Source: Streptomyces clavuligerus
Lineage (GTDB): Bacteria > Actinomycetota > Actinomycetes > Streptomycetales > Streptomycetaceae
DNA length: 64,000 nt
NCBI RefSeq assembly: GCF_005519465.1
Contig: NZ_CP027859.1
Span: 558,001 to 622,000, forward strand
Reading direction: 5' to 3'
The notes below the pieces were generated by a model. It was not told where the DNA came from and searched no databases. It saw nothing but the letters and a program-made list of their open reading frames with translations. Made by a program: the position numbers and the translations under genes. Shown here piece by piece: positions 1-64,000 of the stretch (position 1 is its first letter; each line of letters starts with the position of its first letter).

Positions 1-39
1 GAGATCCTCTGCTTGGGGGTTTTCCTGATCGGCTCAGCA

Positions 40-57
40 CGCGGGGGCTGCCCCGCG
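40..57 (-). terminator. Hairpin downstream of the first I36 gene
   Basis: A perfect 7-bp stem (cgcgggg / ccccgcg) with a 4-nt loop lies just past the stop codon of the minus-strand gene at 65-430. There is no clear T tract, which is usual for Streptomyces terminators. Confidence 0.5.
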
Positions 58-64
58 GCCGGCC

Positions 65-430
65 CTACTTCGAGAACGCGTAGGAGCTGATCCGGTCGTT
101 CCAGGGGCCGAGACCGTTCTGCGAGGCCCAGAACCAGGTGGACGCCCCGGCGATCCCGCTGTGCTCGAAGACCACCATCGCGCACGGCTGGTGCATCTGG
201 ATCGAGCTGATGCGGTCGTTCCACGCGGACGGGAGGTTGCGCTGCGAGGAGACGAAGACGCACTCGTCCGCGTAGAGGTCGATGGACGCACCCTGGTAGT
301 TCGCGTGTTCGTACACGGTGGCCACCCGCTGGGCCCTGGGTGCCGCGTCGGCGGTACCCGCCGCGCAGAGCACGAGGGACATCGCGGTGGCCGCGGCCAT
401 CAGGACCGCCGAACCGATTCGCTGGAGCAT
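65..430 (-). CDS. Secreted peptidase inhibitor family I36 (beta/gamma-crystallin-like) protein
   Basis: A 121-residue exported protein. The start is the ATG at 430, with GGAGG about 8 nt upstream; the frame extends further but lacks a better ribosome site. Residues 1-30 form a signal peptide (hydrophobic core LMAAATAMSLVLCAAG, cleavage near ADAAP). The mature part has the short crystallin-like repeat seen in I36 metalloproteinase inhibitors: two YEHxxYxG / FEHSGxxG strands, each followed by a WNDRISS motif, and two cysteines. Family members such as Streptomyces SMPI inhibit secreted metalloproteases; inhibition here is inferred. A paralogue with the same WNDR(I/L)SS signature lies at 57367-57804. 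Confidence 0.8.
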   Translation of the reverse strand: MLQRIGSAVLMAAATAMSLVLCAAGTADAAPRAQRVATVYEHANYQGASIDLYADECVFVSSQRNLPSAWNDRISSIQMHQPCAMVVFEHSGIAGASTWFWASQNGLGPWNDRISSYAFSK

Positions 431-608
431 GCGTGGCCTCCGGAGTGGGAACCCGGACGCGGGTGCGTCCCGGGCACCCACCCCCACGGGCCCGCGCCAC
501 CCCCGGTTCACCGCCCCGTCCCCGTACGGGGAAACACGCCGTCCCCGGAACGGACGCCGGGGACGGGGGCGGAGCGGGGGGCGACATCACCCCGAAATCA
601 GCACAGGT

Positions 609-627
609 TAAGGTAAGGCTCACCTTA
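609..627 (+). promoter_or_regulatory. Iron box (DmdR/IdeR operator)
   Basis: The 19-bp site taaggtaaggctcacctta matches the actinomycete iron-box consensus TTAGGTTAGGCTCACCTAA at 16 of 19 positions and is nearly palindromic. It sits 30 nt upstream of the GTG start of the siderophore-binding protein and just upstream of a possible -10 element (taggca, 635-640). A DmdR-type repressor with Fe2+ would be expected to shut the operon off when iron is plentiful. Confidence 0.85.
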
Positions 628-657
628 TTCGTTGTAGGCAGAATCGGGAGCCCCGCC

Positions 658-1719
658 GTGCGTGGCAGAAGTGTGAAGGCCGTACTGGCCGCGTTGGTCG
701 TCGGCGGTCTGGTCGCCGGGTGCGCAGGATCGGACGGGGACTCCGCCGCCGGATCGGCGAAGGGCGGTGACAGCGCCCGGAGCGCCGTCACCGGCGCCAA
801 GGACGGCAAGGGCCCCTCCGCCGCGCCCAGCGCGCTGCCGGACGGCAAGGGAACGGACGCCGGGGACGGGGAGTTCCCCCGTACCGTCGGCCACTTCCAG
901 GGGAAGACCGAGCTGAAGAAGGCGCCCCGGCGGATCGCCGTCCTCTCCACCGGGCAGCTCGACGACCTGCTGACCCTGGGCACCGTTCCGGTCGCCGCGA
1001 CCCGGGGCGAGAACGCCGGGCTGGTGCCGGACTACCTCGCCGACGCCTTCCCCGCGCACAAGAAGCAGCTCGGCGCGATGACCGACGCGGGGACCCGGGC
1101 CGCGCCCAACCTGGAGTCGCTGGACCGCGCCAAGCCCGATCTGATTCTCGCCAACACCTCCCTCGGTGACCTCTACCCCAAGCTCTCGGCCATCGCGCCG
1201 ACCGTCGTCACCAAGGGCCAGGGCATCAACTGGAAGACCGATCTGCTGCTGGTCGGCGCGGCGATCGGCAAGGCAGGACAGGCGCAGAAGGTCCTCGACG
1301 CCTTCGCCGATGAGGCCCGGGAGAGCGGCGCGCGGCTGGGCGCACGGGACGCCGAGGTCTCCATGGTGCGGTTCACCCCCGGCCGTACCAGGATGTTCGG
1401 CGTGTCGTCCTTCACCGGTTCCATCGCCGTCGACCTCGGGGTGAAGCGTCCGAAGAGCCAGGAGTTCCTGGCGGTGTCGGAGGACATCAGCGCCGAGCGG
1501 ATCGACGCCGCCGACGGCGAGTGGATCTTCTACTCCGTGCAGGGCGACCCGGCGAAGACGGAGGCGGGCAGTGTGCTCGCCGGGCCGCTGTGGCAGTCGC
1601 TGAAGGCCGTCAAGGGCAAGCGGGCGATCCAGGTCGACGACGACCCGTGGTACCTCAACGCGGGCCCCACGGCGGCCGGTCTCGTCCTCGACGAACTCAC
1701 CGACCGGCTCGGCGGCTGA
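658..1719 (+). CDS. Iron-siderophore ABC transporter substrate-binding lipoprotein
   Basis: A 353-residue FecB/BtuF-type binding protein. The GTG at 658 is chosen because GGGAG precedes it and the next residues form a lipoprotein signal ending in a lipobox LVAGC (Cys22). After a Gly/Ser/Lys-rich linker the periplasmic-binding fold starts with RRIAVLSTGQLDDLLTLG, the usual first strand and helix. A long central helix follows (around VLDAFADEARESGARLG), then the second lobe. It would capture a ferric siderophore outside the membrane and deliver it to the two permeases downstream. The iron box at 609-627 predicts derepression under iron starvation. No ATPase gene follows, so one must be supplied from elsewhere. 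Confidence 0.9.
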   Translation: MRGRSVKAVLAALVVGGLVAGCAGSDGDSAAGSAKGGDSARSAVTGAKDGKGPSAAPSALPDGKGTDAGDGEFPRTVGHFQGKTELKKAPRRIAVLSTGQLDDLLTLGTVPVAATRGENAGLVPDYLADAFPAHKKQLGAMTDAGTRAAPNLESLDRAKPDLILANTSLGDLYPKLSAIAPTVVTKGQGINWKTDLLLVGAAIGKAGQAQKVLDAFADEARESGARLGARDAEVSMVRFTPGRTRMFGVSSFTGSIAVDLGVKRPKSQEFLAVSEDISAERIDAADGEWIFYSVQGDPAKTEAGSVLAGPLWQSLKAVKGKRAIQVDDDPWYLNAGPTAAGLVLDELTDRLGG

Positions 1720-1744
1720 GCGACCGGCAGCCGACAGCCCACCG

Positions 1745-2803
1745 ATGAAGGCCCCCGTCGCCGGGGCCGGGCGGTGTGTCCCCTCCGTACCGGGGAGACA
1801 CACCGTCCGGCATGTCCTCGGCCCCCTCCTCGCCCTCGTTCTCACCACCGTCGCCGCCGTGCTCAGCCTGGCCGTCGGGGCCCGGCCGGTGCCGCCCGCC
1901 GCCGTGCTGGACGCGCTGCTGCACGGCGCGTCGGCCGACGACCCGGACGCCCTGGTCGTCCGGTCCCTGCGGGTGCCGCGGACCGCCGTCGCCCTGGTCG
2001 CGGGGGCCGCGCTCGGTCTCGCCGGGGCGGCGCTCCAGGCCGTGACCCGCAACCCGCTCGCCGACCCGGGCATCCTCGGTCTCAGCCAGGGCGCCGCGGC
2101 CGGTGTCGTCCTCGCCATCGCCACCGGCCGGGCCGATGGCTTCAGTGGATATGTCTGGTACGCGTTCACGGGCGCGGTGCTCGCCGCGTGTCTGGTGTAC
2201 GCGGTCGCGGCCCGGGGGCGGGGCGGGGCGGACCCGGTGCGGCTCGCGCTCGCCGGTTCGGCCCTGTCCGCGATGATCACGGGCGCCACGACGGTCGCGC
2301 TGACCTCCAGTTCGGCCACGCTCGACCAGTTCCGGTTCTGGCAGGTGGGTGCCGTCGACGGCCGGGACCCGGGGACGGTGGTCGCGATGCTGCCCGCCCT
2401 CGCCGTGGGAACGGTCCTGCTCCTCGGCTGCGCCCGCGGTCTCGACGGGCTCGCCCTCGGCGACGACACGGCACGCGCCCTCGGCCACCGCGTCCAGCGG
2501 ACCCGGGTGCTGGCGGCGCTCGCCGCGACCCTGCTGACGGCCGCCGCCGTCGCCGCGGCGGGCCCGATCGCCTTCGTCGGCCTCGCCGTCCCGCATCTGG
2601 CCCGCCGTCTCGTGCCGGACGGCCACCGCCACACGCTGCCGATGTCCGCCCTGCTGGGTGCCTGTCTGCTGCTCACCGCCGATGTCGCCGGACGGGTGGT
2701 GCGGCCCCCGGGCGAGGTACCGGCCGGTGTGATGACCGCGCTGGTCGGCGTGCCCGTGCTGATCTGGCTGGTACGGCGGCGGCGGACAGTGGGGGACGCA
2801 TGA
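1745..2803 (+). CDS. FecCD-family siderophore permease, subunit 1
   Basis: A 352-residue polytopic membrane protein with about nine or ten hydrophobic segments. It has the FecCD signature LRVPRTAVALVAGAALGLAG followed by LQAVTRNPLADPGILGLSQG, and a C-terminal GPIAFVGLAVPHLARRL, the cytoplasmic region that contacts the ATPase. The start is ATG 1745; the ribosome site is weak, and the gene follows the binding protein by 25 nt, so coupling is likely. Its stop overlaps the start of the next permease (ATGA), typical of a heterodimeric FecC/FecD pair. It should form half of the inner-membrane channel for the ferric siderophore. Confidence 0.9.
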   Translation: MKAPVAGAGRCVPSVPGRHTVRHVLGPLLALVLTTVAAVLSLAVGARPVPPAAVLDALLHGASADDPDALVVRSLRVPRTAVALVAGAALGLAGAALQAVTRNPLADPGILGLSQGAAAGVVLAIATGRADGFSGYVWYAFTGAVLAACLVYAVAARGRGGADPVRLALAGSALSAMITGATTVALTSSSATLDQFRFWQVGAVDGRDPGTVVAMLPALAVGTVLLLGCARGLDGLALGDDTARALGHRVQRTRVLAALAATLLTAAAVAAAGPIAFVGLAVPHLARRLVPDGHRHTLPMSALLGACLLLTADVAGRVVRPPGEVPAGVMTALVGVPVLIWLVRRRRTVGDA

Positions 2804-3876
2804 CGACGACATCCGGGCGGGCCGTTGCCCCGCCCCGTTCCGGCCGGTCGCCCGCCCACGGTCTGCGGGTGCTGCGCGTCGGCCGGTTCTCGCTCCTGTG
2901 GCACCGGCGTTCCGCCGCCGTGGCCGCCGTCCTCCTGCTGGTGCTCGCCTCCGTCATGACGGTGTCCGCGTCGGCCGGGCAGACCTGGGTGCCGCCGGGC
3001 GAGGTGTACGCGGTCCTGCGCGGCGCCGACAGCCCCAGCACACTGCTGGTGGCCGAGTTGCGGGTACCGAGGATCGTCCTCGGCGCCCTCGTCGGCACCG
3101 CCCTGGGGCTCGCCGGGGCGCTGGTGCAGTCCGTCACCCGCAACCCCCTGGCCTCACCGGATGTGATCGGTGTCGGCCACGGTGCCGCCGCGGCCACCGT
3201 GTTCGCCCTGGCGACGGGGGTCACCGCCTCCCCGAACGCGCTGCCGCTGGTGTCCGTCGCAGGCGGCCTCGTCGCCGCGGGCGCGGTGTGGGCGATCGCC
3301 TGGCGGGGTTCCCTGCGCTCCAGCCGGTTCGTCCTGACCGGGGTCGGCATCGGTGTCGTGCTCTCCGCCGTGGTCCAGCTCTATCTGACCGAGAGCGAGC
3401 TGGAACAGGCCGAGCTGGTCAAGCTCTGGCTGACCGGCAGCCTCAACGGCCGTGGCTGGGACCAGGCGGTGCCCCTCGCGGCGGTGCTGCTGCTGACCCT
3501 CCCCGCCCTGCTGTGGGCGACGCGCGCCCTGGGCCCGCTCGGTCTCGGAGCGGAGACGGCCACCGCGCTCGGCTTCCCCCTCCAGCGGGCGCAGCTCGGG
3601 CTCACCGTCATCGGTGTGGTCCTCGCCGCGAGCGCGACCGGGGCGGCCGGCCCCATCGGCTTCGTCGCGCTGACCGCGCCGCAGCTCGCCCTGCGCCTCA
3701 CCCGCACCCCACAGCTCCCCCTGGTCTGTTCGGGGCTGGTCGGCGCGGTGACCCTGACCGCCGCCGACCTCGCGGCCCGTACGGTGCTGACCCCGCTGGA
3801 GGTTCCGGTGGGCGCGCTCACCGCGCTGGTCGGGGCGCCGTATCTGCTGTGGCTGCTCGGACGGTCGGGGAAGTAG
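2800..3876 (+). CDS. FecCD-family siderophore permease, subunit 2
   Basis: A 358-residue FecCD permease starting at ATG 2800, which overlaps the previous stop by 4 nt. The frame stays open far upstream, but that part lies inside the first permease gene and is not coding. Signatures: LRVPRIVLGALVGTALGLAG, VQSVTRNPLASPDVIGVGHG and GPIGFVALTAPQLALRLT near the C-terminus, with about ten membrane segments. The N-terminal 35 residues are a basic cytoplasmic tail. It is the last gene of the iron-box operon. No ABC ATPase gene lies within the next 55 kb on either strand. Confidence 0.9.
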   Translation: MTTTSGRAVAPPRSGRSPAHGLRVLRVGRFSLLWHRRSAAVAAVLLLVLASVMTVSASAGQTWVPPGEVYAVLRGADSPSTLLVAELRVPRIVLGALVGTALGLAGALVQSVTRNPLASPDVIGVGHGAAAATVFALATGVTASPNALPLVSVAGGLVAAGAVWAIAWRGSLRSSRFVLTGVGIGVVLSAVVQLYLTESELEQAELVKLWLTGSLNGRGWDQAVPLAAVLLLTLPALLWATRALGPLGLGAETATALGFPLQRAQLGLTVIGVVLAASATGAAGPIGFVALTAPQLALRLTRTPQLPLVCSGLVGAVTLTAADLAARTVLTPLEVPVGALTALVGAPYLLWLLGRSGK

Positions 3877-4049
3877 CCGGTTCCCTTCGCCGTGGCCCCG
3901 CCGCGCGGACCGGCGCGCCCCGGCCGCACGACGGCCCCGCCGGACGGAAGGGGCGCACCCCCGGCACCGCCCGCGGCGGGGAGAAGATTGCCCCCGTCGT
4001 CCCGTGGACCGTACGGTGCGCCTGACAGGGCGGTGGAGAAGGGGAAGTG

Positions 4050-4787
4050 ATGATCTCGGAACCCGAGCTGGCCGGTGCGGATGACAGCGGCGGCGGACGG
4101 TGGGCGGAGGGCCTGGACGGGCAGGCCCCTGATGGGCCCGGCCCGGACCGTGGTCCCGGGGCGGTGCGGGAGTCTCCCGGGCGGCCCGGGGTCCGGGGCT
4201 GGCTCTGGGCGGTGGGCGGTGGCGCCGTCGCCTCCGCGATCTGGGCCGGGGGGCTCTGGGCGTACGAAGCGGGTCCCCCGGACACCGGTGGCTACCGGGC
4301 TTCGCGCGATCTCTGCACGGATGTGCCGCTGCGCTCGATCACCGCGATCCTCGGCATGCCGGAGCCGGGGCTGCCCACCTCCACCACGCATCCCGACCGC
4401 TCCACCGCGGCCTGCCAGTATCTCTTCCCGCCGCCGGGGAAGGACGGGAGCTTCGATCGACCGGGTGTCCATCTGGTCTACACCCTGCACCGGCGGACCG
4501 ACCCGGGCCCGGAGTTCGAGGCCGCCGTCCAGGCCCGCGCCGACCGGGAGAAGCCAGGGGCCGCGCTGGAGACCGTCGACGGCCTCGGGGAGCGGGCGTA
4601 CGTCCACGGTGCCGATTCCTCGGCGGCCACCCTCCATGTCCTCGACGGTCAGGCCACCCTCACGCTCAGCCTCACCACAAGCGCGCCCACCCGCAGCGAC
4701 CCGACGGGCGTGCCCACCGATCTGACCGCCGTTCAGGACAGCGCGGTGCAGGACCTCCGCGCGGCGCTCGACGCCCTCCGGTCCTGA
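4050..4787 (+). CDS. Membrane-anchored protein with DUF3558-like extracellular domain
   Basis: A 245-residue protein of unknown function. The first 48 residues are acidic and Gly/Pro-rich; a single membrane helix follows (WLWAVGGGAVASAIWAGGLWAY), then an extracytoplasmic domain with two cysteines (DLCTDVPL and TAACQYLF). The spacing of DLC...V...L and ...C.Y resembles the DUF3558 lipoprotein family, but this is only a resemblance. GTG 4047 is directly adjacent to ATG 4050, and GGAGAAGGGGAAG precedes both, so either could be used. It is probably transcribed separately from the transporter. Confidence 0.65.
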   Translation: MISEPELAGADDSGGGRWAEGLDGQAPDGPGPDRGPGAVRESPGRPGVRGWLWAVGGGAVASAIWAGGLWAYEAGPPDTGGYRASRDLCTDVPLRSITAILGMPEPGLPTSTTHPDRSTAACQYLFPPPGKDGSFDRPGVHLVYTLHRRTDPGPEFEAAVQARADREKPGAALETVDGLGERAYVHGADSSAATLHVLDGQATLTLSLTTSAPTRSDPTGVPTDLTAVQDSAVQDLRAALDALRS

Positions 4788-4915
4788 GCCTCCCCGCCTG
4801 ACCTTCCGCGCCTGAGCCGAGGATGTCCGACTCGAAGACCACGGTGCGCCCGTCGGCGCCGACCGCGTTCGAGGTCTGCCTGGTGCCTCGGCCGACGGCC
4901 GACCCCCAACCCCCC

Positions 4916-4941
4916 GGGCACCGGGCACCGGGCACCGGGCC
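4916..4941. repeat. 7-bp tandem repeat (gggcacc)
   Basis: Three near-perfect tandem copies of gggcacc lie in the intergenic stretch between the membrane protein and the small exported peptide. No function can be assigned. Confidence 0.6.
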
Positions 4942-4962
4942 ACATTGGATGGTGTAGACCTC

Positions 4963-4992
4963 TTGTCGATCTTCCCTGGTTATGGCTAGTTT
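4963..4992 (+). promoter_or_regulatory. Possible promoter and leader hairpin of the small exported peptide gene
   Basis: A -35-like ttgtcg (4963-4968) and a -10-like tagttt (4987-4992) are spaced by 18 bp, about 80 nt before the start codon at 5072. The predicted leader contains a perfect 7-bp hairpin at 5001-5018 (gccgccg / cggcggc). The region is locally AT-rich compared with its surroundings. This was assigned by eye only. Confidence 0.3.
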
Positions 4993-5071
4993 TCTCCTTG
5001 GCCGCCGCTCTCGGCGGCTCTCGTAAGACGCACGTTTTGTTCATGTTCCCCCTCTGACAAGGGAGTTCCAC

Positions 5072-5329
5072 ATGTTCAGACGCACAGCCACAACTCTTGC
5101 CATCACTCTCGCGGGTGCCGCTCTGGCGCTCGGTGTCTCATCTACTACTGCCACGGCGGCCCCGGCCGCGGCCCAGTCCTCGGCCACGACGGCCGCGGCG
5201 GCGAACGCGTTCCGCATCGTCGGCTACGGCGCGACGAAGGCGGAGTGCGAGGCGAAGGGCCGCGCCGGAGAGGGGCTGTGGGGCAAGGTGTGGTGGTGCG
5301 CGCCGTACGGCAGCGTCTGGGCGCTCTGA
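5072..5329 (+). CDS. Small secreted protein of unknown function
   Basis: An 85-residue exported peptide with a strong ribosome site (AAGGGAG, 7 nt before ATG). Residues 1-30 form a signal peptide ending ATAAPAAA. The mature part of roughly 40-50 residues has two cysteines, in TKAECEAKG and VWWCAPYG, probably one disulphide, and four aromatic residues at the C-terminus. Similar tiny YxxxxxCxxxG...W.C proteins are common in Streptomyces, but I know no proven role. A perfect 11-bp hairpin 25 nt downstream suggests a short monocistronic transcript. Confidence 0.7.
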   Translation: MFRRTATTLAITLAGAALALGVSSTTATAAPAAAQSSATTAAAANAFRIVGYGATKAECEAKGRAGEGLWGKVWWCAPYGSVWAL

Positions 5330-5353
5330 GCACGGTAGGAACGCGTGCGCCGC

Positions 5354-5391
5354 GAGCCCCCGCCCCTCTCCCCAGGAGGCGGCGGGGGCTC
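5354..5391 (+). terminator. Rho-independent-like hairpin after the small secreted protein
   Basis: A perfect 11-bp stem (gagcccccgcc / ggcgggggctc) with a 16-nt loop, 25 nt past the stop at 5329. No T tract follows. Confidence 0.6.
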
Positions 5392-5540
5392 ACCCGTCGT
5401 CACCTCCGCCACCAGGTACTTTAGGCTGCTCAGAGGGCATGTCCGGAGGGCATGCCACGACCCGCGCGGGGACGGACCGAAGAAGCCGGGCGGCACAGCC
5501 CGCGAAAGCGGGACCACACCGGGAGGGACGGGGCGACGCG

Positions 5541-8500
5541 GTGGGACGCCGGGAGAAACCACTCGACCCCGCCGCCGGGCCCGTCGAGGCGTTCGCCCAT
5601 GAGCTGCGCGCCCTGCGCCGGGCGGCGGGCTCCCCCACCTACCGGGCCATGGCCGAGGACACCCCCTACTCGGCCCCCACCCTCTCCGGCGCCGCCTCCG
5701 GCGAGCGGCTGCCCTCCCTCCCCGTCACCCTCGCCTTCGTCCGTGCCTGCGGCGGCGACGAGGCCGCGTGGACCGAACGCCGCCTGAAGGCAGCCGCCGA
5801 CGGGTCCGCCACCACCCCCGACGACGGGACCGGGGCCCCCTACCCGGGGCTCGCCCGGTACGGCACCGAGGACCGCGCGCACTTCTTCGGCCGGGAGGAA
5901 CTCGTCGCCGATCTGCTGGAGCTGACCCGGCACCACCCGGTCGCCGCCCTGGTCGGCGCCTCCGGCAGCGGCAAGTCCTCCCTGCTGCGGGCCGGTCTGG
6001 TGCCCGCGGTCCAGGAGGACCCCGCCACGGACGCCGCCGTCATCCGCATCCTCACCCCGGGACCGGCCCCGTTCCGGACCCATCAGGCGCTCCTGACCCC
6101 CGGGGCGCTCCTCCTGGTCGACCAGTTCGAGGAGGTCTTCACCCTCTGCCGGGACCCCGCCGAACGCGACGCCTTCATCGGACTGCTGACCGGTCCCGGC
6201 CGCCGGGCCGTCCTCGCGGTGCGCGCCGACTTCTCCGGGCGGTGCGCCGAACACCCCGCCCTCGCCGCCGCCCTCAGGGAGGCCGCCCTCCTCGTCGGCC
6301 CGATGACACCGGAACAGCTCCGGGCGGCCGTCGTCGGCCCCGCCACGGCGGAACGGCTGATCGTGGAACGGGAACTGACCGCCCGGATCGTCGCCGACGC
6401 CGCCGGGGAGCCCGGCGGGCTGCCCCTGCTGTCCCACGCCCTGCTGGAGACCTGGCGACGGCGGCGCGGACGGACCCTCACGGCGGAGGCGTACGAGGCC
6501 ATCGGCGGGATGCGGGGCGCCGTCGCGCACACCGCCGAAGAGGTCTTCACCGCCCTCGGCCCGCACGAGAGGCAGGCCGCCCGCGCCCTCCTGCTGCGGC
6601 TGATCTCCCCCGGCGACGCCACCGAGGACACCCGCCGCTCGGCCGCCCGCGCCGAACTCCCGCCCGGCCCCGCCGCCGGGCACGTCCTGGAACGGCTGGT
6701 CCGGGCCCGGCTGCTCACCGTCGACGACGGCACCGTCGACCTCGCCCACGAGGCCCTGATCCGGGGCTGGCCCCGGCTGCGCGGCTGGATCGAGCGGGAC
6801 CGCGACCGGCTCCGGCTGCACCGCAGGCTCATCGACGCGGCCCGCACCTGGGACCGCCTCGGCCGGGACGAGGGCGCGCTCTACCGGGGCGCCCAGCTCG
6901 CGGCGGCCCGGGAGGCGTTCGCCCCGTTCCCCGACGGCACCGCCGAAGACCGGGCACACCCCGGGAGCACCCGCCGGACCCTCCCCGTGGACGGGGGTCC
7001 CGACGGCGCCGCGATCCCGCTGACCGACGGGGAACGGGACTTCCTCACCGCCTCCCTGCGCGCCGACGACGACCGGCTGCGCGCCGCCCAGCGGGCCGCA
7101 CGCCGCCTGCGCCTCCTGACGGCCGCCCTCTCCGCCCTGCTCTGTCTCACCGCGGTCGCAGGGCTGGTCATCCAGCGGCAGAACACCGTCGCCGAGCGGC
7201 GCGCGGTCGAGTCGGAGGCTCGCAGAATCGCCGAGACGGCGCGCAGCGTACGCGCTTCCGACCCGCGCACCGCGCTGCGGCTCGGGCTCGCGGCCTGGCG
7301 CCTCGCCGAGCTGCCGGAGACCCGGCGCGCCCTCTTCGAGGCGGCGGACCAGCCGCTGACCGACCGGTTCGACCTCCCCGAGATACCCGCCGACCTGGAG
7401 CCCCACGAGAACGACGACAACTCCTCCTGGCCGGTGCTCTCGGCGGACGGGCGCACCGTGAGCGTCGTCGGCCCCGACCGGGTCGCCCGCTGGGACGCCG
7501 CCACCCGCGCCCGACTCCCCGACCTGCCCGGTCTCGGCGCCGCCGCCGACCGGATGCTCGCGATCGACCCCGACGCGCGGCGGGTGGCGTACGGGAACCG
7601 GGACGGCGTCCGGATCTGGGACACGGCGGCGGGACGGCCCACCGGCGGCCCCTTCGGCCCCCGAGGCAGCCACCAGGAGGGCTGGTTCGGCCCCGGCGGC
7701 CGTCTCTACGTCTCCTACCGCCCCGGCGCGGGACTGACGCTGTGGGACACCCGTACCGGACGGCGGCTCCTCGCGGTGCCCGGGAAACAGACGCCCGTAC
7801 GGCTCGTCACCCTCTCCGCCGACGACGGGCTGCTCGCCTTCTGCCCGAGCGGCGGACGTCTTCAGCTGTGGGACACCGGCTCGGGCCGTCGGCTCGCCAC
7901 GCCCGGGGCGTCCGGTATCTGTGCGGCGGAGTCCCTGGTGCCCGCGCCGGACGGCCGGTCGTTCGCGGTCTCCACGGAAGGCGGCGTCCGCGTGTGGGAC
8001 GCCCGTACCGGCCGGACCCTCCACCGGATACCGGCCCGCGGATCGGCCACCACGGCGTTCGGCTCGGACGGGACCCTGCTCGCCACCCTCGACTCCGCCG
8101 GGGTCGGGCTCTGGCGGCTCACCACCGGTGCCCCGCCCCGTCCGCTGCTCCGGGTCCCCCGGGGCGCCATGAACCTGGCCGAGCTGCGGATCGACCCCGA
8201 CACCGGTGCGCTCCGCTCACTGGAGTACCAACCGTCGCTGACACTCTGGACGTTCGCCTACGACCGTGCCGCCGCCCAAGGCCCCGGCGCGGCGCCACTC
8301 GGGCGGGCGGCGTACAGCCCCGACGGCACCCGGCTTGTAACCCACCGGGCCGGTGCCTACCGGGTCCGGGACGCCGCCGACGGCCGGGTCCTGGCGGTGC
8401 TCCCCGGGCCCGGCGGGGCCGTGGGCTGCGGCGAGTGCGTGCCCATGGCGTTCAGCCCGGACGGCCGGCACTTCGGCTACGCGGACGCGTCGGGTCGGCT

Positions 8501-9278
8501 GACCGTGCGGGACCTCGTCACGGGTGTCTCCCGGTCGGCTCCCGCGCCGCCCTCGTTCGACGGAGGTCTCTCGGTCGGCGCCGGTGGCACGGAGATCAGG
8601 GCGTCCCGCTCCGGCCCCGGCCACAAGTCGGTGGACCGGCTGCGGCTGCCGGAACGCGGCGGGTCCGGCTCGCGGGGGTGGTCCACCCTGCTCGCCGGGG
8701 TGCACGGGCCGGTACTCGGCACCACCCCGGAGGACGCCGTCCTCACCGGGCGGCGCACGCTGATCGAGCCGCGGACGGGGCGGGCCCGTACCGTCCTGCC
8801 CGGGGCGGGGCACGCCCACGCGGTGGCCTTCGGCCCGGACGGCGCCCACACGGCGCTGACCGGCGCCGACGGCCGGGTCACCCTGTGGCGTTCCGGCGGC
8901 CGGGCCCCGCTGGCGGAGCTGGCTCCGGCCGACCCGGCGGCAGCGTTCCGGGGCCGGCCGCCCGCCCCGGCCTTCTCACCGGACAGCCGGTGGGTCGCCC
9001 TGGCGGACACGGCCGGCCGGATCACCGTCCGGGACACCGCCGCGCCGCGCTCGCCCGGCCTCGTCGTCACCACCGGCCGGGCCCCGGTGCTGGCGCTGGC
9101 GTTCTCCCCGGACGGCGGCGAACTGCGGGTGACCACGGCCCACTCGGTCCACCGGGCGCACTCGCTGGACCCCGCGCGCGCCGCGGCGGTGGTCTGCGCG
9201 CGGTCCGGCGGCGGGCTCGGCGAGGAGGAGTGGCGGACCCATCTGCCGCATCTGCCCCACCGGAAGACCTGCCCCTGA
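5541..9278 (+). CDS. STAND NTPase (nSTAND1) with HTH domain and WD40 propellers
   Basis: A 1245-residue multidomain protein. Residues about 8-75 resemble an XRE-like helix-turn-helix (RRAAGSPTYRAMAEDTPYS, then a conserved C-terminal helix). An nSTAND1 NTPase follows, starting PYPGLARYGTEDRAHFFGRE, with Walker A GASGSGKSS near residue 138 and Walker B LLLVDQFEEVF near residue 190. A membrane helix lies near residues 522-545. From about residue 610 to the end there are many WD40-type repeats (WDxxTGRR, FSPDGRH, LWD), enough for two propellers. GTG 5541 has GGGAGG 14 nt upstream; ATG 5439 is an in-frame alternative with a poorly spaced site. Such proteins act as NTP-driven signalling or defence switches; the ligand here is unknown. 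Confidence 0.85.
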   Translation: MGRREKPLDPAAGPVEAFAHELRALRRAAGSPTYRAMAEDTPYSAPTLSGAASGERLPSLPVTLAFVRACGGDEAAWTERRLKAAADGSATTPDDGTGAPYPGLARYGTEDRAHFFGREELVADLLELTRHHPVAALVGASGSGKSSLLRAGLVPAVQEDPATDAAVIRILTPGPAPFRTHQALLTPGALLLVDQFEEVFTLCRDPAERDAFIGLLTGPGRRAVLAVRADFSGRCAEHPALAAALREAALLVGPMTPEQLRAAVVGPATAERLIVERELTARIVADAAGEPGGLPLLSHALLETWRRRRGRTLTAEAYEAIGGMRGAVAHTAEEVFTALGPHERQAARALLLRLISPGDATEDTRRSAARAELPPGPAAGHVLERLVRARLLTVDDGTVDLAHEALIRGWPRLRGWIERDRDRLRLHRRLIDAARTWDRLGRDEGALYRGAQLAAAREAFAPFPDGTAEDRAHPGSTRRTLPVDGGPDGAAIPLTDGERDFLTASLRADDDRLRAAQRAARRLRLLTAALSALLCLTAVAGLVIQRQNTVAERRAVESEARRIAETARSVRASDPRTALRLGLAAWRLAELPETRRALFEAADQPLTDRFDLPEIPADLEPHENDDNSSWPVLSADGRTVSVVGPDRVARWDAATRARLPDLPGLGAAADRMLAIDPDARRVAYGNRDGVRIWDTAAGRPTGGPFGPRGSHQEGWFGPGGRLYVSYRPGAGLTLWDTRTGRRLLAVPGKQTPVRLVTLSADDGLLAFCPSGGRLQLWDTGSGRRLATPGASGICAAESLVPAPDGRSFAVSTEGGVRVWDARTGRTLHRIPARGSATTAFGSDGTLLATLDSAGVGLWRLTTGAPPRPLLRVPRGAMNLAELRIDPDTGALRSLEYQPSLTLWTFAYDRAAAQGPGAAPLGRAAYSPDGTRLVTHRAGAYRVRDAADGRVLAVLPGPGGAVGCGECVPMAFSPDGRHFGYADASGRLTVRDLVTGVSRSAPAPPSFDGGLSVGAGGTEIRASRSGPGHKSVDRLRLPERGGSGSRGWSTLLAGVHGPVLGTTPEDAVLTGRRTLIEPRTGRARTVLPGAGHAHAVAFGPDGAHTALTGADGRVTLWRSGGRAPLAELAPADPAAAFRGRPPAPAFSPDSRWVALADTAGRITVRDTAAPRSPGLVVTTGRAPVLALAFSPDGGELRVTTAHSVHRAHSLDPARAAAVVCARSGGGLGEEEWRTHLPHLPHRKTCP

Positions 9279-9663
9279 CCTGCCGTCCGATCAGCCGGTC
9301 CGGGGAGGCCCGGAGCCGGGTCACGAGGGCGTACCAGGGCGCAGAAGGGCACACCCCACAGCACGGACCGGCCCGCCGAATGGTTCACAGGGGCAAATAA
9401 TCCTTGGCGCGGGCCGCCCGCGCGGCCCGGAAGCGCAGGTGGCGGCGGTGGGGGCGGGAACACCTCGCACGCCCTCCCGGGAGCGGGGGTTGCCGTGCGG
9501 CCCCGCGGTCTCCTAGCTTTCCCCGGTACGGGGCTCTCCCGCACCGGGACCCCGCCCACAGGACGCGGCGAGCGGGACGGCACAGGACACGGGCGGCGGG
9601 GACGCGAGCCGCCGCCGCACGACCCCGCGCCGCCGGTACCCATGACGCACACGAGGGAGCGCG
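9279..9663. other. Intergenic region before the CYP105 operon
   Basis: 385 bp without a supportable gene. It holds one hairpin at 9410-9429 (cgggccg / cggcccg, 6-nt loop), plausible as a terminator for the STAND gene, and the leader of the P450 gene. I see no convincing promoter or operator. Confidence 0.5.
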
Positions 9664-10884
9664 ATGGTGGACACCGCCCCGCCGGGCCCGTCCGACGCAC
9701 CGTCCTACCCGCAGCCGAGGCCCTGCCCCTATCAACCGCCGCCCGCCTACGAGCGTCTGGGCGCGCAGGCGCCGCTGTCCCGGGTCACCCTCTTCGACGG
9801 CCGCGCCGTCTGGTTCGTCACCGGCTATCCCGAGGCGCGTCAGCTCCTCGCGGACCCACGGATATCCGCCGACCGTGAACGCCCGGAGTTCCCGATCACC
9901 GCGCCCCGTCTGCGGGCCGAGGTCTCCCGGCGGTTCATCCTCCTCAGCATGGACGCGCCCGTCCACGGCGAGTACCGGCGGCTGCTCAACCCGGACTTCA
10001 GCCGCAAACGGATCGCGAGCCTGCGGCCTGTCGTCCAGTCCGTCGTGGACGACCATCTGGACCGGATGCTGGAGCAGGGGCCGCCCGCCGACCTCCTGCG
10101 CGACTTCGCGCTGCCCGTGCCGTCCCGGGTGATCTCCGAACTGCTGGGGCTGCCCCCGGAGGACACGGAGCTCTTCCAGCGGCTCTCCGGCCGGCTGCTG
10201 CGGGCCGGCAGCGCCGACGACGCCCAGGAGGCCGCCCGCGAACTCGGCGACTACCTCGGCGCCCTGACCGCCCGGCCGCCCGAAGGGCCCGGTCCCGGGC
10301 TGATCGCCCGGCTCGCCCATGACGAGGTCGCCACGGGGCGGCTCAGCCACGCCGACCTGGTACGGATCGCCCTCGTCATCCTGCTCGCCGGGCACGAGAC
10401 CACGGCGTCCACCATCACGCTGGGCACCGTCACCCTGCTCGACCACCCCGAGCAGCTCGCCCGTATGCGGTCCGATCCGGCCACCGTGCCGGGGGCGGTG
10501 GAGGAGATCCTGCGCTGTGTCGCGGTCACCGATCTCGCGGGGGTGAGGGTCGCCACCGCCGACATCCCGGTCGCCGGGCAGATCATTCGCGCCGGTGAAG
10601 GCGTTCTGCTGTCCAGCACGATGGCCAACCGGGACCGGCGCGTCCACACAGACCCGGACACCTTCGACATCGACCGCACCGGACGCCACCATCTGTCCTT
10701 CGGCTACGGCATCCACCAGTGCCTCGGCCAGAGCCTGGCCCGGATGGAGCTGGAGATCGCGTTCTCGGCCCTCTTCACCCGTATCCCCACCCTGCGGCTG
10801 GCCGTTCCCGTCGACCGGCTGCCCACCAGGCCGCCGAGCAGCGGCGCCATCCAGGGTTTCGACGAGCTGCCGGTGACCTGGTGA
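9664..10884 (+). CDS. Cytochrome P450, CYP105-like
   Basis: A soluble bacterial P450 of 406 residues. Diagnostic parts: I-helix oxygen-binding motif AGHETT at about 242-247, K-helix ExxR (EEILR, from residue 280), and the haem loop FGYGIHQCLG with the thiolate Cys353. The N-terminus (YPQPRPCPYQPP) and the IHQCLGQSLARMEL segment are typical of CYP105, a Streptomyces family of broad-specificity hydroxylases for xenobiotics and antibiotics. ATG 9664 follows GAGGGAGCG. It overlaps the ferredoxin gene by 4 nt (GTGA), so the pair should be translated together. The substrate is unknown; no biosynthetic core gene is immediately adjacent. Confidence 0.92.
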   Translation: MVDTAPPGPSDAPSYPQPRPCPYQPPPAYERLGAQAPLSRVTLFDGRAVWFVTGYPEARQLLADPRISADRERPEFPITAPRLRAEVSRRFILLSMDAPVHGEYRRLLNPDFSRKRIASLRPVVQSVVDDHLDRMLEQGPPADLLRDFALPVPSRVISELLGLPPEDTELFQRLSGRLLRAGSADDAQEAARELGDYLGALTARPPEGPGPGLIARLAHDEVATGRLSHADLVRIALVILLAGHETTASTITLGTVTLLDHPEQLARMRSDPATVPGAVEEILRCVAVTDLAGVRVATADIPVAGQIIRAGEGVLLSSTMANRDRRVHTDPDTFDIDRTGRHHLSFGYGIHQCLGQSLARMELEIAFSALFTRIPTLRLAVPVDRLPTRPPSSGAIQGFDELPVTW

Positions 10885-11111
10885 GCACCACCGGGCCGGA
10901 CGGGGCCCGGGTCACCGCCGACCGGGGAGCCTGCATCGGCGCCGCCCAGTGCGTCTACAGCGCTCCCGCCGTCTTCGACCACGACGACGACGGAGTTGTC
11001 GTCGTGGTCGACCCGCGCCCCGGCCCCCAGGTGTGGGACGCCGTCCGGGAGGCCGTGGACCTCTGTCCCGTTCAGGCGGTCCTGCTGCGTCTCACGGCCG
11101 GGGGGAGCTGA
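10881..11111 (+). CDS. 3Fe-4S ferredoxin, partner of the adjacent P450
   Basis: A 76-residue ferredoxin starting at GTG 10881, inside the P450 stop codon. Cluster ligands appear as CIGAAQC (C-x5-C) and a C-terminal CPVQA. This three-cysteine pattern is that of the 3Fe-4S ferredoxins that feed electrons to CYP105 enzymes (SoyB type). The acidic segment FDHDDDG is also typical of the family. It receives electrons from a ferredoxin reductase, which is not encoded here, and passes them to the P450. Confidence 0.93.
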   Translation: MSTTGPDGARVTADRGACIGAAQCVYSAPAVFDHDDDGVVVVVDPRPGPQVWDAVREAVDLCPVQAVLLRLTAGGS

Positions 11112-11289
11112 TCTCCGCCCTCGCCGGGGGAGTACCGTCCGGGCCCTGCCGCCGATCACACGGTGATCCGTCCTCGCCCCAGGGGGGCTCGGCAGGCCCG
11201 CCCCACCCCCTTCCGAGGGTGCGCGCGGGGCGGTTATCACCGGAACCCGGGACGGAATAGCAGGCGTTCGCAAGCAAGTTGAGAGAACC

Positions 11290-11991
11290 ATGAGCTCAGA
11301 TACCCACCCCGGTACCCAGTCCCAGTCCCTGTCCCCGTCCCAGTCCCCGTCCTCGTTCTCATCCCAGCCGCAGCCGCAGCCCGCCGCCGGCGTCTCCGCC
11401 GGTGCCGGCGCCGAGCGCTCCTTCCTCTTCGTCCTCGGCAGCTCGCGCGCCGACGGCAACACCGAGATCCTGGCCCGTGCCGCCGCCGCGCAACTTCCCG
11501 CCGGTGTACGACAGGAGTGGGTGGATCTGCGGGAGCTGGATCTGCCCGACTTCCAGGACGGCCGGCACGAGAACGGCTCCTGGCCGGTGGGCGAAGCCGA
11601 GCGGAAACTGCGCGAACTGACACTGGCGGCCACCGATGTCGTCCTCGTCACCCCGCTGTACTGGTACACGGTCTCCGCGCAGATGAAGCGCTATCTCGAC
11701 TACTGGTCGGGCTGGGCCCGCGACCGTGAGCTCGGATTCCAGCGGCAGATGGCGGGCCGCACCCTGTGGGGTGTCACCGTCATGGCCGAACGTGAGGAGA
11801 GCATCGCCGACGGGCTCCTCATCACCCTCAACAACTCGGCGGGATATCTCCGGATGCGCTTCGGCGGCGTCCTGCTGGGCAATGGCTCCCGGCCCGGACA
11901 GGTCCGCGACGACGAGCGGGCGGCGGTCCGCGCCAAGACCTTCTTCGCCCAGGAGGCACCGCTCGCGCAGTACCCCGGGACCGGGGAGTAG
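11290..11991 (+). CDS. NADPH-dependent FMN reductase / flavodoxin-fold oxidoreductase
   Basis: A 233-residue protein. Residues 1-45 are a low-complexity Ser/Pro/Gln run made of short repeats (SPSQSPSS, QPQPQP). The flavodoxin-like fold begins with SFLFVLGSSRADGNTEILARA, whose GSSR.xGNT loop binds the FMN phosphate. TPLYWYTVSAQMKRYLDYW is the isoalloxazine-binding and dimer helix of NAD(P)H:FMN/quinone reductases. The gene follows the ferredoxin by 178 nt, so it may be transcribed separately. It could supply reduced flavin or detoxify quinones; a direct link to the P450 is not shown. Confidence 0.85.
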   Translation: MSSDTHPGTQSQSLSPSQSPSSFSSQPQPQPAAGVSAGAGAERSFLFVLGSSRADGNTEILARAAAAQLPAGVRQEWVDLRELDLPDFQDGRHENGSWPVGEAERKLRELTLAATDVVLVTPLYWYTVSAQMKRYLDYWSGWARDRELGFQRQMAGRTLWGVTVMAEREESIADGLLITLNNSAGYLRMRFGGVLLGNGSRPGQVRDDERAAVRAKTFFAQEAPLAQYPGTGE

Positions 11992-12066
11992 TACCGCCGT
12001 GCGGCGCCCGGTCCGGCGCCGCACGGCCCGCGCGAGCGGACGTCGCGCGACCCACGCGAGCCGATG

Positions 12067-12468
12067 TCACACGGGCAGCCGGACATCGATGACGAAGCTG
12101 ATCTCGACGACCTGGCCGGGGAGGGTCAGGTCGGTGACGCCCACGACCGTGGCGGCGGGGCGGTGGTCGCCGAAGTACGCCAGATTGCCCTCCGCCGTCG
12201 CCGCCGCGTTCCGCGGCAGGTCCACCACGTACACGGTCTGCGAGACGACCTGCTTCCGGGTGGCGCCGAAGCGGTCCAGGACCCGGTCCATGTTGGCGTG
12301 GGTCCGCCGGAGCTGGGCGGCGAAGTCGCCCGCGTGGACAAAGTCCCCCGACTCGTCGAAGGAGAGCTGTCCGGAGACATGGATCAGCTCACCGGACCTG
12401 ATCGCCTGTACATAGCCGAAGTCGCTCTCGGCCGGTATGTCAAAGCTGAAGACATCGAGGATGGCCAT
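12067..12468 (-). CDS. RidA family (YjgF/YER057c/UK114) protein
   Basis: A 133-residue RidA-type trimeric protein. The fold is recognisable from AIRSGELIHVSGQLSFD, the helix THANMDRVLDRFGATRKQVV and the last strand VEISFVIDVRL. RidA proteins hydrolyse reactive enamine/imine intermediates. The usual substrate-binding Arg near the C-terminus (xxR(V/I)xxP) would be the one in VIDVRLPV. It is transcribed divergently from the HxlR regulator across about 100 bp, a common arrangement in which HxlR controls its neighbour. The ribosome site is AAAGGGCGGG. Confidence 0.85.
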   Translation of the reverse strand: MAILDVFSFDIPAESDFGYVQAIRSGELIHVSGQLSFDESGDFVHAGDFAAQLRRTHANMDRVLDRFGATRKQVVSQTVYVVDLPRNAAATAEGNLAYFGDHRPAATVVGVTDLTLPGQVVEISFVIDVRLPV

Positions 12469-12498
12469 GGTGCCCGCCCTTTCGATCCGCTCTCTTGT

Positions 12499-12569
12499 GG
12501 TTACTGGGAAACTGTAGGAGAGTGAGGGCTGACCTGGAAGAACGCACTTTTTGGTGACTGAGGAACCTG
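12499..12569. promoter_or_regulatory. Paired direct repeat in the RidA/HxlR divergent promoter
   Basis: Two similar sites, ggttactgggaaactg (12499-12514) and ggtgactgaggaacctg (12553-12569), lie 54 bp apart in the same orientation between the divergent genes. HxlR-type regulators commonly bind such repeats. The second copy abuts the HxlR start codon and includes its ribosome site, which suggests autoregulation. Inferred from position and similarity only. Confidence 0.35.
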
Positions 12570-12953
12570 ATGGTGACCCAACATCTGCTCAAGGATCTGC
12601 CCGAGAACGCCGACCTGAGGCGCGCGGACTCCCTGGCGCGGGAGATCTTCTCGGACGTCGCCAACAAGTGGGCGCTGCTGATCATCGAGGCGCTCGGCGA
12701 GCGCACCCTGCGCTTCAGCGAGCTGCGGAACGAGGTCGAGGGCATCAGCCACAAGATGCTCACGCAGAACCTGCGCATGCTGGAGCGCAATGGCCTGGTC
12801 GACCGGACGGTGTATCCCACCGTGCCGCCGCGGGTCGAGTACACCCTCACCGAACCGGGCCGGGCCCTGCGCGCCGCGGTCGACGTCATCTGCGGCTGGA
12901 CGCATCAGCACCTCGGTCATATCGAGCAGGCCCGTGAACGTTTCGACGTCTGA
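12570..12953 (+). CDS. HxlR-family winged-helix transcriptional regulator
   Basis: A 127-residue regulator with the HxlR core: DVANKWALLIIEALGERTLRF, then the recognition region GISHKMLTQNLRMLERNGLVDR and the wing TVPPRVEYTLTEPGRAL. HxlR members bind DNA as dimers and often respond to reactive electrophiles or redox stress. It faces away from the RidA gene. The last 20 codons and the 32 nt after them (12891-12982) occur again as an incomplete copy at 23188-23277, next to the DUF885 gene, so this locus was once duplicated or split. Confidence 0.9.
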   Translation: MVTQHLLKDLPENADLRRADSLAREIFSDVANKWALLIIEALGERTLRFSELRNEVEGISHKMLTQNLRMLERNGLVDRTVYPTVPPRVEYTLTEPGRALRAAVDVICGWTHQHLGHIEQARERFDV

Positions 12954-13078
12954 CGGCACCTCCTGACGGCACCCGGCGGCACCTTTCCGGTCGCCCCGCC
13001 CGTCCGGACCGTGCCGTTCGGCGGAGCGGGCCGACGCGTTCACGCGCGGCAGGGCGGCGAGGCGCCGGCCCGGCGGTC

Positions 13079-13585
13079 TCACCGGCCGGCGCGGTCCTCC
13101 ACCGGGAGCCGGACCAGGAGCCGCCAGACCGCCTCCCCGGGTCCGGTGGGCACCATGCCCGCGTCGGCCCGGCCGCCGAGCAGCGCGGCCCGATCGCGGA
13201 TCTCCCGCAGGCCGCGGTAGGGGCCGGGGCGCACTCCCTGGTGGCTCCGGAACACCAGATTGTCCATCCGGATCTCCAGTACGCGCAGTCCCGGGCCGAC
13301 CGTGCGCCCGGGGCACGCAATCCGCCGCCACCAGCCGGTCCTCCGGTCGTCCCGCCATCCGTCGCGCAGCCGGATCGCCAGGACCACCGGGGTCGCCCCG
13401 CAGTGGCGCCGGGCGTTCGCCAGCCCTTCGCGGATGATCCGGTACGCCTCCCGCGAGACCGGCCCCGGAACGCCGGAGAGGTCGTCGTCCCCCTCCCGCG
13501 CCACGTCCACGCCGCCGGCCGACACCAGATCCGCCAGCGCCTCCAGCCCCGGGCCCGCGCTGTCGTCCGTCCGGTCCTCGTCCAT
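13079..13585 (-). CDS. Stand-alone HATPase (C-terminal part of a NarL-type histidine kinase)
   Basis: A 168-residue protein with a good ribosome site (AGGAGG, 6 nt before ATG 13585). It resembles the ATP-binding domain of Streptomyces NarL-type sensor kinases: AYRIIREGLANARRH is the N-box helix and GPYRGLREIRDRAALLGG is the region of the G2 box. The usual G1 DNG motif is replaced by EIRMDNLVF. There is no sensor, membrane or phospho-acceptor His domain. It may be a kinase remnant or a stand-alone ATP-binding protein, perhaps an anti-sigma type. It sits between the HxlR gene and a DUF885 remnant, at the left edge of the duplicated junction. Confidence 0.6.
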   Translation of the reverse strand: MDEDRTDDSAGPGLEALADLVSAGGVDVAREGDDDLSGVPGPVSREAYRIIREGLANARRHCGATPVVLAIRLRDGWRDDRRTGWWRRIACPGRTVGPGLRVLEIRMDNLVFRSHQGVRPGPYRGLREIRDRAALLGGRADAGMVPTGPGEAVWRLLVRLPVEDRAGR

Positions 13586-13616
13586 CCGGTCCTCCTGGGG
13601 CGGGGCGGGTCGGCAG

Positions 13617-13711
13617 GCCAGGTCGTCGCGGCCGGGCGAGCCCTGCGAGAGTACCTTCATCTGCCGGGACTTGAGGCCGGACGGGGCACTTCGGCGGCAC
13701 CGCGCGGAGCC
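13617..13711 (-). pseudogene. Remnant of the 3' end of a DUF885 gene
   Basis: This stretch matches the 3' end of the intact DUF885 gene at 23314-25017. By hand count 52 of the first 60 bases are identical (13617-13676 against 23336-23395), with weaker similarity over the next 35. In translation MKVLSQGSPGRDDLA corresponds to MKALSQGSLGLDDLA of the intact protein. The rest of the gene is absent, and the frame runs into the NRPS-like gene region. It marks one end of a duplicated junction around the biosynthetic cluster. Confidence 0.85.
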
Positions 13712-13736
13712 GTGGACCGGGGGCACGGGGCCGCTG

Positions 13737-16700
13737 TCACCCGGTCGTGGTCCGCTCCTCGGCGCGGTGCAGGAAACCGGTCGTTTCGAGGTGGTCCAGA
13801 CAGCGGTCGACGAGGGTGGCGTCCACGGGCGGGCACAGGATGCCGGTCCGGCGCAGGGCCCGGTCGGCGTTGTCGCGCCGGATTCCGCTCAGGTCGTCCA
13901 TCAGGCCGTCCGTACCGGGCGGCGGGGTGAGCATCGGCAGGAACGGGGTGAGCGGGGCGTCAGGGGTCTCGGCGGCCTGCGCGGCCATGGCGGCGAGCCA
14001 CTCCGCGGCGGGCAGTCGGCGGACGGTGTGGCCACGGGCGCGGAGCCGGTCCACGACGAGACGGAAGTCGGCGGGCCGGGGGTTGGCGAGGTGGTAGGTC
14101 CGGCCGTCGGGCGGCTCATGGGTGATCAGGTGGACGAGCGCGTCGGCGGCGTGGTCCACGGGGACCAGATCGAGGGGCAGCCGCGCGTCGGGGGCGGTGC
14201 CGGTGTCGGCGATCGCCTTGATCAGCGCGCTGATCAGCATGTTGGTGGGCCAGACACCGCCGGTGGCGGGCCCTGAGATGTCGTACGGGCGGTATACGGC
14301 GACGGGCAGCCCGCGGGCCGCCGCCCGGCGGAGCAGGCCCTCGGCCACCCACTTGCTCTGCGCGTAGCCCGTACGCAGCCGCTCGGGGTGTTGGGGCGGG
14401 GTGTCCTCGTCGAGAACGGTGCGGCCCGCCGTGGCGTCCCCGCCGAGCGTGTCGACGGTGGAGACGTAGTGGACCGGCTTGGGGCCGTGGGTGGCCGCCA
14501 GCAGCAGCACGGTGCGGGTGCCGGTGACGTTCGCGGGGCGCAGCGCCGTGTAGGGGTAGGCGAAGTTCACCTGTGCGGCGTTGTGGACGACGGTGTCGAC
14601 GGTGCGGGCCAGGGTGTCGAAGGCGCCCGGGGACAGGCCGAACCCGGGGGCGGTGAGATCGCCGGGGACGGCGACGACACGCTGCCAGGTGCTGTCGGGG
14701 GTGAGGCCGTGGCGCCGGGCGCCCGTTTCGAGACGGCGCTCGGCGTGTGCGGTGTCGTCGGCGCGGACGAGGCAGTGGACGGTGGCGGTCGTGCGGCGCA
14801 GCAGACGGTGCAGGAGGTGGGTGCCGAGGAAGCCGGTGGCACCGGTGAGCAGGATGTGGGCGGGGGGAGCCGTGCGGGTGGAGGTACGGGTGGTGATGCG
14901 CGGCTCGGGCCCGAGCCGGGTCTCCGCGGTGAAGTCGACGGTTTCGCCGTCCGGGGCGCTGTCGGCGGCGAGGGCGTCGACGGCGCGGGCGAAGTCCCGC
15001 ACAGTGGGCCCGGCGAGCAGCAGGGTGAGCAGGGCGGTGGTGTGGGTGGCGGGCATGGCCAGCCGGTTCCGGACGGCGGCGACGGCGCGTACCGCGAGGA
15101 GGGAGCCGCCGCCGAGGGCGAAGAAGTCGTCGTCCCTCCCGGCGTCGGGGACGGCGAGCAGATCGCCCCATGCCTCGGCCACCAGGCGTTCGGTCTTCGT
15201 GGCGGGGGGCGGGCCCGCCGGTCGGGTGCGGGAGTCGGGCAGTTGCCGGCGGTCCACCTTGCCGTTGGAGTTGTGCGGCAGTTCGTCGACGACGTGGATG
15301 GTGGCGGGAACCATGAAGGGTGGCAGGCGGTCCGCCAGGAAGGAGCGCAGCCCACGGGCGAGGGCGCTCCGCCCGGCGGCGCCGGGGGTGCCGCCGCGAT
15401 CGGCACGGACGCCGTCGGCGGAGGTCGCGTCGGCGGAGGTCGCGTCGGCGGAGGCGGCTTCGGCCGGAGCGGCTTCCGTGGAAGCGGCTTGCGTGGAGGC
15501 GGTTTCGGCAGCGGCGCTCGCGCGGCGGCGGACGTCGGCCGAGGGGACGGCCCAGGCGATGAGCTGACGACGTCCGGCGGGGGTGGTGCGGACATCGGCG
15601 ACGGCGGCGCTGAGCTGGGGGTGGGCGGCGAGGGCGCTTTCGACCTCGGCGAGTTCGACGCGGTAGCCGTTGATCTTGACCTGCCGGTCGATACGGCCGA
15701 GGAAGTCCAGGACACCGCCGGCGTCGCGGCGGACCCGGTCGCCGGTGCGGTACAGGCGGGTGCCGTCCGCGCCGGTGCGGAAGGTCTCCCGGGTCCGTTC
15801 GGGGTCGCCGTGGTAGCCGAGGGCGAGCCCGTCGCCGCCGACCCACAGTTCGCCCGGTTCGCCGTCCGCGGCGGGGGTGCCGTCGGGGCGCAGGACATGG
15901 GCGGTGGAGTTGGCGGCCGGGAGCCCGATGGGGACGGTCTGCTCCTCGTCGCCGAGTCCGGTGATCTCGTGCGCCGTGCAGAAGATCCCGTTCTCGGTGG
16001 GGCCGTAGGCGTTGATCAACCGCCGGGGCGGGCCGTGGCGCAGGACGGCGCGGACGGCGGTGGGGTTGACCACGTCGGCGGTGACGTACAGCTGGGTCAG
16101 GGAGGCGAACATCCCGGGGTCGTGGGAGGCGGCCTCGTGGAAGACCCCGGCGCTGAGCACCATGACCGTGGCCCGCTCGGTGCGGATGCGGCGGGCGAGC
16201 GCGGCGGGCGAGAGGAGGGTGTGCCGGTCGACGAGGACGAGGCGGGCACCGTTGAGGAGGGCGCCGTAGATCTCGAAACAGGAGACGTCGAAGGCGAGGC
16301 TGCTCGTGGCCAGCCAGGTGTCGCCGGGGCCCGCTTGCAGCAGGGGGGTGTCGAGGACCAGGCGGGTGGGGGCACGGTGCGGGACGGCGACGGCCTTGGG
16401 GCGACCGGTGGTACCGGAGGTGAACATGATGTACGCGGGGTCGGCCGCCGAGGGTTCCTCGACGGCGGCGGGCGGTCGCCCGGCGCCCTCGGTGACACGC
16501 GGCATGGGCACCCTGACGCCGATGGCCAGGTCGGGCAGGCGTGGATCGTCCACGGCGGCGCGCAGGCCGACCTGTTCGGCCATCCCCGCCAGACGGGCCT
16601 CGGGGTGGATGGGGTCGAGCGGTACCTGGACGCCGCCCGCCTTCAATACGCCCAGCAGGGCGGCGACGGCCTCGGCGCGGGGTTGCGCGACCACACCGAC

Positions 16701-17042
16701 CCGGTCCCCGGTGCGGACCCCGTGGCGCCGCAGACGGTGCGCGACCGCGTTGGCCCACCGGTCGAGTCCGCGGTAGGTGACCCGGGTGTCGCCGTCGTCG
16801 ACGGCGGGCGCGTCGGGGGTGGCGCGGACCTGGCGCTCGAAAAGCCTGAACAGCGTCGTATTGCGGGGGTAGGACGTTCCGGTGGCGTTCCACGGGGCGT
16901 CGTCCCCGCTCCAGCCCGCCCCGTTCGCGTCGGACTCGTTCCCGCCCGCTCCGTTCCCGCCGGACCCGGACGGGCCATTCCCGGCGGAATGATTCCCGAC
17001 GGGGTGATGACCGGCCCGGTGCTTCTCGTGTGCGGCATTCAT
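13737..17042 (-). CDS. NRPS-like adenylation-thiolation-thioester reductase (A-T-R) protein
   Basis: An 1101-residue protein with three domains and no condensation domain. Residues 1-60 are a Gly/Asn/Ser-rich tail. The adenylation domain (about 65-610) shows FTSGTTGRPK (from 207), NAYGPTE, YRTGD and GRIDRQVKINGYRVELAEVE. Its hinge carries an unusual Ala/Ser/Glu/Asp repeat insert at about 512-541. The carrier domain has the phosphopantetheine Ser647 in GGGSLLAV. The reductase (about 727-1101) has the NADPH motif TGATGFLGTHLL and the catalytic YxxxK (Tyr893, Lys897). Such proteins activate a carboxylic or amino acid, tether it and release it as an aldehyde. It is divergent from the ACP-KS-oxoamine synthase operon. 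The amino acid specificity is unknown. Confidence 0.9.
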   Translation of the reverse strand: MNAAHEKHRAGHHPVGNHSAGNGPSGSGGNGAGGNESDANGAGWSGDDAPWNATGTSYPRNTTLFRLFERQVRATPDAPAVDDGDTRVTYRGLDRWANAVAHRLRRHGVRTGDRVGVVAQPRAEAVAALLGVLKAGGVQVPLDPIHPEARLAGMAEQVGLRAAVDDPRLPDLAIGVRVPMPRVTEGAGRPPAAVEEPSAADPAYIMFTSGTTGRPKAVAVPHRAPTRLVLDTPLLQAGPGDTWLATSSLAFDVSCFEIYGALLNGARLVLVDRHTLLSPAALARRIRTERATVMVLSAGVFHEAASHDPGMFASLTQLYVTADVVNPTAVRAVLRHGPPRRLINAYGPTENGIFCTAHEITGLGDEEQTVPIGLPAANSTAHVLRPDGTPAADGEPGELWVGGDGLALGYHGDPERTRETFRTGADGTRLYRTGDRVRRDAGGVLDFLGRIDRQVKINGYRVELAEVESALAAHPQLSAAVADVRTTPAGRRQLIAWAVPSADVRRRASAAAETASTQAASTEAAPAEAASADATSADATSADGVRADRGGTPGAAGRSALARGLRSFLADRLPPFMVPATIHVVDELPHNSNGKVDRRQLPDSRTRPAGPPPATKTERLVAEAWGDLLAVPDAGRDDDFFALGGGSLLAVRAVAAVRNRLAMPATHTTALLTLLLAGPTVRDFARAVDALAADSAPDGETVDFTAETRLGPEPRITTRTSTRTAPPAHILLTGATGFLGTHLLHRLLRRTTATVHCLVRADDTAHAERRLETGARRHGLTPDSTWQRVVAVPGDLTAPGFGLSPGAFDTLARTVDTVVHNAAQVNFAYPYTALRPANVTGTRTVLLLAATHGPKPVHYVSTVDTLGGDATAGRTVLDEDTPPQHPERLRTGYAQSKWVAEGLLRRAAARGLPVAVYRPYDISGPATGGVWPTNMLISALIKAIADTGTAPDARLPLDLVPVDHAADALVHLITHEPPDGRTYHLANPRPADFRLVVDRLRARGHTVRRLPAAEWLAAMAAQAAETPDAPLTPFLPMLTPPPGTDGLMDDLSGIRRDNADRALRRTGILCPPVDATLVDRCLDHLETTGFLHRAEERTTTG
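15420..15505. repeat. 15-bp repeat array in the A-domain hinge
   Basis: Tandem and degenerate 15-bp units (ggaggtcgcgtcggc and variants) encode Ala-Ser-Ala-Asp/Glu-type pentapeptides. The array lies between the core and C-terminal subdomains of the adenylation domain, where the hinge must rotate during catalysis. Confidence 0.75.
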
Positions 17043-17271
17043 GAGACCCCTCTTCGGTCGCCTGCTGAATGCGACCGTAACGGCGGCGATCGGGGTCAGG
17101 TAAGCCGCGGTTCCGCTCAGCGGGACAGGCCGTCGACGACGCGTCGGGAAGGATCTAATGTGCTCCGCATGCCCGGTGGGAACGGCGGCGGAGATCCGGC
17201 CCGGGTGGCCTTTTCGATGTCGCGGGAAGCCCTGCCCGCGAAGCGACCGCGTCAGAGGACGAGGAAACCCG

Positions 17272-17508
17272 ATGGTCTATGAAATCGTCACCGAACTGCT
17301 GATCACCGTGTTCGACGTCAGTCCTGAAACGGTCGGCTCCACCGCTTCCCTGGAGGATCTGGGGCTGGATTCACTGGCCCAGGTGGAGCTGGCCGACCGC
17401 CTCGCGGAGCATTTCGACATCCAGATCCCGGAAACCGCGTTGCGGGGTCCGACGACACTGGCCGATATCGTGCACACGGTCGAGCAGCGGCAGGGCACCT
17501 GGTCGTGA
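17272..17508 (+). CDS. Free-standing acyl carrier protein
   Basis: A 78-residue ACP. The 4'-phosphopantetheine attachment serine lies in LGLDSLAQVEL, and the sequence shows the acidic four-helix pattern of type II ACPs. ATG 17272 has GAGGACGAGG upstream; the longer frame to 17158 lacks similarity to ACPs. Its stop overlaps the GTG of the ketosynthase by 4 nt. It should carry the acyl chain used by the ketosynthase and then by the oxoamine synthase. The divergent A-T-R gene starts 229 nt away, so both promoters lie in 17043-17271. Confidence 0.93.
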   Translation: MVYEIVTELLITVFDVSPETVGSTASLEDLGLDSLAQVELADRLAEHFDIQIPETALRGPTTLADIVHTVEQRQGTWS

Positions 17509-18785
17509 GCAATACACACAGGCCCCCTACACGCAGGACAGCGAATGAGCCATGGACCGCCCGGAGGGGACCGCGTGTGGTCGTCACCGGAATCGGTGTG
17601 ATCAGCGCGGCGGGCACAGGTGTCGAGGAGAACTGGAAACGGGTGGTGGCGGGCGAACCCACCGCGGCCCGGGATTCCGTGCTCTTCGGCAGTCCGGTGG
17701 ATTTCGCCTGCCGGGTACCGGATTTCGACCCCGGTCCGCGTCCGGGCGGGCCGCAGGCGGAACGCCTCGACCGGTATGCCCAGTTGGCCATGGTGGCCGC
17801 GGCGGAGGCCCTCGCCTCCGCGGGGCTGCCCGCCTCCCCCGGCGACCCCGACCGGTGCGGGATCGTGCTGGGCAGCGTGGCCGGGGGCATGGGCACGCTG
17901 GAGGAGCAGGCCGCACGGCTGGAGCGCGGCGGCCCCACGGCGGTGGCCGGGCGCACCATGCCCCTCGGGCTGCTGAGTTCGGCCGCGGGTGCCATCAGTG
18001 TGCGCCACGGCCTGCGGGGCACCTGTCTCTCCGTGGCGACCGCGTGCGCCTCGGGCACCCAGGCGATCGGCCTGGCCCGGGACCTGGTGGGCGCCGGTAC
18101 GCTCGACATCGCCCTGGCCGGGGGCGCCGACGCCCCGCTGACGCCGTTCAACGCCGCCGCCTATGCCAGGCTGCGCGCCCTGTCCCGGCGCGCCGACGAC
18201 CCGCGCGGCGCCTCCCGGCCCTTCTCCGCGACCCGGGACGGCTTCGTCCTCGGCGAGGGCGCGGGCTTTCTCGTGCTGGAGCGCGAGGACGACGCCCGGG
18301 CTCGGCGGGCCCCGCTGCTGGCCGTTGTCGCGGGCCACGCGGCCACCGCCGACGCCCACCACGCCGTCCGGCCCGACCCCACCGGCTCCGGGGCCCGCCG
18401 CGCGATGCTCGGCGCGCTCGCCGACGCGGATCTCGATCCGGGCTCGGTGGGGCACATCAACGCCCACGGCACGTCCACCCTTCTCAACGACGCCGTCGAG
18501 GGGACCGCCATCGGCGAGGTCTTCGGCGACCGCGTGGCCGTCAGCTCCACCAAGGGGGTGACGGGCCACACCTTCGGCGCCGCGGGCGCCCTGGAGGCGG
18601 CGTACGCGGTCCTGGCCCTGCGCGAGGGGCTGATCCCGCCCACGGCCAACCTCACCGATCCCGATCCGTCCATCCCCGTGGACCTGGTGGCGGCACAAGC
18701 CCGCCGCGCCCGGCTGGACGCGGTGATGAGTAATTCCTTCGGCTTCGGCGGCTACAACGCCTCCCTGGTCCTCACCACCGTGTGA
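17505..18785 (+). CDS. Beta-ketoacyl-ACP synthase (KAS II / FabF-like)
   Basis: A 426-residue condensing enzyme. The Cys-His-His triad is intact: Cys181 in TACASG, His321 in INAHGTST and His355 in TGHTFGAAG. It is therefore a working ketosynthase and not a chain-length factor. The N-terminus has RVVVTGIGVISAAG as expected, and the C-terminus ends SFGFGGYNASLVLT. No acyltransferase, ketoreductase or dehydratase gene is nearby, so other functions would come from primary fatty-acid synthesis, or the product is used as the ketoacyl form. The last codons of this gene are the first unit of a 44-bp tandem triplication (18757-18888). Confidence 0.93.
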   Translation: MSNTHRPPTRRTANEPWTARRGPRVVVTGIGVISAAGTGVEENWKRVVAGEPTAARDSVLFGSPVDFACRVPDFDPGPRPGGPQAERLDRYAQLAMVAAAEALASAGLPASPGDPDRCGIVLGSVAGGMGTLEEQAARLERGGPTAVAGRTMPLGLLSSAAGAISVRHGLRGTCLSVATACASGTQAIGLARDLVGAGTLDIALAGGADAPLTPFNAAAYARLRALSRRADDPRGASRPFSATRDGFVLGEGAGFLVLEREDDARARRAPLLAVVAGHAATADAHHAVRPDPTGSGARRAMLGALADADLDPGSVGHINAHGTSTLLNDAVEGTAIGEVFGDRVAVSSTKGVTGHTFGAAGALEAAYAVLALREGLIPPTANLTDPDPSIPVDLVAAQARRARLDAVMSNSFGFGGYNASLVLTTV

Positions 18786-18888
18786 CCCACTCCCCGTCAA
18801 ACGCCTCCCTGGTCGTCACCGCCGTGCGACCCACTCCCCGTCAAACGCCTCCCTGGTCCTCACCGCCATGTGGCCCGCTCCCCGTCAT
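18757..18888. repeat. 44-bp tandem triplication of the ketosynthase 3' end
   Basis: Three consecutive copies of a 44-bp unit start at 18757, 18801 and 18845 (each beginning acgcctccctggt). The first contains the last codons and stop of the ketosynthase. The other two lie in the gap before the oxoamine synthase; the third is the most diverged. This is slippage or tandem duplication rather than a mobile element. Confidence 0.95.
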
Positions 18889-18918
18889 CCGCGTCATCCG
18901 CACAGGAAGGGCATCCCG

Positions 18919-20358
18919 ATGGAGATCCCCGTGGATCGTCCCCGCACCGGCGATACCCTCGGCGGCGCCCCTCCCGGCGGGGCCTCCCGCCCCCGCGTCT
19001 CGCACGGCGGGCTCTCCCAGGGCGGGCTCTCCCACAGCGGGGACGAACGGTCGCTGGGTTCCTTCGCCTCCCTGCGGGGCCGACACCTCCTGGACCGGCT
19101 CACCCCCTTCGAACAGTGGCGGCGCCCCCACGCCGAGCAGGGCGTCTGGGGCTACCACCAGCAGACGCTCAGCCACCCGTTCACCCCCCGGGCCCGTACC
19201 CGCGACGAGTTCGGCGACGAGGGGAGCGGCGTCAACCTCCTCACACAGGACTACCTCGCGCTCAGCAGCCACCCCGCGGTGCACGAGGCGATCACGGCGG
19301 CGCTGCGGGACCACGGCCCCCACAGCGGGGGCTCCCCCGCCGCGGCGGGCGACACACCACTGGCCGAGGAGTTGTGCGGACAGCTCGCCGAGTTGACGGG
19401 CATGCGCCATGTCGTGCTCTTCCCCACCGGCTGGGCAGCCGGGTTCGGCGCGGTCAACGCCCTCGCCCGCCGCTTCGACCACATCGTCGTGGACGAGCTG
19501 GTCCACGCCTGTGTGCACGAAGGCGTCGCCGCCGGCCGCTCCACCCGGATCACCCGGACACCGCATCTGGACCACGGGGCCGTACACCGGGCACTGCGCC
19601 GCATCCGGGCCGAGGACGCCGCCAACGGCATCCTCGTCATCACCGAGAGTCTCTTCTCGATGAACTCCGACACGCCCGACCTCGCCGCACTCCAGCGGAC
19701 GTGTCACGAGTACGACGCGGTGCTGCTGGTCGACCAGGCCCACGACATCGGCGTGCTCGGCCCCGGGGGGCGGGGCCAGGCCGCGGGCCAGGGGATGCAC
19801 GGCCGGCTCGATGTCGTCGTGGGGTCGATGAGCAAGGCGTTCGCCACCAACGGCGGCTACCTCGCCACCAACTCCTCCTCCGTCGCCGCCTATGTGCGCT
19901 ACTTCGCGAGCACCCATATGTTCTCCTCGGCCCTGACACCGCTCCAGACCGCGGGGGCCCTGGCCGCCGCGCGGATCATGCGCTCCGACGAGGGGCAGCG
20001 GCTCCGGGACGAGCTGCTGCGCAACGCCGGGGTCCTGCGCCGGGAGCTGGCCCGCACGGCTTCGGGCCCCGCCCCGTACACCGTCCTCGGGGTGCCCTCC
20101 CCCATCGTGCCGGTCGAGATCGACTCCCTGGCCGTGGGGCGCGCCGCGATGGGCGTCGCACGCCGCGACGGCGTCCTGCTCCACCTCGTCGAATTCCCGG
20201 TCGTCCCACGGGGCCGGGCGCGCTACCGGCTCCAGCTCTCCAGCGCGCACCGGCCCGAGGACCTCGCCCTGGCCGCGCGGGTCATCCGCGAGGCCGTCGC
20301 CTCCGCCCGCGCCGACACCACCACCCGCCCCGAGGATTCCCCCGTCAAGAGAAGGTGA
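18919..20358 (+). CDS. PLP-dependent alpha-oxoamine synthase (AONS/KBL family)
   Basis: A 479-residue fold-type I PLP enzyme. ATG 18919 has AGGAAGG 8 nt upstream. Residues 1-50 are a Gly/Ser-rich extension with repeated GGLS. The core has NLLTQDYLALSSHPAV, GDTPLAEEL, the cofactor motif LLVDQAHDIGVLG and the Schiff-base Lys306 in GSMSKAFATNGG, which define the 8-amino-7-oxononanoate synthase, serine palmitoyltransferase and KBL group. These enzymes condense an acyl thioester with an amino acid and lose CO2 to give an alpha-aminoketone. With ACP and KS upstream, acyl-ACP is the likely donor. Biotin synthesis is unlikely because no other bio genes are present. Confidence 0.9.
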   Translation: MEIPVDRPRTGDTLGGAPPGGASRPRVSHGGLSQGGLSHSGDERSLGSFASLRGRHLLDRLTPFEQWRRPHAEQGVWGYHQQTLSHPFTPRARTRDEFGDEGSGVNLLTQDYLALSSHPAVHEAITAALRDHGPHSGGSPAAAGDTPLAEELCGQLAELTGMRHVVLFPTGWAAGFGAVNALARRFDHIVVDELVHACVHEGVAAGRSTRITRTPHLDHGAVHRALRRIRAEDAANGILVITESLFSMNSDTPDLAALQRTCHEYDAVLLVDQAHDIGVLGPGGRGQAAGQGMHGRLDVVVGSMSKAFATNGGYLATNSSSVAAYVRYFASTHMFSSALTPLQTAGALAAARIMRSDEGQRLRDELLRNAGVLRRELARTASGPAPYTVLGVPSPIVPVEIDSLAVGRAAMGVARRDGVLLHLVEFPVVPRGRARYRLQLSSAHRPEDLALAARVIREAVASARADTTTRPEDSPVKRR

Positions 20359-20362
20359 CCCG

Positions 20363-21037
20363 ATGACCAGCAACCCCACCGACGTACAGATCACGGCCGT
20401 GCGCTCGGCCGCCGACCGGCTCGTCGACCGGCTGCGCCACACCGCCACCGACAACGACTACGTCGCCAAGGCCCGGGCCGGTGAACTGACCGGCGACGAC
20501 ATCGCCGCCCTGGTCCGGCTGGAGAACGCGACCCTCGACGGCGTGACCGCCCCCATCGGTCTGGCGGCGGCACGGTTCCGGAACACCCCCGCGATGGACT
20601 TCATGCTCGACATCGGCCGGATGGTCAGCGTCGACCGCACCAACATCCGGGCCTCTGCCGTCGCCTACGGAACGGCCCTGGAGGAGTACCCCGGGCAGCG
20701 TCTGGACCCGGTCGCCTACGGCTACACCGGATTCATCAACTGGGCCTGTGTGCACGCCGACGCGGAGGCGATGGCGCTGATCGCCTATGTGGACATCACC
20801 CTGTGGCACGAGGCGTGCGTCATCCTCACACCGGTCCTGCGCAAGCACCCCGGGCTCCCGCACGAGGTCGTCGAGTACTTCGCCTCGTACGAGGAGCGCC
20901 CGGACGAGGTGCTGGACGCGGCCCTGGACGTCATCGCGCACGGTGTGGCCCAGGGGTACGAGCTCCAGCGGGCCGTCGACACGGCCCGGCTGATGGGGGA
21001 CTATCTCGCCACCTTCTGGCGGGCGGCCGGGCAGTAG
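20363..21037 (+). CDS. Haem-oxygenase-fold (TenA/HDO-like) protein
   Basis: A 224-residue all-helical protein, starting 4 nt after the oxoamine synthase, so probably coupled to it. Segments LVRLENATLDG, WACVHADAEAMALIAYVDITLWHEAC and VEYFASYEERPDEVLDAALDVI recall the TenA / haem-oxygenase-like fold. This superfamily includes thiaminases and the diiron oxidases (for example UndA, BesC) that cleave or oxygenate acids and amines. Several Glu/His residues are placed so that they could bind metal, but I cannot confirm the ligand set. It is the best candidate for the unusual step of this cluster. Confidence 0.6.
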   Translation: MTSNPTDVQITAVRSAADRLVDRLRHTATDNDYVAKARAGELTGDDIAALVRLENATLDGVTAPIGLAAARFRNTPAMDFMLDIGRMVSVDRTNIRASAVAYGTALEEYPGQRLDPVAYGYTGFINWACVHADAEAMALIAYVDITLWHEACVILTPVLRKHPGLPHEVVEYFASYEERPDEVLDAALDVIAHGVAQGYELQRAVDTARLMGDYLATFWRAAGQ

Positions 21038-21076
21038 CCCCGCGGATACCGGCCCGGGACGGACCGCCCGGCGTGT

Positions 21077-21096
21077 CCCGCCGTGCGCCTGGCGGG
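21077..21096. terminator. Bidirectional hairpin between convergent genes
   Basis: A 6-bp stem (cccgcc / ggcggg) with an 8-nt loop lies between the convergent haem-oxygenase-fold and IclR genes. No T tract is visible. Confidence 0.3.
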
Positions 21097-21120
21097 CGGG
21101 GAAGGGCCGGGCGGGATGTC

Positions 21121-21924
21121 TCAGTCCCGCGCCGGTTCCGGAACGTGTCGCAGGACGCGGTGGGCGTGTGCTCCGCACTGACGCAGCAGAGCACACACCG
21201 CGGTGGGGTCGAACGCCTCCGGATGCCCCCCGGCGCTGAGCGCGGCCAGGATCTGCCCCTGGGCCCCGAGGACCGGCACCGCCGCCGTGGCGATGCCCGA
21301 AGCGGCGCCCGGAGCGGTGCCGTGCGGGCCCAGGCAGATACCGGAACGCTGGATGCCCGCCAGCTCCATCGCCAGTTCCGGCCCGGCCCAGCCGTTCCCG
21401 GGTCCCGCGGGGGGTCGCGCCCGGTCGGCCTCGGTATGCGCGAGGATGACCTTGCCCGCGGGTGTCCGGTGCAGCGGCGTGGGCTGTTCGAGGCGCCCGA
21501 CGACGGAGCTGTACCGCTGGCTGTAGATCAGTTCGACGAAGCAGGCGGTGGTGCCGTCGCGGACGCTGAGGCCGACGATGTGGCGGGTCCTCTCGTACAG
21601 CGTGAGCAGCACGGGCTTCAGCAGATGGCGCAGGAGCCGGACCTGTTCGCTCTCGCGCGGCCGGGACAGGTCCAGCACGGCCTTGCCGAGGCTGTAGAAC
21701 TCACCGTCCCGGTGGACCATCTCCAGGACGTGCAGTTCGGTCAGGAGACGGTGGGCGGTGCTCTTGGCCAGGCCGGTGGACTGGACGATCGTGGTGAGCG
21801 AGACCGGCTCACCGCTGGTCCGGACGGCGCGCAGGATGCACAGCAGCCTGCTGGCCAGTCTGCCCGCTCCGGCCGACGCCGATGCCGCGGATGCCGGCAG
21901 TTCGGATGTGCGCGTCGAGTTCAC
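21121..21924 (-). CDS. IclR-family transcriptional regulator
   Basis: A 267-residue regulator. An N-terminal winged helix (LLCILRAVRTSGEPVSLTTIV, STGLAKSTAHRLLTEL) is followed by an IclR effector domain containing the conserved RTPAGKVILAH and the AAVPVLG segment. A Ser/Ala-rich leader of about 20 residues precedes the HTH. It converges on the biosynthetic operon and is the only dedicated regulator between the two duplicated junctions, so it may control the cluster, though no operator was identified. It is followed upstream by more than 1.2 kb without genes. Confidence 0.9.
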   Translation of the reverse strand: MNSTRTSELPASAASASAGAGRLASRLLCILRAVRTSGEPVSLTTIVQSTGLAKSTAHRLLTELHVLEMVHRDGEFYSLGKAVLDLSRPRESEQVRLLRHLLKPVLLTLYERTRHIVGLSVRDGTTACFVELIYSQRYSSVVGRLEQPTPLHRTPAGKVILAHTEADRARPPAGPGNGWAGPELAMELAGIQRSGICLGPHGTAPGAASGIATAAVPVLGAQGQILAALSAGGHPEAFDPTAVCALLRQCGAHAHRVLRHVPEPARD

Positions 21925-23187
21925 GGATGTGCCCTCTCTTCCATCGGTTCATCCCTGCGCACCGGGCGCCCCTCGAACGAGGTGTGACGGCGTGCCGCCG
22001 GGGCGCGGGAAGCGCGGCGCTCCCGGGCGCGCGCCCGGGGCGGATGGTGCCGGTGGACGGCGGCGGCCACGGCGGCCCGGCGCGCGGACGGAGGTGTCGG
22101 AACGGTCGGCACCGGACCTCGGCGGCCTCGGCGGTCACCGAGTGCCGGTCACCGGGTGCTCACCGAGTGCTCAGCGGGTGCTCAACCGGGCCGGAGCCCG
22201 GGGAGGTGGCGCTGCCGCGGCCTGTCGTGGGGGCCGGTGGCGCCGGAGATACACGGGTCCGCCCCGCCCGGGGCGACCGCGCGATCAGGGACGGCTGAGC
22301 CGGACATGCACGTACACCTCCAGAACGGCGGCAGACCGCGGACGGCCCGATGGCGGGCCCGGCCGGGGACGGTGACCGGCCGTTCGTCCACCCTGTCGAT
22401 GACGGCGGCCGGACGCCGCCGAGCGAGAAGCCCATGCAACCCCACACGCAACCTGTTTCACAGACGTAGAAGTGGACGCGTCGCGAACCGTCCGCCTCCG
22501 GGCCTGTCCGCGCGTGGCCGGACCGAAGTACCCGGGGCCGTGGAAGGTGCCCCCACTCCCCCTGCCCGATGCCCCGATCCCGTCCTTTCCTCCAACACGT
22601 GAGCAAAGCATCGGAGGGCTGACGCCCGGTGCCCAGACATCGCGCGGCAGGCTCCGTCCACCGGCAGACGTCCGCTTCCGCACACCCGCCCGGCCCGCGC
22701 GGGCGGGCCGGGCGCGGGGACCGTCCCGACCGTACGCAGCCTGCCCGCCATGGTCCGGTCCTGGGACGGTTCGCCGCCCGCGCCGCCCGCACCGCGCGCA
22801 CCTGTCGTCCGCATGACGCGCCCGGCCGCACCGGGCTCGCGCCACGGCGCCGCAATCCACATCACACCGCATTGGCTGAAGCAAACCACCGGCGCCCTCA
22901 TGGCCGGGCCGCCCGGGTCGCGCCCGGTGGCCCGCGCCGCCCTTCGGCGGAGCGCGCCGCAGCCGCGGAGCCCGTTCCCCGAGTGATGCCACAGAGAACT
23001 TATTGCACCACGCAAGGACAATTTCACCTCGCGTCATTCGGCTGAAGTCATGCGCGTTCCGGCTGCCGTCCGAGGCCCTCCGAACGAAAAGGAGTTATTC
23101 ATCATCAAAGGTCCCACGGCATCCGACACATCAAGAATCCATCAACGGCCGAACCGTCAGCAGGGGTGATCGGAGGTCGAGGGCAAC
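21925..23187. other. Gene-poor region to the right of the biosynthetic cluster
   Basis: 1.26 kb with no supportable gene. Open frames here overlap one another on both strands and show no recognisable domain or ribosome site. Visible structure: a run of imperfect 9-11 bp repeats at 22137-22188 (tcaccgagtg, tcaccgggtg and variants) and a locally AT-richer island at 22995-23160 with a GGAG not followed by a usable start codon. It ends at the HxlR-tail remnant. The composition suggests decayed DNA at a recombination junction. Confidence 0.5.
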
Positions 23188-23277
23188 TGCGACGGAACCC
23201 GCCGGCAGCTCGGCCCCATCGAGCGGGTGCCTGAACGTTTCGACACCTGACGGCACCTGACGGCACCCGGCGGCACC
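23188..23277 (+). pseudogene. Remnant of the 3' end of an HxlR gene
   Basis: The 63 nt from 23188 to the tga at 23250 align without gaps to the last 63 nt of the HxlR gene (12891-12953). By hand count 46 of 63 are identical, including gaacgtttcgac and the stop. The next ~30 nt, with repeated tgacggcacc, also match and differ by one 3-nt gap. In translation QLGPIERVPERFDT parallels HLGHIEQARERFDV. No start or HTH-coding part is present. It lies 36 nt from the stop of the convergent DUF885 gene. Confidence 0.85.
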
Positions 23278-23313
23278 CGGCGGCGAGGGGCAGGGCCGCG
23301 GCGGGGTGTCCCG

Positions 23314-25017
23314 CTAGAGCACGGCGAGTCGACCGGCCAGGTCGTCGAGGCCGAGTGAGCCCTGCGAGAGCGCCTTCATGTGCCAGGTCTTGAGGTCGAA
23401 CGAGGTGCCCCGGCGGCGGCGCGCGGCCTCGCGGCCCTGGAGCCAGACGCGTTCGCCGAGTTTGTAGCCGATGGCCTGGCCGGGCCAGCCGAGGTAGCGG
23501 ACGATCTCGCTGTCCCGCATGTCGGCGGAGCTGCCGGTGTAGGTGGCCAGGAACTCCGTGGCGAGGGCCGGGGTCCAGCGCTCACCGGGGTGGAAGCCCG
23601 CGTCGGCGGGGATGGCCGAGCCCAGGTGCATACCGATGTCGATGATCACCCTGATGGTGCGCAGCATCTGCTCGTCGAGGAAGCCGAGGCGGCGGGCGGG
23701 GTCGGTGAGGAAGCCCAGATCGTCCATGAGGCGTTCGGCGTACAGGGCCCAGCCCTCGATGTTGGCGCTGACCATGCCCAGAGTGGTCTGGTAGCGGCTG
23801 AGACGGTCGGCGAGGGAGACCCACCGGGCGAGTTGCAGATGGTGGCCGGGGACTCCCTCGTGGTACCAGGTGCTGACGAGTTGCCAGGTCGGGAAGGTGT
23901 CCCGGCCGAGGGTGGGCAGGAAGGTCCGTCCGGGGCGGCTGAAGTCGAGGCTGGGGCCCTGGTAGTACGGTGCCGCCGAGCTGCCGGTGGGCGCGATACG
24001 GGACTCCACCCGGCGCAGCGGGCCGGAGAGGTCGAAGTGGGTGCCGTCGAGGGCGGTGATCGCCTCGTCCATGAGCTGCTGGAGCCAGTCCCGGATCGCT
24101 TCCTCGCCGATGACGGTGTGACCGTGCCGCTCCAGATGGCCCATAGCCTCCTGGACTCCCGCTCCGGGCAGCACCCGGTCGGCTTCGGTGCGCATCTCGG
24201 CCACCGTGCGGTGGAACTCGCTCCAGGCCCAGGTGTACGCCTCGTCCAGGTCGGGATCGGCGCCGGTGTGGTGGCGTACGGCGATTCCGTAGCGTTCCCG
24301 GCCGACGGCGTCGGGGGTGTCGGCGGCGGCCGGGGTGTAGGTGTCGCGCAGCCAGTCGCGGAACCCGGCGACGGCGGCGGTGGCCTTGAGGGCGGCGGCG
24401 TCCAGTTCGCCGCGCAGCCCCTCGGGCCCGGGTGCGACAAACCCCGCGAACCATCCCGAGCCGTCGCCTTCGGCGTTCTCACCGGTCCAGGCGGTGAGCT
24501 GGTCGACGACTGCGGCCGTCTGCCGGGGCGCGGCGGTCAGGCCCCGGGAGATCCCCTCGGCGAGGGTGGCGCGGTACCCGTCGAGCGCGGCGGGGAGGTT
24601 GCGCAGCCGTCCGGCCACCGCCGCCCAGTCGTCGTCGGTGGCGGTCGGCATGAAGGTGAAGATGTCCCGCACCTGGTGGACGTGTGCGCCGATGGTACGG
24701 AGCTGGCGGAAGTTCTCACCGGTGTCGTGGAGGGCGAGTTCGGCGGTGAGGCGCTCCCTCAGCAGCCGCGCGCAGTTCCGGTCGGCGGGGTCCTCGTCGG
24801 CGGGCGGCGCGGCGGCGCGCGCTTCGAGCGTGTCGAGCGCGGTGAGGGTGCGACGGGCGATGTCCGCGAGCGCCTCGAAACCCTCCGGGGAGAGATCCGG
24901 CTGCCGGTCGTCACCCGGGTGCAGCCCCAGCCAGGCGGCCTCCAGCGGGTTGTGAGCGGCCACGTGGTCCAGGTAACGGTCGGCGATGGTGCGCGGGGTG
25001 ATCGTCTCCTCTGTCAT
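23314..25017 (-). CDS. DUF885 family putative metallopeptidase
   Basis: A 567-residue DUF885 protein. ATG 25017 (MTEETITPRTIADRYLDH) is preferred to the codon six residues upstream. The zinc-binding motif is in TWYHEGVPGHHLQLARW (HExxxHH), with a downstream glutamate in ANIEGWALYAERLMDDLGF as the probable third ligand. GWPGQAIGYKLGERVW near the C-terminus is also characteristic. The family resembles M3/carboxypeptidase-like zinc peptidases; substrates are mostly unknown. There is no signal peptide, so it is probably cytoplasmic. The last ~95 bp are duplicated as a remnant at 13617-13711. Confidence 0.85.
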   Translation of the reverse strand: MTEETITPRTIADRYLDHVAAHNPLEAAWLGLHPGDDRQPDLSPEGFEALADIARRTLTALDTLEARAAAPPADEDPADRNCARLLRERLTAELALHDTGENFRQLRTIGAHVHQVRDIFTFMPTATDDDWAAVAGRLRNLPAALDGYRATLAEGISRGLTAAPRQTAAVVDQLTAWTGENAEGDGSGWFAGFVAPGPEGLRGELDAAALKATAAVAGFRDWLRDTYTPAAADTPDAVGRERYGIAVRHHTGADPDLDEAYTWAWSEFHRTVAEMRTEADRVLPGAGVQEAMGHLERHGHTVIGEEAIRDWLQQLMDEAITALDGTHFDLSGPLRRVESRIAPTGSSAAPYYQGPSLDFSRPGRTFLPTLGRDTFPTWQLVSTWYHEGVPGHHLQLARWVSLADRLSRYQTTLGMVSANIEGWALYAERLMDDLGFLTDPARRLGFLDEQMLRTIRVIIDIGMHLGSAIPADAGFHPGERWTPALATEFLATYTGSSADMRDSEIVRYLGWPGQAIGYKLGERVWLQGREAARRRRGTSFDLKTWHMKALSQGSLGLDDLAGRLAVL

Positions 25018-25107
25018 GGCGTCATCCTCGCGCACGGGTGGGGGTGGCCGGCTCGCATACCGTGGTTTCGGTGTGGGTGAGGGGGTGTTGGGGGCGGTGG
25101 GGTGTGG

Positions 25108-25376
25108 GTGGGGCCCCCGCGTGTGCGGGGCAGACGATCAGAGAGGGGGGCACGTGTCCTCATCCGGACGACCCCCGCGCGTACGGGGCAGACGACTCCG
25201 GTGCGCTCAAGGTGGACAAGGCCGTGGGACGACCCCCGCGCATGCGGGGCAGACTTCCTGGCTCGGGCTGCTCGGCGGGTGGCTCGGGGACGACCCCCAC
25301 GCATGCGGGGCAGACCCGTCGCCCATGTCGATCTCGTACTCCGTACCCGGACGACCCCCGCGCGTGCGGGGCAGAC
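25108..25376 (-). CRISPR. Type I-E-like CRISPR array, 5 repeats / 4 spacers, no cas genes nearby
   Basis: Repeats of 28 bp start at 25108, 25166, 25227, 25288 and 25349. Read on the minus strand the consensus begins gtctgccccgcacgcg and ends cgggggtcgtcc, with the palindromic ccccgc...gcgggg core of type I-E repeats. Spacers are 33, 33 and 33 nt (period 61) and one of 30 nt beside the repeat at 25108, whose far end is degenerate. A degenerate terminal repeat marks the leader-distal end, so transcription should run on the minus strand from an AT-richer leader at about 25377-25430. No cas gene is in the window. Confidence 0.93.
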
Positions 25377-25473
25377 ACTTCGCGACCTGGGACGCTATCA
25401 CGTGATCATGCCATTTTCGTTCACCTGCTTCAGGGACGGGACCTCCCCCGCCGGACGGGCTCCACGGGATCGT

Positions 25474-26709
25474 TCAGGGCCTGCGCCCCCGAAAGGTGCG
25501 GCGCAGGTCGGTCACCCACGCGTCGGGGTTCTCCCAGGGAATGAAGTGCCCGCCGTGCTCATGGGCGTTGACGTTGACGTGGTTGAACCAACCGGCGAGC
25601 GGGCCGTTCGTGAACGCCCGGACGCGCTCGTCGGCGGTGTGGATGCCGGGCGGGTTCTCGTAGGTGACGAAGGTGAGGCCGACCGGGGCCTGCACGACCG
25701 GGGTGCGGTCGTGGGCGGGGGCCCAGGGGTAGCGGTTGGCGTTGGCGTAGTAACGCATCGATGTGGCGGCGGAGTTGTTCACCCAGTAGATCGTGGCGTG
25801 GGTGAGCAGGTCGTCCCTGGTGAAGACGGACTCGACGGCGCCGCCGTGGTCGCTCCAGGCGTGCCAGCGCTCCAGCAGCCAGGCGAGCAGTCCGGCGGGT
25901 GAGTCGCTCAGCCCATGGGCCAGGGTGGCGCCGTCGAGTGTGTGCACGGCGAGGTGGGACGCCCAGCGGTGGTCCAGCTCGATGACGCGGGCGCGGATGT
26001 CGGCGGGCTGGTCGTCGGTGAGGGGGCGGTTCCGGGCGAAGTCCCAGGCGCGGGGGCCGGTGAAGAAGTCCAGCGGCAGCCCGGAGCCGATGTGGATGCC
26101 GTACAGCTCGTCGGCGTACTTGTGGCCGAGCTGGCTGGAGACGATCCCGCCGATGTCGCAGCCTCCGGCGGCGTACTTCTCGTATCCGAGGGTCTCGGTC
26201 ATCAGGGTGTGCCAGAGGTCGGAGACCTTCCAGAAGTTGACGTCCGGAAAGCCGGTGAGCGGACCGGGGAAGCCGAAGCCGGGCAGGGAGGGCACGATGA
26301 CGTCGAACGCGTCGGCGGGGTCACCGCCGAACGCGGCCGGGTCGGCGAGCGGGTCGATCACCTTCGACCAGTGCCAGAACGTCCACGGCCAGCCGTGGGT
26401 GAGGATCAGCGGGATCGGGCGGGGGCCGCGCCCTGGCTTGCGCAGGAAGTGCACGGGGATACCGGCCACGTTCACCCGGTAGTGCTCGTAGGCGTTGATG
26501 GCGGCCTCGGCGCGACGCCAGTCGTAGCCGTCCCGCCAGTGGGCGACCAGTTCACGGAGGTAGCTGTCGGGGACACCGTAGGACCAGTCCTCGTTCCCCT
26601 CGTCCAGCGGCGGACGGGTCCGTGCGAGACGGGCCCGCAGGTCGTCGAGGACCTCGTCGGGCACATGGATCGGGGTGGGCTCCAGGGGGAAGGCGTGCGG
26701 GGCGGTCAT
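25474..26709 (-). CDS. Epoxide hydrolase (alpha/beta fold, EHN domain)
   Basis: A 411-residue microsomal-type epoxide hydrolase. ATG 26709 has GAGGAG 7 nt upstream. The N-terminal EHN cap (IHVPDEVLDDLRARLARTRPP, and the region of LRELVAHWRDGYDWR) is followed by the hydrolase fold: HGWP oxyanion motif, nucleophile Asp185 in GGCDIGG and catalytic His388 in HEHGGHF. It opens epoxides to vicinal diols through an ester intermediate. It is encoded on the same strand as, and downstream of, the terpene synthase/P450 operon, so an epoxidised terpene is a reasonable but unproven substrate. Confidence 0.92.
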   Translation of the reverse strand: MTAPHAFPLEPTPIHVPDEVLDDLRARLARTRPPLDEGNEDWSYGVPDSYLRELVAHWRDGYDWRRAEAAINAYEHYRVNVAGIPVHFLRKPGRGPRPIPLILTHGWPWTFWHWSKVIDPLADPAAFGGDPADAFDVIVPSLPGFGFPGPLTGFPDVNFWKVSDLWHTLMTETLGYEKYAAGGCDIGGIVSSQLGHKYADELYGIHIGSGLPLDFFTGPRAWDFARNRPLTDDQPADIRARVIELDHRWASHLAVHTLDGATLAHGLSDSPAGLLAWLLERWHAWSDHGGAVESVFTRDDLLTHATIYWVNNSAATSMRYYANANRYPWAPAHDRTPVVQAPVGLTFVTYENPPGIHTADERVRAFTNGPLAGWFNHVNVNAHEHGGHFIPWENPDAWVTDLRRTFRGRRP

Positions 26710-26865
26710 GGCGTGGCTCCTCACCGGGCAGGAAGCGGAGTCGTCGGCCTGCTGGAGTCCCATCGGCGGCGCGGGCGCCACCACTCCCGGCATGCCGCCC
26801 TCCGCCGTCCATGGCCCTCCACCTGCGCGACCAGGAGATGAGCGTACGCGACACGGGCTCCGCCG

Positions 26866-26896
26866 CCAGTCCCAGTCCCAGTCCCAGTCCCGGTTC
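26866..26896. repeat. Hexanucleotide microsatellite (cagtcc)n in an intergenic region
   Basis: About five copies of cagtcc lie between the epoxide hydrolase start and the terpene synthase stop. The same kind of hexamer appears inside two coding regions of the window (11317-11360, 35678-35720). Confidence 0.6.
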
Positions 26897-26946
26897 CGGT
26901 GGGACGCGTGGTTCGTGTGCGGCGAGCCCTCAGGGGAAAGGAGTGG

Positions 26947-28017
26947 TCACCCGGACGGTGGGCCCATGGTGCCGGGGGCGGTGGTCCAGGGGTCGGCGGA
27001 GGAAGCCGCCGGGGTGTTCACCGACAGGTCGCGGGTGTAGCGGGCGGAGCAGAGGGCCCAGGTGAGGTAGGCCGCGGGGAAGTTGAGGGCGGCGCACGCG
27101 ACCCGGCTGACGGCGCGGACGGTGGCCGGGGGGAGGCCCAGCCGCGCGGCGGTGGCGGGGATGCGGCGGCCGAGGGCGGCGGCCCGGTCGAGGCGGTCGG
27201 TGATTCGGGCGGTCAGCCAGTGCACGGCGGCGGGGGCGGTCAGGCCGAGGTGGTGGCGGGCGACGAGGAGGTAGTTGACGGTGAGGCCGTCGGTCGCCTC
27301 CTTGGGGCAGGAGAGGATGTCGTTGCACCAGTTCGCGGCGTCGCTGATGTGGCGGATCAGCTCCTGCCAGAGGGCGGTGGCGGCGAAGGCGGGCGGCAGT
27401 TCGACGCAGAGGATCGCCTCGGGCAGGTCGTAGAGCCACAGGCCGCTGGACCGGCGGCGCAGCAGGGGGTATTCCGCGACGGTGGGAACGGTGTTGGTGC
27501 GCCGCAGATGGTGTTCGTTCAGGCAGCCGGTGTACTGCTCGCGCAGATGACGGTGGAAGCGGCCGATCCAGTCGCTGGTCATGCCGTGGCTGGTCTGCCG
27601 CCAGAGTCCGGCCAGCGCGGTGACGATCGGATGCTCGGGTCCGCCGGGCGGGCCGGCGGGGGCACCGGGGGCGCCGGTGCGGTGCAGCAGTCCGGTGAAC
27701 AGGGTGTCGACGGCCTGGGGCGCGGTGCGGGACTCGATGTGGTCGTCCAGGCAGAACACCCAGATCAGCCAGCGTGCGTAGAGCAGGACTTGGTCGTCGC
27801 GTTCCTCGGACATCGCGACGGCGGCGAGGCGGTCGAGGCCATGGGCGCCGAGCCGCAGCGCGGCCGGTCCGGTGGCGAGGCCGCTGGCGGCGGCCCAGTG
27901 ACGGGCCCGCTGTTCGAGGTGGGGGGCGTGGCGGTGGCGGCGGTGGGGACGGTGCAGCCAGCGGGTGGCGTCCGGGAGCGTTTCGGGTGGCCAGGGGGCT
28001 GCGGCGGCCGAGGCCAT
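26947..28017 (-). CDS. Class I terpene synthase 1
   Basis: A 356-residue terpene cyclase. The first metal motif is FCLDDHIES (Asp91, Asp92, Glu95), of the DDxxE type. The second is NDILSCPKE (Asn232, Ser236, Glu240), an intact NSE triad, and the C-terminal RY pair appears in SARYTRD. It should ionise a prenyl diphosphate, most often farnesyl diphosphate in this family, using three Mg2+. The product cannot be read from sequence. ATG 28017 begins only 6 nt after the stop of the EF-hand gene, so the two are probably translationally coupled. Confidence 0.93.
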   Translation of the reverse strand: MASAAAAPWPPETLPDATRWLHRPHRRHRHAPHLEQRARHWAAASGLATGPAALRLGAHGLDRLAAVAMSEERDDQVLLYARWLIWVFCLDDHIESRTAPQAVDTLFTGLLHRTGAPGAPAGPPGGPEHPIVTALAGLWRQTSHGMTSDWIGRFHRHLREQYTGCLNEHHLRRTNTVPTVAEYPLLRRRSSGLWLYDLPEAILCVELPPAFAATALWQELIRHISDAANWCNDILSCPKEATDGLTVNYLLVARHHLGLTAPAAVHWLTARITDRLDRAAALGRRIPATAARLGLPPATVRAVSRVACAALNFPAAYLTWALCSARYTRDLSVNTPAASSADPWTTAPGTMGPPSG

Positions 28018-28023
28018 GGGCGC

Positions 28024-28596
28024 TTACCGTGCCGAGGGGGGAAAGGGGAAGCGGAACGTCGCCCCGTACAGCCAGTTGCCCGGTGCGTCGGGGTCGGGGC
28101 TGGTGTAGTAGTCGCGGACCGCGGCGAGGTACTCCTCGACGTCCAGCACACCGTCGACGTTGGTGTCGAGACGGTCGAAGGCGATGCCGCTCTGGATTTC
28201 CGGGACGCCGAGGACGGTCTCCATCGCCTGGAATTCCGAGCGGTCGATCGAGCCGTCTCCGTCCATGTCGGCGATGATCGCCAGGGCCGCGGCCGCAGGG
28301 TGGAAGATTTCTTCGAACTGGTCTCCGTGAACGAATGCGGCCAGCATTCCGTTCCGGTACTCCGGCGGGTCGATCTGGCCGTCGCGGTTGGTGTCGCAGT
28401 GCGCGGCGAGGGTGTCCCAGAACCGGTCGAAGGCGTCCATCAGCGCCTGTCCTCTCGGTGTTGACGACGGTTCCGAGAAGGTCAGCAGCAGTTGGGAGGC
28501 GAGTCCGAGCAGATCCTGGCGTTCGATCAGGCCGTTCCGGTCGATGTCGATGTGGAGGTACGACCAGTCAATCTTATTGTTCAGCACCGTGCTCAT
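28024..28596 (-). CDS. EF-hand calcium-binding protein (calerythrin-like)
   Basis: A 190-residue soluble protein with four EF-hand loops: DIDRNGLIERQD, DTNRDGQIDPPE, DMDGDGSIDRSE and DTNVDGVLDVEE. Most loops keep the acidic residues at positions 1, 3, 5 and 12, so several Ca2+ sites should be functional. It belongs with the calerythrin/Cab type of actinomycete calcium sensors. It lies inside a terpene operon, 6 nt before synthase 1, which is unusual. It shares the C-terminal motif DPxAPGNWxxGxxF with the EF-hand protein at 41241-41801, so the two are paralogues. Confidence 0.92.
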   Translation of the reverse strand: MSTVLNNKIDWSYLHIDIDRNGLIERQDLLGLASQLLLTFSEPSSTPRGQALMDAFDRFWDTLAAHCDTNRDGQIDPPEYRNGMLAAFVHGDQFEEIFHPAAAALAIIADMDGDGSIDRSEFQAMETVLGVPEIQSGIAFDRLDTNVDGVLDVEEYLAAVRDYYTSPDPDAPGNWLYGATFRFPFPPSAR

Positions 28597-28772
28597 GTTC
28601 TACTCCGTTTTTCGCATTCCGCATACGGAATCCGGATCGGGAATCCCAGATCCATCCCGGCGGAAGGAGATCTCGACGCCTCCAAGTAGGTAGAGGGTTA
28701 CTGCCCGTCCCGTCAATCCCCGGATGAACGGGGGTGGTTGCGGCGCACGGAGAGGACACACGTCTTCATGGG

Positions 28773-28795
28773 GCCGCCCGCCCCTTCCGGGCGGC
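28773..28795 (-). terminator. Hairpin after the P450 of the terpene operon
   Basis: A perfect 8-bp stem (gccgcccg / cgggcggc) with a 7-nt loop, in the 244-nt gap between the P450 stop and the EF-hand start. It could attenuate transcription between the two halves of the operon. Confidence 0.45.
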
Positions 28796-28840
28796 GCGCT
28801 CCGGCCTGTGCGCCGTCCCCCGTCCCCCGTCCCCGTTCGG

Positions 28841-30250
28841 CTATCGGGGTTTCGGGGCGGTACGGGCGGTCATGCGCAGGCCGGTGGGCTGGAGGGTGGC
28901 GAAGAGGCGGGTCTCGCCGACCTTGGTGCCGGGGGTGTGGCGCAGGGTCCAGCGGGTGACGGCCGCTGCGGCGACCGCGCGCATCTCGGTCCGGGCGAAG
29001 GTGTCGCCGAGGCATTTGCGGTTGCCGTCGCCGAAGGGGATGAAGTGGGTGCGGTGCTGGACGGGGCTGTTGCCGGGGAGCCAGCGGTCGGGGTCGAAGC
29101 GGTCCGGGTGGGGGAAGACCTGGGGGTCGCGGTGGAGGGCGGAGAGGCTGAACAGGAACTCGGTGCCTGCGGGCAGGGTCCTGCCGTCGAGTTCGACCTC
29201 GGTGCGGGCCCGGCGCATGAGGACCCAGTTCGGGGTGTGGAGGCGGAGGGTCTCGTTCAGCAGCCGGTCCAGAAGGCCGGTCCGGGTGGTGTCCCCGTCG
29301 GCGGCGGCGAGATCGGCGCGCAGCTCGTTCTCGTGGTCGGGGTGGCGGGCCAGTTCGTGGAAGAGCCAGGAGAGGGTGGTGGCGATGGTCTCGGTACCGG
29401 CGACGAGGACGGAGATGGCTTCGTCGCACGACTGCTGGAGGGAGCAGTCGAGGTCGGCGGCGTGCGGGCACAGGGTGGTGAAGAGATCCTGATGGTCCCC
29501 GTCGCCCATGGGGTTCGCCGTGGTGGTGCGGGCGGTGCGGGCCAGGTCGGCGACGATCGTGTTGAGGTCGCGGATGGCCCGTTCGAAGCGCCGGTTGCCG
29601 GGGGTCGGCAACCGTTCGAGAAGGGTTCCGGGGGAGAGAAAGCGGATCATGATCCCGCCGAGGAGGACGTTCACGCACTGGTGGATGCGTTCGCTGGTCC
29701 TGGGGGTGGGGCGGGCCGCGAAGAAGAGCCTGATGATCATTTCCAGGGCGATGCGATGCATCTCGTCGAGGACGTCGAGGGTGTCGCCGTCCTGCCACCG
29801 GTCGAGGTGCTCGGCCGCGCAATCGGCGGCGACGGTGCGCCAGTGCGGTTGGCGACTGCGGTGGAACGCGGGCTGGATCAGACGGCGTTGACCGAGGTGG
29901 AGCGGTTGTTCGGAGAAGAGGACACCATTGCCGAGGATGGTGCGGGCCTTGTCGAACGCGGCACCCTTCTCGTAGGAGCGGGCGTCGGTGACCAGGATGC
30001 GGTGGAGGAGATCGGGCGAGTTCACCACATGGACGGGGGTGGGGATGTCGACCCGGACGAGCCCGCCGAGCGGCTGGAGCGAGGTGAGGAACCGGACCGG
30101 GTTCCGCATCAGCGGCAGGAGATGGCCGAGGCCGGGCAGCCGCCCGGGGGCGGTCGGCACCGGACTGCCCGGGGCCGGGACACGGGCCCGGCGGCCCCGC
30201 TCCGGTGGGGGCGGGGAGCCGTCGGTCCGGCCGGACAGGGGTTGCGTCAT
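28841..30250 (-). CDS. Cytochrome P450 of the terpene locus (A)
   Basis: A 469-residue P450. ATG 30250 with AAGGAG upstream is chosen over a longer frame. Motifs: I-helix AGTETIATT (from Ala284), ExxR NETLRL (Glu333), DRFDPDRW, and haem loop FGDGNRKCLG with Cys413. An N-terminal Pro-rich lead (PGRLPGLGHLLPL) and the overall length resemble the terpene-oxidising P450s paired with bacterial cyclases, such as pentalenene and epi-isozizaene oxidases. It lies 40 nt downstream of terpene synthase 2, and is likely to oxidise that product. No ferredoxin gene is adjacent. Confidence 0.9.
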   Translation of the reverse strand: MTQPLSGRTDGSPPPPERGRRARVPAPGSPVPTAPGRLPGLGHLLPLMRNPVRFLTSLQPLGGLVRVDIPTPVHVVNSPDLLHRILVTDARSYEKGAAFDKARTILGNGVLFSEQPLHLGQRRLIQPAFHRSRQPHWRTVAADCAAEHLDRWQDGDTLDVLDEMHRIALEMIIRLFFAARPTPRTSERIHQCVNVLLGGIMIRFLSPGTLLERLPTPGNRRFERAIRDLNTIVADLARTARTTTANPMGDGDHQDLFTTLCPHAADLDCSLQQSCDEAISVLVAGTETIATTLSWLFHELARHPDHENELRADLAAADGDTTRTGLLDRLLNETLRLHTPNWVLMRRARTEVELDGRTLPAGTEFLFSLSALHRDPQVFPHPDRFDPDRWLPGNSPVQHRTHFIPFGDGNRKCLGDTFARTEMRAVAAAAVTRWTLRHTPGTKVGETRLFATLQPTGLRMTARTAPKPR

Positions 30251-30290
30251 CGCGTTCTCCTTCACGGGTCGGGGAACAGGCGGCACCGGG

Positions 30291-31448
30291 TCAGAGGGGC
30301 AGCGGCTGATGCCCGGACACGGTGTAACGGTGGCTGGTGCGTTCCCAGCGGTCGTTTCCTGCCATGAAGTCCTGGAGCAGGACGATGTAGCGGAGCACGG
30401 CTGTCTCCTGGTCGGGAGGCAGGCAGCGGGCGAGCGCGTGGGCGTGCGGTTCGAGTCCGCGGAACCTCGTGGCCAGCTCGCGGGTGCGGGCGACGGCTTC
30501 GGCGAGGGACTGATCACGGTTCATGCCGTGGTCGCGTTCCAGGATCAGCAGCAGGTTGTTGCCGCCCGTGCCGTCGGCCTCCTCCTTCTCGACCGAGGCG
30601 ACGTCGTTGCTGATGGAGACGATGTCGGCGGCGGTGTCCCGCAGGGCCGTCAGGGCCTGGCTGTGCCAGGCCAGCGGGGGGACCTCGAAGCCGCTGACCC
30701 GTTCGTACAGGTCGTTGAGGACATAGGCGCTGATCGACCGGCGGCGGCGCCACAGATGCTCGTCCACACCTCCTGTGCTGTGCTGTCCGGCGCGTATCTG
30801 GGCCTCGGTCAGGTACACGGCGAGGTACTGGCACCAGTTCCCCGTGGTGCGCGCGGTCCAGTGGGGGGACATGCCCGCCGTCCACCGCCTCCAGAGGTCG
30901 GTGAACGCCTCGACGGCGGGCTCGCCCTGCCGTCCCGGCCCGGCGGAGGTACCCGTTCCGGTGTCCGCCCCAGTGTTCGCCCCGATGTCCGGTCCGGTGT
31001 CCGCCCCAGTGTTCGCCCCGATGTCCGGTCCGGTGTCCGCCCCAGTGTTCGCCCCGATGTCCGGTCCGGTGCTGGCTCCGGTGTCGGCTCCGGTGCCCGG
31101 TCCGGTGCTGGCTCCGGTGTCGGCGCGGTGGAGCAGAGCGGCGAACTGGCCGAGGACCTCGGCCGCGGCACGCGGGATTCCGCCGAGGAGACCGTCGAAC
31201 TGGTCGTCGAACGGGCTGAAGTACCAGCCCATCAGATCGGTCGCGAGGAAGAGGCCCTCCTCGGACGCCTCCGGGTAGAAGTAGGCCGACACCTCGGCCA
31301 GTTGCCAGCGCAGATAGCGTTCCCGCTCCTCGGGGGCGAGGAGACCCCGGGCGGACATCCACTCCAGGTTGTGCTCGCGTGCCGCGTCCAGATGGGGACT
31401 GACACGGAGCGGCCACGGCAGTGCGAACTCGACATCCTGCGGCACCAC
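30291..31448 (-). CDS. Class I terpene synthase 2 with repeat insertion
   Basis: A 385-residue terpene cyclase. Metal motif 1 is SPFDDQFDG (Asp81, Asp82, Asp85), motif 2 is NDVASVEKE (Asn281, Ser285, Glu289), and an RY pair lies in SHRYTVSG. Between the helix carrying the aspartate motif and the next helix, about residues 108-163, there is a Gly/Thr/Asp/Ala insert built from 12-residue repeats ([12 protein letters not shown]), not normal for the fold. It probably forms a surface loop. Without the insert the length would be about 330 residues, as usual for bacterial sesquiterpene synthases. First gene of the minus-strand terpene operon. Confidence 0.92.
30961..31104. repeat. 36-bp tandem repeat inside terpene synthase 2
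   Basis: Three identical 36-bp units (30961-30996, 30997-31032, 31033-31068) are followed by a diverged fourth (31069-31104) and part of a fifth. All keep the reading frame. Confidence 0.95.
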
Positions 31449-32090
31449 ATACCTCCGGAATCACGGAGCGGAAAAGAAGCGACAAGACGGCCCGGTCAAC
31501 CGGAATCCGGCACACAGTCGCCACACGTGGCACAGATGGCACACGCACCACACACGGCGCCTGGAGGAGCGACGGTCAACGAGCGACAGGGCCTCGCGCA
31601 CGCGCAGAGAAGACCAAGAGGACGAGGACGGCGGGCACTCCCCCGCCGTCTTCACCCACCGAACGAACGCCGTACTGAACGGAACGCCGTACTGAACGGA
31701 ACGCCGTACTGAACGAAACGTTCTGCCGGCCGAACCTCGTGCGGGCCCGCGGCGCACCGGGCGACTCGGGCCCCGGACACCGCACCCGGCCACCAAGCAT
31801 GGTGAAGGGCGGACCCGCCCGGACAGAAGCGTTCTGGTGTGAAAGTCATCCCATCGGGGGAATCCTCGGCCGCGTACGCTTCGGTGCCGCTCCCCTGTCC
31901 GAGCACAGCCCAGGGCCGCGCACGGAACGCGTTCTCCGTTCTCGTTCCGGAGGCGCGGAAGGCGGTTCCGACGTCTTCCCGTCGGGAGCGACCGCGATTC
32001 ACCCGGTGATCGTCCCTCCTCGGACGCCTACTGCTTGGATATGCCGTGGAGGGAACCACTACAGGCCGACGGCCAGGGGGAATCAGGCAC
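31449..32090. other. Divergent promoter region of the terpene locus
   Basis: 642 bp between terpene synthase 2 (minus) and the DsbA-like lipoprotein (plus). The only clear structure is the 17-bp repeat at 31664-31714, which ends in the palindrome gaacgaaacgttc (31711-31723). No gene is supported. Confidence 0.5.
31664..31714. repeat. 17-bp tandem repeat x3 upstream of the terpene operon
   Basis: Three adjacent copies of (c/g)gaacgccgtactgaac lie at 31664, 31681 and 31698, directly followed by gaaacgttc. The unit resembles a direct-repeat regulator site. It is about 220-270 bp upstream of terpene synthase 2 and about 380 bp upstream of the plus-strand gene. Confidence 0.9.
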
Positions 32091-32855
32091 ATGACCTACA
32101 GAACGACAGTCAGCGGAAGACGGACGGGGCCGACAGGCTCTCTGTTGACGGCGACGGCGATCGTGGTGGCTGCGGCAGCGCTGATCGGATGCAGCGGGTC
32201 CTCGTCCTCGGACGGGCGGACCGAGATCAAGCCCTATGCCACCATCGGTGAACTGCCGGAGAAACTGTCCGCCGACGGCACCACCATCGTGGTGGGGGAC
32301 CCTGCCGTGGAGGAGAAGGTCCATGTCCTCGAAGACCCCCGTTGCCCGGTGGTCGAGGAGTTCGAGCAGGCCGAAGGCGCTGCTGCCCTGCGGAAGCTGA
32401 CACTGGACCGCACCGTCACCACCGAGTACACCTTCGCCTCCTTCAGGGACGAGCGGATCGGGGGCGATGGCTCGAAGCGGGCGGTCAACGCGCTGCGCGC
32501 GGCACTCGACGAAGGCAGGTTCGCCGAGTACCACCAGGTGCTCTTCGACCGGCGGAACGGCATCGGCCCACGGAGGGATCTGACCACCGGGCAACTGCTC
32601 TCACTGGCCGACAAGGTACCGGGACTGCGCGGCGAGAGGTTCGACCGGGCCGTCCGGACCATGAGGCACCGGGACTTCGTCACCGCCTCGCAGCAGGCGT
32701 ACGAGCGGTTCGACAGCCCCGACGGACCGGGCACCCCCACGGTCGCCGTCAACGGTCGCAGTGTTCCTGACGAGTCCTCAGGTGTGCTCTACGACGCCTC
32801 CGCCCTCGAAGAGCTGGTGTCGGCGTCGAAGTGGGACTTCCTCCTGGGCGGATAG
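32091..32855 (+). CDS. DsbA-like thioredoxin-fold lipoprotein lacking the second active-site cysteine
   Basis: A 254-residue exported protein. ATG 32091 gives a lipoprotein signal with AAALIGC as lipobox. The mature part has the DsbA/thioredoxin plan: VVGDPAVEEKVHVLEDPRCPVVEEF for the active-site strand and helix, a helical insertion, and the cis-Pro loop GTPTVAVNG. The expected CPxC is CPVV, so only one active-site cysteine remains. It could act as a monothiol protein or bind substrates without disulphide exchange. No redox partner is adjacent; the next gene is a P450 on the same strand, 311 nt away. Confidence 0.8.
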   Translation: MTYRTTVSGRRTGPTGSLLTATAIVVAAAALIGCSGSSSSDGRTEIKPYATIGELPEKLSADGTTIVVGDPAVEEKVHVLEDPRCPVVEEFEQAEGAAALRKLTLDRTVTTEYTFASFRDERIGGDGSKRAVNALRAALDEGRFAEYHQVLFDRRNGIGPRRDLTTGQLLSLADKVPGLRGERFDRAVRTMRHRDFVTASQQAYERFDSPDGPGTPTVAVNGRSVPDESSGVLYDASALEELVSASKWDFLLGG

Positions 32856-33166
32856 CGCGCGGGGCGGTCCGCGCCCGGCCGACGGCCGCGGCGCGGGGTG
32901 ACGAGGCGGCGGGGCGGCGGGGCGGCTTCGAGATGGCGGCGCGGCTTCGGGGTGGCGACATGGCTTCGGGGTGGTGAGGGGACCGGCACCGGCCATGGGA
33001 CGTCGGGCGGGAGCCATGTCCGGTCCCGGGCCGCTTCAACCACTGTCGGACGGGGAAAGCTCCGGAAGGCTTCGGCGGCTGGACCGTCCGGGGCCGCCGG
33101 AGCGCCGGGACGGCATCGCTCCCCGGAAGGTCCGGCCGGACAGGACCAGACAAGCGGGGAGTGACC
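32856..33166. other. Intergenic region before P450 (B)
   Basis: 310 bp without a gene. It contains a short direct repeat, ggcttcggggtgg, twice between about 32940 and 32980, and G-rich low-complexity sequence. No clear promoter. Confidence 0.4.
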
Positions 33167-34534
33167 ATGGCAGAGTCCGCGTTCACCCGGGCCGCCGCGC
33201 CCGGCGCCCTTCCTGTGCTGGGGCACGCCCTCCATGTGCTGCGCGATCCCCTGACCTTCGTCTCCTCCCTGCCGTCCCACGGCGATCTGGTGGAGATCCG
33301 GCTGGGGCCGCAGCGGATGCACATGGTGTGCCATCCCGATCTGCTGCAACAGGTCCTCACGGACGACCGGACGTTCGACAAGGGCGGGCCGCTGTTCGAG
33401 CGGCTGCGGGACTTCATGGGCGACGGTCTCGCCACCTGCCCCTACGCCGTCCACCGACGGCGGCGCCGGCTCGCCCAGCCCGCCTTCCACCACCAGCGCC
33501 TCGAACAGTACGGCGCGGTGATGACCCGCCAGCTCGAACGGATGCTGGAGGAGTGGAAGGACGGCCAGGTCCTCGACCTCTTCCCCGCCCTCTCCGCCTT
33601 CACCCTCCGGACGGTGTCGCGCTCGCTGTTCGCCGCCGACCTCGGTGAGGACCGCATCGACACCATTCAGCGGTCCTTCGTGGACGTGTTCTCCGGCGCG
33701 TTACCCCGGATGCTCGTCCCCGACTCGCTCCAGCGTCTGCCCCTGCCGGGCAACCGCCGCTACCGCGAGGCCGCCCGCACCCTCACCGACACCGTCAACC
33801 AGGTGATCGCCGAGTACCGGGAGAACGGCACCGACCAGGGCGATCTCATGTCGATGCTGCTCGCCGCGCGGGACGAGGACGGCAGTGCGCTGAGCGACCA
33901 GGAGCTGCGGGACGAGGTGGTGACCCTGTTCGTGGCCGGTGGGGAGACCCCAGCGGCCGTGCTGAGCTGGGCCGCTGTCGATCTGGCCGCCCATCCCGAG
34001 TCCCTGCGCCGGCTGCACGAGGAGACCGACCGCGTATTGGCCGGACGGCTGCCCCGTTGGCAGGATCTGCCGCAACTGCCGTACACCGCCCGTGTCATCG
34101 ACGAGAGCATGCGCCGCTACCCGGCGGGCCTGTTGCTCACCCGGACCACCAGCCGTGAGACCCGGCTCGCGGGTCTCACCCTCCCGCCGGGCTCCACGGT
34201 GGCGTTCAGCCCGCTCCTCCTCCAGACCCGGCCCGAGTACTACCACGAGCCCGAACGCTTCGATCCCGACCGATGGCTGCCCGACCGGGCGCTCGACATG
34301 CCCCGGATCGCCTTCGCACCCTTCGGGAGCGGGGCGCGCAAGTGCATCGGCGACGCCTTCGCCGTCGCGGAGATGACGCTCGCCCTCGCCGGTATGGCCT
34401 CCCGATGGACCTGGGAGAGGACCACACCGACCGATCTGCGCCCGGCCCTGTCCCCCGCCGCCGTCCGACCCCGCCGTGTCTCCCTGCGCCTCACCGCCCG
34501 CACCCCTGCCCCGCAGGCGATGAAGCCGCTCTAG
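33167..34534 (+). CDS. Cytochrome P450 of the terpene locus (B), with a TTA codon
   Basis: A 455-residue P450. ATG 33167 has GGGGAG 6 nt upstream. Motifs: I-helix AGGETP (from Ala257; Pro follows the catalytic Thr261), ExxR DESMRRYP (Glu313), ERFDPDRW, and haem loop FGSGARKCIG with Cys393. The N-terminus PGALPVLGHALHVLRDPLTF resembles pentalenene oxygenase-type enzymes. An in-frame leucine TTA at 33701-33703 makes translation dependent on the rare bldA tRNA, hence on development. It is the only TTA codon I found in the window. It probably acts on a product of one of the two terpene synthases. Confidence 0.9.
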   Translation: MAESAFTRAAAPGALPVLGHALHVLRDPLTFVSSLPSHGDLVEIRLGPQRMHMVCHPDLLQQVLTDDRTFDKGGPLFERLRDFMGDGLATCPYAVHRRRRRLAQPAFHHQRLEQYGAVMTRQLERMLEEWKDGQVLDLFPALSAFTLRTVSRSLFAADLGEDRIDTIQRSFVDVFSGALPRMLVPDSLQRLPLPGNRRYREAARTLTDTVNQVIAEYRENGTDQGDLMSMLLAARDEDGSALSDQELRDEVVTLFVAGGETPAAVLSWAAVDLAAHPESLRRLHEETDRVLAGRLPRWQDLPQLPYTARVIDESMRRYPAGLLLTRTTSRETRLAGLTLPPGSTVAFSPLLLQTRPEYYHEPERFDPDRWLPDRALDMPRIAFAPFGSGARKCIGDAFAVAEMTLALAGMASRWTWERTTPTDLRPALSPAAVRPRRVSLRLTARTPAPQAMKPL

Positions 34535-34541
34535 CTCCGGT

Positions 34542-34862
34542 TGACCCATCGGTGTGTGCCAGGATCTGTCCAATGTCCCAGGCGTGGTGGGCGGCATCGT
34601 GAGTGTTGTCGCGCGCCACGTCCTCGGCTCGTTGAACGCCACGAACGTGGCGGGACCGCGCCAGAAGATCCGGGTCATGGCCGGGAACCTGGCGTACGCC
34701 CCACAGCCTCGCTCCGGCCAGTCGCTCGGCCCAGATGCGGAGGTTGTCGGTGACATGGCTGGTATAGGCCGTGGCATTCCAGGTCAGTTCCGGATGCCGC
34801 TCGTCACCCCGGCGCCCTTCCAGCAGAGTCGCGTACCGCGCAGGTAAATCGTTAACCTGGGG
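34542..34862 (-). pseudogene. Broken DinB-like (mycothiol-dependent enzyme fold) gene
   Basis: Minus-strand translation from 34856 gives a readable DinB-type domain without a start codon: LPARYATLLEGRRGDERHPEL, then WNATAYTSHVTDNLRIWAERL and, after an apparent internal deletion, VQRAEDVARDNTHDAAHHAWD. Metal-ligand type histidines (TSHVTD, DAAHHAWD) are visible. An in-frame TGA lies upstream, and the 3' side runs into the end of the P450 gene on the other strand. In intact relatives the two halves are separated by some tens of residues that are missing here. Confidence 0.75.
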
Positions 34863-35065
34863 ACCTGGGCCATGGCCTCACACGGGGTCAGCGACCAGTC
34901 GAAGCCGAACTCCCGGCAAGGGTCCCCACAGGGACGCGCTCCCCAGAGTTCCGTGGGAGATCAATCTGTCGAGCGCTGCCGGTCGTTCGTCACCGTCACC
35001 GGCCCCGCGCGTCTCCTTCCAGCTTCTTCTGCTTCTTGCTGCTCCTTCTGTGGTGCCCGGCCCTG

Positions 35066-35737
<672 letters not shown>

Positions 35738-35841
35738 GGTGTCCAGGGTGGGAAGAGGCCGCAATCGACCGGGAGGACAGGGAGCGCCATGCTATCCGGA
35801 GCCGTACCGCCGGGCACAGACCGCGCTGTGGCGGCACTCCA

Positions 35842-35875
35842 TCGGCCGACGGGCTCGGCCGGGCCCGTCGGCCGA
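35842..35875. terminator. Perfect 12-bp hairpin between the GNAT and S41 genes
   Basis: The arms tcggccgacggg (35842-35853) and cccgtcggccga (35864-35875) are perfectly complementary with a 10-nt loop. With the hairpin at 35924-35957 it forms a double terminator for the S41 peptidase transcript. Confidence 0.65.
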
Positions 35876-35923
35876 GCCGCTTCCGGACCGCCGGGAGCAC
35901 CTGGGAGGCCAGTGGCGCCCCCG

Positions 35924-35957
35924 GGTCCCGGCGCCCACGAGGCGGGGCGCCGGGACC
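35924..35957 (-). terminator. Perfect 13-bp hairpin just past the S41 stop
   Basis: The arms ggtcccggcgccc and gggcgccgggacc pair over 13 bp with an 8-nt loop, 11 nt downstream of the stop codon at 35969. Confidence 0.75.
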
Positions 35958-35968
35958 GGGCCGCCTGA

Positions 35969-37522
35969 TCAGCGGCGGCGGGTGAGCAGTGCGACCGCCC
36001 GGTCGAACGCGGAATCGCGGTCTGCGGCGAACTCCTCCTCGGTGAAGACGGGTACGGAGATGTGCGGGGGTATGCCCGCGCCCTCGTGGGAGTCACCGCG
36101 CGGGGTGGTGTACCGCTCATTGGAGAGCCCGAGGAGCCAGCCGTTGGGCAGCACACGGCCCAGGACATCGGAGAGGGCGCCTTGGGTGTTCTCTCCGATC
36201 AGCGTGGTCGGCAGCGGGCGTTCCGCGAGGGCCTTGGTGAAGGTCTCGCCCGCGCTGACGGTGGAGCCCGAGGTGAGGACCGCGAGGGGGCCGGTGTAGC
36301 GCGGGACTCCGGCCTCCGGGACCACCCGGGCGGTGTAACGCGGGGTGAAGCGGGTGGGGTCGCGGGGGTCGTTCCTGGCCTGTTTGCGGTAGGCCGGGTA
36401 GCCGTGGTCGGTGAGCCGGGCGGCGATCTGGAGGCCCAGTTCGTCGCTGCCGCCCTGGTTGACCCGGACGTCCACGATCAGACCGCGCCAGGCGGTGGTG
36501 CCCTGGGTGCGGGCCCGGGTGACGATCCGGTCGAGCACCCGGTCGAGTTCGGCGGCGTCGGCGTCGGTTCCGGTGGAGCCCGGCGTGTACCCCGCGAACC
36601 GCCCGATCCGCAGATAGCCGATGCCGCCGGGGAGTTCGGCGTACCCGATGGCGCCGTCGGCATGGGTCTCCAGCGGGGTGCCGCCGAAGCTGCGGCGCTC
36701 GATGAAGGCCCGGGTCCGTGCGTCGTAGGCGTCGTCCGGGAGGACCGTTCCGGTGCGCTGTCCGAAGGAGGAGCGGCCCAGATCGGTGGCGCTGAGGCCG
36801 ACATGGGCGTCCTGGAGCGGTTCGGTCATCGCCGAGAGGATGCCGAACAGCTCCTCCGGGGTTGTTCCCGCGTGGACCCCGGGGCGGTACCGGGCGCGCA
36901 TCGCGTCCCAGTCGACGCCCCGGCGGTCGAAGAAGGCGTAGTTCTCCGCGAAGGTCTGCCAGAAGACGTCGAAGGTGGCCACCGGGCCGGTGGGCCCGGG
37001 ACGACCGCAGCGTTGGGGCAGTTCCGCGATCCGGTCCAGGGAACGGGTGCCCAGCGAGCCGTGTATCCGCAGTCCGGCACGGTCGCTCCCCCGGGGCGCC
37101 ATCGTCAGCGCGTAGCCCTCGCCCTCGAACCGGACGGCGCCGCCGGGACCGGGCGCTCCCGCGCTTCGGGCGCCGGGGCCGGGCAGACAGCTCAGCGCGG
37201 TGGTGTCCCAGGTCCGCAGCTCGTGGCCCTGCACGGAGACGACGGTCCCGTATCCGTCCATCCGCCAGAGCCCCTCCACCGAGGCTCCGCCGTATGCGGG
37301 CCCCGGCGGCGCGGCGGCGGTCGCCGGTGCCGCGACGGCGGCGGACAGGGAGCCCAGGAGGGCGAGTACGGTACCTGCGGCGACGAGGACGCCGCGCCTG
37401 GCCGCGCCGTTCCTGCCCCGCCGGGCTCCCGGCGGGGCAGCGGGCACGGATGTGGACACGGGCGCCGTTGCAGCGGACTCCGCTGGTGTCACTGTGTTCC
37501 TCCCCTGGTCGGTCATGACCAT
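35969..37522 (-). CDS. S41 family (tail-specific / C-terminal processing) peptidase, exported
   Basis: A 517-residue protein. ATG 37522 has GGGAGG about 11 nt upstream; ATG 37516 is a near alternative. The N-terminus is a long twin-basic leader (ARRGRNGAARRGVLVAAG...), then AVAAPATAAAPP as cleavage region. A lipocalin-like or beta domain follows, then the S41 catalytic domain: VDWDAMRARYRPGV, IGYLRIGRF, GLIVDVRVNQGGSDELG, and the nucleophile Ser in TSGSTVSAGETF with a downstream Lys in FTKAL. No PDZ domain is obvious. It would cleave exported proteins at the cell surface. Confidence 0.88.
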   Translation of the reverse strand: MVMTDQGRNTVTPAESAATAPVSTSVPAAPPGARRGRNGAARRGVLVAAGTVLALLGSLSAAVAAPATAAAPPGPAYGGASVEGLWRMDGYGTVVSVQGHELRTWDTTALSCLPGPGARSAGAPGPGGAVRFEGEGYALTMAPRGSDRAGLRIHGSLGTRSLDRIAELPQRCGRPGPTGPVATFDVFWQTFAENYAFFDRRGVDWDAMRARYRPGVHAGTTPEELFGILSAMTEPLQDAHVGLSATDLGRSSFGQRTGTVLPDDAYDARTRAFIERRSFGGTPLETHADGAIGYAELPGGIGYLRIGRFAGYTPGSTGTDADAAELDRVLDRIVTRARTQGTTAWRGLIVDVRVNQGGSDELGLQIAARLTDHGYPAYRKQARNDPRDPTRFTPRYTARVVPEAGVPRYTGPLAVLTSGSTVSAGETFTKALAERPLPTTLIGENTQGALSDVLGRVLPNGWLLGLSNERYTTPRGDSHEGAGIPPHISVPVFTEEEFAADRDSAFDRAVALLTRRR

Positions 37523-37755
37523 GGTTCCGCCATCCTCCCGGACCCCGCGTCCACCCAGAGTTGTCACCTGGGTCAACCCCCGGTCTTACATCGCGAGTTG
37601 ACTCCCCTAGGGAAGGCCGCCGAAGGGACGTCGTCCGCCGCAGGGCGGTGTTGTCCCCCTCCGTGGCCCTCCGCGTGGGCAGCGCCGCCAGAAGGCGCCG
37701 GGGAGCGATTCCCCCGCACCCGATGACCGGGTGTCCGGCACGGGCCCGCCCCGAG

Positions 37756-37798
37756 ACACCGGAGCACCGGAGCACCGGAGCACCGAGACACCGGGACA
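37756..37798. repeat. 9-bp tandem repeat (caccggagc)
   Basis: About four to five tandem copies of the 9-bp unit caccggagc, the last two diverged, lie between the S41 gene and the response regulator. No function assigned. Confidence 0.7.
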
Positions 37799-37833
37799 CA
37801 CAGATCACTTCAGCGATGGCTGAAAACGGGCGC

Positions 37834-38463
37834 TCATCTCCGCCCCCACCACCATGCCGCGATGCCCACCCGGTTGCGCGCCCCCAGCTTCGTCTGGACG
37901 TTGGCCACGTGCGTCTTCGCCGTGCCCGGGGAGATGACGAGCGCCTCACCGATCTCCGCGTTGGTCAGCCCGTCCGCGACCAGGCGGGCGATCTCCTCCT
38001 CGCGGGCCGTGAGCGGGGATGTCCGCCTGTCGTCGGGGGCGGTGGCCCGTTGCAGGAGGCGGGCGGTCAACTGCGGACTGATCAGGACATCACCGGCGAG
38101 CGCCGCCCGTACCCCCTCGATCAGCAGCCCCGGACCCGACCGCTTCAGGAGGAACCCGCACGCGCCGTCCCGCAGGGCCGTGCGGACGTGGTCGTCCTGG
38201 TCGAAGGTCGTGACGATCAGAACACGCACGGGGTCGTCCGCGTCCGGGCCCGCGAGTCTGCGGGTGACCTCCAGGCCGTCGACGCCCGGCATACGGATGT
38301 CGGCGACGACCAGGTCGGGGCGGAGTTCACGGGCGAGGGCGACGGCGGTCAGGCCGTCCGCCGCCTCGCCGACGACGGTCAGGTCCGGCTGGGAGTCGAG
38401 CACCAGCCGGAATCCGCTGCGGATGTCGTCCTGGTCGTCGGCGATGAGGATGCGGGCGGTCAC
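37834..38463 (-). CDS. NarL/LuxR-type response regulator
   Basis: A 209-residue regulator. The receiver domain has acidic pocket residues Asp9/Asp10 (IADDQ), phospho-acceptor Asp55 (VVADIRMPG), Thr in VTTF and Lys in LLKR. The output domain is a LuxR-type HTH: SPLTAREEEIARLVADGLTNAEIGEALVIS. The gene lies 99 nt downstream of the histidine kinase on the same strand, so they form a two-component pair. Targets are not evident; the neighbouring S41 gene is a candidate. Confidence 0.95.
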   Translation of the reverse strand: MTARILIADDQDDIRSGFRLVLDSQPDLTVVGEAADGLTAVALARELRPDLVVADIRMPGVDGLEVTRRLAGPDADDPVRVLIVTTFDQDDHVRTALRDGACGFLLKRSGPGLLIEGVRAALAGDVLISPQLTARLLQRATAPDDRRTSPLTAREEEIARLVADGLTNAEIGEALVISPGTAKTHVANVQTKLGARNRVGIAAWWWGRR

Positions 38464-38562
38464 ATCGGTCCTTTCGAGGTGCTGAGAAAGAAGCGGAGGG
38501 AGAAGGGGGAGGGAGAAGGGGAGCGGGGGAGGGAGGAACGGGCGAGGAGCAGCCGCCGGAGG

Positions 38563-39966
38563 TCAGGAAGGCGCCGGGGAGGCAGGCCCGGCACAGGGAC
38601 CGGAAACGCCGGAAGCAGCGGAAGGACCGGACTGACCGGAGGGACCAGAAGGACCGCACGGTTCCGGGGGCGTCCGGGGGAACACCGCCACGACCGACCA
38701 CCCGCCGCCCAGCCCCGGCCCCGCCGTGAACGTTCCACCGAGGGCCGTGACGTGCTCTGCGAGCCCGGGCAGACCGAGTCCACCGGCCCCGCGCGCCCGC
38801 CGGGGCCTCCGGAACCACAAGGGCTCCCCCTGACCATCGGCCCGAGGACCGGCCTGACGACCGGTCGGGCCACCACGCCCCCCGGCCCGGTCCCGAGCGC
38901 CGATGACACCACCGCCCCCGCCGTCCCCGCCGTCGTCGGTGATGGACAGTTCGACACCCTCCGGGCCGCCCGGCGGCAGGAGGCGGAGGCGGACGACGAT
39001 CCGGAACGCTCCGGGCGCGTGGCGCCGGACGTTCGTCAGTGCCTCCGCCACGATCCGGTACGCCGCCGCCCCGGCCTCCCGCGACAGCGCCCGCACCGCG
39101 TCCTCGTCCGCCTCCCACACGGCGTCCACGCCCCCCGGCCCGCCCGTGACCCCGATCGCGGCGAACTCCGCGACCAGGGCGGGCAGCCGATCCGGACCGG
39201 GAAGGGCCTCGGTGTTCGCGGACGCCGCCCCGTCCCCGTCCCCATCGCCATGGAGCAGGGCGATCGTACGGTCCATGGAGGCGAGCGCGCTCAGCCCTGC
39301 GCGTTCGATGCGCTCCAGGGCGAGGGCGGCCTGCCGGGGACCGGCGCCGGGGTCGTTCTCCGCGATGAACCGGGCGGTCTGCGCCTGGACGACGATCGCA
39401 CTGATGTCGTGGGCGACGAAGTCGTGGAGATCGCGGGAGAGCACCAGCCGCTGTTCCCGCCGTGCCGCGTCCACGGCGGCCAGACGGCGGGCCGCCGCGC
39501 GGCGCGGGTACGCGCCCACGGCCACCGCCACGGCGACGGGTATCAGCCAGAAGGCGACCGCACCCGCGCCCTCCAGGAACGACCCCTCCGCCGTCCGCGC
39601 GGGCCAGGCGCCCACCGCGAGCACGGTGAGCGGCACGACGGCCCGCACCGCGCACGGCGGCGACCAGCGGACCACGGCGGCGGTCAGCACCAGCAGCAGC
39701 CCGGTCTCGGCGAGGCTCCAGTACGAACGGGAACCACCGGCGGCACCCGGGTCCGTCGGGGCGACGGCGGCGGTGGACGCGAACGACAGCAGCGCACAGA
39801 CCGCTGTCGGCACCGCCAGCCGTGTCCGCGCCCGGCCCCGGACGTCCCCGGTGCCCGTAGGGGAACCCCTACGGGTATGGATCACCGCACCCACGACGGC
39901 CGCCGCGCCCGCGAGAAGGGGCACCGCCACCAGTACGTTCCACGGCGCGTCGGCCGACGTCGTCAT
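38563..39966 (-). CDS. NarL-type sensor histidine kinase
   Basis: A 467-residue membrane kinase. ATG 39966 (MTTSADAPWNVLVAVPLLAG) is chosen; four to five hydrophobic segments precede residue 165. The HisKA_3 domain has the phospho-acceptor His181 in SRDLHDFVAHDISAIVVQ. The HATPase shows the N-box AAYRIVAEALTNVRRHAPG, the G1 region SITDDGGDGGGGG and GGLGLPGLAEHVTALGG. A Gly/Arg-rich insert lies between G1 and G2, and a Ser/Gly/Pro-rich tail ends the protein. It should phosphorylate the response regulator encoded just downstream. Confidence 0.94.
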   Translation of the reverse strand: MTTSADAPWNVLVAVPLLAGAAAVVGAVIHTRRGSPTGTGDVRGRARTRLAVPTAVCALLSFASTAAVAPTDPGAAGGSRSYWSLAETGLLLVLTAAVVRWSPPCAVRAVVPLTVLAVGAWPARTAEGSFLEGAGAVAFWLIPVAVAVAVGAYPRRAAARRLAAVDAARREQRLVLSRDLHDFVAHDISAIVVQAQTARFIAENDPGAGPRQAALALERIERAGLSALASMDRTIALLHGDGDGDGAASANTEALPGPDRLPALVAEFAAIGVTGGPGGVDAVWEADEDAVRALSREAGAAAYRIVAEALTNVRRHAPGAFRIVVRLRLLPPGGPEGVELSITDDGGDGGGGGVIGARDRAGGRGGPTGRQAGPRADGQGEPLWFRRPRRARGAGGLGLPGLAEHVTALGGTFTAGPGLGGGWSVVAVFPRTPPEPCGPSGPSGQSGPSAASGVSGPCAGPASPAPS

Positions 39967-40214
39967 CCCGTTCCCCGATCCCGTGGCTCCGGTCCCGATC
40001 GTCCCCGGCCCGAACCGTCCGCTGCGTCCCCGAGGCGGCTCCCGGCACACGCGCCGAGCCGCCCTTCGCCTCCGGCCCTCCCCCGAACGGCAGAGAAGGC
40101 CGACGACCTGGCCCGGAGCTTTCCGCCGATCGGCAGATGGGCCGGAGAGGGGCGCGCGGGCGAGTCTTTTCCCGTAGCCGCCCCACCAACCCCCTCCACC
40201 ACCAGGAGTCCATC

Positions 40215-40895
40215 ATGCGCACCAGCATCACTGCCACCTTCCGCACCATCGCTCTGGTCGGCGCCGTCACCACCCTGCTGACGGGAACGACGGTCGCCTC
40301 CATGGCGGCCGACGAGACCGGCCGACGACCGGCCGTCCCCGCGCCCGAGGCCCATCACCAGGAGAAACAGAGCGGCCGGCAGACCGGGAAGGAGCCGTGG
40401 AAGAGCTCCGGTGTGCTCGCCGGTGTGCGGGGCAAGGCCCAGATCTTCTTCAACTACTCGCCCGAGGACACGATCCGCTTCGGCGTGGACGCCCAGGCCG
40501 CGCCCTTCACCCGGCCGATCCCTCAAGCCGGGACCGGCCTGCCGACGGACGCCCGCGGAACGCTGACGATCTCCCACTACGTCAAGGCCACCGGCGGGAC
40601 CATGACCGCGATCGCCGATGTGGACTGCCTGGTGACGGGCGGCAGGACGGCGACCCTCACGGCGATCGTCCGCGCCTCCGGCGCCGAGCCGAAGGGCAAG
40701 CGCCTCGGCATCAGCATCCAGCAGGGCGAGAACGGCAGGCCGGACCGGCTCGGCTTCGGTTGGGGCGTCGCCAACGTGGACGGCCGGGAGGACGGCGGAA
40801 CGGGTACGTGCATGGCCCCCGCGCCCTTCGCCCCCGTGGTCAGCGGCGGCTACCGGGTCACCCACGCCGAGCTTCCCCTGCCGTCCGAGAAGTGA
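40215..40895 (+). CDS. Secreted protein of unknown function
   Basis: A 226-residue exported protein. ATG 40215 follows ACCAGGAG. Residues 1-32 form a signal peptide (IALVGAVTTLLTGTTVASMA). The mature domain is beta-rich (QIFFNYSPEDTIRFGVDAQ, LTISHYVKATGGTMTAIADVDC, KRLGISIQQGENGRPDRLGFGWG) with two cysteines, probably paired. The layout resembles repetin-like secreted proteins of Streptomyces, but I do not recognise a characterised function. It stands alone between the divergent kinase and the EF-hand gene. Confidence 0.75.
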   Translation: MRTSITATFRTIALVGAVTTLLTGTTVASMAADETGRRPAVPAPEAHHQEKQSGRQTGKEPWKSSGVLAGVRGKAQIFFNYSPEDTIRFGVDAQAAPFTRPIPQAGTGLPTDARGTLTISHYVKATGGTMTAIADVDCLVTGGRTATLTAIVRASGAEPKGKRLGISIQQGENGRPDRLGFGWGVANVDGREDGGTGTCMAPAPFAPVVSGGYRVTHAELPLPSEK

Positions 40896-41240
40896 CGCGA
40901 CGGCCGCCCGGGAAGTGGCAGGTCCACACCCCGCCCGTGGCCGTCGGCGCCGGTCTCCCGGCGGACCCCGGTCGGTACGCCGTACGGAACAGCGCGCGCT
41001 CCCTCCGGTGCGCTCCGCCGGGACGAGGGGCCCCGGCCCGAGCACCCCCGTCCCCGTTCACGTCCTCCGGGCTCTTCAGCGCCGGTACGGCAACGGTTGC
41101 GGAGAGTGCGGACCAGGGCATTCCGTCTGTATCGGTGGGGTGCAACCCCCGGGTCGGCCCGCTGAGGAACGTCCAATACCGCACCAACCCCATCAGGACA
41201 CGCGCAGGGCGGCGGCACCCGGAGATCGAGGAGACATGCC
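40896..41240. other. Intergenic region before the second EF-hand gene
   Basis: 345 bp. Besides the ribosome site of the EF-hand gene (GAGGAGA at about 41228) I see no gene, repeat or clear operator. Confidence 0.4.
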
Positions 41241-41801
41241 ATGTCACAGGAGCTGCTGATCCGTAAGATCCGTCATGGTTTCGACCAGTTCGACGCGGAC
41301 GGGAACGGTGAGCTGACCGAGAGCGACCATGTGCTCATGGGGCAGCGGACCGCCCACGCACTCGGCCACGCGTCCGGATCGGAGGGCGAGCGGCGCATCG
41401 TGGACGCGTTCGTGAGCGTCTGGCGGACCCTCCACGTGCCCCATCTGGAGCCCGGTGCCGCGTCGTTGACCCGCGAGCAGTTCGTGGACTCGACCCTCTC
41501 CCTGGCGGACGATCCTGCGGCGGCGAGGGCCACCGTGGGGGTCCTGGCCGAAATCTTTCTGGCGCTCGCGGACACGGACGGCAATGGCGTCGTGGACGCC
41601 GAGGAGTACTTCGGCTTTCTGCGGGGTCACTTCGCCCTGCTGTCCCGGGAGGACACGGACCTCGCGTTCCAGCACCTGGACCGCGACGGGAACGGCACCC
41701 TGTCGGCCGAGGAGTTCACGTCGGCGATCGTCGAGTTCTGGTCCAGCAGGGACCCGCGCGCACCGGGCAACTGGTGGATGGGCGTGGAGTTCACCGAGTG
41801 A
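41241..41801 (+). CDS. EF-hand calcium-binding protein, paralogue of 28024-28596
   Basis: A 186-residue protein with three clear EF-hand loops: DADGNGELTESD, DTDGNGVVDAEE and DRDGNGTLSAEE. A fourth, between the first two, has lost its ligands (HLEPGAASLTREQ). It shares with the EF-hand of the terpene operon the overall length, the loop order and the C-terminal DPxAPGNWxxGxxF motif. ATG 41241 has GAGGAG upstream. It converges on an FAD monooxygenase gene. As with its paralogue, the neighbours are tailoring-type enzymes. Confidence 0.92.
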   Translation: MSQELLIRKIRHGFDQFDADGNGELTESDHVLMGQRTAHALGHASGSEGERRIVDAFVSVWRTLHVPHLEPGAASLTREQFVDSTLSLADDPAAARATVGVLAEIFLALADTDGNGVVDAEEYFGFLRGHFALLSREDTDLAFQHLDRDGNGTLSAEEFTSAIVEFWSSRDPRAPGNWWMGVEFTE

Positions 41802-41908
41802 CCAGAGCGCGGGCCTGAGCCCGAGCGTGGGACCCGAGCCCGGGCCGGGACCATCCAGGGACCTGGGCCCCGGGCCTGGACCGTCCAGGGGTGCGCCCGG
41901 GCCCGGAC
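41802..41908. terminator. G/C-rich repeat region between convergent genes
   Basis: Between the convergent EF-hand and monooxygenase genes lie a direct repeat (ggaccatccaggg / ggaccgtccaggg) and several overlapping short inverted repeats around gggccccgggcc. It probably terminates both transcripts, but a single best hairpin cannot be named. Confidence 0.35.
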
Positions 41909-43105
41909 TCAGATCCCGACGTAGTTCTCCGCGAACCAGTCCTGTTCGGCGCGCGAGGTGCGCAGGGTCGTGAGACAGGCGCGGCGTGAGCCGGTGTCCT
42001 GGCGGAGCGGCCCGCCGTACGGGGCCGGAGCGCCTGGGCCGTCGCGCACCTCGCTGACGTCGTGCAGCAGATGGATCATCCACTGCGAGAACCGTTGCGC
42101 CCGCCATATGTGGCTCAGGCACCGCGCCGAGTAGGCGTCGAGCCCGTCCGGTCGGCCGTGCACGATGGCATCGATCAGGCCACGCCCGAGAAGCTCCGCC
42201 TCCAGCACCGCGAGGTTGGCGCCCTTGGCCGCGGCCGGAGCGAGCAGGCTCGCCGCGTCGCCCGCGAGCAGGAGTGTGCCGTGGCGCAGCGGTTCGAGTA
42301 TGTCGGACTCCAGGTCGATCACGGTCCGCTGGAGGAGCGGGCCGTGGTGCAGGGGGCCGTAGGCGGCGGCGCGCATCCGCAGGCTCAGCTCGGTCCAGAT
42401 CCGGTCGTCGGACCATGCCTCGGCCGGGGTGCCACGTGCCCATTGGAGGTAGTAACGGGTCACCTCGGGCGTACGTGCCATATGTCCGGCGAATCCCTCG
42501 GGGTGCACCGCGTATCCGATGGCGTCGAGGCTCGGAGGAGCCGCGGCGAGCAGGCCGAGCCAGGTGATCCCGTGGTCGTGGTGGTACCGCCGGACCGTGC
42601 CGTGCGGAAGGGACCGGCGGGCCGCGCCATGGCGGCCGTCGCAGCCCGCGACGTAGGTACCCTGCCAGCGGTCCGGTCGGCCGTCCGGGCCCTGGACGGT
42701 GACCGAGGGCCGTGGGCCGTCGGTGTCCAGCACGGCGAGCGCCGGGGTCGCGAAGTGAATCCGTCCGCCCGCCTCCAGGTACCGCGCCAGCAGGTCCGTG
42801 ACGAGTTGCTGCTGCGGGTAGACCGTGTGCGGCTCGCCCTTGCCGAGGTGACCGTAGTCCAGCCGGAAACGGCCGCTCTCCGTGCGGAACTCGCAGGTGG
42901 TGTGCTCCGTGCCGGTTCGATGGAGCCCGTCGGCCAGGCCGTGGCGGTCCAGGACGCGGACCGTGTGCGGAGCGAGGAACCCGGCTCGGGCCCGGGTCTG
43001 GATCTGTGCACGGGTGGCCCGTTCCAGAATGACGCAGTCGATCCCGGCCGCCCGGAGGAGGTTTCCGACCACCAGCCCCGCGGGGCCGGCACCGAGGATG
43101 ATCAC
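41909..43105 (-). CDS. FAD-dependent aromatic monooxygenase (4-hydroxybenzoate 3-monooxygenase-like)
   Basis: A flavoprotein of about 398 residues or slightly more. Motifs: dinucleotide fold ILGAGPAGL, AGCDGRHGAARR (the DG motif), and LLAGDAASLLAPAAAKGANLAVLEAELL (the GD motif). RARAGFLAPHTVRVLDRHGL and VYPQQQLVTDLL are typical of PobA relatives. It would hydroxylate a phenolic ring using NAD(P)H and O2. The GTG at 43105 begins within the first beta strand of the FAD fold. A strong Shine-Dalgarno run (GAGGGAGGGG) precedes an in-frame ATC at 43123 instead, so the true start may be non-canonical. Confidence 0.88.
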   Translation of the reverse strand: MIILGAGPAGLVVGNLLRAAGIDCVILERATRAQIQTRARAGFLAPHTVRVLDRHGLADGLHRTGTEHTTCEFRTESGRFRLDYGHLGKGEPHTVYPQQQLVTDLLARYLEAGGRIHFATPALAVLDTDGPRPSVTVQGPDGRPDRWQGTYVAGCDGRHGAARRSLPHGTVRRYHHDHGITWLGLLAAAPPSLDAIGYAVHPEGFAGHMARTPEVTRYYLQWARGTPAEAWSDDRIWTELSLRMRAAAYGPLHHGPLLQRTVIDLESDILEPLRHGTLLLAGDAASLLAPAAAKGANLAVLEAELLGRGLIDAIVHGRPDGLDAYSARCLSHIWRAQRFSQWMIHLLHDVSEVRDGPGAPAPYGGPLRQDTGSRRACLTTLRTSRAEQDWFAENYVGI

Positions 43106-43436
43106 ATCGGCCGTGTTGCGGATGGCCCCTCCCTCGTTCCGTCACACAACACCATCGTAGGCTCGAACGGCGTCAGGGCCCGGTCCGCTGCGTGCCTCGT
43201 CCGGTCGTCCACGTGCGCCGTCCCGTTCCTCTGGGCGCCCCGTCCCCTTGTGGATAAACTGACAAGTATCTTATCTGCCCACCACTCCGCCGAGCAGGGC
43301 GTGAACGGGGGAACGGCTGGAATCCGCGGCCGGTCGGCCCGGCGGAGCGCCGTCCGGCCTCCGGACAGCCGGGGCGGGCGCCCGGACAGCCAGGGGGGGG
43401 CGGCGGCGGGCCCGCGGCTTGCGAGGTGTCAGGGAC
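43106..43436. other. Divergent intergenic region with operator-like inverted repeats
   Basis: 331 bp between the monooxygenase and the decarboxylase. An AT-rich core at 43247-43275 holds two interlocked inverted repeats: cttgt (43247) with acaag (43262), and gataa (43253) with ttatc (43271). It is a likely promoter/operator; no adjacent regulator gene is present. A run of eight G (43393-43400) lies just before the decarboxylase. Confidence 0.35.
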
Positions 43437-44970
43437 ATGCGTGGCAACGGTGTCAGGACGACCGCGGGGGACGAGCTGGAACCCACGCGCGAACAGTGGG
43501 CCGCGTGGGGCGAATCCGTCCTCCAGCTCCTGGCGGACCTCCTGGCCGGGGCGGACGCGCCCCGGGCCCGCCCCGGCCCGCCCCCGGCGGGCTTCCTGGC
43601 CGAACTGCGCGAGCCTCCCGGGGAGGCCCCGGAGGACTTTCCCGTTCTGCTGAAACGCTTCGAGAAGGCCGCGGCGCAGGCGCTGGAGACCGCCCAGCCG
43701 GGCAATCTCGCCTACGTTCCCAGCGCCGGTCTCCTCAGTTCGGCGCTCGGGGAGTTCCTCAGCCGCGCCACCAACCGGTACACGGCGTTCAGTTCGACCG
43801 CTCCCGCGTTGGTCGCGCTGGAGGAAGCGACGCTGAACTGGGTTGTGCGACCTCTTCGGGCTCCCGGACGGGGCGATGGGACTGATCACCACGGGCGCCT
43901 CCATGGCGGCCCTGTCGGCCGTGACGGCGGCACGGGAACGGCACCTGGGCGACGACCTCCGCAGCGGCACGGCCTATGTCGCGGAGCACACGCATCCCGC
44001 GATGGTGAAAGCGGCCCGTGTCGCGGGGGTGCTCCCGGACCGTGTCCGCCGCGTTCCCGTGACCGGGGACCTCCATATGGACGTGGACGCCGTGCGGGAG
44101 GCGGTCGGCCGCGACCGGGCGAGAGGACTGCGGCCGTTCCTCCTGGTGGGCACCGCGGGCACGACGGACACCGGCGCGGTGGACCCGCTCCGGCCGCTGG
44201 CCGACCTGGCCCGCCGGAACGGGATGTGGTTCCACATCGACGCCGCCTACGGGGGGTTCTTCATTCTGACCGAACGTGGCCGGGCGAGGCTGAGGGGAGT
44301 CGAGCGGGCCGACTCGATCGGTCTCGACCCCCACAAGAGCCTCTTCCTCCCCTTCGGTACCGGCATTCTGCTGGTGCGGGACGCGGGGACGCTGCGGGCC
44401 CCGTTCGCCTGTGACGCGGACTGCCTGCTCGACGTCCGCGACGGCGGCGGGCTGACCGACTACGCCGACTACGGCCCCGAACTCACCCGGGAGTTCCGCG
44501 GCCTGCGCCTGTGGCTGCCACTGCACCTCCACGGCCTCGGCGCCTTCCGGGACGCGCTGGACGAGAAGCTCACGCTCGCCGCGTACGCGTACGGCCGGCT
44601 GAGCACGGAACCCCTGGTCGGCACGGTGTATCCGCCGGAACTCTCGACGGTCGCGTTCCATATCCGGGGCCTGGACGACACCGGCCACACCCGGCTGCTG
44701 CGCGGCGTCAACGAGCAGGGGCGGATACAGCTCTCCAGCACCCGCGTCCTGGGGCGGGTGGCCCTGCGTCTGTGCGTGATGTCCCACCGGACGCACCGCG
44801 AGCACGTCGAGGAGGCGCTGGACATCATCCTCGACGCGGCGGGCCCGGGAGCGCGTACCCCACTTTCACAAGCCACCGGATCACTTTCCCGATCCACCGG
44901 ACCGGGCACCGGGAAAACCGCGCACCCGGAAAGGCCCACCGTTCAGCCACCCGCACAAGGGGCAATCTGA
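43437..44970 (+). pseudogene. PLP-dependent (group II, aromatic amino acid-type) decarboxylase split by a +1 frameshift
   Basis: The protein is readable as one family member only if one base is removed near 43843. The first frame (from ATG 43437) gives the N-terminal part ending ALVALEEATLNWVV; the second gives CDLFGLPDGAMGLITTGASMAALSAVTAARERHL and the rest. Restored, the enzyme would be about 510 residues with HIDAAYGG and the PLP lysine in DPHKSLFLPFG (codon at 44335). Either there is a real mutation, a sequencing error in tgggttgtgcgac, or frameshifting. TTG 43843 could start the second part but lacks a ribosome site. It would make an amine from an amino acid. Confidence 0.8.
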
Positions 44971-45108
44971 TGCACCGCACACACTGATGTGCGATGGTGA
45001 AAACGGGGCAGGGCAACGGGGAGAGACAGCGGAAGGCCGGACCGGCGTCACCGGTCACCGACCCCGCACGCACACCGTGTTCCGCGAGCGATCGGAGATC
45101 CGTTCTCG

Positions 45109-46254
45109 ATGACGCATTCCCGGTACGACCTCTCCGCGAGCGAGACCGAGCCCGAGCCGGACGGACTCGACATGCCCGCGCTCGCCCGTCTGGTATTCGG
45201 GCACGCCGCGTTCCAGTATCTCCACGCGGCCTGCGAACTCGGTCTGATCCGGCTGCTGTCCCGGCACGGAGCCCTCGGCAAGGACGCGATCGGCACCCGG
45301 CTCGGACTCGGGGAGAGGGCCTGCGACATCCTTCTCCTGGGCTGCGCCTCCCTCGGGATCGTGGTGCGCGAGGGGGACCGTTACCGCCTCGCCGGACTGG
45401 TGGCAGCCCTGGTGGAGGCCGGTGACTGGGACGGTATCGAGAACACCGTCGCCTTTGAGGGGCATATCGCGTACGAGGGCCAGGCGGACTTCACCGCATC
45501 GCTGCGCGCCAACAGCAATGTCGGGCTCCGCCGCATTCCCGGCACCGGGCGGAATCTGTACCACCGCCTCAGTGAGAATCCACGCCTCGAAGCGGTGTTC
45601 TTCCGTTACATGCGCTCGTGGTCGGAGATGGCCAACCACCATCTGGTCTCCCATGTCACGGAACTCGCGCCGACCCGGCTGCTGGACTGCGGCGGCGGGG
45701 ACGCCGTCAACGCCATCGCCCTCGCCACGGCCAGCCCGGACCTGACCGTGACCATTCTGGAGATTCCGCAGACCGCCCGCATAGCGGAACGCCGTATTGT
45801 CGAAGCGGGGCTGGAGGAACGGATACATGTACACGCGGGCGATATGCACGCCGCCGAGTTTCCCGGCGGATTCGATGTCGTGCTCTTCGCCCACCAGCTC
45901 GTCATCTGGACGATGGAGGAGAACACGGAGCTGCTGCGCAAGGCGTTCCGGGCGCTGCGTCCCGGTGGACATGTGGTCATCTTCAATTCCATGTCCGCCG
46001 ACCGGGGGGACGGCCCGGTCGTGGCGGCGCTGGACAGTGTGTACTTCGCCGTGCTCCCGGAAGAGGGCGGAATGATCTATCGCTGGCAGCAGTACGACAC
46101 ATGCCTGACCGCCGCCGGTTTCGGCGCGGCGCGTCGCCTGTCCGGGGTGGACACCCCACGGCCTGATGGTCGCGGCCAGGCCCTGACCCGGCCGGATCGG
46201 TCCGTCGCACGGGCCCGGATCCGATCCGTCGTACACACCCGGACGGGCGGATGA
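45109..46254 (+). CDS. SAM-dependent O-methyltransferase (Methyltransf_2 family), apparent C-terminal frameshift
   Basis: A 381-residue frame. An N-terminal winged-helix dimerisation domain (YLHAACELGLIRLLSRHGALG, ILLLGCASLGIV) precedes the SAM domain with LLDCGGGDAVNAIALA and LRPGGHVVIFNSM. This is the plan of small-molecule O-methyltransferases. The C-terminus after RRLSG is unlike the family, but the +1 frame from 46148 reads WTPHGLMVAARP and stops at 46186, the expected ending. One extra G in ggggtgg (46144-46150) explains this. It follows the decarboxylase by 138 nt and may share its transcript. Confidence 0.85.
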   Translation: MTHSRYDLSASETEPEPDGLDMPALARLVFGHAAFQYLHAACELGLIRLLSRHGALGKDAIGTRLGLGERACDILLLGCASLGIVVREGDRYRLAGLVAALVEAGDWDGIENTVAFEGHIAYEGQADFTASLRANSNVGLRRIPGTGRNLYHRLSENPRLEAVFFRYMRSWSEMANHHLVSHVTELAPTRLLDCGGGDAVNAIALATASPDLTVTILEIPQTARIAERRIVEAGLEERIHVHAGDMHAAEFPGGFDVVLFAHQLVIWTMEENTELLRKAFRALRPGGHVVIFNSMSADRGDGPVVAALDSVYFAVLPEEGGMIYRWQQYDTCLTAAGFGAARRLSGVDTPRPDGRGQALTRPDRSVARARIRSVVHTRTGG

Positions 46255-46642
46255 ACGTCCTTTCCCCACCAGCGTTTCCAGCGCATGCCTCACCACCTCG
46301 CGCCCGGCGCATATGGCCCCCTCGTCGGCTCAGTGACGATCGCGGCCGGACGCCACGGGAGCGTCCGGACCCGCCCCACGGTGCTGTCCGCCCCGGGGAG
46401 GGGGTGGACAGCGGTTCGCGGCCCCGACCTGGCCACGCTCATCGGCGTACTCAACCGCCGCCGGTGCTGAGGAAGCCGCCGACCGGAGGCCCCCGCCGGC
46501 CATCGGCATCGAGGACGAGCGTACGAGCCCACGCGCGTGCGGGCGTGCGGGCCGGACGCGCGGACCGCGTCAGCGGTGCCCTGGAAACGTCGGTGCCCGG
46601 CCCCGGATTCACCGGGACCGGGCACCAGGAGCGCTTCCGGCA
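46255..46642. other. Intergenic region
   Basis: 388 bp between the convergent methyltransferase and the probable immunity gene. Apart from the terminator hairpin at 46592-46626 I see no feature. Confidence 0.4.
46592..46626 (-). terminator. Hairpin after the toxin-immunity operon
   Basis: A perfect 9-bp stem (ggtgcccgg / ccgggcacc) with a 17-nt loop, 16 nt past the stop at 46643. Confidence 0.55.
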
Positions 46643-47305
46643 CTACTCGACGAGGTGGTTCACCTCGTCCACGAGGTACTCCCCGTACCCGAACCGCTCC
46701 CCCAGCCGTTCCAGGCGCTCGTACAGCTCCCGCGAGATCCGTGCCTCAAAGGCGCCGAAGGCCCGGAGCGCAAAGCGGAACGCGAGTTCCGAGCAGACCA
46801 GCTCGGCACAGCGGGTCAGCGCCGCCGTGGCCGTGGCCGATGTGACTCCGGCGTCCTGGCGTGGCGTCAGCTCGTTCAGCAGCGCCGTGACCTCACCGGC
46901 GAGGTGACGGTGCGCATGGCCCGGTGGGCAGGGCGGGACGGTGGTCCACTGGGCCGACGGGGCGCCGTACGCCCTGATCACCGGGGTGACCACCGCCAGC
47001 ACCTCGTCGAGCCACGGGCGCTCCCGGCCCTCGATCGACGGGCTGCCGTCGAAGGCGTCACGGTTGGTGAGCGCCCACAGCGCGGCGATCTCGGGCCCGG
47101 TCAGCGCCGAGTCCCGGAGCCTGAGCACATCCTCGACCAGCAGCGACTGACCCAGGATCCCGTGCTCGGTGGAGGCGGTCACCGACGCGATGTGCTCCTG
47201 TTCGCTGTCGGCGTCCAGCAGCCAGTCGCCGTGGAAGGAGGCGCCCAGGGCGGTGATACCGAAGTCGAACAGGAGATCGTCGGGGGTGAGGGCGGGGTCG
47301 TGCAC
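46643..47305 (-). CDS. Probable immunity protein for the adjacent polymorphic toxin
   Basis: A 220-residue, acidic, mostly helical, cytoplasmic protein. GTG 47305 has GAGGAG 7 nt upstream and starts 14 nt after the toxin stop, so both are on one transcript. I do not recognise a named family. Features: DDLLFDFGITALGASFHGDW at the N-terminus, a PPCPPGHAHRH turn and an Arg/Glu-rich helix (ARISRELYERLERLGERFG). Position directly behind an RNase A-like toxin, size and acidity are those of immunity proteins; the role is inferred from context. Confidence 0.6.
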   Translation of the reverse strand: MHDPALTPDDLLFDFGITALGASFHGDWLLDADSEQEHIASVTASTEHGILGQSLLVEDVLRLRDSALTGPEIAALWALTNRDAFDGSPSIEGRERPWLDEVLAVVTPVIRAYGAPSAQWTTVPPCPPGHAHRHLAGEVTALLNELTPRQDAGVTSATATAALTRCAELVCSELAFRFALRAFGAFEARISRELYERLERLGERFGYGEYLVDEVNHLVE

Positions 47306-47319
47306 GGAGGGCTCCTCGC

Positions 47320-49356
47320 TCAGATCGGGTACGCGGTGGACACGTAGTAGCCGCCGGGCTTGTGTCCGGGGGCACGCTGAAGGAGGACGACATAGCCGTT
47401 CCCCGCCTTGCTGTGCTTCCCGTCGTGGGTCATCACATCACCGAGCGAGTTCTTCGCCCCGAAGGTGCCCCGGAGCTCCAGCGGCTTCGTGGCGCCCTTG
47501 CGCAGCCAGTCCTGGATCTTCGCCTTGTTGGCGGCCACGGCGTAGTCCACGACCTGCTGGGCGGTCTGCCGGTCGACCCACCGGCTGTTCGACGTCGGCT
47601 TGCCGTACTTCCGGGTCTTCTTGATCGCCAGTTGCTTCATCTGCTCCAGGGTCACGTCGACGTGCTCGTCCAGGGTGTGCGCGAGGCCCGGGTAGAGCAC
47701 GGCGTCCCTGGCCAGGTCGTTGCAGTTGTGGACGAGGGCACTGCGCTCGCCGACACCGACGTAGTAGCTGTCGATGCCGCTCACATCGAGGTCGTATGTC
47801 GTCTGCTCGGCGGCGAGGCGCTCGCTGCCCGCGACGGTCAGCTCCCGGCCCTCGCCGTCGAGCAGCCTGCTGCCCGGCACCAGCTCATCGGCCCGGACCC
47901 AGTCCCGGCGGTCGGCCGACCAGTACAGATGGTGTCCGGTGGATGTGACGGTGGCGCCGTTCTCGGCGGTCAGCCGGGTGAACTCCTTGTCGGACTCGGT
48001 GACGATCGCCGACAGCACCGGCTGGACCCGGGTGAGCGGGGTATCACCGGTGGGGTCGGTGGCCAGCACCAGATCGCCCGACTGGACGTCCTCGATGGGC
48101 TTGCGGCTGCCGTCGCCCATCAGCACGGCGGTGCCGGCCGGGAAGCTGTTGCAGCCGGGGATCGACTTGTCCTTGCGGATGTCGTCGGGCTTGAGCGCCT
48201 TGCCGCCCGCCTTGATCCAGCGCAGGACGAACAGGGAGCCGGTCGCCCGGTCGTAGGCGTCGAGCTTCTCGCCGGTCGCCAGGTCCTTGCCGGTGATGGC
48301 CTCGACGACGCCCTTGCCGTCGCCGATCCCGGGGATCAGGCCGAGCAGCAGGGACATGCGCCTGTCCTGCTCGGCGCTGTCCAGGCCGGAGGAGCCGCTG
48401 GCCCAGGTGTCCCCGATGTGGGAGAAGTCGAAGTCGATGGCGGGCAGCTCCCGGAGCTTCGCCGCCGCCTTCTTGATCTTGGGAATCTCCTTGTTCATCT
48501 TGTCGACGCCGCGGTTGGCCTGGGCGATGCCCTGGTTCATCTGGTCCATGCCGCGGTTGGCCTGCGCGATACCGCGGTTCATCCCGTCCAGGGCGCTGTT
48601 GACGTCGCCGACGGCGTCGTTCATGTCGTCGAGCGCCCGGTTCATCTGCGACATCCCGGCGTTGATGTCGTCCAGGATCTTGTTCATCTCGATGATCGCG
48701 TCATGGAGCATCAGCACCAGCTCGATGAGCTTGGTGAGGGCTTCCACCAGGGCGATCAACAGCTTGACGAGGCTCTTCACCGCCTCGATCAGCACCTGGA
48801 CCGATTCGATGACCAGCACCGCCACGGTCTGCATGGCGTCGATGGTCTTCTCCGCGGCGCGGGCCGCGGTCTTCAGCCGCTCCTCGGCCTTGGCGCGTTC
48901 GGCGGGGTCCGCGATCGACGCGGGGTCCTGCTGCAACAGCTTCTGGAACGGTGCCAATTCGGCCTGGAGCTTCTGGATGTTCCCCAGATTCTGGACGAGG
49001 TCCTTCGCGCCCTCGTGGGCGGTGAACCCGAACAGCCCCACCCCTGCGCCGGTCCGTACGGACTGCTCGGCGAAGGCCCGGTAGCAGCGCGGCTTCTCCA
49101 GCAACGACTTGCTGCCGCAACCGGAGTAGGTCGCCGCTGCCTTGATCAGCTCCGCCATCCGGTCGGCGGTGGACTTCTCCTGGGCCTTGGCCGCTGCCGC
49201 CCGCGCGGCCTCGGCCGCCTCGCGTGCCGTGTCGGAGGCCGATCGCACCTGCGCGCTCTGCGAGGCGACGGCGGTGTGCTCCCCCAGTCCCAGGGAGAGG
49301 AAGACCGCCAGAACGGTCAGGAGAGGTGTCACTCTCCAGGTCATGCGGTGGTACAT
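47320..49356 (-). CDS. Polymorphic toxin: signal peptide, coiled coil, Hint domain, RNase A-like tip
   Basis: A 678-residue exported toxin. Residues 1-35 are a Sec signal (LLTVLAVFLSLGLGEHTAVA). A long helical region follows, with heptad-like and repeated segments (QMNQGIAQANRGVDKMN) at about 215-300. A pretoxin Hint domain begins at Cys402 (CNSFPAGTAVLMGDG) and ends at VHN-Cys545. The C-terminal ~130 residues match the bacterial RNase A-like (CdiA-CT) pattern: HTLDEHVDVTLEQM, TAQQVVDYAVAANKAKIQDWL and GGYYVSTAYP, with the expected His and Thr residues. Hint self-cleavage would release this RNase to attack target-cell RNA. The immunity gene is directly downstream. Confidence 0.85.
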   Translation of the reverse strand: MYHRMTWRVTPLLTVLAVFLSLGLGEHTAVASQSAQVRSASDTAREAAEAARAAAAKAQEKSTADRMAELIKAAATYSGCGSKSLLEKPRCYRAFAEQSVRTGAGVGLFGFTAHEGAKDLVQNLGNIQKLQAELAPFQKLLQQDPASIADPAERAKAEERLKTAARAAEKTIDAMQTVAVLVIESVQVLIEAVKSLVKLLIALVEALTKLIELVLMLHDAIIEMNKILDDINAGMSQMNRALDDMNDAVGDVNSALDGMNRGIAQANRGMDQMNQGIAQANRGVDKMNKEIPKIKKAAAKLRELPAIDFDFSHIGDTWASGSSGLDSAEQDRRMSLLLGLIPGIGDGKGVVEAITGKDLATGEKLDAYDRATGSLFVLRWIKAGGKALKPDDIRKDKSIPGCNSFPAGTAVLMGDGSRKPIEDVQSGDLVLATDPTGDTPLTRVQPVLSAIVTESDKEFTRLTAENGATVTSTGHHLYWSADRRDWVRADELVPGSRLLDGEGRELTVAGSERLAAEQTTYDLDVSGIDSYYVGVGERSALVHNCNDLARDAVLYPGLAHTLDEHVDVTLEQMKQLAIKKTRKYGKPTSNSRWVDRQTAQQVVDYAVAANKAKIQDWLRKGATKPLELRGTFGAKNSLGDVMTHDGKHSKAGNGYVVLLQRAPGHKPGGYYVSTAYPI

Positions 49357-49425
49357 ACATGCCTTACAGACAGGGAGGCCGCACCTGATGAGTGGTGAGA
49401 TCAACAGATGGGCCTCGTTTTCCCC

Positions 49426-49443
49426 CTGATGGTTACCCATCAG
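49426..49443. promoter_or_regulatory. 18-bp inverted repeat upstream of the toxin gene
   Basis: ctgatgg-ttac-ccatcag is a perfect 7-bp inverted repeat with a 4-nt centre, 70 bp before the toxin start in a divergent promoter region. It may be an operator or a leader hairpin. A partial copy (cctgatg) lies near 49384. Confidence 0.4.
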
Positions 49444-49710
49444 TCAATGAACGACAGACAGAGTACGATAAATCTGATCATGGTCAGGCCGATCGGGTCA
49501 GCCGGGAGTGCGGTGGAGCCCTCGCTCCGATCCTCCCCCGATCCTTTTCGCGCTGCGCCCCCGCCGACCCTGATCGGTCCCCGAGTCGACCCGGAAAGGC
49601 CCCTGACTCGGGCGCCACATGAGCGACGGAGCGCCTAACGTGAAAGACGGCGGTGCCCGGCCGGGTCCGCACGGCTGACACCGCCCCTCTCTTCGCGAGG
49701 AGGACCATCC
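49444..49710. other. Remaining divergent region between toxin and S33 hydrolase
   Basis: About 270 bp, AT-richer near 49440-49490 (acgataaatctgatcatgg), which probably holds the toxin promoter. No small gene is supported. Confidence 0.35.
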
Positions 49711-51240
49711 ATGTCGTCACGGGGCAGATCCGTACTGCGGCGCATCGCGGCGCGGGCCACGGCTGTGGTGCTGGGAATCGTCATGGCCGTCACCAGCGGC
49801 CTTGTCACCACCGGCCTTGTCACCACCGGCCTTGTCACCACCGGCCTTATCGCCGCTCCTGCGGCTCACGCGTCGCCGTCCGCCGCGGGGGTCCTGCGGT
49901 GGGCACCGTGCGGCGGTCCGGCGAGACCGGGAGCCGAGTGCGCCACTCTCCCGGTGCCGGTCGACTGGGCCCGCCCGGACGGGCCGGGACTCGGCCTGGC
50001 CGTGGCCCGCCGCAAGGCCACCGGCCCCGGCACACGTGTCGGTTCGATGGTGTTCGGCCCCGGCGGGCCGGGCGACTCGGGTGTGGAAACGGTGGTGCGC
50101 CGTATCGGCCGGTTCAGCCCCGAGGTCCGCAGCAGGTTCGACATCGTCAGCTTCGATCCGCGTGGCGTGGGGGGCAGCAGTCCGGTGATCTGCTCCGGCG
50201 ACCTGTTGGCCGAGCGGCCGTCACCCGAGCTGAGGAGCCAGGCGGACTTCGACGCCACCGTGGCGTACAACAGACGGCTCCGTGCCGACTGCCGAGCCCG
50301 TACCGGCCCGGTCTTCGACCACCTCGACACCGCCCGGACGGTCCGGGATCTGGAGGCCCTCCGGGCCGCCCTCGGCGAGCGGAAGCTGACCTTCCACGGC
50401 AGCTCGTACGGCACGCTGCTCGGGGCGCAGTACGCCGAGACCTATCCGCGCCGTGTCCGCGCGATGGTGCTGGAAAGCGTCATGGACCACAGCGTCCCGA
50501 CCACCCGTGACTTTCTGCGGTCCCAGGCGGCCGCTGCGGACGATTCCTTCCAGGAGTTCGTGAGCTGGTGCGACGGCGCCGCGGAGTGCGCGCTGCGCGA
50601 CCGTGATGTCCGCGAGGTCTGGCGGGGCCTGTTGACGCGGGCCGGGCGGGGCGAGCTGGAGGACCCGACGAAGCCGGGCATCGCGCTGTCGTCCGCCGAC
50701 CTGGTCAACAAGATCGCGTTCCGAAGTTTCTACCGGGCCGACCACGCGGGCCTGGCCACGGTGATCGCGAAGATGGACACGAGCGAACCACTGCCGGCGT
50801 CGCCCACCCGGGTGGCGCCGCTGCCTCCGGCCACCCCGGTCTTCTGCTCGGACTGGCGACTGCCGGTGCGCGACCACCGGGAGTACGCCTCGCTCGTCGC
50901 CCTGATGCACACGACCGCGCCCGACCTGCCTCATCTGCTGCCGATACAGATGGTCGCGGCGTGTCTGGGCACGCCGACCGCCAACCCGCAGCATCGTCTG
51001 GACGCACGCGGCGTCCCGCCCGTCCTGGTGTCCAACGCGCTGCACGATCCCGCCACCGGCCACCCCTGGGCCGTCTCGGTGGCCCGGCAGCTCGGCCGCA
51101 GCGGCGTGCTGCTCACCTACGAGGGCCATGGGCACGGCAGCGTCACCCGCGGCCCGTGCATGGAGGACACCGTGGACAGCTACCTCATCGACCTGACCGT
51201 GCCGCCCCGGGGCATGAGCTGCCCCGCCATACCCGTCTGA
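49711..51240 (+). CDS. Secreted alpha/beta-hydrolase, S33 tripeptidyl aminopeptidase type
   Basis: A 509-residue exported peptidase. ATG 49711 has GCGAGGAGG upstream. The signal peptide contains a tandem repeat (GLVTT three times). The catalytic domain shows MVFGPGGPGDSGVE (oxyanion region), IVSFDPRGVGGSSPV, nucleophile Ser in TFHGSSYGTLLGAQYAE, and a C-terminal TAP-like domain with ALHDPATG and His in YEGHGHGS. Several cysteines suggest disulphides, as in the SlpD/SlpE/Tap proteases of Streptomyces. It would remove tripeptides from protein N-termini outside the cell. Confidence 0.9.
   Translation: MSSRGRSVLRRIAARATAVVLGIVMAVTSGLVTTGLVTTGLVTTGLIAAPAAHASPSAAGVLRWAPCGGPARPGAECATLPVPVDWARPDGPGLGLAVARRKATGPGTRVGSMVFGPGGPGDSGVETVVRRIGRFSPEVRSRFDIVSFDPRGVGGSSPVICSGDLLAERPSPELRSQADFDATVAYNRRLRADCRARTGPVFDHLDTARTVRDLEALRAALGERKLTFHGSSYGTLLGAQYAETYPRRVRAMVLESVMDHSVPTTRDFLRSQAAAADDSFQEFVSWCDGAAECALRDRDVREVWRGLLTRAGRGELEDPTKPGIALSSADLVNKIAFRSFYRADHAGLATVIAKMDTSEPLPASPTRVAPLPPATPVFCSDWRLPVRDHREYASLVALMHTTAPDLPHLLPIQMVAACLGTPTANPQHRLDARGVPPVLVSNALHDPATGHPWAVSVARQLGRSGVLLTYEGHGHGSVTRGPCMEDTVDSYLIDLTVPPRGMSCPAIPV
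49799..49849. repeat. 15-bp tandem repeat in the signal-peptide coding region
   Basis: Three tandem copies of ggccttgtcaccacc and a diverged fourth encode the repeated GLVTT within the hydrophobic core of the signal peptide of the S33 hydrolase. Confidence 0.9.
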
Positions 51241-51409
51241 CCCGCCCGTACGACTTCGCGACACGACGGCAGGCGTATAGCGCTTGACGTATATCGCGTG
51301 ACGACCACTGCCGAGGTCGACTCCGGCGCGTTCGCCCCTTCTCCCCTGCCGGGCCCTCGGCGAACCTGGTACCGGATGCACTGCTTCACCTTCCGGAGGC
51401 GAGGGAGCG

Positions 51410-52195
51410 ATGAGGACACGTTCGCATGGGGCCGGTGCGCTGGCCGTCGGAGCCGCCGTGATGACGCTGCTCGCCGGTCAGGCGCACGCGGTACCGGTGT
51501 TGCCCCCGGGCGGCTGGAACGGGGACCCCGACACCGGCCTCGGTACCGGCGTCTTCGGTCATATCGGCAGCAACTGCGATCCGCTCCACGGCAACAGCGT
51601 CACCAGCCCGACCGACGACAGCCGTGGCAAGATCTGGCGTTACCACAAGCCGGTGGGCTCCGGACGCTGCGAGAGCAAGGGCATCACCGTCCCGGACAGC
51701 GCCACCGGCCGCGGCGTGGTCCACGACTTCACCCCCCGGGAAGGAGAGCGGACCACGTACTACTTCGGCTGGGAGAGCAGACTCTCCAGCACCGTGGACA
51801 ACCATGCGATCTTCCAGTGGAAGTCCTACCCCGCGGGCCTACAGAACTGGCCCGTCGTCCTCAAGGTGGTGAACAGCAGACTCACCCTGATCCACCGCAA
51901 GGAGACCTCGCCCGTCCCGGACACCCTCTGGGACCGGGCCCTCCTCCCCCATGAATGGAACCACATCGTCCTGGGGCTGACGCTCTCCGGCGACCCGAGC
52001 ACCGGCGCCATCGAACTATGGCTCAACGGGGCGAAGCAGACCCTCAGAAACGGCGGGACGGTGTGGAACGGCCGTACCTGGGACTTGGGGAACCAGCCCA
52101 AGTGGGGTCTGTACGGGGCCACCGCGCACGAGGTGGACCACGACATCGACCGGGTCCGGGTCAGTACCGACTACCACGATGTGAAGCACGGCTGA
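51410..52195 (+). CDS. Secreted polysaccharide lyase-like protein (heparin lyase I-type jelly roll)
   Basis: A 261-residue exported protein. ATG 51410 has GGAGGCGAGGG upstream. The signal peptide ends GQAHAVPV. The mature part has the beta-jelly-roll pattern of polysaccharide lyase family proteins: DFTPREGERTTYYFGWESRL, HAIFQWKSYPAGLQNWPVVLKV, PHEWNHIVLGLTLSGDPSTGAIELWLNG and KWGLYGATAHEVDHDIDRVRV. Two cysteines lie near the N-terminus (SNCDP, GRCES). It is probably a lyase or carbohydrate-binding protein; the substrate is unknown. Confidence 0.75.
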   Translation: MRTRSHGAGALAVGAAVMTLLAGQAHAVPVLPPGGWNGDPDTGLGTGVFGHIGSNCDPLHGNSVTSPTDDSRGKIWRYHKPVGSGRCESKGITVPDSATGRGVVHDFTPREGERTTYYFGWESRLSSTVDNHAIFQWKSYPAGLQNWPVVLKVVNSRLTLIHRKETSPVPDTLWDRALLPHEWNHIVLGLTLSGDPSTGAIELWLNGAKQTLRNGGTVWNGRTWDLGNQPKWGLYGATAHEVDHDIDRVRVSTDYHDVKHG

Positions 52196-52261
52196 CGCTC
52201 GGGCAGGCATGGCGGCCGACAGGCCATGGGGAGGCTGGAGAAAGAGAGAGTAGAGCAGTCA

Positions 52262-53560
52262 TCAGCCGGACTGTCGCGACGATTCGGATGTGGTGGACTC
52301 TGCGGATTCGACCGGTTTCGCCGCGGCTGGCTCATCGGATTCGGAACTCGGCGCGCGCAGATTCCGTACGGCCGGAATCATCAGCACCACGGAATTGGCG
52401 AGGAGTTGCCAGCCGACACCGACGGCCAGGACCAGGCCGATGCTGGTGTACTCGGCCAGCGGACCGGCGAGGGCAAGTCCGATCGGTCCCACCGAATAGG
52501 CGCCGAAGGTTACATACGACATCACCCGGGACAAGCTGTCCGCGGGGACGTGCCGCTGGATCGTCGTCATCCAGAGGCTGTTGAACACCGCGCTCGACAC
52601 ACCGGCGGTGAGCGCCGCGGCACACACCGTCCACAGCGGGGCGCGGACCGCGAAGGCCGCCGAGGGCGCCGCCCACACAAAGGTGACCAGGGTGGTCACC
52701 ACCAGCGGACGGGACGGCCGCCGACCGAGCAGCAGCAGGCCACCCAGCAGGGAGCCGACGCCGAAGGTGGCGACGATCAGACCCCATGCCTCGGAGCCGC
52801 CGTAGTCACGATCCGCCGAGACGGGGCCGAGCACCAGGTAGGGCGCCCACACCAGCAGATTGAACAAGGTGAACTGGAGTGTGACGGTCCATAGCCAGGT
52901 GTGCTCCGAGAAGGCCCGCCATCCGGACCGCAGTTCGGCCACCATGGAGCTGCCGCCGCGGTCGGGGGCCTGGTCACCGATCCGCAACATGAGCAGGGCC
53001 ACGACGCTGGCCAGGTAACTGAGGGTGTTCACCAGCAGCACGGCCGCCGCCGACACGACCGCGATCAGCACCCCCGCGACGGCCGGTCCGGCCACGTTCG
53101 CCGCCGAGTGGGCCATCCCGAGCCAGGAGTTGGCCTCGGGCAGCCGGTCCTTCGGCGCGAGTTGCGGAACCAGGCCGTCGAACGAGGGCAGGAACAGGGC
53201 CTCGCCCACCCCACCGCAGGCAGCGAGTGCGACGACCACCCACAACGGCACCGGCCCGAGTATGAACAGCACCGCCAGGGCACCCTGGCTGAGGGCGCGG
53301 ACGGAGTCGGCCACCAGCATCACCGTGCGCCGCGGCAGCCGGTCGCCGAGCACGCCGCCGCCCAGCAGGAGAAGCACCATCGGAACGATACGAGCGGCGA
53401 GCACCAGACTCAGATCGGTGGGTGAGCCCCCCATGTGCAGGACCGCGAAGGCGAGCGCCACGGAGGCCATGGACGTACCGAGGTTGGAGGTGAAGTATCC
53501 GACGAAGAAGACCGAGAAATCACGGGAACGAAAAACTGCGAAACGCTCCTGAGACCCCAT
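52262..53560 (-). CDS. MFS efflux transporter (EntS / MFS_3-like)
   Basis: A 432-residue permease with about 12 membrane helices. MFS hallmarks: FFVGYFTSNLGTSMASVALAF in helix 1, GGGVLGDRLPRRTVML between helices 2 and 3, and a matching pseudo-repeat in the second half. The C-terminus is a Ser/Glu-rich tail. The start is ATG 53560 (an in-frame TTG precedes it). The subfamily exports siderophores, macrolides or other small molecules; no substrate can be assigned. It is divergent from the lipase-like gene. Confidence 0.9.
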   Translation of the reverse strand: MGSQERFAVFRSRDFSVFFVGYFTSNLGTSMASVALAFAVLHMGGSPTDLSLVLAARIVPMVLLLLGGGVLGDRLPRRTVMLVADSVRALSQGALAVLFILGPVPLWVVVALAACGGVGEALFLPSFDGLVPQLAPKDRLPEANSWLGMAHSAANVAGPAVAGVLIAVVSAAAVLLVNTLSYLASVVALLMLRIGDQAPDRGGSSMVAELRSGWRAFSEHTWLWTVTLQFTLFNLLVWAPYLVLGPVSADRDYGGSEAWGLIVATFGVGSLLGGLLLLGRRPSRPLVVTTLVTFVWAAPSAAFAVRAPLWTVCAAALTAGVSSAVFNSLWMTTIQRHVPADSLSRVMSYVTFGAYSVGPIGLALAGPLAEYTSIGLVLAVGVGWQLLANSVVLMIPAVRNLRAPSSESDEPAAAKPVESAESTTSESSRQSG

Positions 53561-53975
53561 CAACGGACAATCCTCACCATGAAGGGAAAAGAGCTCTGCG
53601 GAGCGAATCCATGCACTGAATCAAAAGCCCTTTCCCACGACACACATTTGTTTCCTCGCTGAGGGAAGAGGCTACGCAACCCGAACGATCCACGCCGACC
53701 CGAGGGTCACTGGCCGAAGACACGTCCCCGTTCGCTCCCCGGAGCGGCCACGGCCCCCAGCGCGCCATGGCCGAACCCTCACCGTCAACCCGGACACGGC
53801 CCCCGGGACAGCCAGAGCGCGCCTGCCCGCTGCCCCGGTCCGTCGTCCACCCCCCGGTGGACGGCGGATCACCCCGGGGTCGCAGCCGCGGCGGCCGGAC
53901 GCGCAACCCCCGGCCGAGGGACGTTCATCCGCCGAGCTGATGCCCGACGGCCTGCCCCCTCCTTAGCCTTCTTGC
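53561..53975. other. Divergent intergenic region
   Basis: 415 bp. An AT-richer segment at 53570-53680 contains ttcctc-gctg-agggaa, an imperfect inverted repeat, and is the likely promoter of the MFS gene. The rest is GC-rich with no gene. Confidence 0.35.
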
Positions 53976-55286
53976 ATGATCGAAACCCACCGCGGCATCC
54001 ACCGCGGCGCCCTGGCCGCGCTGCTCGCGCTCTCCGTCACCCTGCCTCTGGCACAGACGGCGATGGCCAGGCCGTTCCCCGTGTCCGCGGCGGCCCCGGG
54101 GTCCTCGTTCTCCGCTCCCGACCGGCCCGGGAGCGTACCGGCCCCGCTCGTACCGTCGGGTCCGCCGGCCTCGGCCACCTCCGACGGCGACGGCAACGGC
54201 GACGGCGAGATCCGGAAGTGGTACGAGCGGATCGTGCTCCCGCGCCCCACCGGACCGTACGCGGTGGGCACATCGTCCCTGCATCTGACGGACCGTGACC
54301 GCCAGGAGCCCTGGGTGCCCGGTGCCGGACCCCGGCAGTCGCTGGTGTCCCTGCACTATCCCGCCCGCCCGCGCACCGGCGGCCCGGTCGCGCCCTATGT
54401 CCGCGCGGACGAGGCCCGCGCGCTGGTGGAGACCCTGGGCAAGGACCTCCTGCCGCCGGACAGCGCGGGACCGATCGCCGGGACGCGGACCTGGTCCCGG
54501 CAGGACGCCCGCCCGGCCCGGGGCTCCTTCCCGCTCCTCGTCCTGTCACCGGGCTTCGGCGCGCCCCGCCAGAGCCTGACCCATCTCGCCGAGTCCCTGG
54601 CGGGCAACGGCTATGTCGTCGCCTCCCTCGACCACGCCTTCGAGTCGGCCGCGACGGCCTTCCCCGACCGGGGTGTCCTGCCCTGTACGGCCTGTGAGAA
54701 GACGGAGACCGGAGAGGTCGGCCACGCCGCGGTGGTGGAGGGGCGGGCGAAGGACGTGTCCCATGTCCTGGACCGGCTCCTCGGCCCCGCGTCCGTCTGG
54801 CGGCACTCCTCGATGATCGACCCCCGGCGGATCGGCATGGCCGGACACTCCATCGGCGGGGCCTCGGCCGCGCGCACCATGGCGGAGGATCCCCGGGTGG
54901 ACGCCGGAGTCAATATGGACGGCAGCTTCTTCTCCCCCGTCCCCGAGGAGGGGCTGAGGGGCCGACCGTTCCTGCTGCTGGGCGCCGAGGACGGTGTCCC
55001 GGGCGGCACCGACGCCACCTGGGACGACGGTTGGAAGCGGCTCGACGGCTGGAAGCGCTGGCTGACGGTGGCCGGAAGCCACCATCTCACCTTCAGCGAC
55101 GCGCCCGTGCTCGCCTCGGCGCTGGGGGTGCCGGGCACGCCCGGCGGACTCTCCGGCCGGCGGTCGCAGCAGATCACCCGCGACTGTGTCACCGCCTTCT
55201 TCGACCGCCATCTGAAGCACGCCGACCGCCCCCTGCTCGACGGCCCGACCGCCGCCAACCCCGAGATAACCTTCCACTCCCCCTGA
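53976..55286 (+). CDS. Secreted alpha/beta-hydrolase (PAF acetylhydrolase / lipase-like)
   Basis: A 436-residue exported hydrolase. A signal peptide (residues 1-30, ending AQTAMARP) is followed by a Pro/Ser-rich linker. The catalytic domain has FPLLVLSPGFGAPRQS, the nucleophile Ser in GMAGHSIGGASAART, and the acid and His in later segments (LLLGAEDG and GSHHLTF). Two cysteines (PCTACEKTE) lie between. This plan fits the platelet-activating factor acetylhydrolase and polyester hydrolase group. It would cleave ester substrates outside the cell. Confidence 0.85.
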   Translation: MIETHRGIHRGALAALLALSVTLPLAQTAMARPFPVSAAAPGSSFSAPDRPGSVPAPLVPSGPPASATSDGDGNGDGEIRKWYERIVLPRPTGPYAVGTSSLHLTDRDRQEPWVPGAGPRQSLVSLHYPARPRTGGPVAPYVRADEARALVETLGKDLLPPDSAGPIAGTRTWSRQDARPARGSFPLLVLSPGFGAPRQSLTHLAESLAGNGYVVASLDHAFESAATAFPDRGVLPCTACEKTETGEVGHAAVVEGRAKDVSHVLDRLLGPASVWRHSSMIDPRRIGMAGHSIGGASAARTMAEDPRVDAGVNMDGSFFSPVPEEGLRGRPFLLLGAEDGVPGGTDATWDDGWKRLDGWKRWLTVAGSHHLTFSDAPVLASALGVPGTPGGLSGRRSQQITRDCVTAFFDRHLKHADRPLLDGPTAANPEITFHSP

Positions 55287-55401
55287 CCGGCGGGGCCGCC
55301 CCTCCCCGTTCGTCAGCGGGCCGGGGCCGGGGCGGCTCGTCCCCCTGAAGCCGTGGCCTCCTCCGGCGGCGGGCGGTCCCGGCGCGGCGGGCCGGGCAGG
55401 G

Positions 55402-55848
55402 TCAGGCCAAGGAGGCCGGGGAGGCCGGGGCGCTCACGGCGGTGTTCTGTCCGGCCACGATCCTCCAGCCGTCCGGGCGCTCGGCGATCACATAGAGCGC
55501 CGATCCCCAGACGCCGTCGACGGGGGTTCCCGCGGCGTCGGTGGGTGTCTGGACCACGTTCACGGCGATGACCCCGGGGACGATCTCCAGGAGCTTGGTG
55601 ATCTCGTAGCGGGCGAAGGACTCGCTGAGGAAACCCTTCAGCGCGGGAGCACTGGACTCGGTGATCGCCGCACGGCCGTCCAGCCGCGTACCCATGGCGT
55701 TGGACCAGGACGCCTCGGTCGCGAACTGCTCGCCCAGCGCGATCGGGTTCTTGGTGTTGAACGCCTCCTCCAGCGCCTTCACCACGGCGGACACCGCCTC
55801 CTGGATCTGCCACGACACCGTTCCCACGACAAGGACCTCGTTGGGCAT
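55402..55848 (-). CDS. SnoaL-like / SgcJ-type (DUF4440) protein
   Basis: A 148-residue NTF2-fold protein. ATG 55848 with AAGGGA upstream is preferred to the longer frame. Characteristic parts: VVKALEEAFNTKNPIALGEQF, ASWSNAMGTRLDGRAAI, and the closing strands ALYVIAERPDGWRIVAGQNT. SgcJ/EcaC family members are small cyclase- or isomerase-like or ligand-binding proteins of mixed function. It is convergent with the lipase-like gene and divergent from the PadR operon. Confidence 0.82.
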   Translation of the reverse strand: MPNEVLVVGTVSWQIQEAVSAVVKALEEAFNTKNPIALGEQFATEASWSNAMGTRLDGRAAITESSAPALKGFLSESFARYEITKLLEIVPGVIAVNVVQTPTDAAGTPVDGVWGSALYVIAERPDGWRIVAGQNTAVSAPASPASLA

Positions 55849-56004
55849 GACCGTATCCCTTCGGTTCCGGACTCCGTCCGGGGCGACGGTCGTCGTCGCC
55901 GAGATCCATCCGACAACCTCAAGAGCGGTTGAGATCAAGCGGAATGCCGCCCGGTCCGCGGCCGGGCGCGGCGCCAGCGGCCATGACCGACCCCTCTACT
56001 CTGT

Positions 56005-56040
56005 GGTACCGTGTACTGGTACTTGGTACTACGCAGTACT
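56005..56040 (+). promoter_or_regulatory. GTAC repeat cluster, probable PadR operator/promoter
   Basis: Five GTAC tetramers start at 56006, 56013, 56019, 56026 and 56036, within a locally AT-rich segment that includes two adjacent tggtact units. It ends 24 nt before the PadR start codon. Position and repeat structure suggest autoregulation by PadR. The motif is not the classical ATGT-N8-ACAT PadR site. Confidence 0.5.
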
Positions 56041-56063
56041 AAGAAAACCGAAGAGGACCCGCG

Positions 56064-56390
56064 ATGGACGATCTGACGGAGATGCTGAAGGGCACGCTTG
56101 AGGGCTGCGTGCTGCACATCATCAGCAGCGAGGAGACCTACGGGTACGCCATCACACGTCGGCTGAACGAACTCGGCTTCACCGACGTCGCCGAGGGGAC
56201 GGTCTACACCATCCTGGTGCGACTGGAGCGGAACGGACTCGTCCAGGTGACGAAACGGCCCTCCGGGCTGGGGCCACCACGCAAGTTCTTCGCGCTCAAC
56301 GACACGGGGCGCCAGGAACTCGCGACGTTCTGGGCGAAGTGGGAGTACCTCTCCTCACGCATCGACAAGCTCAAGGAGGGCGGGCGATGA
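56064..56390 (+). CDS. PadR-family transcriptional regulator
   Basis: A 108-residue winged-helix protein: LKGTLEGCVLHIISSEETYGYAI, then the recognition helix GFTDVAEGTVYTILVRLERNGLV and the wing PSGLGPPRKFFALNDTGRQEL. It has the short (class 2) architecture with a single C-terminal helix. ATG 56064 has AAGAGGA upstream, and the stop overlaps the next gene by 4 nt. PadR plus DUF1048 genes form a common Gram-positive operon, in which PadR represses its own transcript until it binds a drug-like ligand. Confidence 0.95.
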   Translation: MDDLTEMLKGTLEGCVLHIISSEETYGYAITRRLNELGFTDVAEGTVYTILVRLERNGLVQVTKRPSGLGPPRKFFALNDTGRQELATFWAKWEYLSSRIDKLKEGGR

Positions 56391-56743
56391 CCTTCTGGGA
56401 GACCATCACCGGCAGCGACCTCACCAGGGAATGGAAGGGATTCCAGGCCCGGGCCGACGCGCTGCCGGACGACCACCGGGCGGCGTGGGAACAGATCAAC
56501 GCGCATCTCTTCCCCCACGCGGACTTCACCGGCCGCAGCCTGATGCCGATTCTCGACGGCGTCCTGGGGCTGCTCGAAGAGACAGCGGCGGACGGGCGGA
56601 GCGCTCACGAGGTGCTCGGCGACGACCTCCCGGGCTTCTGCTCGGCGCTGGTCGGCGGCGAAGGGGCCCGGAGCCATCGCGACCGGTGGCGCGAGCAGTT
56701 GAACAGGAACGTCGCGAGGAAACTGGGCCGGCTGGGAGGCTGA
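56387..56743 (+). CDS. DUF1048 protein 1
   Basis: A 118-residue helical DUF1048 protein: DLTREWKGFQARADALPDDHRAAWEQIN, then HEVLGDDLPGFCSALVGGEG. The start ATG 56387 overlaps the PadR stop. DUF1048 proteins are small, soluble, usually in PadR operons, and of unknown function. It precedes its paralogue by 1 nt of intergenic DNA. Confidence 0.92.
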   Translation: MTFWETITGSDLTREWKGFQARADALPDDHRAAWEQINAHLFPHADFTGRSLMPILDGVLGLLEETAADGRSAHEVLGDDLPGFCSALVGGEGARSHRDRWREQLNRNVARKLGRLGG

Positions 56744-56744
56744 C

Positions 56745-57074
56745 ATGAGTATCCAGGACATCATCCAGGGCAAGAGGCAGTGGCGGGCGCACCGGGCGCG
56801 GATCGAGGCGCTGCCGCCGGACTACCGGATCGTCTACCGGGAGATGCAGAGGTATCTCTTCAAGGTCGGACCGGTCTCCCTGTCCGAGGGGAACCTCCTC
56901 TCGGAGATCGCCGACTTCTTCGAGGAGGGCGTGGCGGGCGGCAAGGGGGTGCTGGAGCTGACCGGCAGCGACGTCGCCGCCTTCTGCGACGGCCTGATCA
57001 AGGACTCGCGCACCTATGCGGAGATCCACCAAGAGATCATCGGCGGAAAGACCACCGGCGCGGCCGGGAAGTAG
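56745..57074 (+). CDS. DUF1048 protein 2
   Basis: A 109-residue paralogue of the previous gene with the same helical plan: WRAHRARIEALPPDYRIVYREMQRYLF, then LELTGSDVAAFCDGLIKDS. ATG 56745 has GGGAGG upstream, inside the end of the preceding gene. Third and last gene of the PadR operon. Confidence 0.92.
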   Translation: MSIQDIIQGKRQWRAHRARIEALPPDYRIVYREMQRYLFKVGPVSLSEGNLLSEIADFFEEGVAGGKGVLELTGSDVAAFCDGLIKDSRTYAEIHQEIIGGKTTGAAGK

Positions 57075-57366
57075 CACCCGCCGCCCTTCCCCGGGGACGG
57101 GCCCGGGACCCCGCCGAAAGGTTTCAGCCGACGGCGGCGAGCCCCGGGCCCGCTGCCGTCGGCGGGTGAACCTCCCGGTGTGCGCGTCCGTGCGATGGGG
57201 TGCGCCCCGACGACAGAAGACGACAGGAACGGCGACAGGAACCACGCGCGCCGGCCTTCCCCATGCCTCACCGGAGCGATCCCAAGGCCGGCCTTGCCCC
57301 CCACCTCGTGTGTCCGTTCCTCCCCCCATCCGTTCTGCATGACGTCCTGCCCCAGGGAGGGCAACG

Positions 57367-57804
57367 ATGTTCCAGCGGCTCAGGCCCGCGGCGCTGATCG
57401 CGGCAGCCATGTGTACAGCACTCCTCTTCGGCCCGACCGGTACGGCGCAGGCCGACGGCTCCCCCCTGATCGCCCGTGTCGGCAGCGGCGACCACCTGGT
57501 CGCGATCGGGTACGAGCACAGTGACTACGGCGGCGCGGCCCTCCAGTTCTTCAGCGATCACTCGGACTGCTCGCCCACGTCGCGGACGCACAACTTCGAC
57601 ACGTTCCCCCCGGGCTGGAACGACAGGATCAGCTCGATGCGGATCGGCGGCGGCACGTGCGGCGCCTACGCCTTCGACCACATCAACCGGCACGGGCCGA
57701 TGGTCACGATCGGTGGCTATGTCTCCTCCATGCCCGCCGGGTGGAACGACCGCCTCAGCTCTCTTGAGGTCACCTATGCCTGGTGGTGGCCCCGGGCCCG
57801 CTGA
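57367..57804 (+). CDS. Secreted peptidase inhibitor family I36 protein, paralogue of 65-430
   Basis: A 145-residue exported protein. ATG 57367 follows CAGGGAGGG. The signal peptide is ALIAAAMCTALLFGPTGTAQAD. The mature domain has two crystallin-like repeats, each with a YEHSDYGG or similar strand and a WNDR(I/L)SS motif, and two cysteines (SDCSPT, GTCGAY). It is probably an inhibitor of a secreted metalloprotease, as suggested for the similar protein at the left end of the window. Confidence 0.82.
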   Translation: MFQRLRPAALIAAAMCTALLFGPTGTAQADGSPLIARVGSGDHLVAIGYEHSDYGGAALQFFSDHSDCSPTSRTHNFDTFPPGWNDRISSMRIGGGTCGAYAFDHINRHGPMVTIGGYVSSMPAGWNDRLSSLEVTYAWWWPRAR

Positions 57805-57878
57805 CCCGGGGCGACCGCCGCGGCGCTCGGCCCGATGCCCGGCGACCGGCTGTGCACAGGCCCCGGACCCGCCCCGCC

Positions 57879-57922
57879 CGTCCGTCCATCCGCCCGTCCG
57901 TCATCCGTCCGTCCGCCCGTCC
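57879..57922. repeat. CCGT-type simple repeat
   Basis: A run of ccgt/ccgc tetramers (about ten units, imperfect) lies between the convergent I36 and phosphate transporter genes. Confidence 0.6.
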
Positions 57923-57925
57923 ATG

Positions 57926-59032
57926 TCAGCCGAAGGGGTCGTTGACGTTGTCGGGGGTGACGGGACGTCGGCGGGCCCGGTGGGCGAGCCACACGGTGGC
58001 CGTCACGGTGGCCGCCGCCACGAGGGCGACGCCCGGGACGCCCCGACCGGCGACGGCCGCGCAGCCACCGCCGATGGCGGCCGCCGAGGGCAGGGTGAGC
58101 ACCCAGGAGAGCGCGATCCGTCCGGCGATCCGCCACCGGACGGCCGACAGACCGCGGACCAGGCCGACCCCCAGGATGCTGCCCGAGCAGACCTGCGTGG
58201 TGGAGAGCGGAAAGCCCAGCCGGGACGAGCCGAGGATGACGGCGGTCGCCGCGGTCTCGGCGACAAAGCCCTGAGCGGGCCTGATGTCCGTGAGCCGGGT
58301 GCCCATCGTCCGGATGATCCGCCAGCCGCCGCAGTATGTCCCGAGGGCGATCGCCGCCCCCGCCGTGAGCACCACCCACAGCGGCGGCGGCGAGCCATGG
58401 GCGAGGACTCCGCCGGAGATGAGCGCCAGCGTCATGACGCCCATCGTCTTCTGCGCGTCATTGGTGCCATGGGCGAGGGCCACCAGGGAGGCCGACCCGA
58501 TCTGGCCGATCCGGAAGGCACGGGCCGCCGGGCCCCGGTCCGGGTCCCGGACGACCAGGCGGACCAGGCAGATCCCGGCCAGCGCCAGCAGACATCCGAC
58601 CACCGGCGAGAGAAGCGCGGGGAGGATCACCTTCCCGAACACCGCGCCGAAGAAGACGGCCGACTCCCCCGCGCCCACCCAGACCGCTCCGATCAGCCCG
58701 CCGAGAAGGGCGTGTGTGGAACTCGACGGCAGACCGAGGAACCACGTGAACACATTCCACAGAATGCCCCCGGTGAGACCCGCGAAGATCATCATCAAGG
58801 AGACCTGGGCGTCGTCCACAAGGCCGCCCGAGACGGTCTCCGCGACCCGTACCGAGAGAAAGGCGCCCACCAGGTTGAACACCCCGGCGACCGCGACGGC
58901 GACCCGCGGCCGGAGCGCCCCCGTGGCGATGGAGGTGGCCATGGCGTTCGCGGTGTCGTGGAAGCCATTGGTGAAGTCGAAGGCCAGCGCCGTGACCAGC
59001 ACCAGGGCGAGGAGGGCGTCGGGCCGACTCAC
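57926..59032 (-). CDS. PiT-family inorganic phosphate transporter
   Basis: A permease of about 368 residues. Signature motifs of the PHO4/PiT family are duplicated, as expected: FTNGFHDTANAMATSIATGAL near the N-terminus and AHGTNDAQKTMGVMTLAL in the middle. About ten membrane segments. It takes up phosphate or metal-phosphate with a proton. The start is uncertain: GTG 59032 is chosen because the first helix begins soon after it, but GTG 59047 is also possible and neither has a clear ribosome site. No phoU-like gene is adjacent. Confidence 0.9.
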   Translation of the reverse strand: MSRPDALLALVLVTALAFDFTNGFHDTANAMATSIATGALRPRVAVAVAGVFNLVGAFLSVRVAETVSGGLVDDAQVSLMMIFAGLTGGILWNVFTWFLGLPSSSTHALLGGLIGAVWVGAGESAVFFGAVFGKVILPALLSPVVGCLLALAGICLVRLVVRDPDRGPAARAFRIGQIGSASLVALAHGTNDAQKTMGVMTLALISGGVLAHGSPPPLWVVLTAGAAIALGTYCGGWRIIRTMGTRLTDIRPAQGFVAETAATAVILGSSRLGFPLSTTQVCSGSILGVGLVRGLSAVRWRIAGRIALSWVLTLPSAAAIGGGCAAVAGRGVPGVALVAAATVTATVWLAHRARRRPVTPDNVNDPFG

Positions 59033-59358
59033 CGGGGGCTCGCCCACGGTACGGGAACGGTGATCACCACGCCGATGACTGCCTCCACCGTCGGGACCGG
59101 AGAAGCGGGACAAAACCGTGTACAAAACGCCGTGCGCCTGCCCGTGCCGTCGGCCCCGGAACGGCCATGACCTCATGGCCGCGCCTCGGGATCGGCCCCA
59201 TGACCGGGCCTTCTGCCCACGACCGACGACGAACGCACCCTACGCCCGACGACCTCCGGTCCCGGGCAGGCGCACCAGCGCGGTGCGGCGCCGCTCGAAT
59301 GACGGGTTCCCCGTACCGCCGTCGGCCGTGCCCCACCCGTCCAGGAGCGGCAGGAGCC
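59033..59358. other. Intergenic region upstream of the phosphate transporter
   Basis: 326 bp, GC-rich, no supportable gene or clear PHO-box-like direct repeat. Confidence 0.35.
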
Positions 59359-59793
59359 CTATCGGCTGCCGCGCCGAATCCAGTGCGCGCGGCGCTGGTA
59401 GCGGGCGACCGGTGGCGGAGCCGGGGGAACCGGGCCGCTCTCCGCCGGTGGCGCGGGCGCGGGGCGGTCGGTGGCGGCGGTGGTGGTGGTCCGATCGGGG
59501 GCGGGCGGGCTCAGGCCGTCCGCCGTGTACCGGGTCGCCGCGATCGTCTCCACGAGCTGCTCCTCGGTGAACTCCTCCGAACCGGGAACATGGGGGACGA
59601 AGCCGATGAGCACCCCGTCACCGACGATCTCCGCGTCGAGCCCGGCCGCCCCGTCGACGTCCCACAGCGCCTCGATGTCCGTGTCGAGCACCACCCGGAT
59701 GCCGAACTCGTAGACACCCGCCTCGACGACATGCGCCATCACTCCGCGCCCGCGCAGCGCCTCGACCATCCGGCGCGCTCGTCCCTCGTCCAT
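59359..59793 (-). CDS. Hypothetical protein
   Basis: A 144-residue soluble protein. ATG 59793 has GAGGAGG 10 nt upstream. An N-terminal alpha/beta domain (RRMVEALRGRGVMAHVVEAGVYEFGIRVVLD, then LDAEIVGDGVLIGFVPHVPGSEEF) is followed by a Pro/Ala/Thr-rich tail with a basic end (RYQRRAHWIRRGSR). I recognise no family. Confidence 0.65.
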   Translation of the reverse strand: MDEGRARRMVEALRGRGVMAHVVEAGVYEFGIRVVLDTDIEALWDVDGAAGLDAEIVGDGVLIGFVPHVPGSEEFTEEQLVETIAATRYTADGLSPPAPDRTTTTAATDRPAPAPPAESGPVPPAPPPVARYQRRAHWIRRGSR

Positions 59794-60145
59794 GACGGCC
59801 GTACCTCCTCGGCCCCTGGCACGTCCCGGGGTGGGGCGCGCCACCGCCACGGGCCGTGAACCGCCCGCGTTTCCCACGGTACTCCCGCTCCGGGGACGGG
59901 CCGGGGCGGCTCGCCGCTCCGGGATCGGCGGCTGTCAAGCGCGGCGGATGATGAGCGGGGTGGTGAGCGTTCCGTCACCCGCCTCACGCCCCCCGTTCGA
60001 GTGAAGCGCGCGCCCCGGCCGACCGCCGATCGCGCATACCTCTCGGCACCTCGTCCATGCATTCCACGAGGGACCACCCGAAAGAGATCTCAACAGCCCC
60101 TGCCGTCGTAGCGTCCTGGAATCATCGGATGACCATTCGCAGCGG
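59794..60145. other. Intergenic region upstream of the NHL-ricin gene
   Basis: About 350 bp. No gene. The segment near 60060-60140 is less GC-rich and should hold the promoter of the plus-strand gene. Confidence 0.35.
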
Positions 60146-60160
60146 ACGTTCAGTGAACGT
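60146..60160 (+). promoter_or_regulatory. Perfect 15-bp palindrome before the NHL-ricin gene
   Basis: acgttca-g-tgaacgt is a perfect inverted repeat, located between the presumed promoter and the ribosome site (GAAGGG) of the gene starting at 60167. It is placed as a repressor operator would be. Confidence 0.5.
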
Positions 60161-60166
60161 GAAGGG

Positions 60167-61699
60167 ATGACGATGAGCACTGCTCAGGCGGCAACCACAG
60201 GCGGCGAGGGCTCCACCCCTCCGATCAGCACGGTCGCGGGGACCGGGGTCGCGGGGTTCACCGGGGACAACGGGCCCGCTGTCGCCGCTCAGTTGAACCG
60301 CCCGTACGGGATCGCGGTGGACAGCGCGGGCACCCTCTACTTCTCCGACTACAACAACCACCGGGTCCGCAAGATCACGACGGACGGGAAGGTCAGCACC
60401 GTCGCCGGGATCGGGTCAGCGGGCTATCGGGGCGACAACGGCCCGGCCGTGTCCGCCCAGTTGAACTGCCCTCGCGAGGTGGCGGTGGACGGCGCGGGCG
60501 CCGTCTATGTCACCGATGCCGAAAACCACCGGGTCCGGAAGATCACTGCTGACGGGACGATCAGCACCGTCGTCGGGACGGGGGTCGCGGGCTTCAGCGG
60601 CGACGGCGGCCCCGCCACCGCCGCCCGGCTGAACCGCCCGTTCGGGGTGGCGGTGGACAGCACCGGAGTCCTTTACGTCACCGAGTACAACAACAACCGG
60701 ATCCGGAAGGTCGCGGCCGACGGGACGATCAGCACCGTGGCCGGTACCGGGGCCACGGGCAACCGGGGTGACGACGGCCCGGCCGCCTCGGCCCAGCTGA
60801 ACCGCCCGTACGGAGTGGCGGTGGACGGCGCGGGCGCCGTTTACATCGCCGATACCGACAACCACCGGATTCGGAAGATCACGGCCGACGGGACGATCAG
60901 CACCGTCGCCGGCACGGGCACCGGAGGCTTCGACGGCGACGGCGGCCCCGCCACCGCCGCCCGGCTGAACCGCCCGATGGGAGTGGTGATCGACAGCACC
61001 GGCACCCTCTACGTCGCCGACTACGGCAACCACCGGATTCGGAAGATCACGACGGATGGCAAGATCGGCACGGTCGCCGGCACGGGCACCGGAGGCTTCG
61101 GCGGCGACGGCGGCCCGCCCGCCTCGGCCCAGGTGAACAATTCCCTGGGGGTCGCTGTGGACTGCGTCGACACGCTCTACATCGCCGACTACGGCAACCA
61201 CCGGGTGCGGAAGGTCGCGTCCGCGCGGATGGCCGGGCTGCCCGAGTCGGGCTCGGTGGTCTCCTGGGCCAATGTCCGCAGCAGGCTGCGGATGGGGGTC
61301 CAGCGCGAGTCCCTCCAGGACGGGGCCGAGATCCACCAGACCCTCGCCGCCGCCAGGGACCATCAGCGGTGGCGGCTGCTCGTCGCGGGTCAGGACGGGG
61401 GCGAGGTCCTGTACACGATCGAGAACCTGCGCAGCGGCAAGGTCCTGGAGGTCGTCGCGGCGCAGGTGCGGAACGGCGCGGTGGCCGCGCAACGCGCCTA
61501 CGAGGGCGGCGACGCGCACCATCAGCAGTGGCGGCTGATCCCGGTGGGCTCCACGAGCGACACTCCGCGGGTGTACGAGATCGCCAACCGCAACAGCGGA
61601 CTGCTGCTGCGGGTCGACACCAACGCCCGCGCGGTGATCAAGCAGCATGGGGCGGAGGGCGACCACCGGGACCGGCAGTGGCAGTTGCTCCCTGTGTGA
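60167..61699 (+). CDS. NHL-repeat propeller fused to a ricin-type beta-trefoil lectin domain
   Basis: A 510-residue protein. Residues about 18-365 contain six NHL repeats of about 56 residues (STVAGTG..G..GDGGPA..A.LNRP.GVAVD..G.LYVAD..NHRIRKI), enough for one six-bladed propeller. Residues about 370-510 form a RICIN-type trefoil with three QxW-like ends (HQRWRLL, HQQWRLI, DRQWQLL). There is no signal peptide, so it is cytoplasmic or released by another route. ATG 60167 or 60173 could be the start. Propeller and lectin together suggest a sugar-binding scaffold; its neighbours include a putative pore-former. Confidence 0.88.
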   Translation: MTMSTAQAATTGGEGSTPPISTVAGTGVAGFTGDNGPAVAAQLNRPYGIAVDSAGTLYFSDYNNHRVRKITTDGKVSTVAGIGSAGYRGDNGPAVSAQLNCPREVAVDGAGAVYVTDAENHRVRKITADGTISTVVGTGVAGFSGDGGPATAARLNRPFGVAVDSTGVLYVTEYNNNRIRKVAADGTISTVAGTGATGNRGDDGPAASAQLNRPYGVAVDGAGAVYIADTDNHRIRKITADGTISTVAGTGTGGFDGDGGPATAARLNRPMGVVIDSTGTLYVADYGNHRIRKITTDGKIGTVAGTGTGGFGGDGGPPASAQVNNSLGVAVDCVDTLYIADYGNHRVRKVASARMAGLPESGSVVSWANVRSRLRMGVQRESLQDGAEIHQTLAAARDHQRWRLLVAGQDGGEVLYTIENLRSGKVLEVVAAQVRNGAVAAQRAYEGGDAHHQQWRLIPVGSTSDTPRVYEIANRNSGLLLRVDTNARAVIKQHGAEGDHRDRQWQLLPV

Positions 61700-61711
61700 C
61701 GCACCTGACGC

Positions 61712-61748
61712 ACGAGGGGGCAGGGGCGAGACCGCCCCTGCCCCCTCG
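61712..61748. terminator. Strong bidirectional hairpin
   Basis: A 16-bp stem (cgagggggcaggggcg with its complement, one bulged C) and a loop of agac separate the convergent NHL-ricin gene and the 61760 gene. Confidence 0.85.
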
Positions 61749-61759
61749 GAAGGCGGGTC

Positions 61760-62260
61760 CTACTTCTTGGACGGGTCCTCAGCGGTCGGCTTGGACGCCT
61801 TGGGAGCCTGGGCCTCGGGCGTCGGGGGCGCCTTGGGGGGCTGGTTGAAGTCGCTCTTCCTCGGCATGGTCTGCAGATCCTCGTCCTTCTGGAGATCGCC
61901 GTGCTCGGTGACCGTCGTACTCGACTGCCGCATGCCCGCGGACGCCGCCGAGGACACCGAGCCGGGGTTCCCCGCGTACTGGGCCTGCGCGCCGGCCGAG
62001 GTCTGGGTGGTCTGGATGAAGGAGCCGAGGAAACCGAGGACGGCCCGTGCTTCGGGCGACTGTTCCTGGACGACCTTCGCCCGGGAGGAAGCCCCGTGGA
62101 TACCGTTGGGGAAGAGGCTTGTGCTCGTGTCGTCGTATGTGGCGTCGTCGGCGTCCTCGAAGTCGACGCCCGCCCCCGGTTGCGGCTTGGTGCCGTCGGT
62201 GGTCACCGAGAAGAGGCCCGCGCCCGTGCTCGCGAAGCCGAAGATGTTGTCGAACACCAT
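61760..62260 (-). CDS. Hypothetical acidic protein
   Basis: A 166-residue protein with no signal peptide. ATG 62260 is preferred (AGGAG 8 nt upstream) to the GTG three codons earlier. The N-terminal half is acidic (GVDFEDADDATYDDTSTS). The middle is Gln/Ala/Ser-rich, and the end is a Pro/Lys/Ala tail (PPKAPPTPEAQAPKASK). It follows the putative pore-forming protein by 46 nt on the same strand and is probably co-transcribed. No family recognised. Confidence 0.65.
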   Translation of the reverse strand: MVFDNIFGFASTGAGLFSVTTDGTKPQPGAGVDFEDADDATYDDTSTSLFPNGIHGASSRAKVVQEQSPEARAVLGFLGSFIQTTQTSAGAQAQYAGNPGSVSSAASAGMRQSSTTVTEHGDLQKDEDLQTMPRKSDFNQPPKAPPTPEAQAPKASKPTAEDPSKK

Positions 62261-62306
62261 GGTCGTCACTCCTGATCGTCGTCGTCGTGGCGGCGGCGCC
62301 GCCCGG

Positions 62307-63428
62307 TCAGGGCTGCTTGTGCAGCTCCCGTTCGCTGCCGGTCAGGCTCTCGCCGTCGAACATCGTGTGGTGGACCTCCAGGGCGGAGACCACCTCGGCC
62401 AGTCCCTTCATCCGGAAGCCGCCGCCCGCAAGGCCGAGGTCGGCGATGTCCCGGGCGACCACCTCGTCGAGACCGGGGTACTCCCCGGGCTGCGGAGGGG
62501 ACAGGACCGCCACCGGAACGTCGTACTTCACCGCGAGCAGTCCGGAGAAGGTCACCGGGATCTCATAGGTGTACTGCTTGACGGCGCGTCGCTGGGTGAC
62601 GAGGGTCTCCACCCGGGAGCCCGGCTGGACCGTGCCGGAGATCTCCGACTTCGAGGCCCAGCTCGTGGTCAGGGTGCCGCTGACGGAGGCGGTGAGGCCC
62701 AGGGCCAACTGGGCGCTGAGATCGGCCTTGCCGGTGGCGGTGCCCGTGGTCGTGAACGCCCCCGACGTGGTCACCGAGGTCGCCGCGGAGTTCGTCACAC
62801 CGTTCGTCGTCGAGTTCGTCACACCGTTCTCGGTGGTGTTGTCGTTGTCGACCCCGATGTTGTCCTTGCTGTTCTTGTTGGTCACGCTGTTCTTGACCTT
62901 GTTGTCCATCGTGTTCTGAAGCTGGTTCTGGAGCTGTGTCTGGAACTGCGCCTGGAGCTGGAGTTGCAGTTGGGCCGCCAACTGCAACTGGAGCTCCGCG
63001 CCGACACTGCCGCCGAAGGTGAGCTGGCTCGATCCCTGGAGCGACCAGGTGATCCCGTTCGACACGGTGAAATCGACCGAGTCGGTGAAGTTCATCGTGG
63101 AGGTCTGGCTGAGGTTGACATAGGCACGTGAGGAGAATGTGTCGGGCGGGGGCTGGTTGATATTGCGCCGCTCCTCGATCAGCGGCTCCCCGAGGTTCAT
63201 ATAGGCGAGCCAGCCCCGTTGGTATGCGGACCCGGAGAAGTTGCCGAAGCTCGATTTGTTCAAGGAGAATCCGACCGGCTTGTGCCGCACTCCGTAATCA
63301 TCGACATAGACCAGGTCAGGATGGTCCAGGATGGACCGCCAGGTCTGGTCGATGTTCAGTTCCCGCAGGTTCTTCTTGGTCAGCGGCCGACGCTTGGCCC
63401 GTTCCAGGTTGTACGCGTTGGAAGGCAT
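62307..63428 (-). CDS. Putative aerolysin-superfamily (ETX/MTX2-like) pore-forming protein
   Basis: A 373-residue protein. ATG 63428 (MPSNAYNLERAKRRPLTKKN) has GAGGACGGGG upstream; no signal peptide. After a ~100-residue N-terminal domain comes a long Ser/Thr/Asn/Gln-rich, strand-forming region: VSNGITWSLQGSSQLTFGG, a Gln-rich stretch (about 143-171), and an Asn/Thr-rich stretch (about 173-226). GTVQPGSRVETLVTQRRAV and YEIPVTFSGLLAVKY follow. Small polar residues alternating with hydrophobic ones, then a P-G-(S/T)-x-V strand and a VxFSG strand, recall the ETX/MTX2 beta-pore-forming family. The assignment is by pattern only. A phage- or spore-type structural protein is an alternative. Confidence 0.45.
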   Translation of the reverse strand: MPSNAYNLERAKRRPLTKKNLRELNIDQTWRSILDHPDLVYVDDYGVRHKPVGFSLNKSSFGNFSGSAYQRGWLAYMNLGEPLIEERRNINQPPPDTFSSRAYVNLSQTSTMNFTDSVDFTVSNGITWSLQGSSQLTFGGSVGAELQLQLAAQLQLQLQAQFQTQLQNQLQNTMDNKVKNSVTNKNSKDNIGVDNDNTTENGVTNSTTNGVTNSAATSVTTSGAFTTTGTATGKADLSAQLALGLTASVSGTLTTSWASKSEISGTVQPGSRVETLVTQRRAVKQYTYEIPVTFSGLLAVKYDVPVAVLSPPQPGEYPGLDEVVARDIADLGLAGGGFRMKGLAEVVSALEVHHTMFDGESLTGSERELHKQP

Positions 63429-63735
63429 TTCCCCGTCCTCGACTAATTCCGGCCGAAACTGCGCTCGGTGAAGTGGAAACAGGCATCTGCGCACGTTCCG
63501 AGAGTGGAAGCTAACACGATCCCCATTGCCCGGGAAGACATCTCAGAGATTCTTGCCCTATCGAGTGACAATCGCTCGGGAGCCACCTCGACCCGCTTGC
63601 GACGACGGTAGGTTGAGCAACCGTCGATCAATCGGCCGAGGCCGATCGATTCCATGGCAACGCCGCATTTAACGACGGCTGAGCCGAGCGTCCGACGCAT
63701 TGTTCTCCACATCCAGAACAGGTGAGGTTTCCGCT
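63429..63735. other. Divergent region with two short palindromes
   Basis: 307 bp, less GC-rich than average. It contains ggttg-ag-caacc (63611-63622) and atcggcc-ga-ggccgat (63631-63646), both plausible regulator sites, between the putative pore-former and the last gene. No small gene is supported. Confidence 0.4.
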
Positions 63736-64000
63736 ATGTACACCCAAGAACGCACGGCGATGGCGAATTTGGTGGTCGGCGGCCCGGTGGCGGTGAACAG
63801 CTATGACAACGCGATCGTGGCGGCGCTGGTCGAGAACCGGCCGGTCATGCTCGTCCACGCCTTCAACGGCGGCTATCTGCGGCCCGTCGAACTGAAGGAG
63901 GAGAGCCACGACAAGGGGGTCAAACTGGCCACCGCGCTCGACCCGGCCACCAAGGACGCGCAGGGCCACCTCTGGCACATCACCCCCGGCGGCTTCTTCG
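63736..64000 (+). CDS. Hypothetical protein, possibly trefoil/fascin-like (truncated by the window end)
   Basis: The first 88 residues are visible and the frame is open at the window end. ATG 63736 has GGTGAGG upstream. The sequence is beta-rich, with no signal peptide: GGPVAVNSYDNAIVAALVENRPVML, AFNGGYLRPVELKE and DAQGHLWHITPGGFF. The H/QxW-like LWHI and the repeat spacing recall beta-trefoil proteins, which would fit the neighbouring lectin gene, but too little is visible to be sure. Confidence 0.55.
   Translation, partial: MYTQERTAMANLVVGGPVAVNSYDNAIVAALVENRPVMLVHAFNGGYLRPVELKEESHDKGVKLATALDPATKDAQGHLWHITPGGFF

Follow-up and report, generated by a model that had tools for sequence, protein, structure and literature searches.

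Here we describe six genes on pSCL4, the megaplasmid of the clavulanic-acid producer Streptomyces clavuligerus, which together form a compact set that is both intact and conserved. The genes encode an NRPS-like thioester reductase (ATR), a free acyl carrier protein (ACP), a ketosynthase (KS), an alpha-oxoamine synthase (AOS), a protein with a predicted TenA/PqqC/heme-oxygenase fold (HO) and an IclR-family regulator (IclR). They lie within the 64,000-nucleotide stretch of pSCL4 that was analysed as a whole (the window). We tentatively read the set as a two-arm hybrid cluster in which an amino-aldehyde and an aminoketone would condense to a pyrazine, a proposal to which we give somewhat less than an even chance.

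Composition and borders of the gene set

The original prediction had grouped five of these genes into one set. All five, together with every catalytic residue that it quoted, were confirmed, and the notion of one conserved set held, but five genes were too few. Because the same six-gene order is found in S. varsoviensis, where an orthologue of 51% identity occupies the same position, IclR is the sixth member; a 32% IclR match also lies beside the Amycolatopsis alba set. No convincing operator common to the intergenic regions emerged from their inverted repeats.

The set is flanked by two copies of a DUF885 gene end, one degraded and one intact, which likely mark the left and right edges of an inserted segment (Table 1). 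Left-flank genes for a P450 (9664-10884), a ferredoxin, a flavin reductase, Rid and HxlR were considered as members and rejected: they are located outside the DUF885 repeat and are unmatched in the S. varsoviensis locus (L039) and the A. alba stretches (L139/L140). The sole match of this type in the compared stretches was a P450 of 33% identity at the far end of L142. The Pfam domain scan covered ten proteins: the six of the set and four encoded on its left flank.

Within the set, the KS start overlaps the ACP stop. A slightly longer ACP translation (17263-17508) scored 48 bits with PF00550. Similarly, a longer AOS reading frame from 18868 scored 101.9 bits with PF00155, but its start falls within one of the tandem copies of the KS gene end, and these copies are the source of the extension.

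Table 1 Features of the gene set and its borders, in window coordinates.
Feature	Position	Strand	Detail
Degraded copy of DUF885 gene 3' end	13589..13724	-	136 nt, 76% identical
ATR	13737..17042	-	1101 aa; stand-alone NRPS-like adenylation - carrier - NAD(P)H thioester reductase
ACP	17272..17508	+	78 aa; free; Ser in GLDS; likely start ATG 17272
KS	17505..18785	+	426 aa; FabF-like; Cys181-His321-Lys350-His355 intact
Three copies of KS gene end	18756..18895	+	44-nt spacing; fill most of the KS-AOS gap
AOS	18919..20358	+	479 aa; PLP, fold type I; PLP lysine K306
HO	20363..21037	+	224 aa; fold from predicted structure
IclR	21121..21924	-	PF01614 and PF09339 match
Matching DUF885 3' end	23308..23443	-	End of intact DUF885 gene (23314-25035, -)

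Conservation across actinomycete genomes

Genome mining, which had been proposed as a check, recovered the gene set in two further organisms. In S. varsoviensis all six genes are collinear with those of S. clavuligerus, at 46-73% protein identity (ATR 62%, ACP 46%, AOS 73%). In A. alba the set is rearranged and the KS duplicated: a KS2-HO-ATR group diverges from an ACP-KS1-AOS group, with an IclR gene alongside (ATR 53%, ACP 36%, AOS 64%; genes called with a home-made scorer, so that starts are rough). Since the six genes are collinear in one genome and present in rearranged form in the other, the set is more than a chance grouping. The four cluster KSs, from the window, S. varsoviensis and A. 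alba, form a clade of their own in the KS tree (support 100/100). Dehydrogenase-like and enoyl-CoA-hydratase-like genes seen by eye beside the A. alba AOS (L140 2365-4552) may or may not be members. In S. arenae and in BI20, the orthologues of AOS, HO and ATR are each on a contig of one and the same length (115548 and 2010573, respectively). Both this and the way in which S. varsoviensis and A. alba keep the whole set together support a joint pathway such as the proposed pyrazine route.

The six-gene set is rare: in a sample of 391 other Streptomyces genomes, HO had no better match than one with an E-value of 1e-21 and 30% identity. A protein search alone had suggested that HO is confined to Streptomyces; this reading was wrong, because an orthologue of 59% identity, absent from the protein-search list, is encoded in the A. 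alba locus. P0006, a KS/HO fusion on a 1877-base contig and likely an assembly artefact, was left out of counts.

The two A. alba groups, ACP-KS-AOS and KS2-HO-ATR, match the two arms that we propose, and their arrangement bears on two alternatives. The arms could be separate and merely co-regulated, with the ATR amino-aldehyde or amino-alcohol dimerising or being used alone and ACP-KS-AOS making a separate aminoketone. Each half does occur elsewhere: in Actinomadura rubrisoli an AOS of 50% identity is accompanied by an ACP and two KS-III enzymes, while A-T-R is unmatched, and four loci (L143, L144, L146 and L163) have A-T-R and HO-like genes but no match to AOS or KS. We nevertheless regard separate arms as unlikely, as two actinomycete families keep all six genes in company despite rearrangement and the A. 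alba HO-ATR group contains a second KS. That second, cluster-type KS adjoins HO and ATR and shares their strand, which fits a further alternative in which ATR would hand its carrier-bound aminoacyl group or its aldehyde to KS or AOS. The product, a linear aminoketone or a chain extended by the aminoacyl group, would later close to a pyrroline or other cyclic imine. However, ATR has its own reductase, the S. clavuligerus set has one KS, and the Pfam scan detected neither a thioesterase nor a condensation domain among the proteins of the set; such a transfer seems distinctly improbable.

The A. rubrisoli locus can equally be read in favour of the pyrazine model, since it indicates that AOS-KS-ACP is a module in its own right. 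Against the model, the 21-kb locus examined in Sciscionella has an AOS of 64% identity without matches to ATR, KS or ACP, and AOS can therefore serve other pathways.

Core enzymes and the heme-oxygenase-fold protein

ATR scored above the Pfam cut-offs for PF00501, PF00550 and PF07993 and the NCBIfam cut-offs for TIGR01733 and TIGR01746. Its carrier Ser647 and reductase Tyr893/Lys897 are at the predicted positions, and by its three domains and these residues it is a stand-alone NRPS-like A-T-R reductase. The ten-residue A-domain code, DVFVVAAIFK, is identical in S. varsoviensis, S. arenae and BI20. This code is no more than Phe-like, and both substrates of the pyrazine model are putative, which counts against the model.

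KS belongs to the FabF-type beta-ketoacyl-ACP synthases at the subfamily level (Cys-His-His; NF005589, 420.3 against a cut-off of 387), but it falls below the cut-off of the FabF equivalog TIGR03150 (430.5 bits against 493.75). Its catalytic residues, like those of ATR, are intact and those of AOS are retained, as the pyrazine model would have it. Neither a ketoreductase nor a dehydratase is present among the six conserved genes; AOS might therefore be supplied with a beta-ketoacyl chain, in which event pyrrole chemistry would be favoured over the pyrazine model. In that case the intact FabF-like KS would supply a beta-ketoacyl-ACP, AOS would convert it to a 2-amino-1,3-diketone, and a Knorr-type condensation with the amino-aldehyde would give an acylated pyrrole. 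We consider this outcome fairly unlikely: the chain could be reduced by the primary fatty-acid synthase, the sequence offers no sign that AOS takes a 1,3-dicarbonyl substrate, and the neighbours of the relatives are annotated in part.

AOS is a member of the alpha-oxoamine synthase superfamily (KBL/BioF/ALAS/SPT relatives) and matched the KBL structure 1fc4 at E 7.7e-42. It was not assigned to a named type (BioF, KBL, SPT, ALAS or CAI-1 synthase), as it scored below the cut-off of all 13 NCBIfam models listed, the best being BioF (228.8 against 426.45). Residues H195, D271, H274, K305 and R436 are invariant in the alignment, in the numbering of a 478-residue query in which K305 is lysine 306 of the 479-residue form. 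Among these we presume the PLP lysine, the PLP aspartate and the ring-stacking histidine. SxtA (saxitoxin) and PigH (prodigiosin) are PLP oxoamine synthases that use ACP-bound acyl groups. These are fused multidomain proteins, whereas AOS is a separate polypeptide, and so are the ACP and the FabF-like KS that accompany it.

At the thresholds applied, sequence searches with HO gave no hit in Pfam, NCBIfam or PDB. A structure search with the predicted model placed it in the TenA/PqqC/heme-oxygenase fold, as judged from the fold families listed by the search, at 11-18% identity to TenA thiaminase II, PqqC and CADD (PDB 2gm8, 1otw, 8vag). PF03070 (TENA/THI-4/PQQC) was unmatched by HO up to E 10 and matched three of 14 aligned relatives. 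The original prediction of a possible diiron oxidase did not survive. The predicted helical fold is that of heme-oxygenase-like diiron oxidases, in which the ligands of SznF are three histidines and three carboxylates (E215, H225, E281, H311, D315 and H318; PMC11705231, in the part available). By a sequence test, however, the ligand pattern Hxxx[DE]xxH is absent from all six HO orthologues, in which His149 is the single invariant histidine. A Glu followed 6-10 residues on by a His occurs in HO of BI20 and A. alba, and the other four orthologues lack it. A diiron oxidase role was rejected on this pattern and appears improbable.

The same result bears on a pathway like those of ham (fragin/valdiazen), mgo and pvf, in which HO would oxidise the amine of a carrier-bound amino acid, by N-oxygenation or on the way to a diazeniumdiolate. 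As described in the available parts of PMC5878181 and PMC10194917, those systems likewise pair an A-T-R protein (HamD) with a putative heme-oxygenase-type protein (HamA). The same parts name no AOS, KS or free ACP, and give ham and pvf an AurF-type or diiron N-oxygenase (HamC, PvfB), a domain not found among the ten proteins scanned here. We regard an N-oxygenation route as highly improbable.

HO relatives lie near A-T-R genes in eight of 14 stronger regions, against two of 30 weaker ones, which supports a role alongside ATR as in the pyrazine model. Yet among the five relatives with the best E-values (L145, L160, L161, L143 and L162), only the stretch of L143 has an A-T-R gene, which weighs against the model; the HO-ATR link therefore comes mostly from more distant relatives.

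Proposed pathway and its precedents

In the first arm of the two-arm model, ACP would be primed from primary metabolism and its chain extended by the FabF-like KS; AOS would then join the acyl-ACP to an amino acid with loss of CO2, giving an alpha-aminoketone. In the second, ATR would activate an amino acid and release it as an alpha-amino-aldehyde; a large substrate, either hydrophobic or aromatic, is probable here. The two products may condense head to head, amine to opposite carbonyl, to a dihydropyrazine and then a pyrazine. Because each amine attacks the partner's carbonyl, an aminoketone derived from glycine would give a 2,6-disubstituted pyrazine, and one from another amino acid a trisubstituted ring. 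HO would work with ATR, most likely as a metal-free acid-base catalyst of the TenA/PqqC type that guides or completes the aldehyde step or ring closure, and IclR may govern expression of the set. An evident oxidase for aromatisation is absent from the six genes, which counts against the model, but air oxidation of dihydropyrazines is commonly assumed. The fuller version, in which the ATR amino-aldehyde and the KS-AOS aminoketone are cross-coupled to an unsymmetrical pyrazine and the metal-free TenA/PqqC-fold protein steers ring closure, we hold to be rather doubtful.

The suggested logic of aminoketone plus amino-aldehyde is supported by single-enzyme precedents in the available parts of two sources. 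Klebsiella oxytoca Pyr is a PLP enzyme that, as AOS would, links an amino acid with an acyl thioester, in this case Tyr or Phe with succinyl-CoA, and its aminoketones lead to pyrazines (PMC11480411); the text available mentions no A-T-R, ACP, KS or HO-fold partner for the pathway. For the 2,5-/2,6-disubstituted pyrazines lentzeacins, a mono-modular NRPS reductase has been proposed to give an amino-aldehyde, as ATR would, followed by a dihydropyrazine and oxidation (PMC8658869). There, the candidate gene resembles a carboxylic acid reductase and lies next to an aroF homologue, and that part of the source mentions no oxoamine synthase. As predicted, the pathway appears unlike known ones, since our searches gave no match to a characterised cluster. 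In the open-licence literature, we found no gene cluster combining AOS with a thioester reductase (with or without ACP and KS), or an HO-like protein with a thioester reductase, and the gene set is not described in the available parts of two papers on pSCL4 gene clusters (PMC5702194, PMC6856088).

If the fuller version of the model is true, A-T-R and HO-fold proteins of this branch would represent a wider, undescribed enzyme partnership in Streptomyces. The set is a compact, genetically accessible candidate for the deliberate joining of an amino-aldehyde to a polyketide-type aminoketone, so far hinted at by single enzymes. According to the part of PMC8658869 available, the origin of 2,6-disubstituted pyrazines in actinomycetes was never determined; the ring pattern of the product could help to explain how this rare pyrazine class arises.

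Genes of the set and their conservation

The window comprises bases 558001–622000 of contig 2 of the genome. Its α-oxoamine synthase (AOS) is 100% identical to the enzyme in two Streptomyces clavuligerus plasmid records, the first being pSCL4 of strain DSM 738, where the AOS site carries no annotated gene in the collection searched. We found all five genes as described: an adenylation-carrier-reductase (A-T-R) protein (ATR), an acyl carrier protein (ACP), a FabF-like ketosynthase (KS), AOS and a heme-oxygenase-fold protein (HO). The carrier serine and the reductase tyrosine and lysine of ATR, as well as the cysteine and two histidines named for the KS, were confirmed in the sequence. The GTG start of the KS overlaps the ACP stop. 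A longer AOS reading frame (from 18868) begins inside one of three copies of the KS gene end, and this start, arising from the triplication, is probably false. HO had no match in Pfam, NCBIfam or PDB sequences at the thresholds used.

Features of the gene set and its edges (window positions)
Feature	Position	Strand	Remarks
ATR	13737–17042	-	A, carrier and reductase domains above curated cut-offs; Ser647, Tyr893, Lys897
ACP	17272–17508		ATG, probable start
KS	from 17505		GTG start; Cys181, His321, Lys350, His355
KS gene-end copies	18756–18895		three, 44-nt spacing; between KS and AOS
AOS	18919–20358		
HO	20363–21037		last protein of the five
Repeat copy, left	13589–13724		degraded copy of DUF885 gene end, 12 bases past ATR end
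Repeat copy, right	23308–23443		end of intact DUF885 gene (23314–25035)

In Streptomyces varsoviensis (locus L039), all six genes, including that for an IclR regulator, are present in the same order and orientation as in S. clavuligerus (identity: ATR 62%, ACP 46%, KS 69%, AOS 73%, HO 69%, IclR 51%). Amycolatopsis alba, from a different family, encodes ATR (53%), HO (59%), ACP (36%), AOS (64%) and two KSs (62% each), with an IclR match nearby at 32%. Here an IclR gene is followed by ATR-HO-KS2 running leftward and ACP-KS1-AOS running rightward. The four cluster KSs form a single clade (support 100/100), separate from eight further KSs that these three genomes encode. Within it, those of A. alba are sisters (83/84), consistent with duplication inside the cluster. 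Orthologues of AOS, HO and ATR also lie on contigs of equal size in S. arenae (115548) and on a plasmid in Streptomyces sp. BI20 (2010573), as do those of AOS and ATR in A. thailandensis (338418) and of AOS and HO in one further record (182938). The enzyme classes, the intact active sites and conservation as a unit are established, and we have high confidence that the six genes form one unit. Separately, another ATR-like gene (about 50%) is present in S. varsoviensis at a distance of ~100 kb from the cluster (G392 contig 1, 529682–532750). In A. alba, a further A-T-R-like match (32%) is located a few kilobases away from the cluster (L139, 3332–6283), and dehydrogenase-like and enoyl-CoA-hydratase-like genes, seen by eye, adjoin AOS there on the opposite strand (L140, 2365–4552).

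The set is rare. An HO match at E ≤ 0.001 occurred in 71 of 392 Streptomyces genomes sampled, the best besides the window's own having 30% identity (E 9.7e-22), with up to 35% in partial matches. Among 390 genomes of the family to which Sciscionella belongs, 16 gave AOS matches at E 1e-100: 2 above 60% identity and the other 14 at 45–47%. In a sample of 296 genomes around S. varsoviensis, AOS above 60% identity occurred in one, S. varsoviensis itself (E 1e-115).

Edges and flanking genes

A 136-nt direct repeat, 76% identical, flanks the six genes on both sides. Apart from these copies, our genome search for this DUF885 gene end gave only two short matches, one of 27 bases and one of about 60. 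In S. varsoviensis, the contigs that carry DUF885 relatives are not the one with the cluster. These data suggest that the cluster reached pSCL4 as an insertion beside DUF885. The left-side P450, ferredoxin, flavin reductase, Rid and HxlR genes had no match in the S. varsoviensis and A. alba loci (L039, L139, L140); a 33% P450 match lies at the far end of another compared stretch, L142. The P450 (9664–10884) resembles pentalenolactone synthase (241 bits, cut-off 700), and across the set lie an epoxide hydrolase and a terpene synthase (25474–28017). These three may have belonged to an adjacent terpenoid cluster that the insertion split.

HO and AOS relatives

The HO search of the genus Streptomyces yielded the 44 regions of 11–20 kb that we fetched. 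They comprise every region outside the S. clavuligerus genome whose match reached E ≤ 4.1e-9 (14 regions) and, of the 33 places scoring from E 7.8e-8 to 1.4e-5, 30; the sample ends with this range. We scored pairs of genes, in line on one strand, that are similar to the A and R domains of ATR. Such pairs occurred in 8 of 14 stronger versus 2 of 30 weaker regions (Fisher p = 0.0006; the split was picked after viewing the list, and the counts include hits not individually confirmed as stand-alone A-T-R proteins). With three strong reductase domains in the 8.5 Mb of S. clavuligerus, a random 18-kb stretch would hold one ~0.6% of the time. The A part is only 34–37% identical in L167, L168 and L183, and among the five best-scoring HO relatives the pair appears in L143 only. 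HO-fold proteins of this branch, mostly not the closest relatives, thus tend to co-occur with A-T-R enzymes, judging by gene neighbourhoods. The A. alba ATR-HO-KS2 group agrees with this. Outside Streptomyces, the ham system offers a precedent for such pairing: the A-T-R protein HamD is reported to act with a putative heme oxygenase, HamA (PMC5878181).

Other loci also hold HO-fold genes. In L143 (8892–14841) and L145 (9955–15441), HO relatives are followed by FAD-type and amidohydrolase-like genes, seen by eye, with a possible glutamate-cysteine-ligase-like gene in L143; neither stretch gave KS or AOS matches, and they possibly represent a separate, recurring Streptomyces cluster type. In L166, an 18-kb Streptomyces stretch, two HO-fold relatives adjoin two A-T-R-like genes. 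The S. clavuligerus genome has a single PF03070 match, on the chromosome (L200, 762278–762907), which looks by eye like PqqC amid PQQ-biosynthesis-like genes.

AOS keeps its catalytic residues. Among PDB sequences, KBL, ALAS and BioF match it best (E 8e-42 to 7e-40), and it scores below the cut-off of all NCBIfam models listed for AOS. In a phylogeny of AOS, the group holding the orthologues listed above includes two Kitasatospora enzymes, gene context unseen, and the Sciscionella enzyme, from a locus with no ATR close by, branches immediately outside it. This Sciscionella relative (64%, L040) has a GNAT gene as its neighbour, and its locus gave no match to ATR, KS or ACP. In Actinomadura rubrisoli (L045), a 50% relative is accompanied by two KS-III, an ACP, a zinc alcohol dehydrogenase and two SDRs, with no A-T-R match found around it; this stretch (6848–13685) would be an orphan aminoketone pathway. 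The enzyme line thus serves more than one pathway.

Proposed chemistry

The A-domain code DVFVVAAIFK is common to S. clavuligerus, S. varsoviensis, S. arenae and BI20 in our alignment and reads DVFVSAAIFK in both Amycolatopsis; other stand-alone ATRs compared have different codes, such as DVFWAGGVFK. With code positions and a resemblance to Phe-type codes that we presume, this is a weak lead that ATR may take a large hydrophobic or aromatic amino acid.

ACP, KS and AOS would yield an α-aminoketone, R'-CO-CH(R'')-NH2, and ATR an amino-aldehyde, OHC-CH(R)-NH2. The amine of each product could condense with the carbonyl of the other, placing R and R' on either side of one nitrogen, so that with R'' = H (glycine) the ring would become a 2,6-disubstituted pyrazine. 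In the Klebsiella Pyr system, a PLP enzyme is reported to form an aminoketone that gives rise to pyrazines (PMC11480411). Another study discusses amino-aldehyde cyclisation for 2,5-pyrazines and states that the origin of 2,6-disubstituted pyrazines had never been determined for actinomycetes (PMC8658869). The chief rival is a pyrrole formed via a β-ketoacyl intermediate, as the six genes include no reductive chain-processing enzyme; next comes the reading that the two arms remain separate. We hold the two-arm chemistry with moderate confidence, and the exact product with low confidence. In conclusion, the cluster is real, conserved and uncharacterised; its parts are of known kinds, and their combination appears to be new within the searches made.
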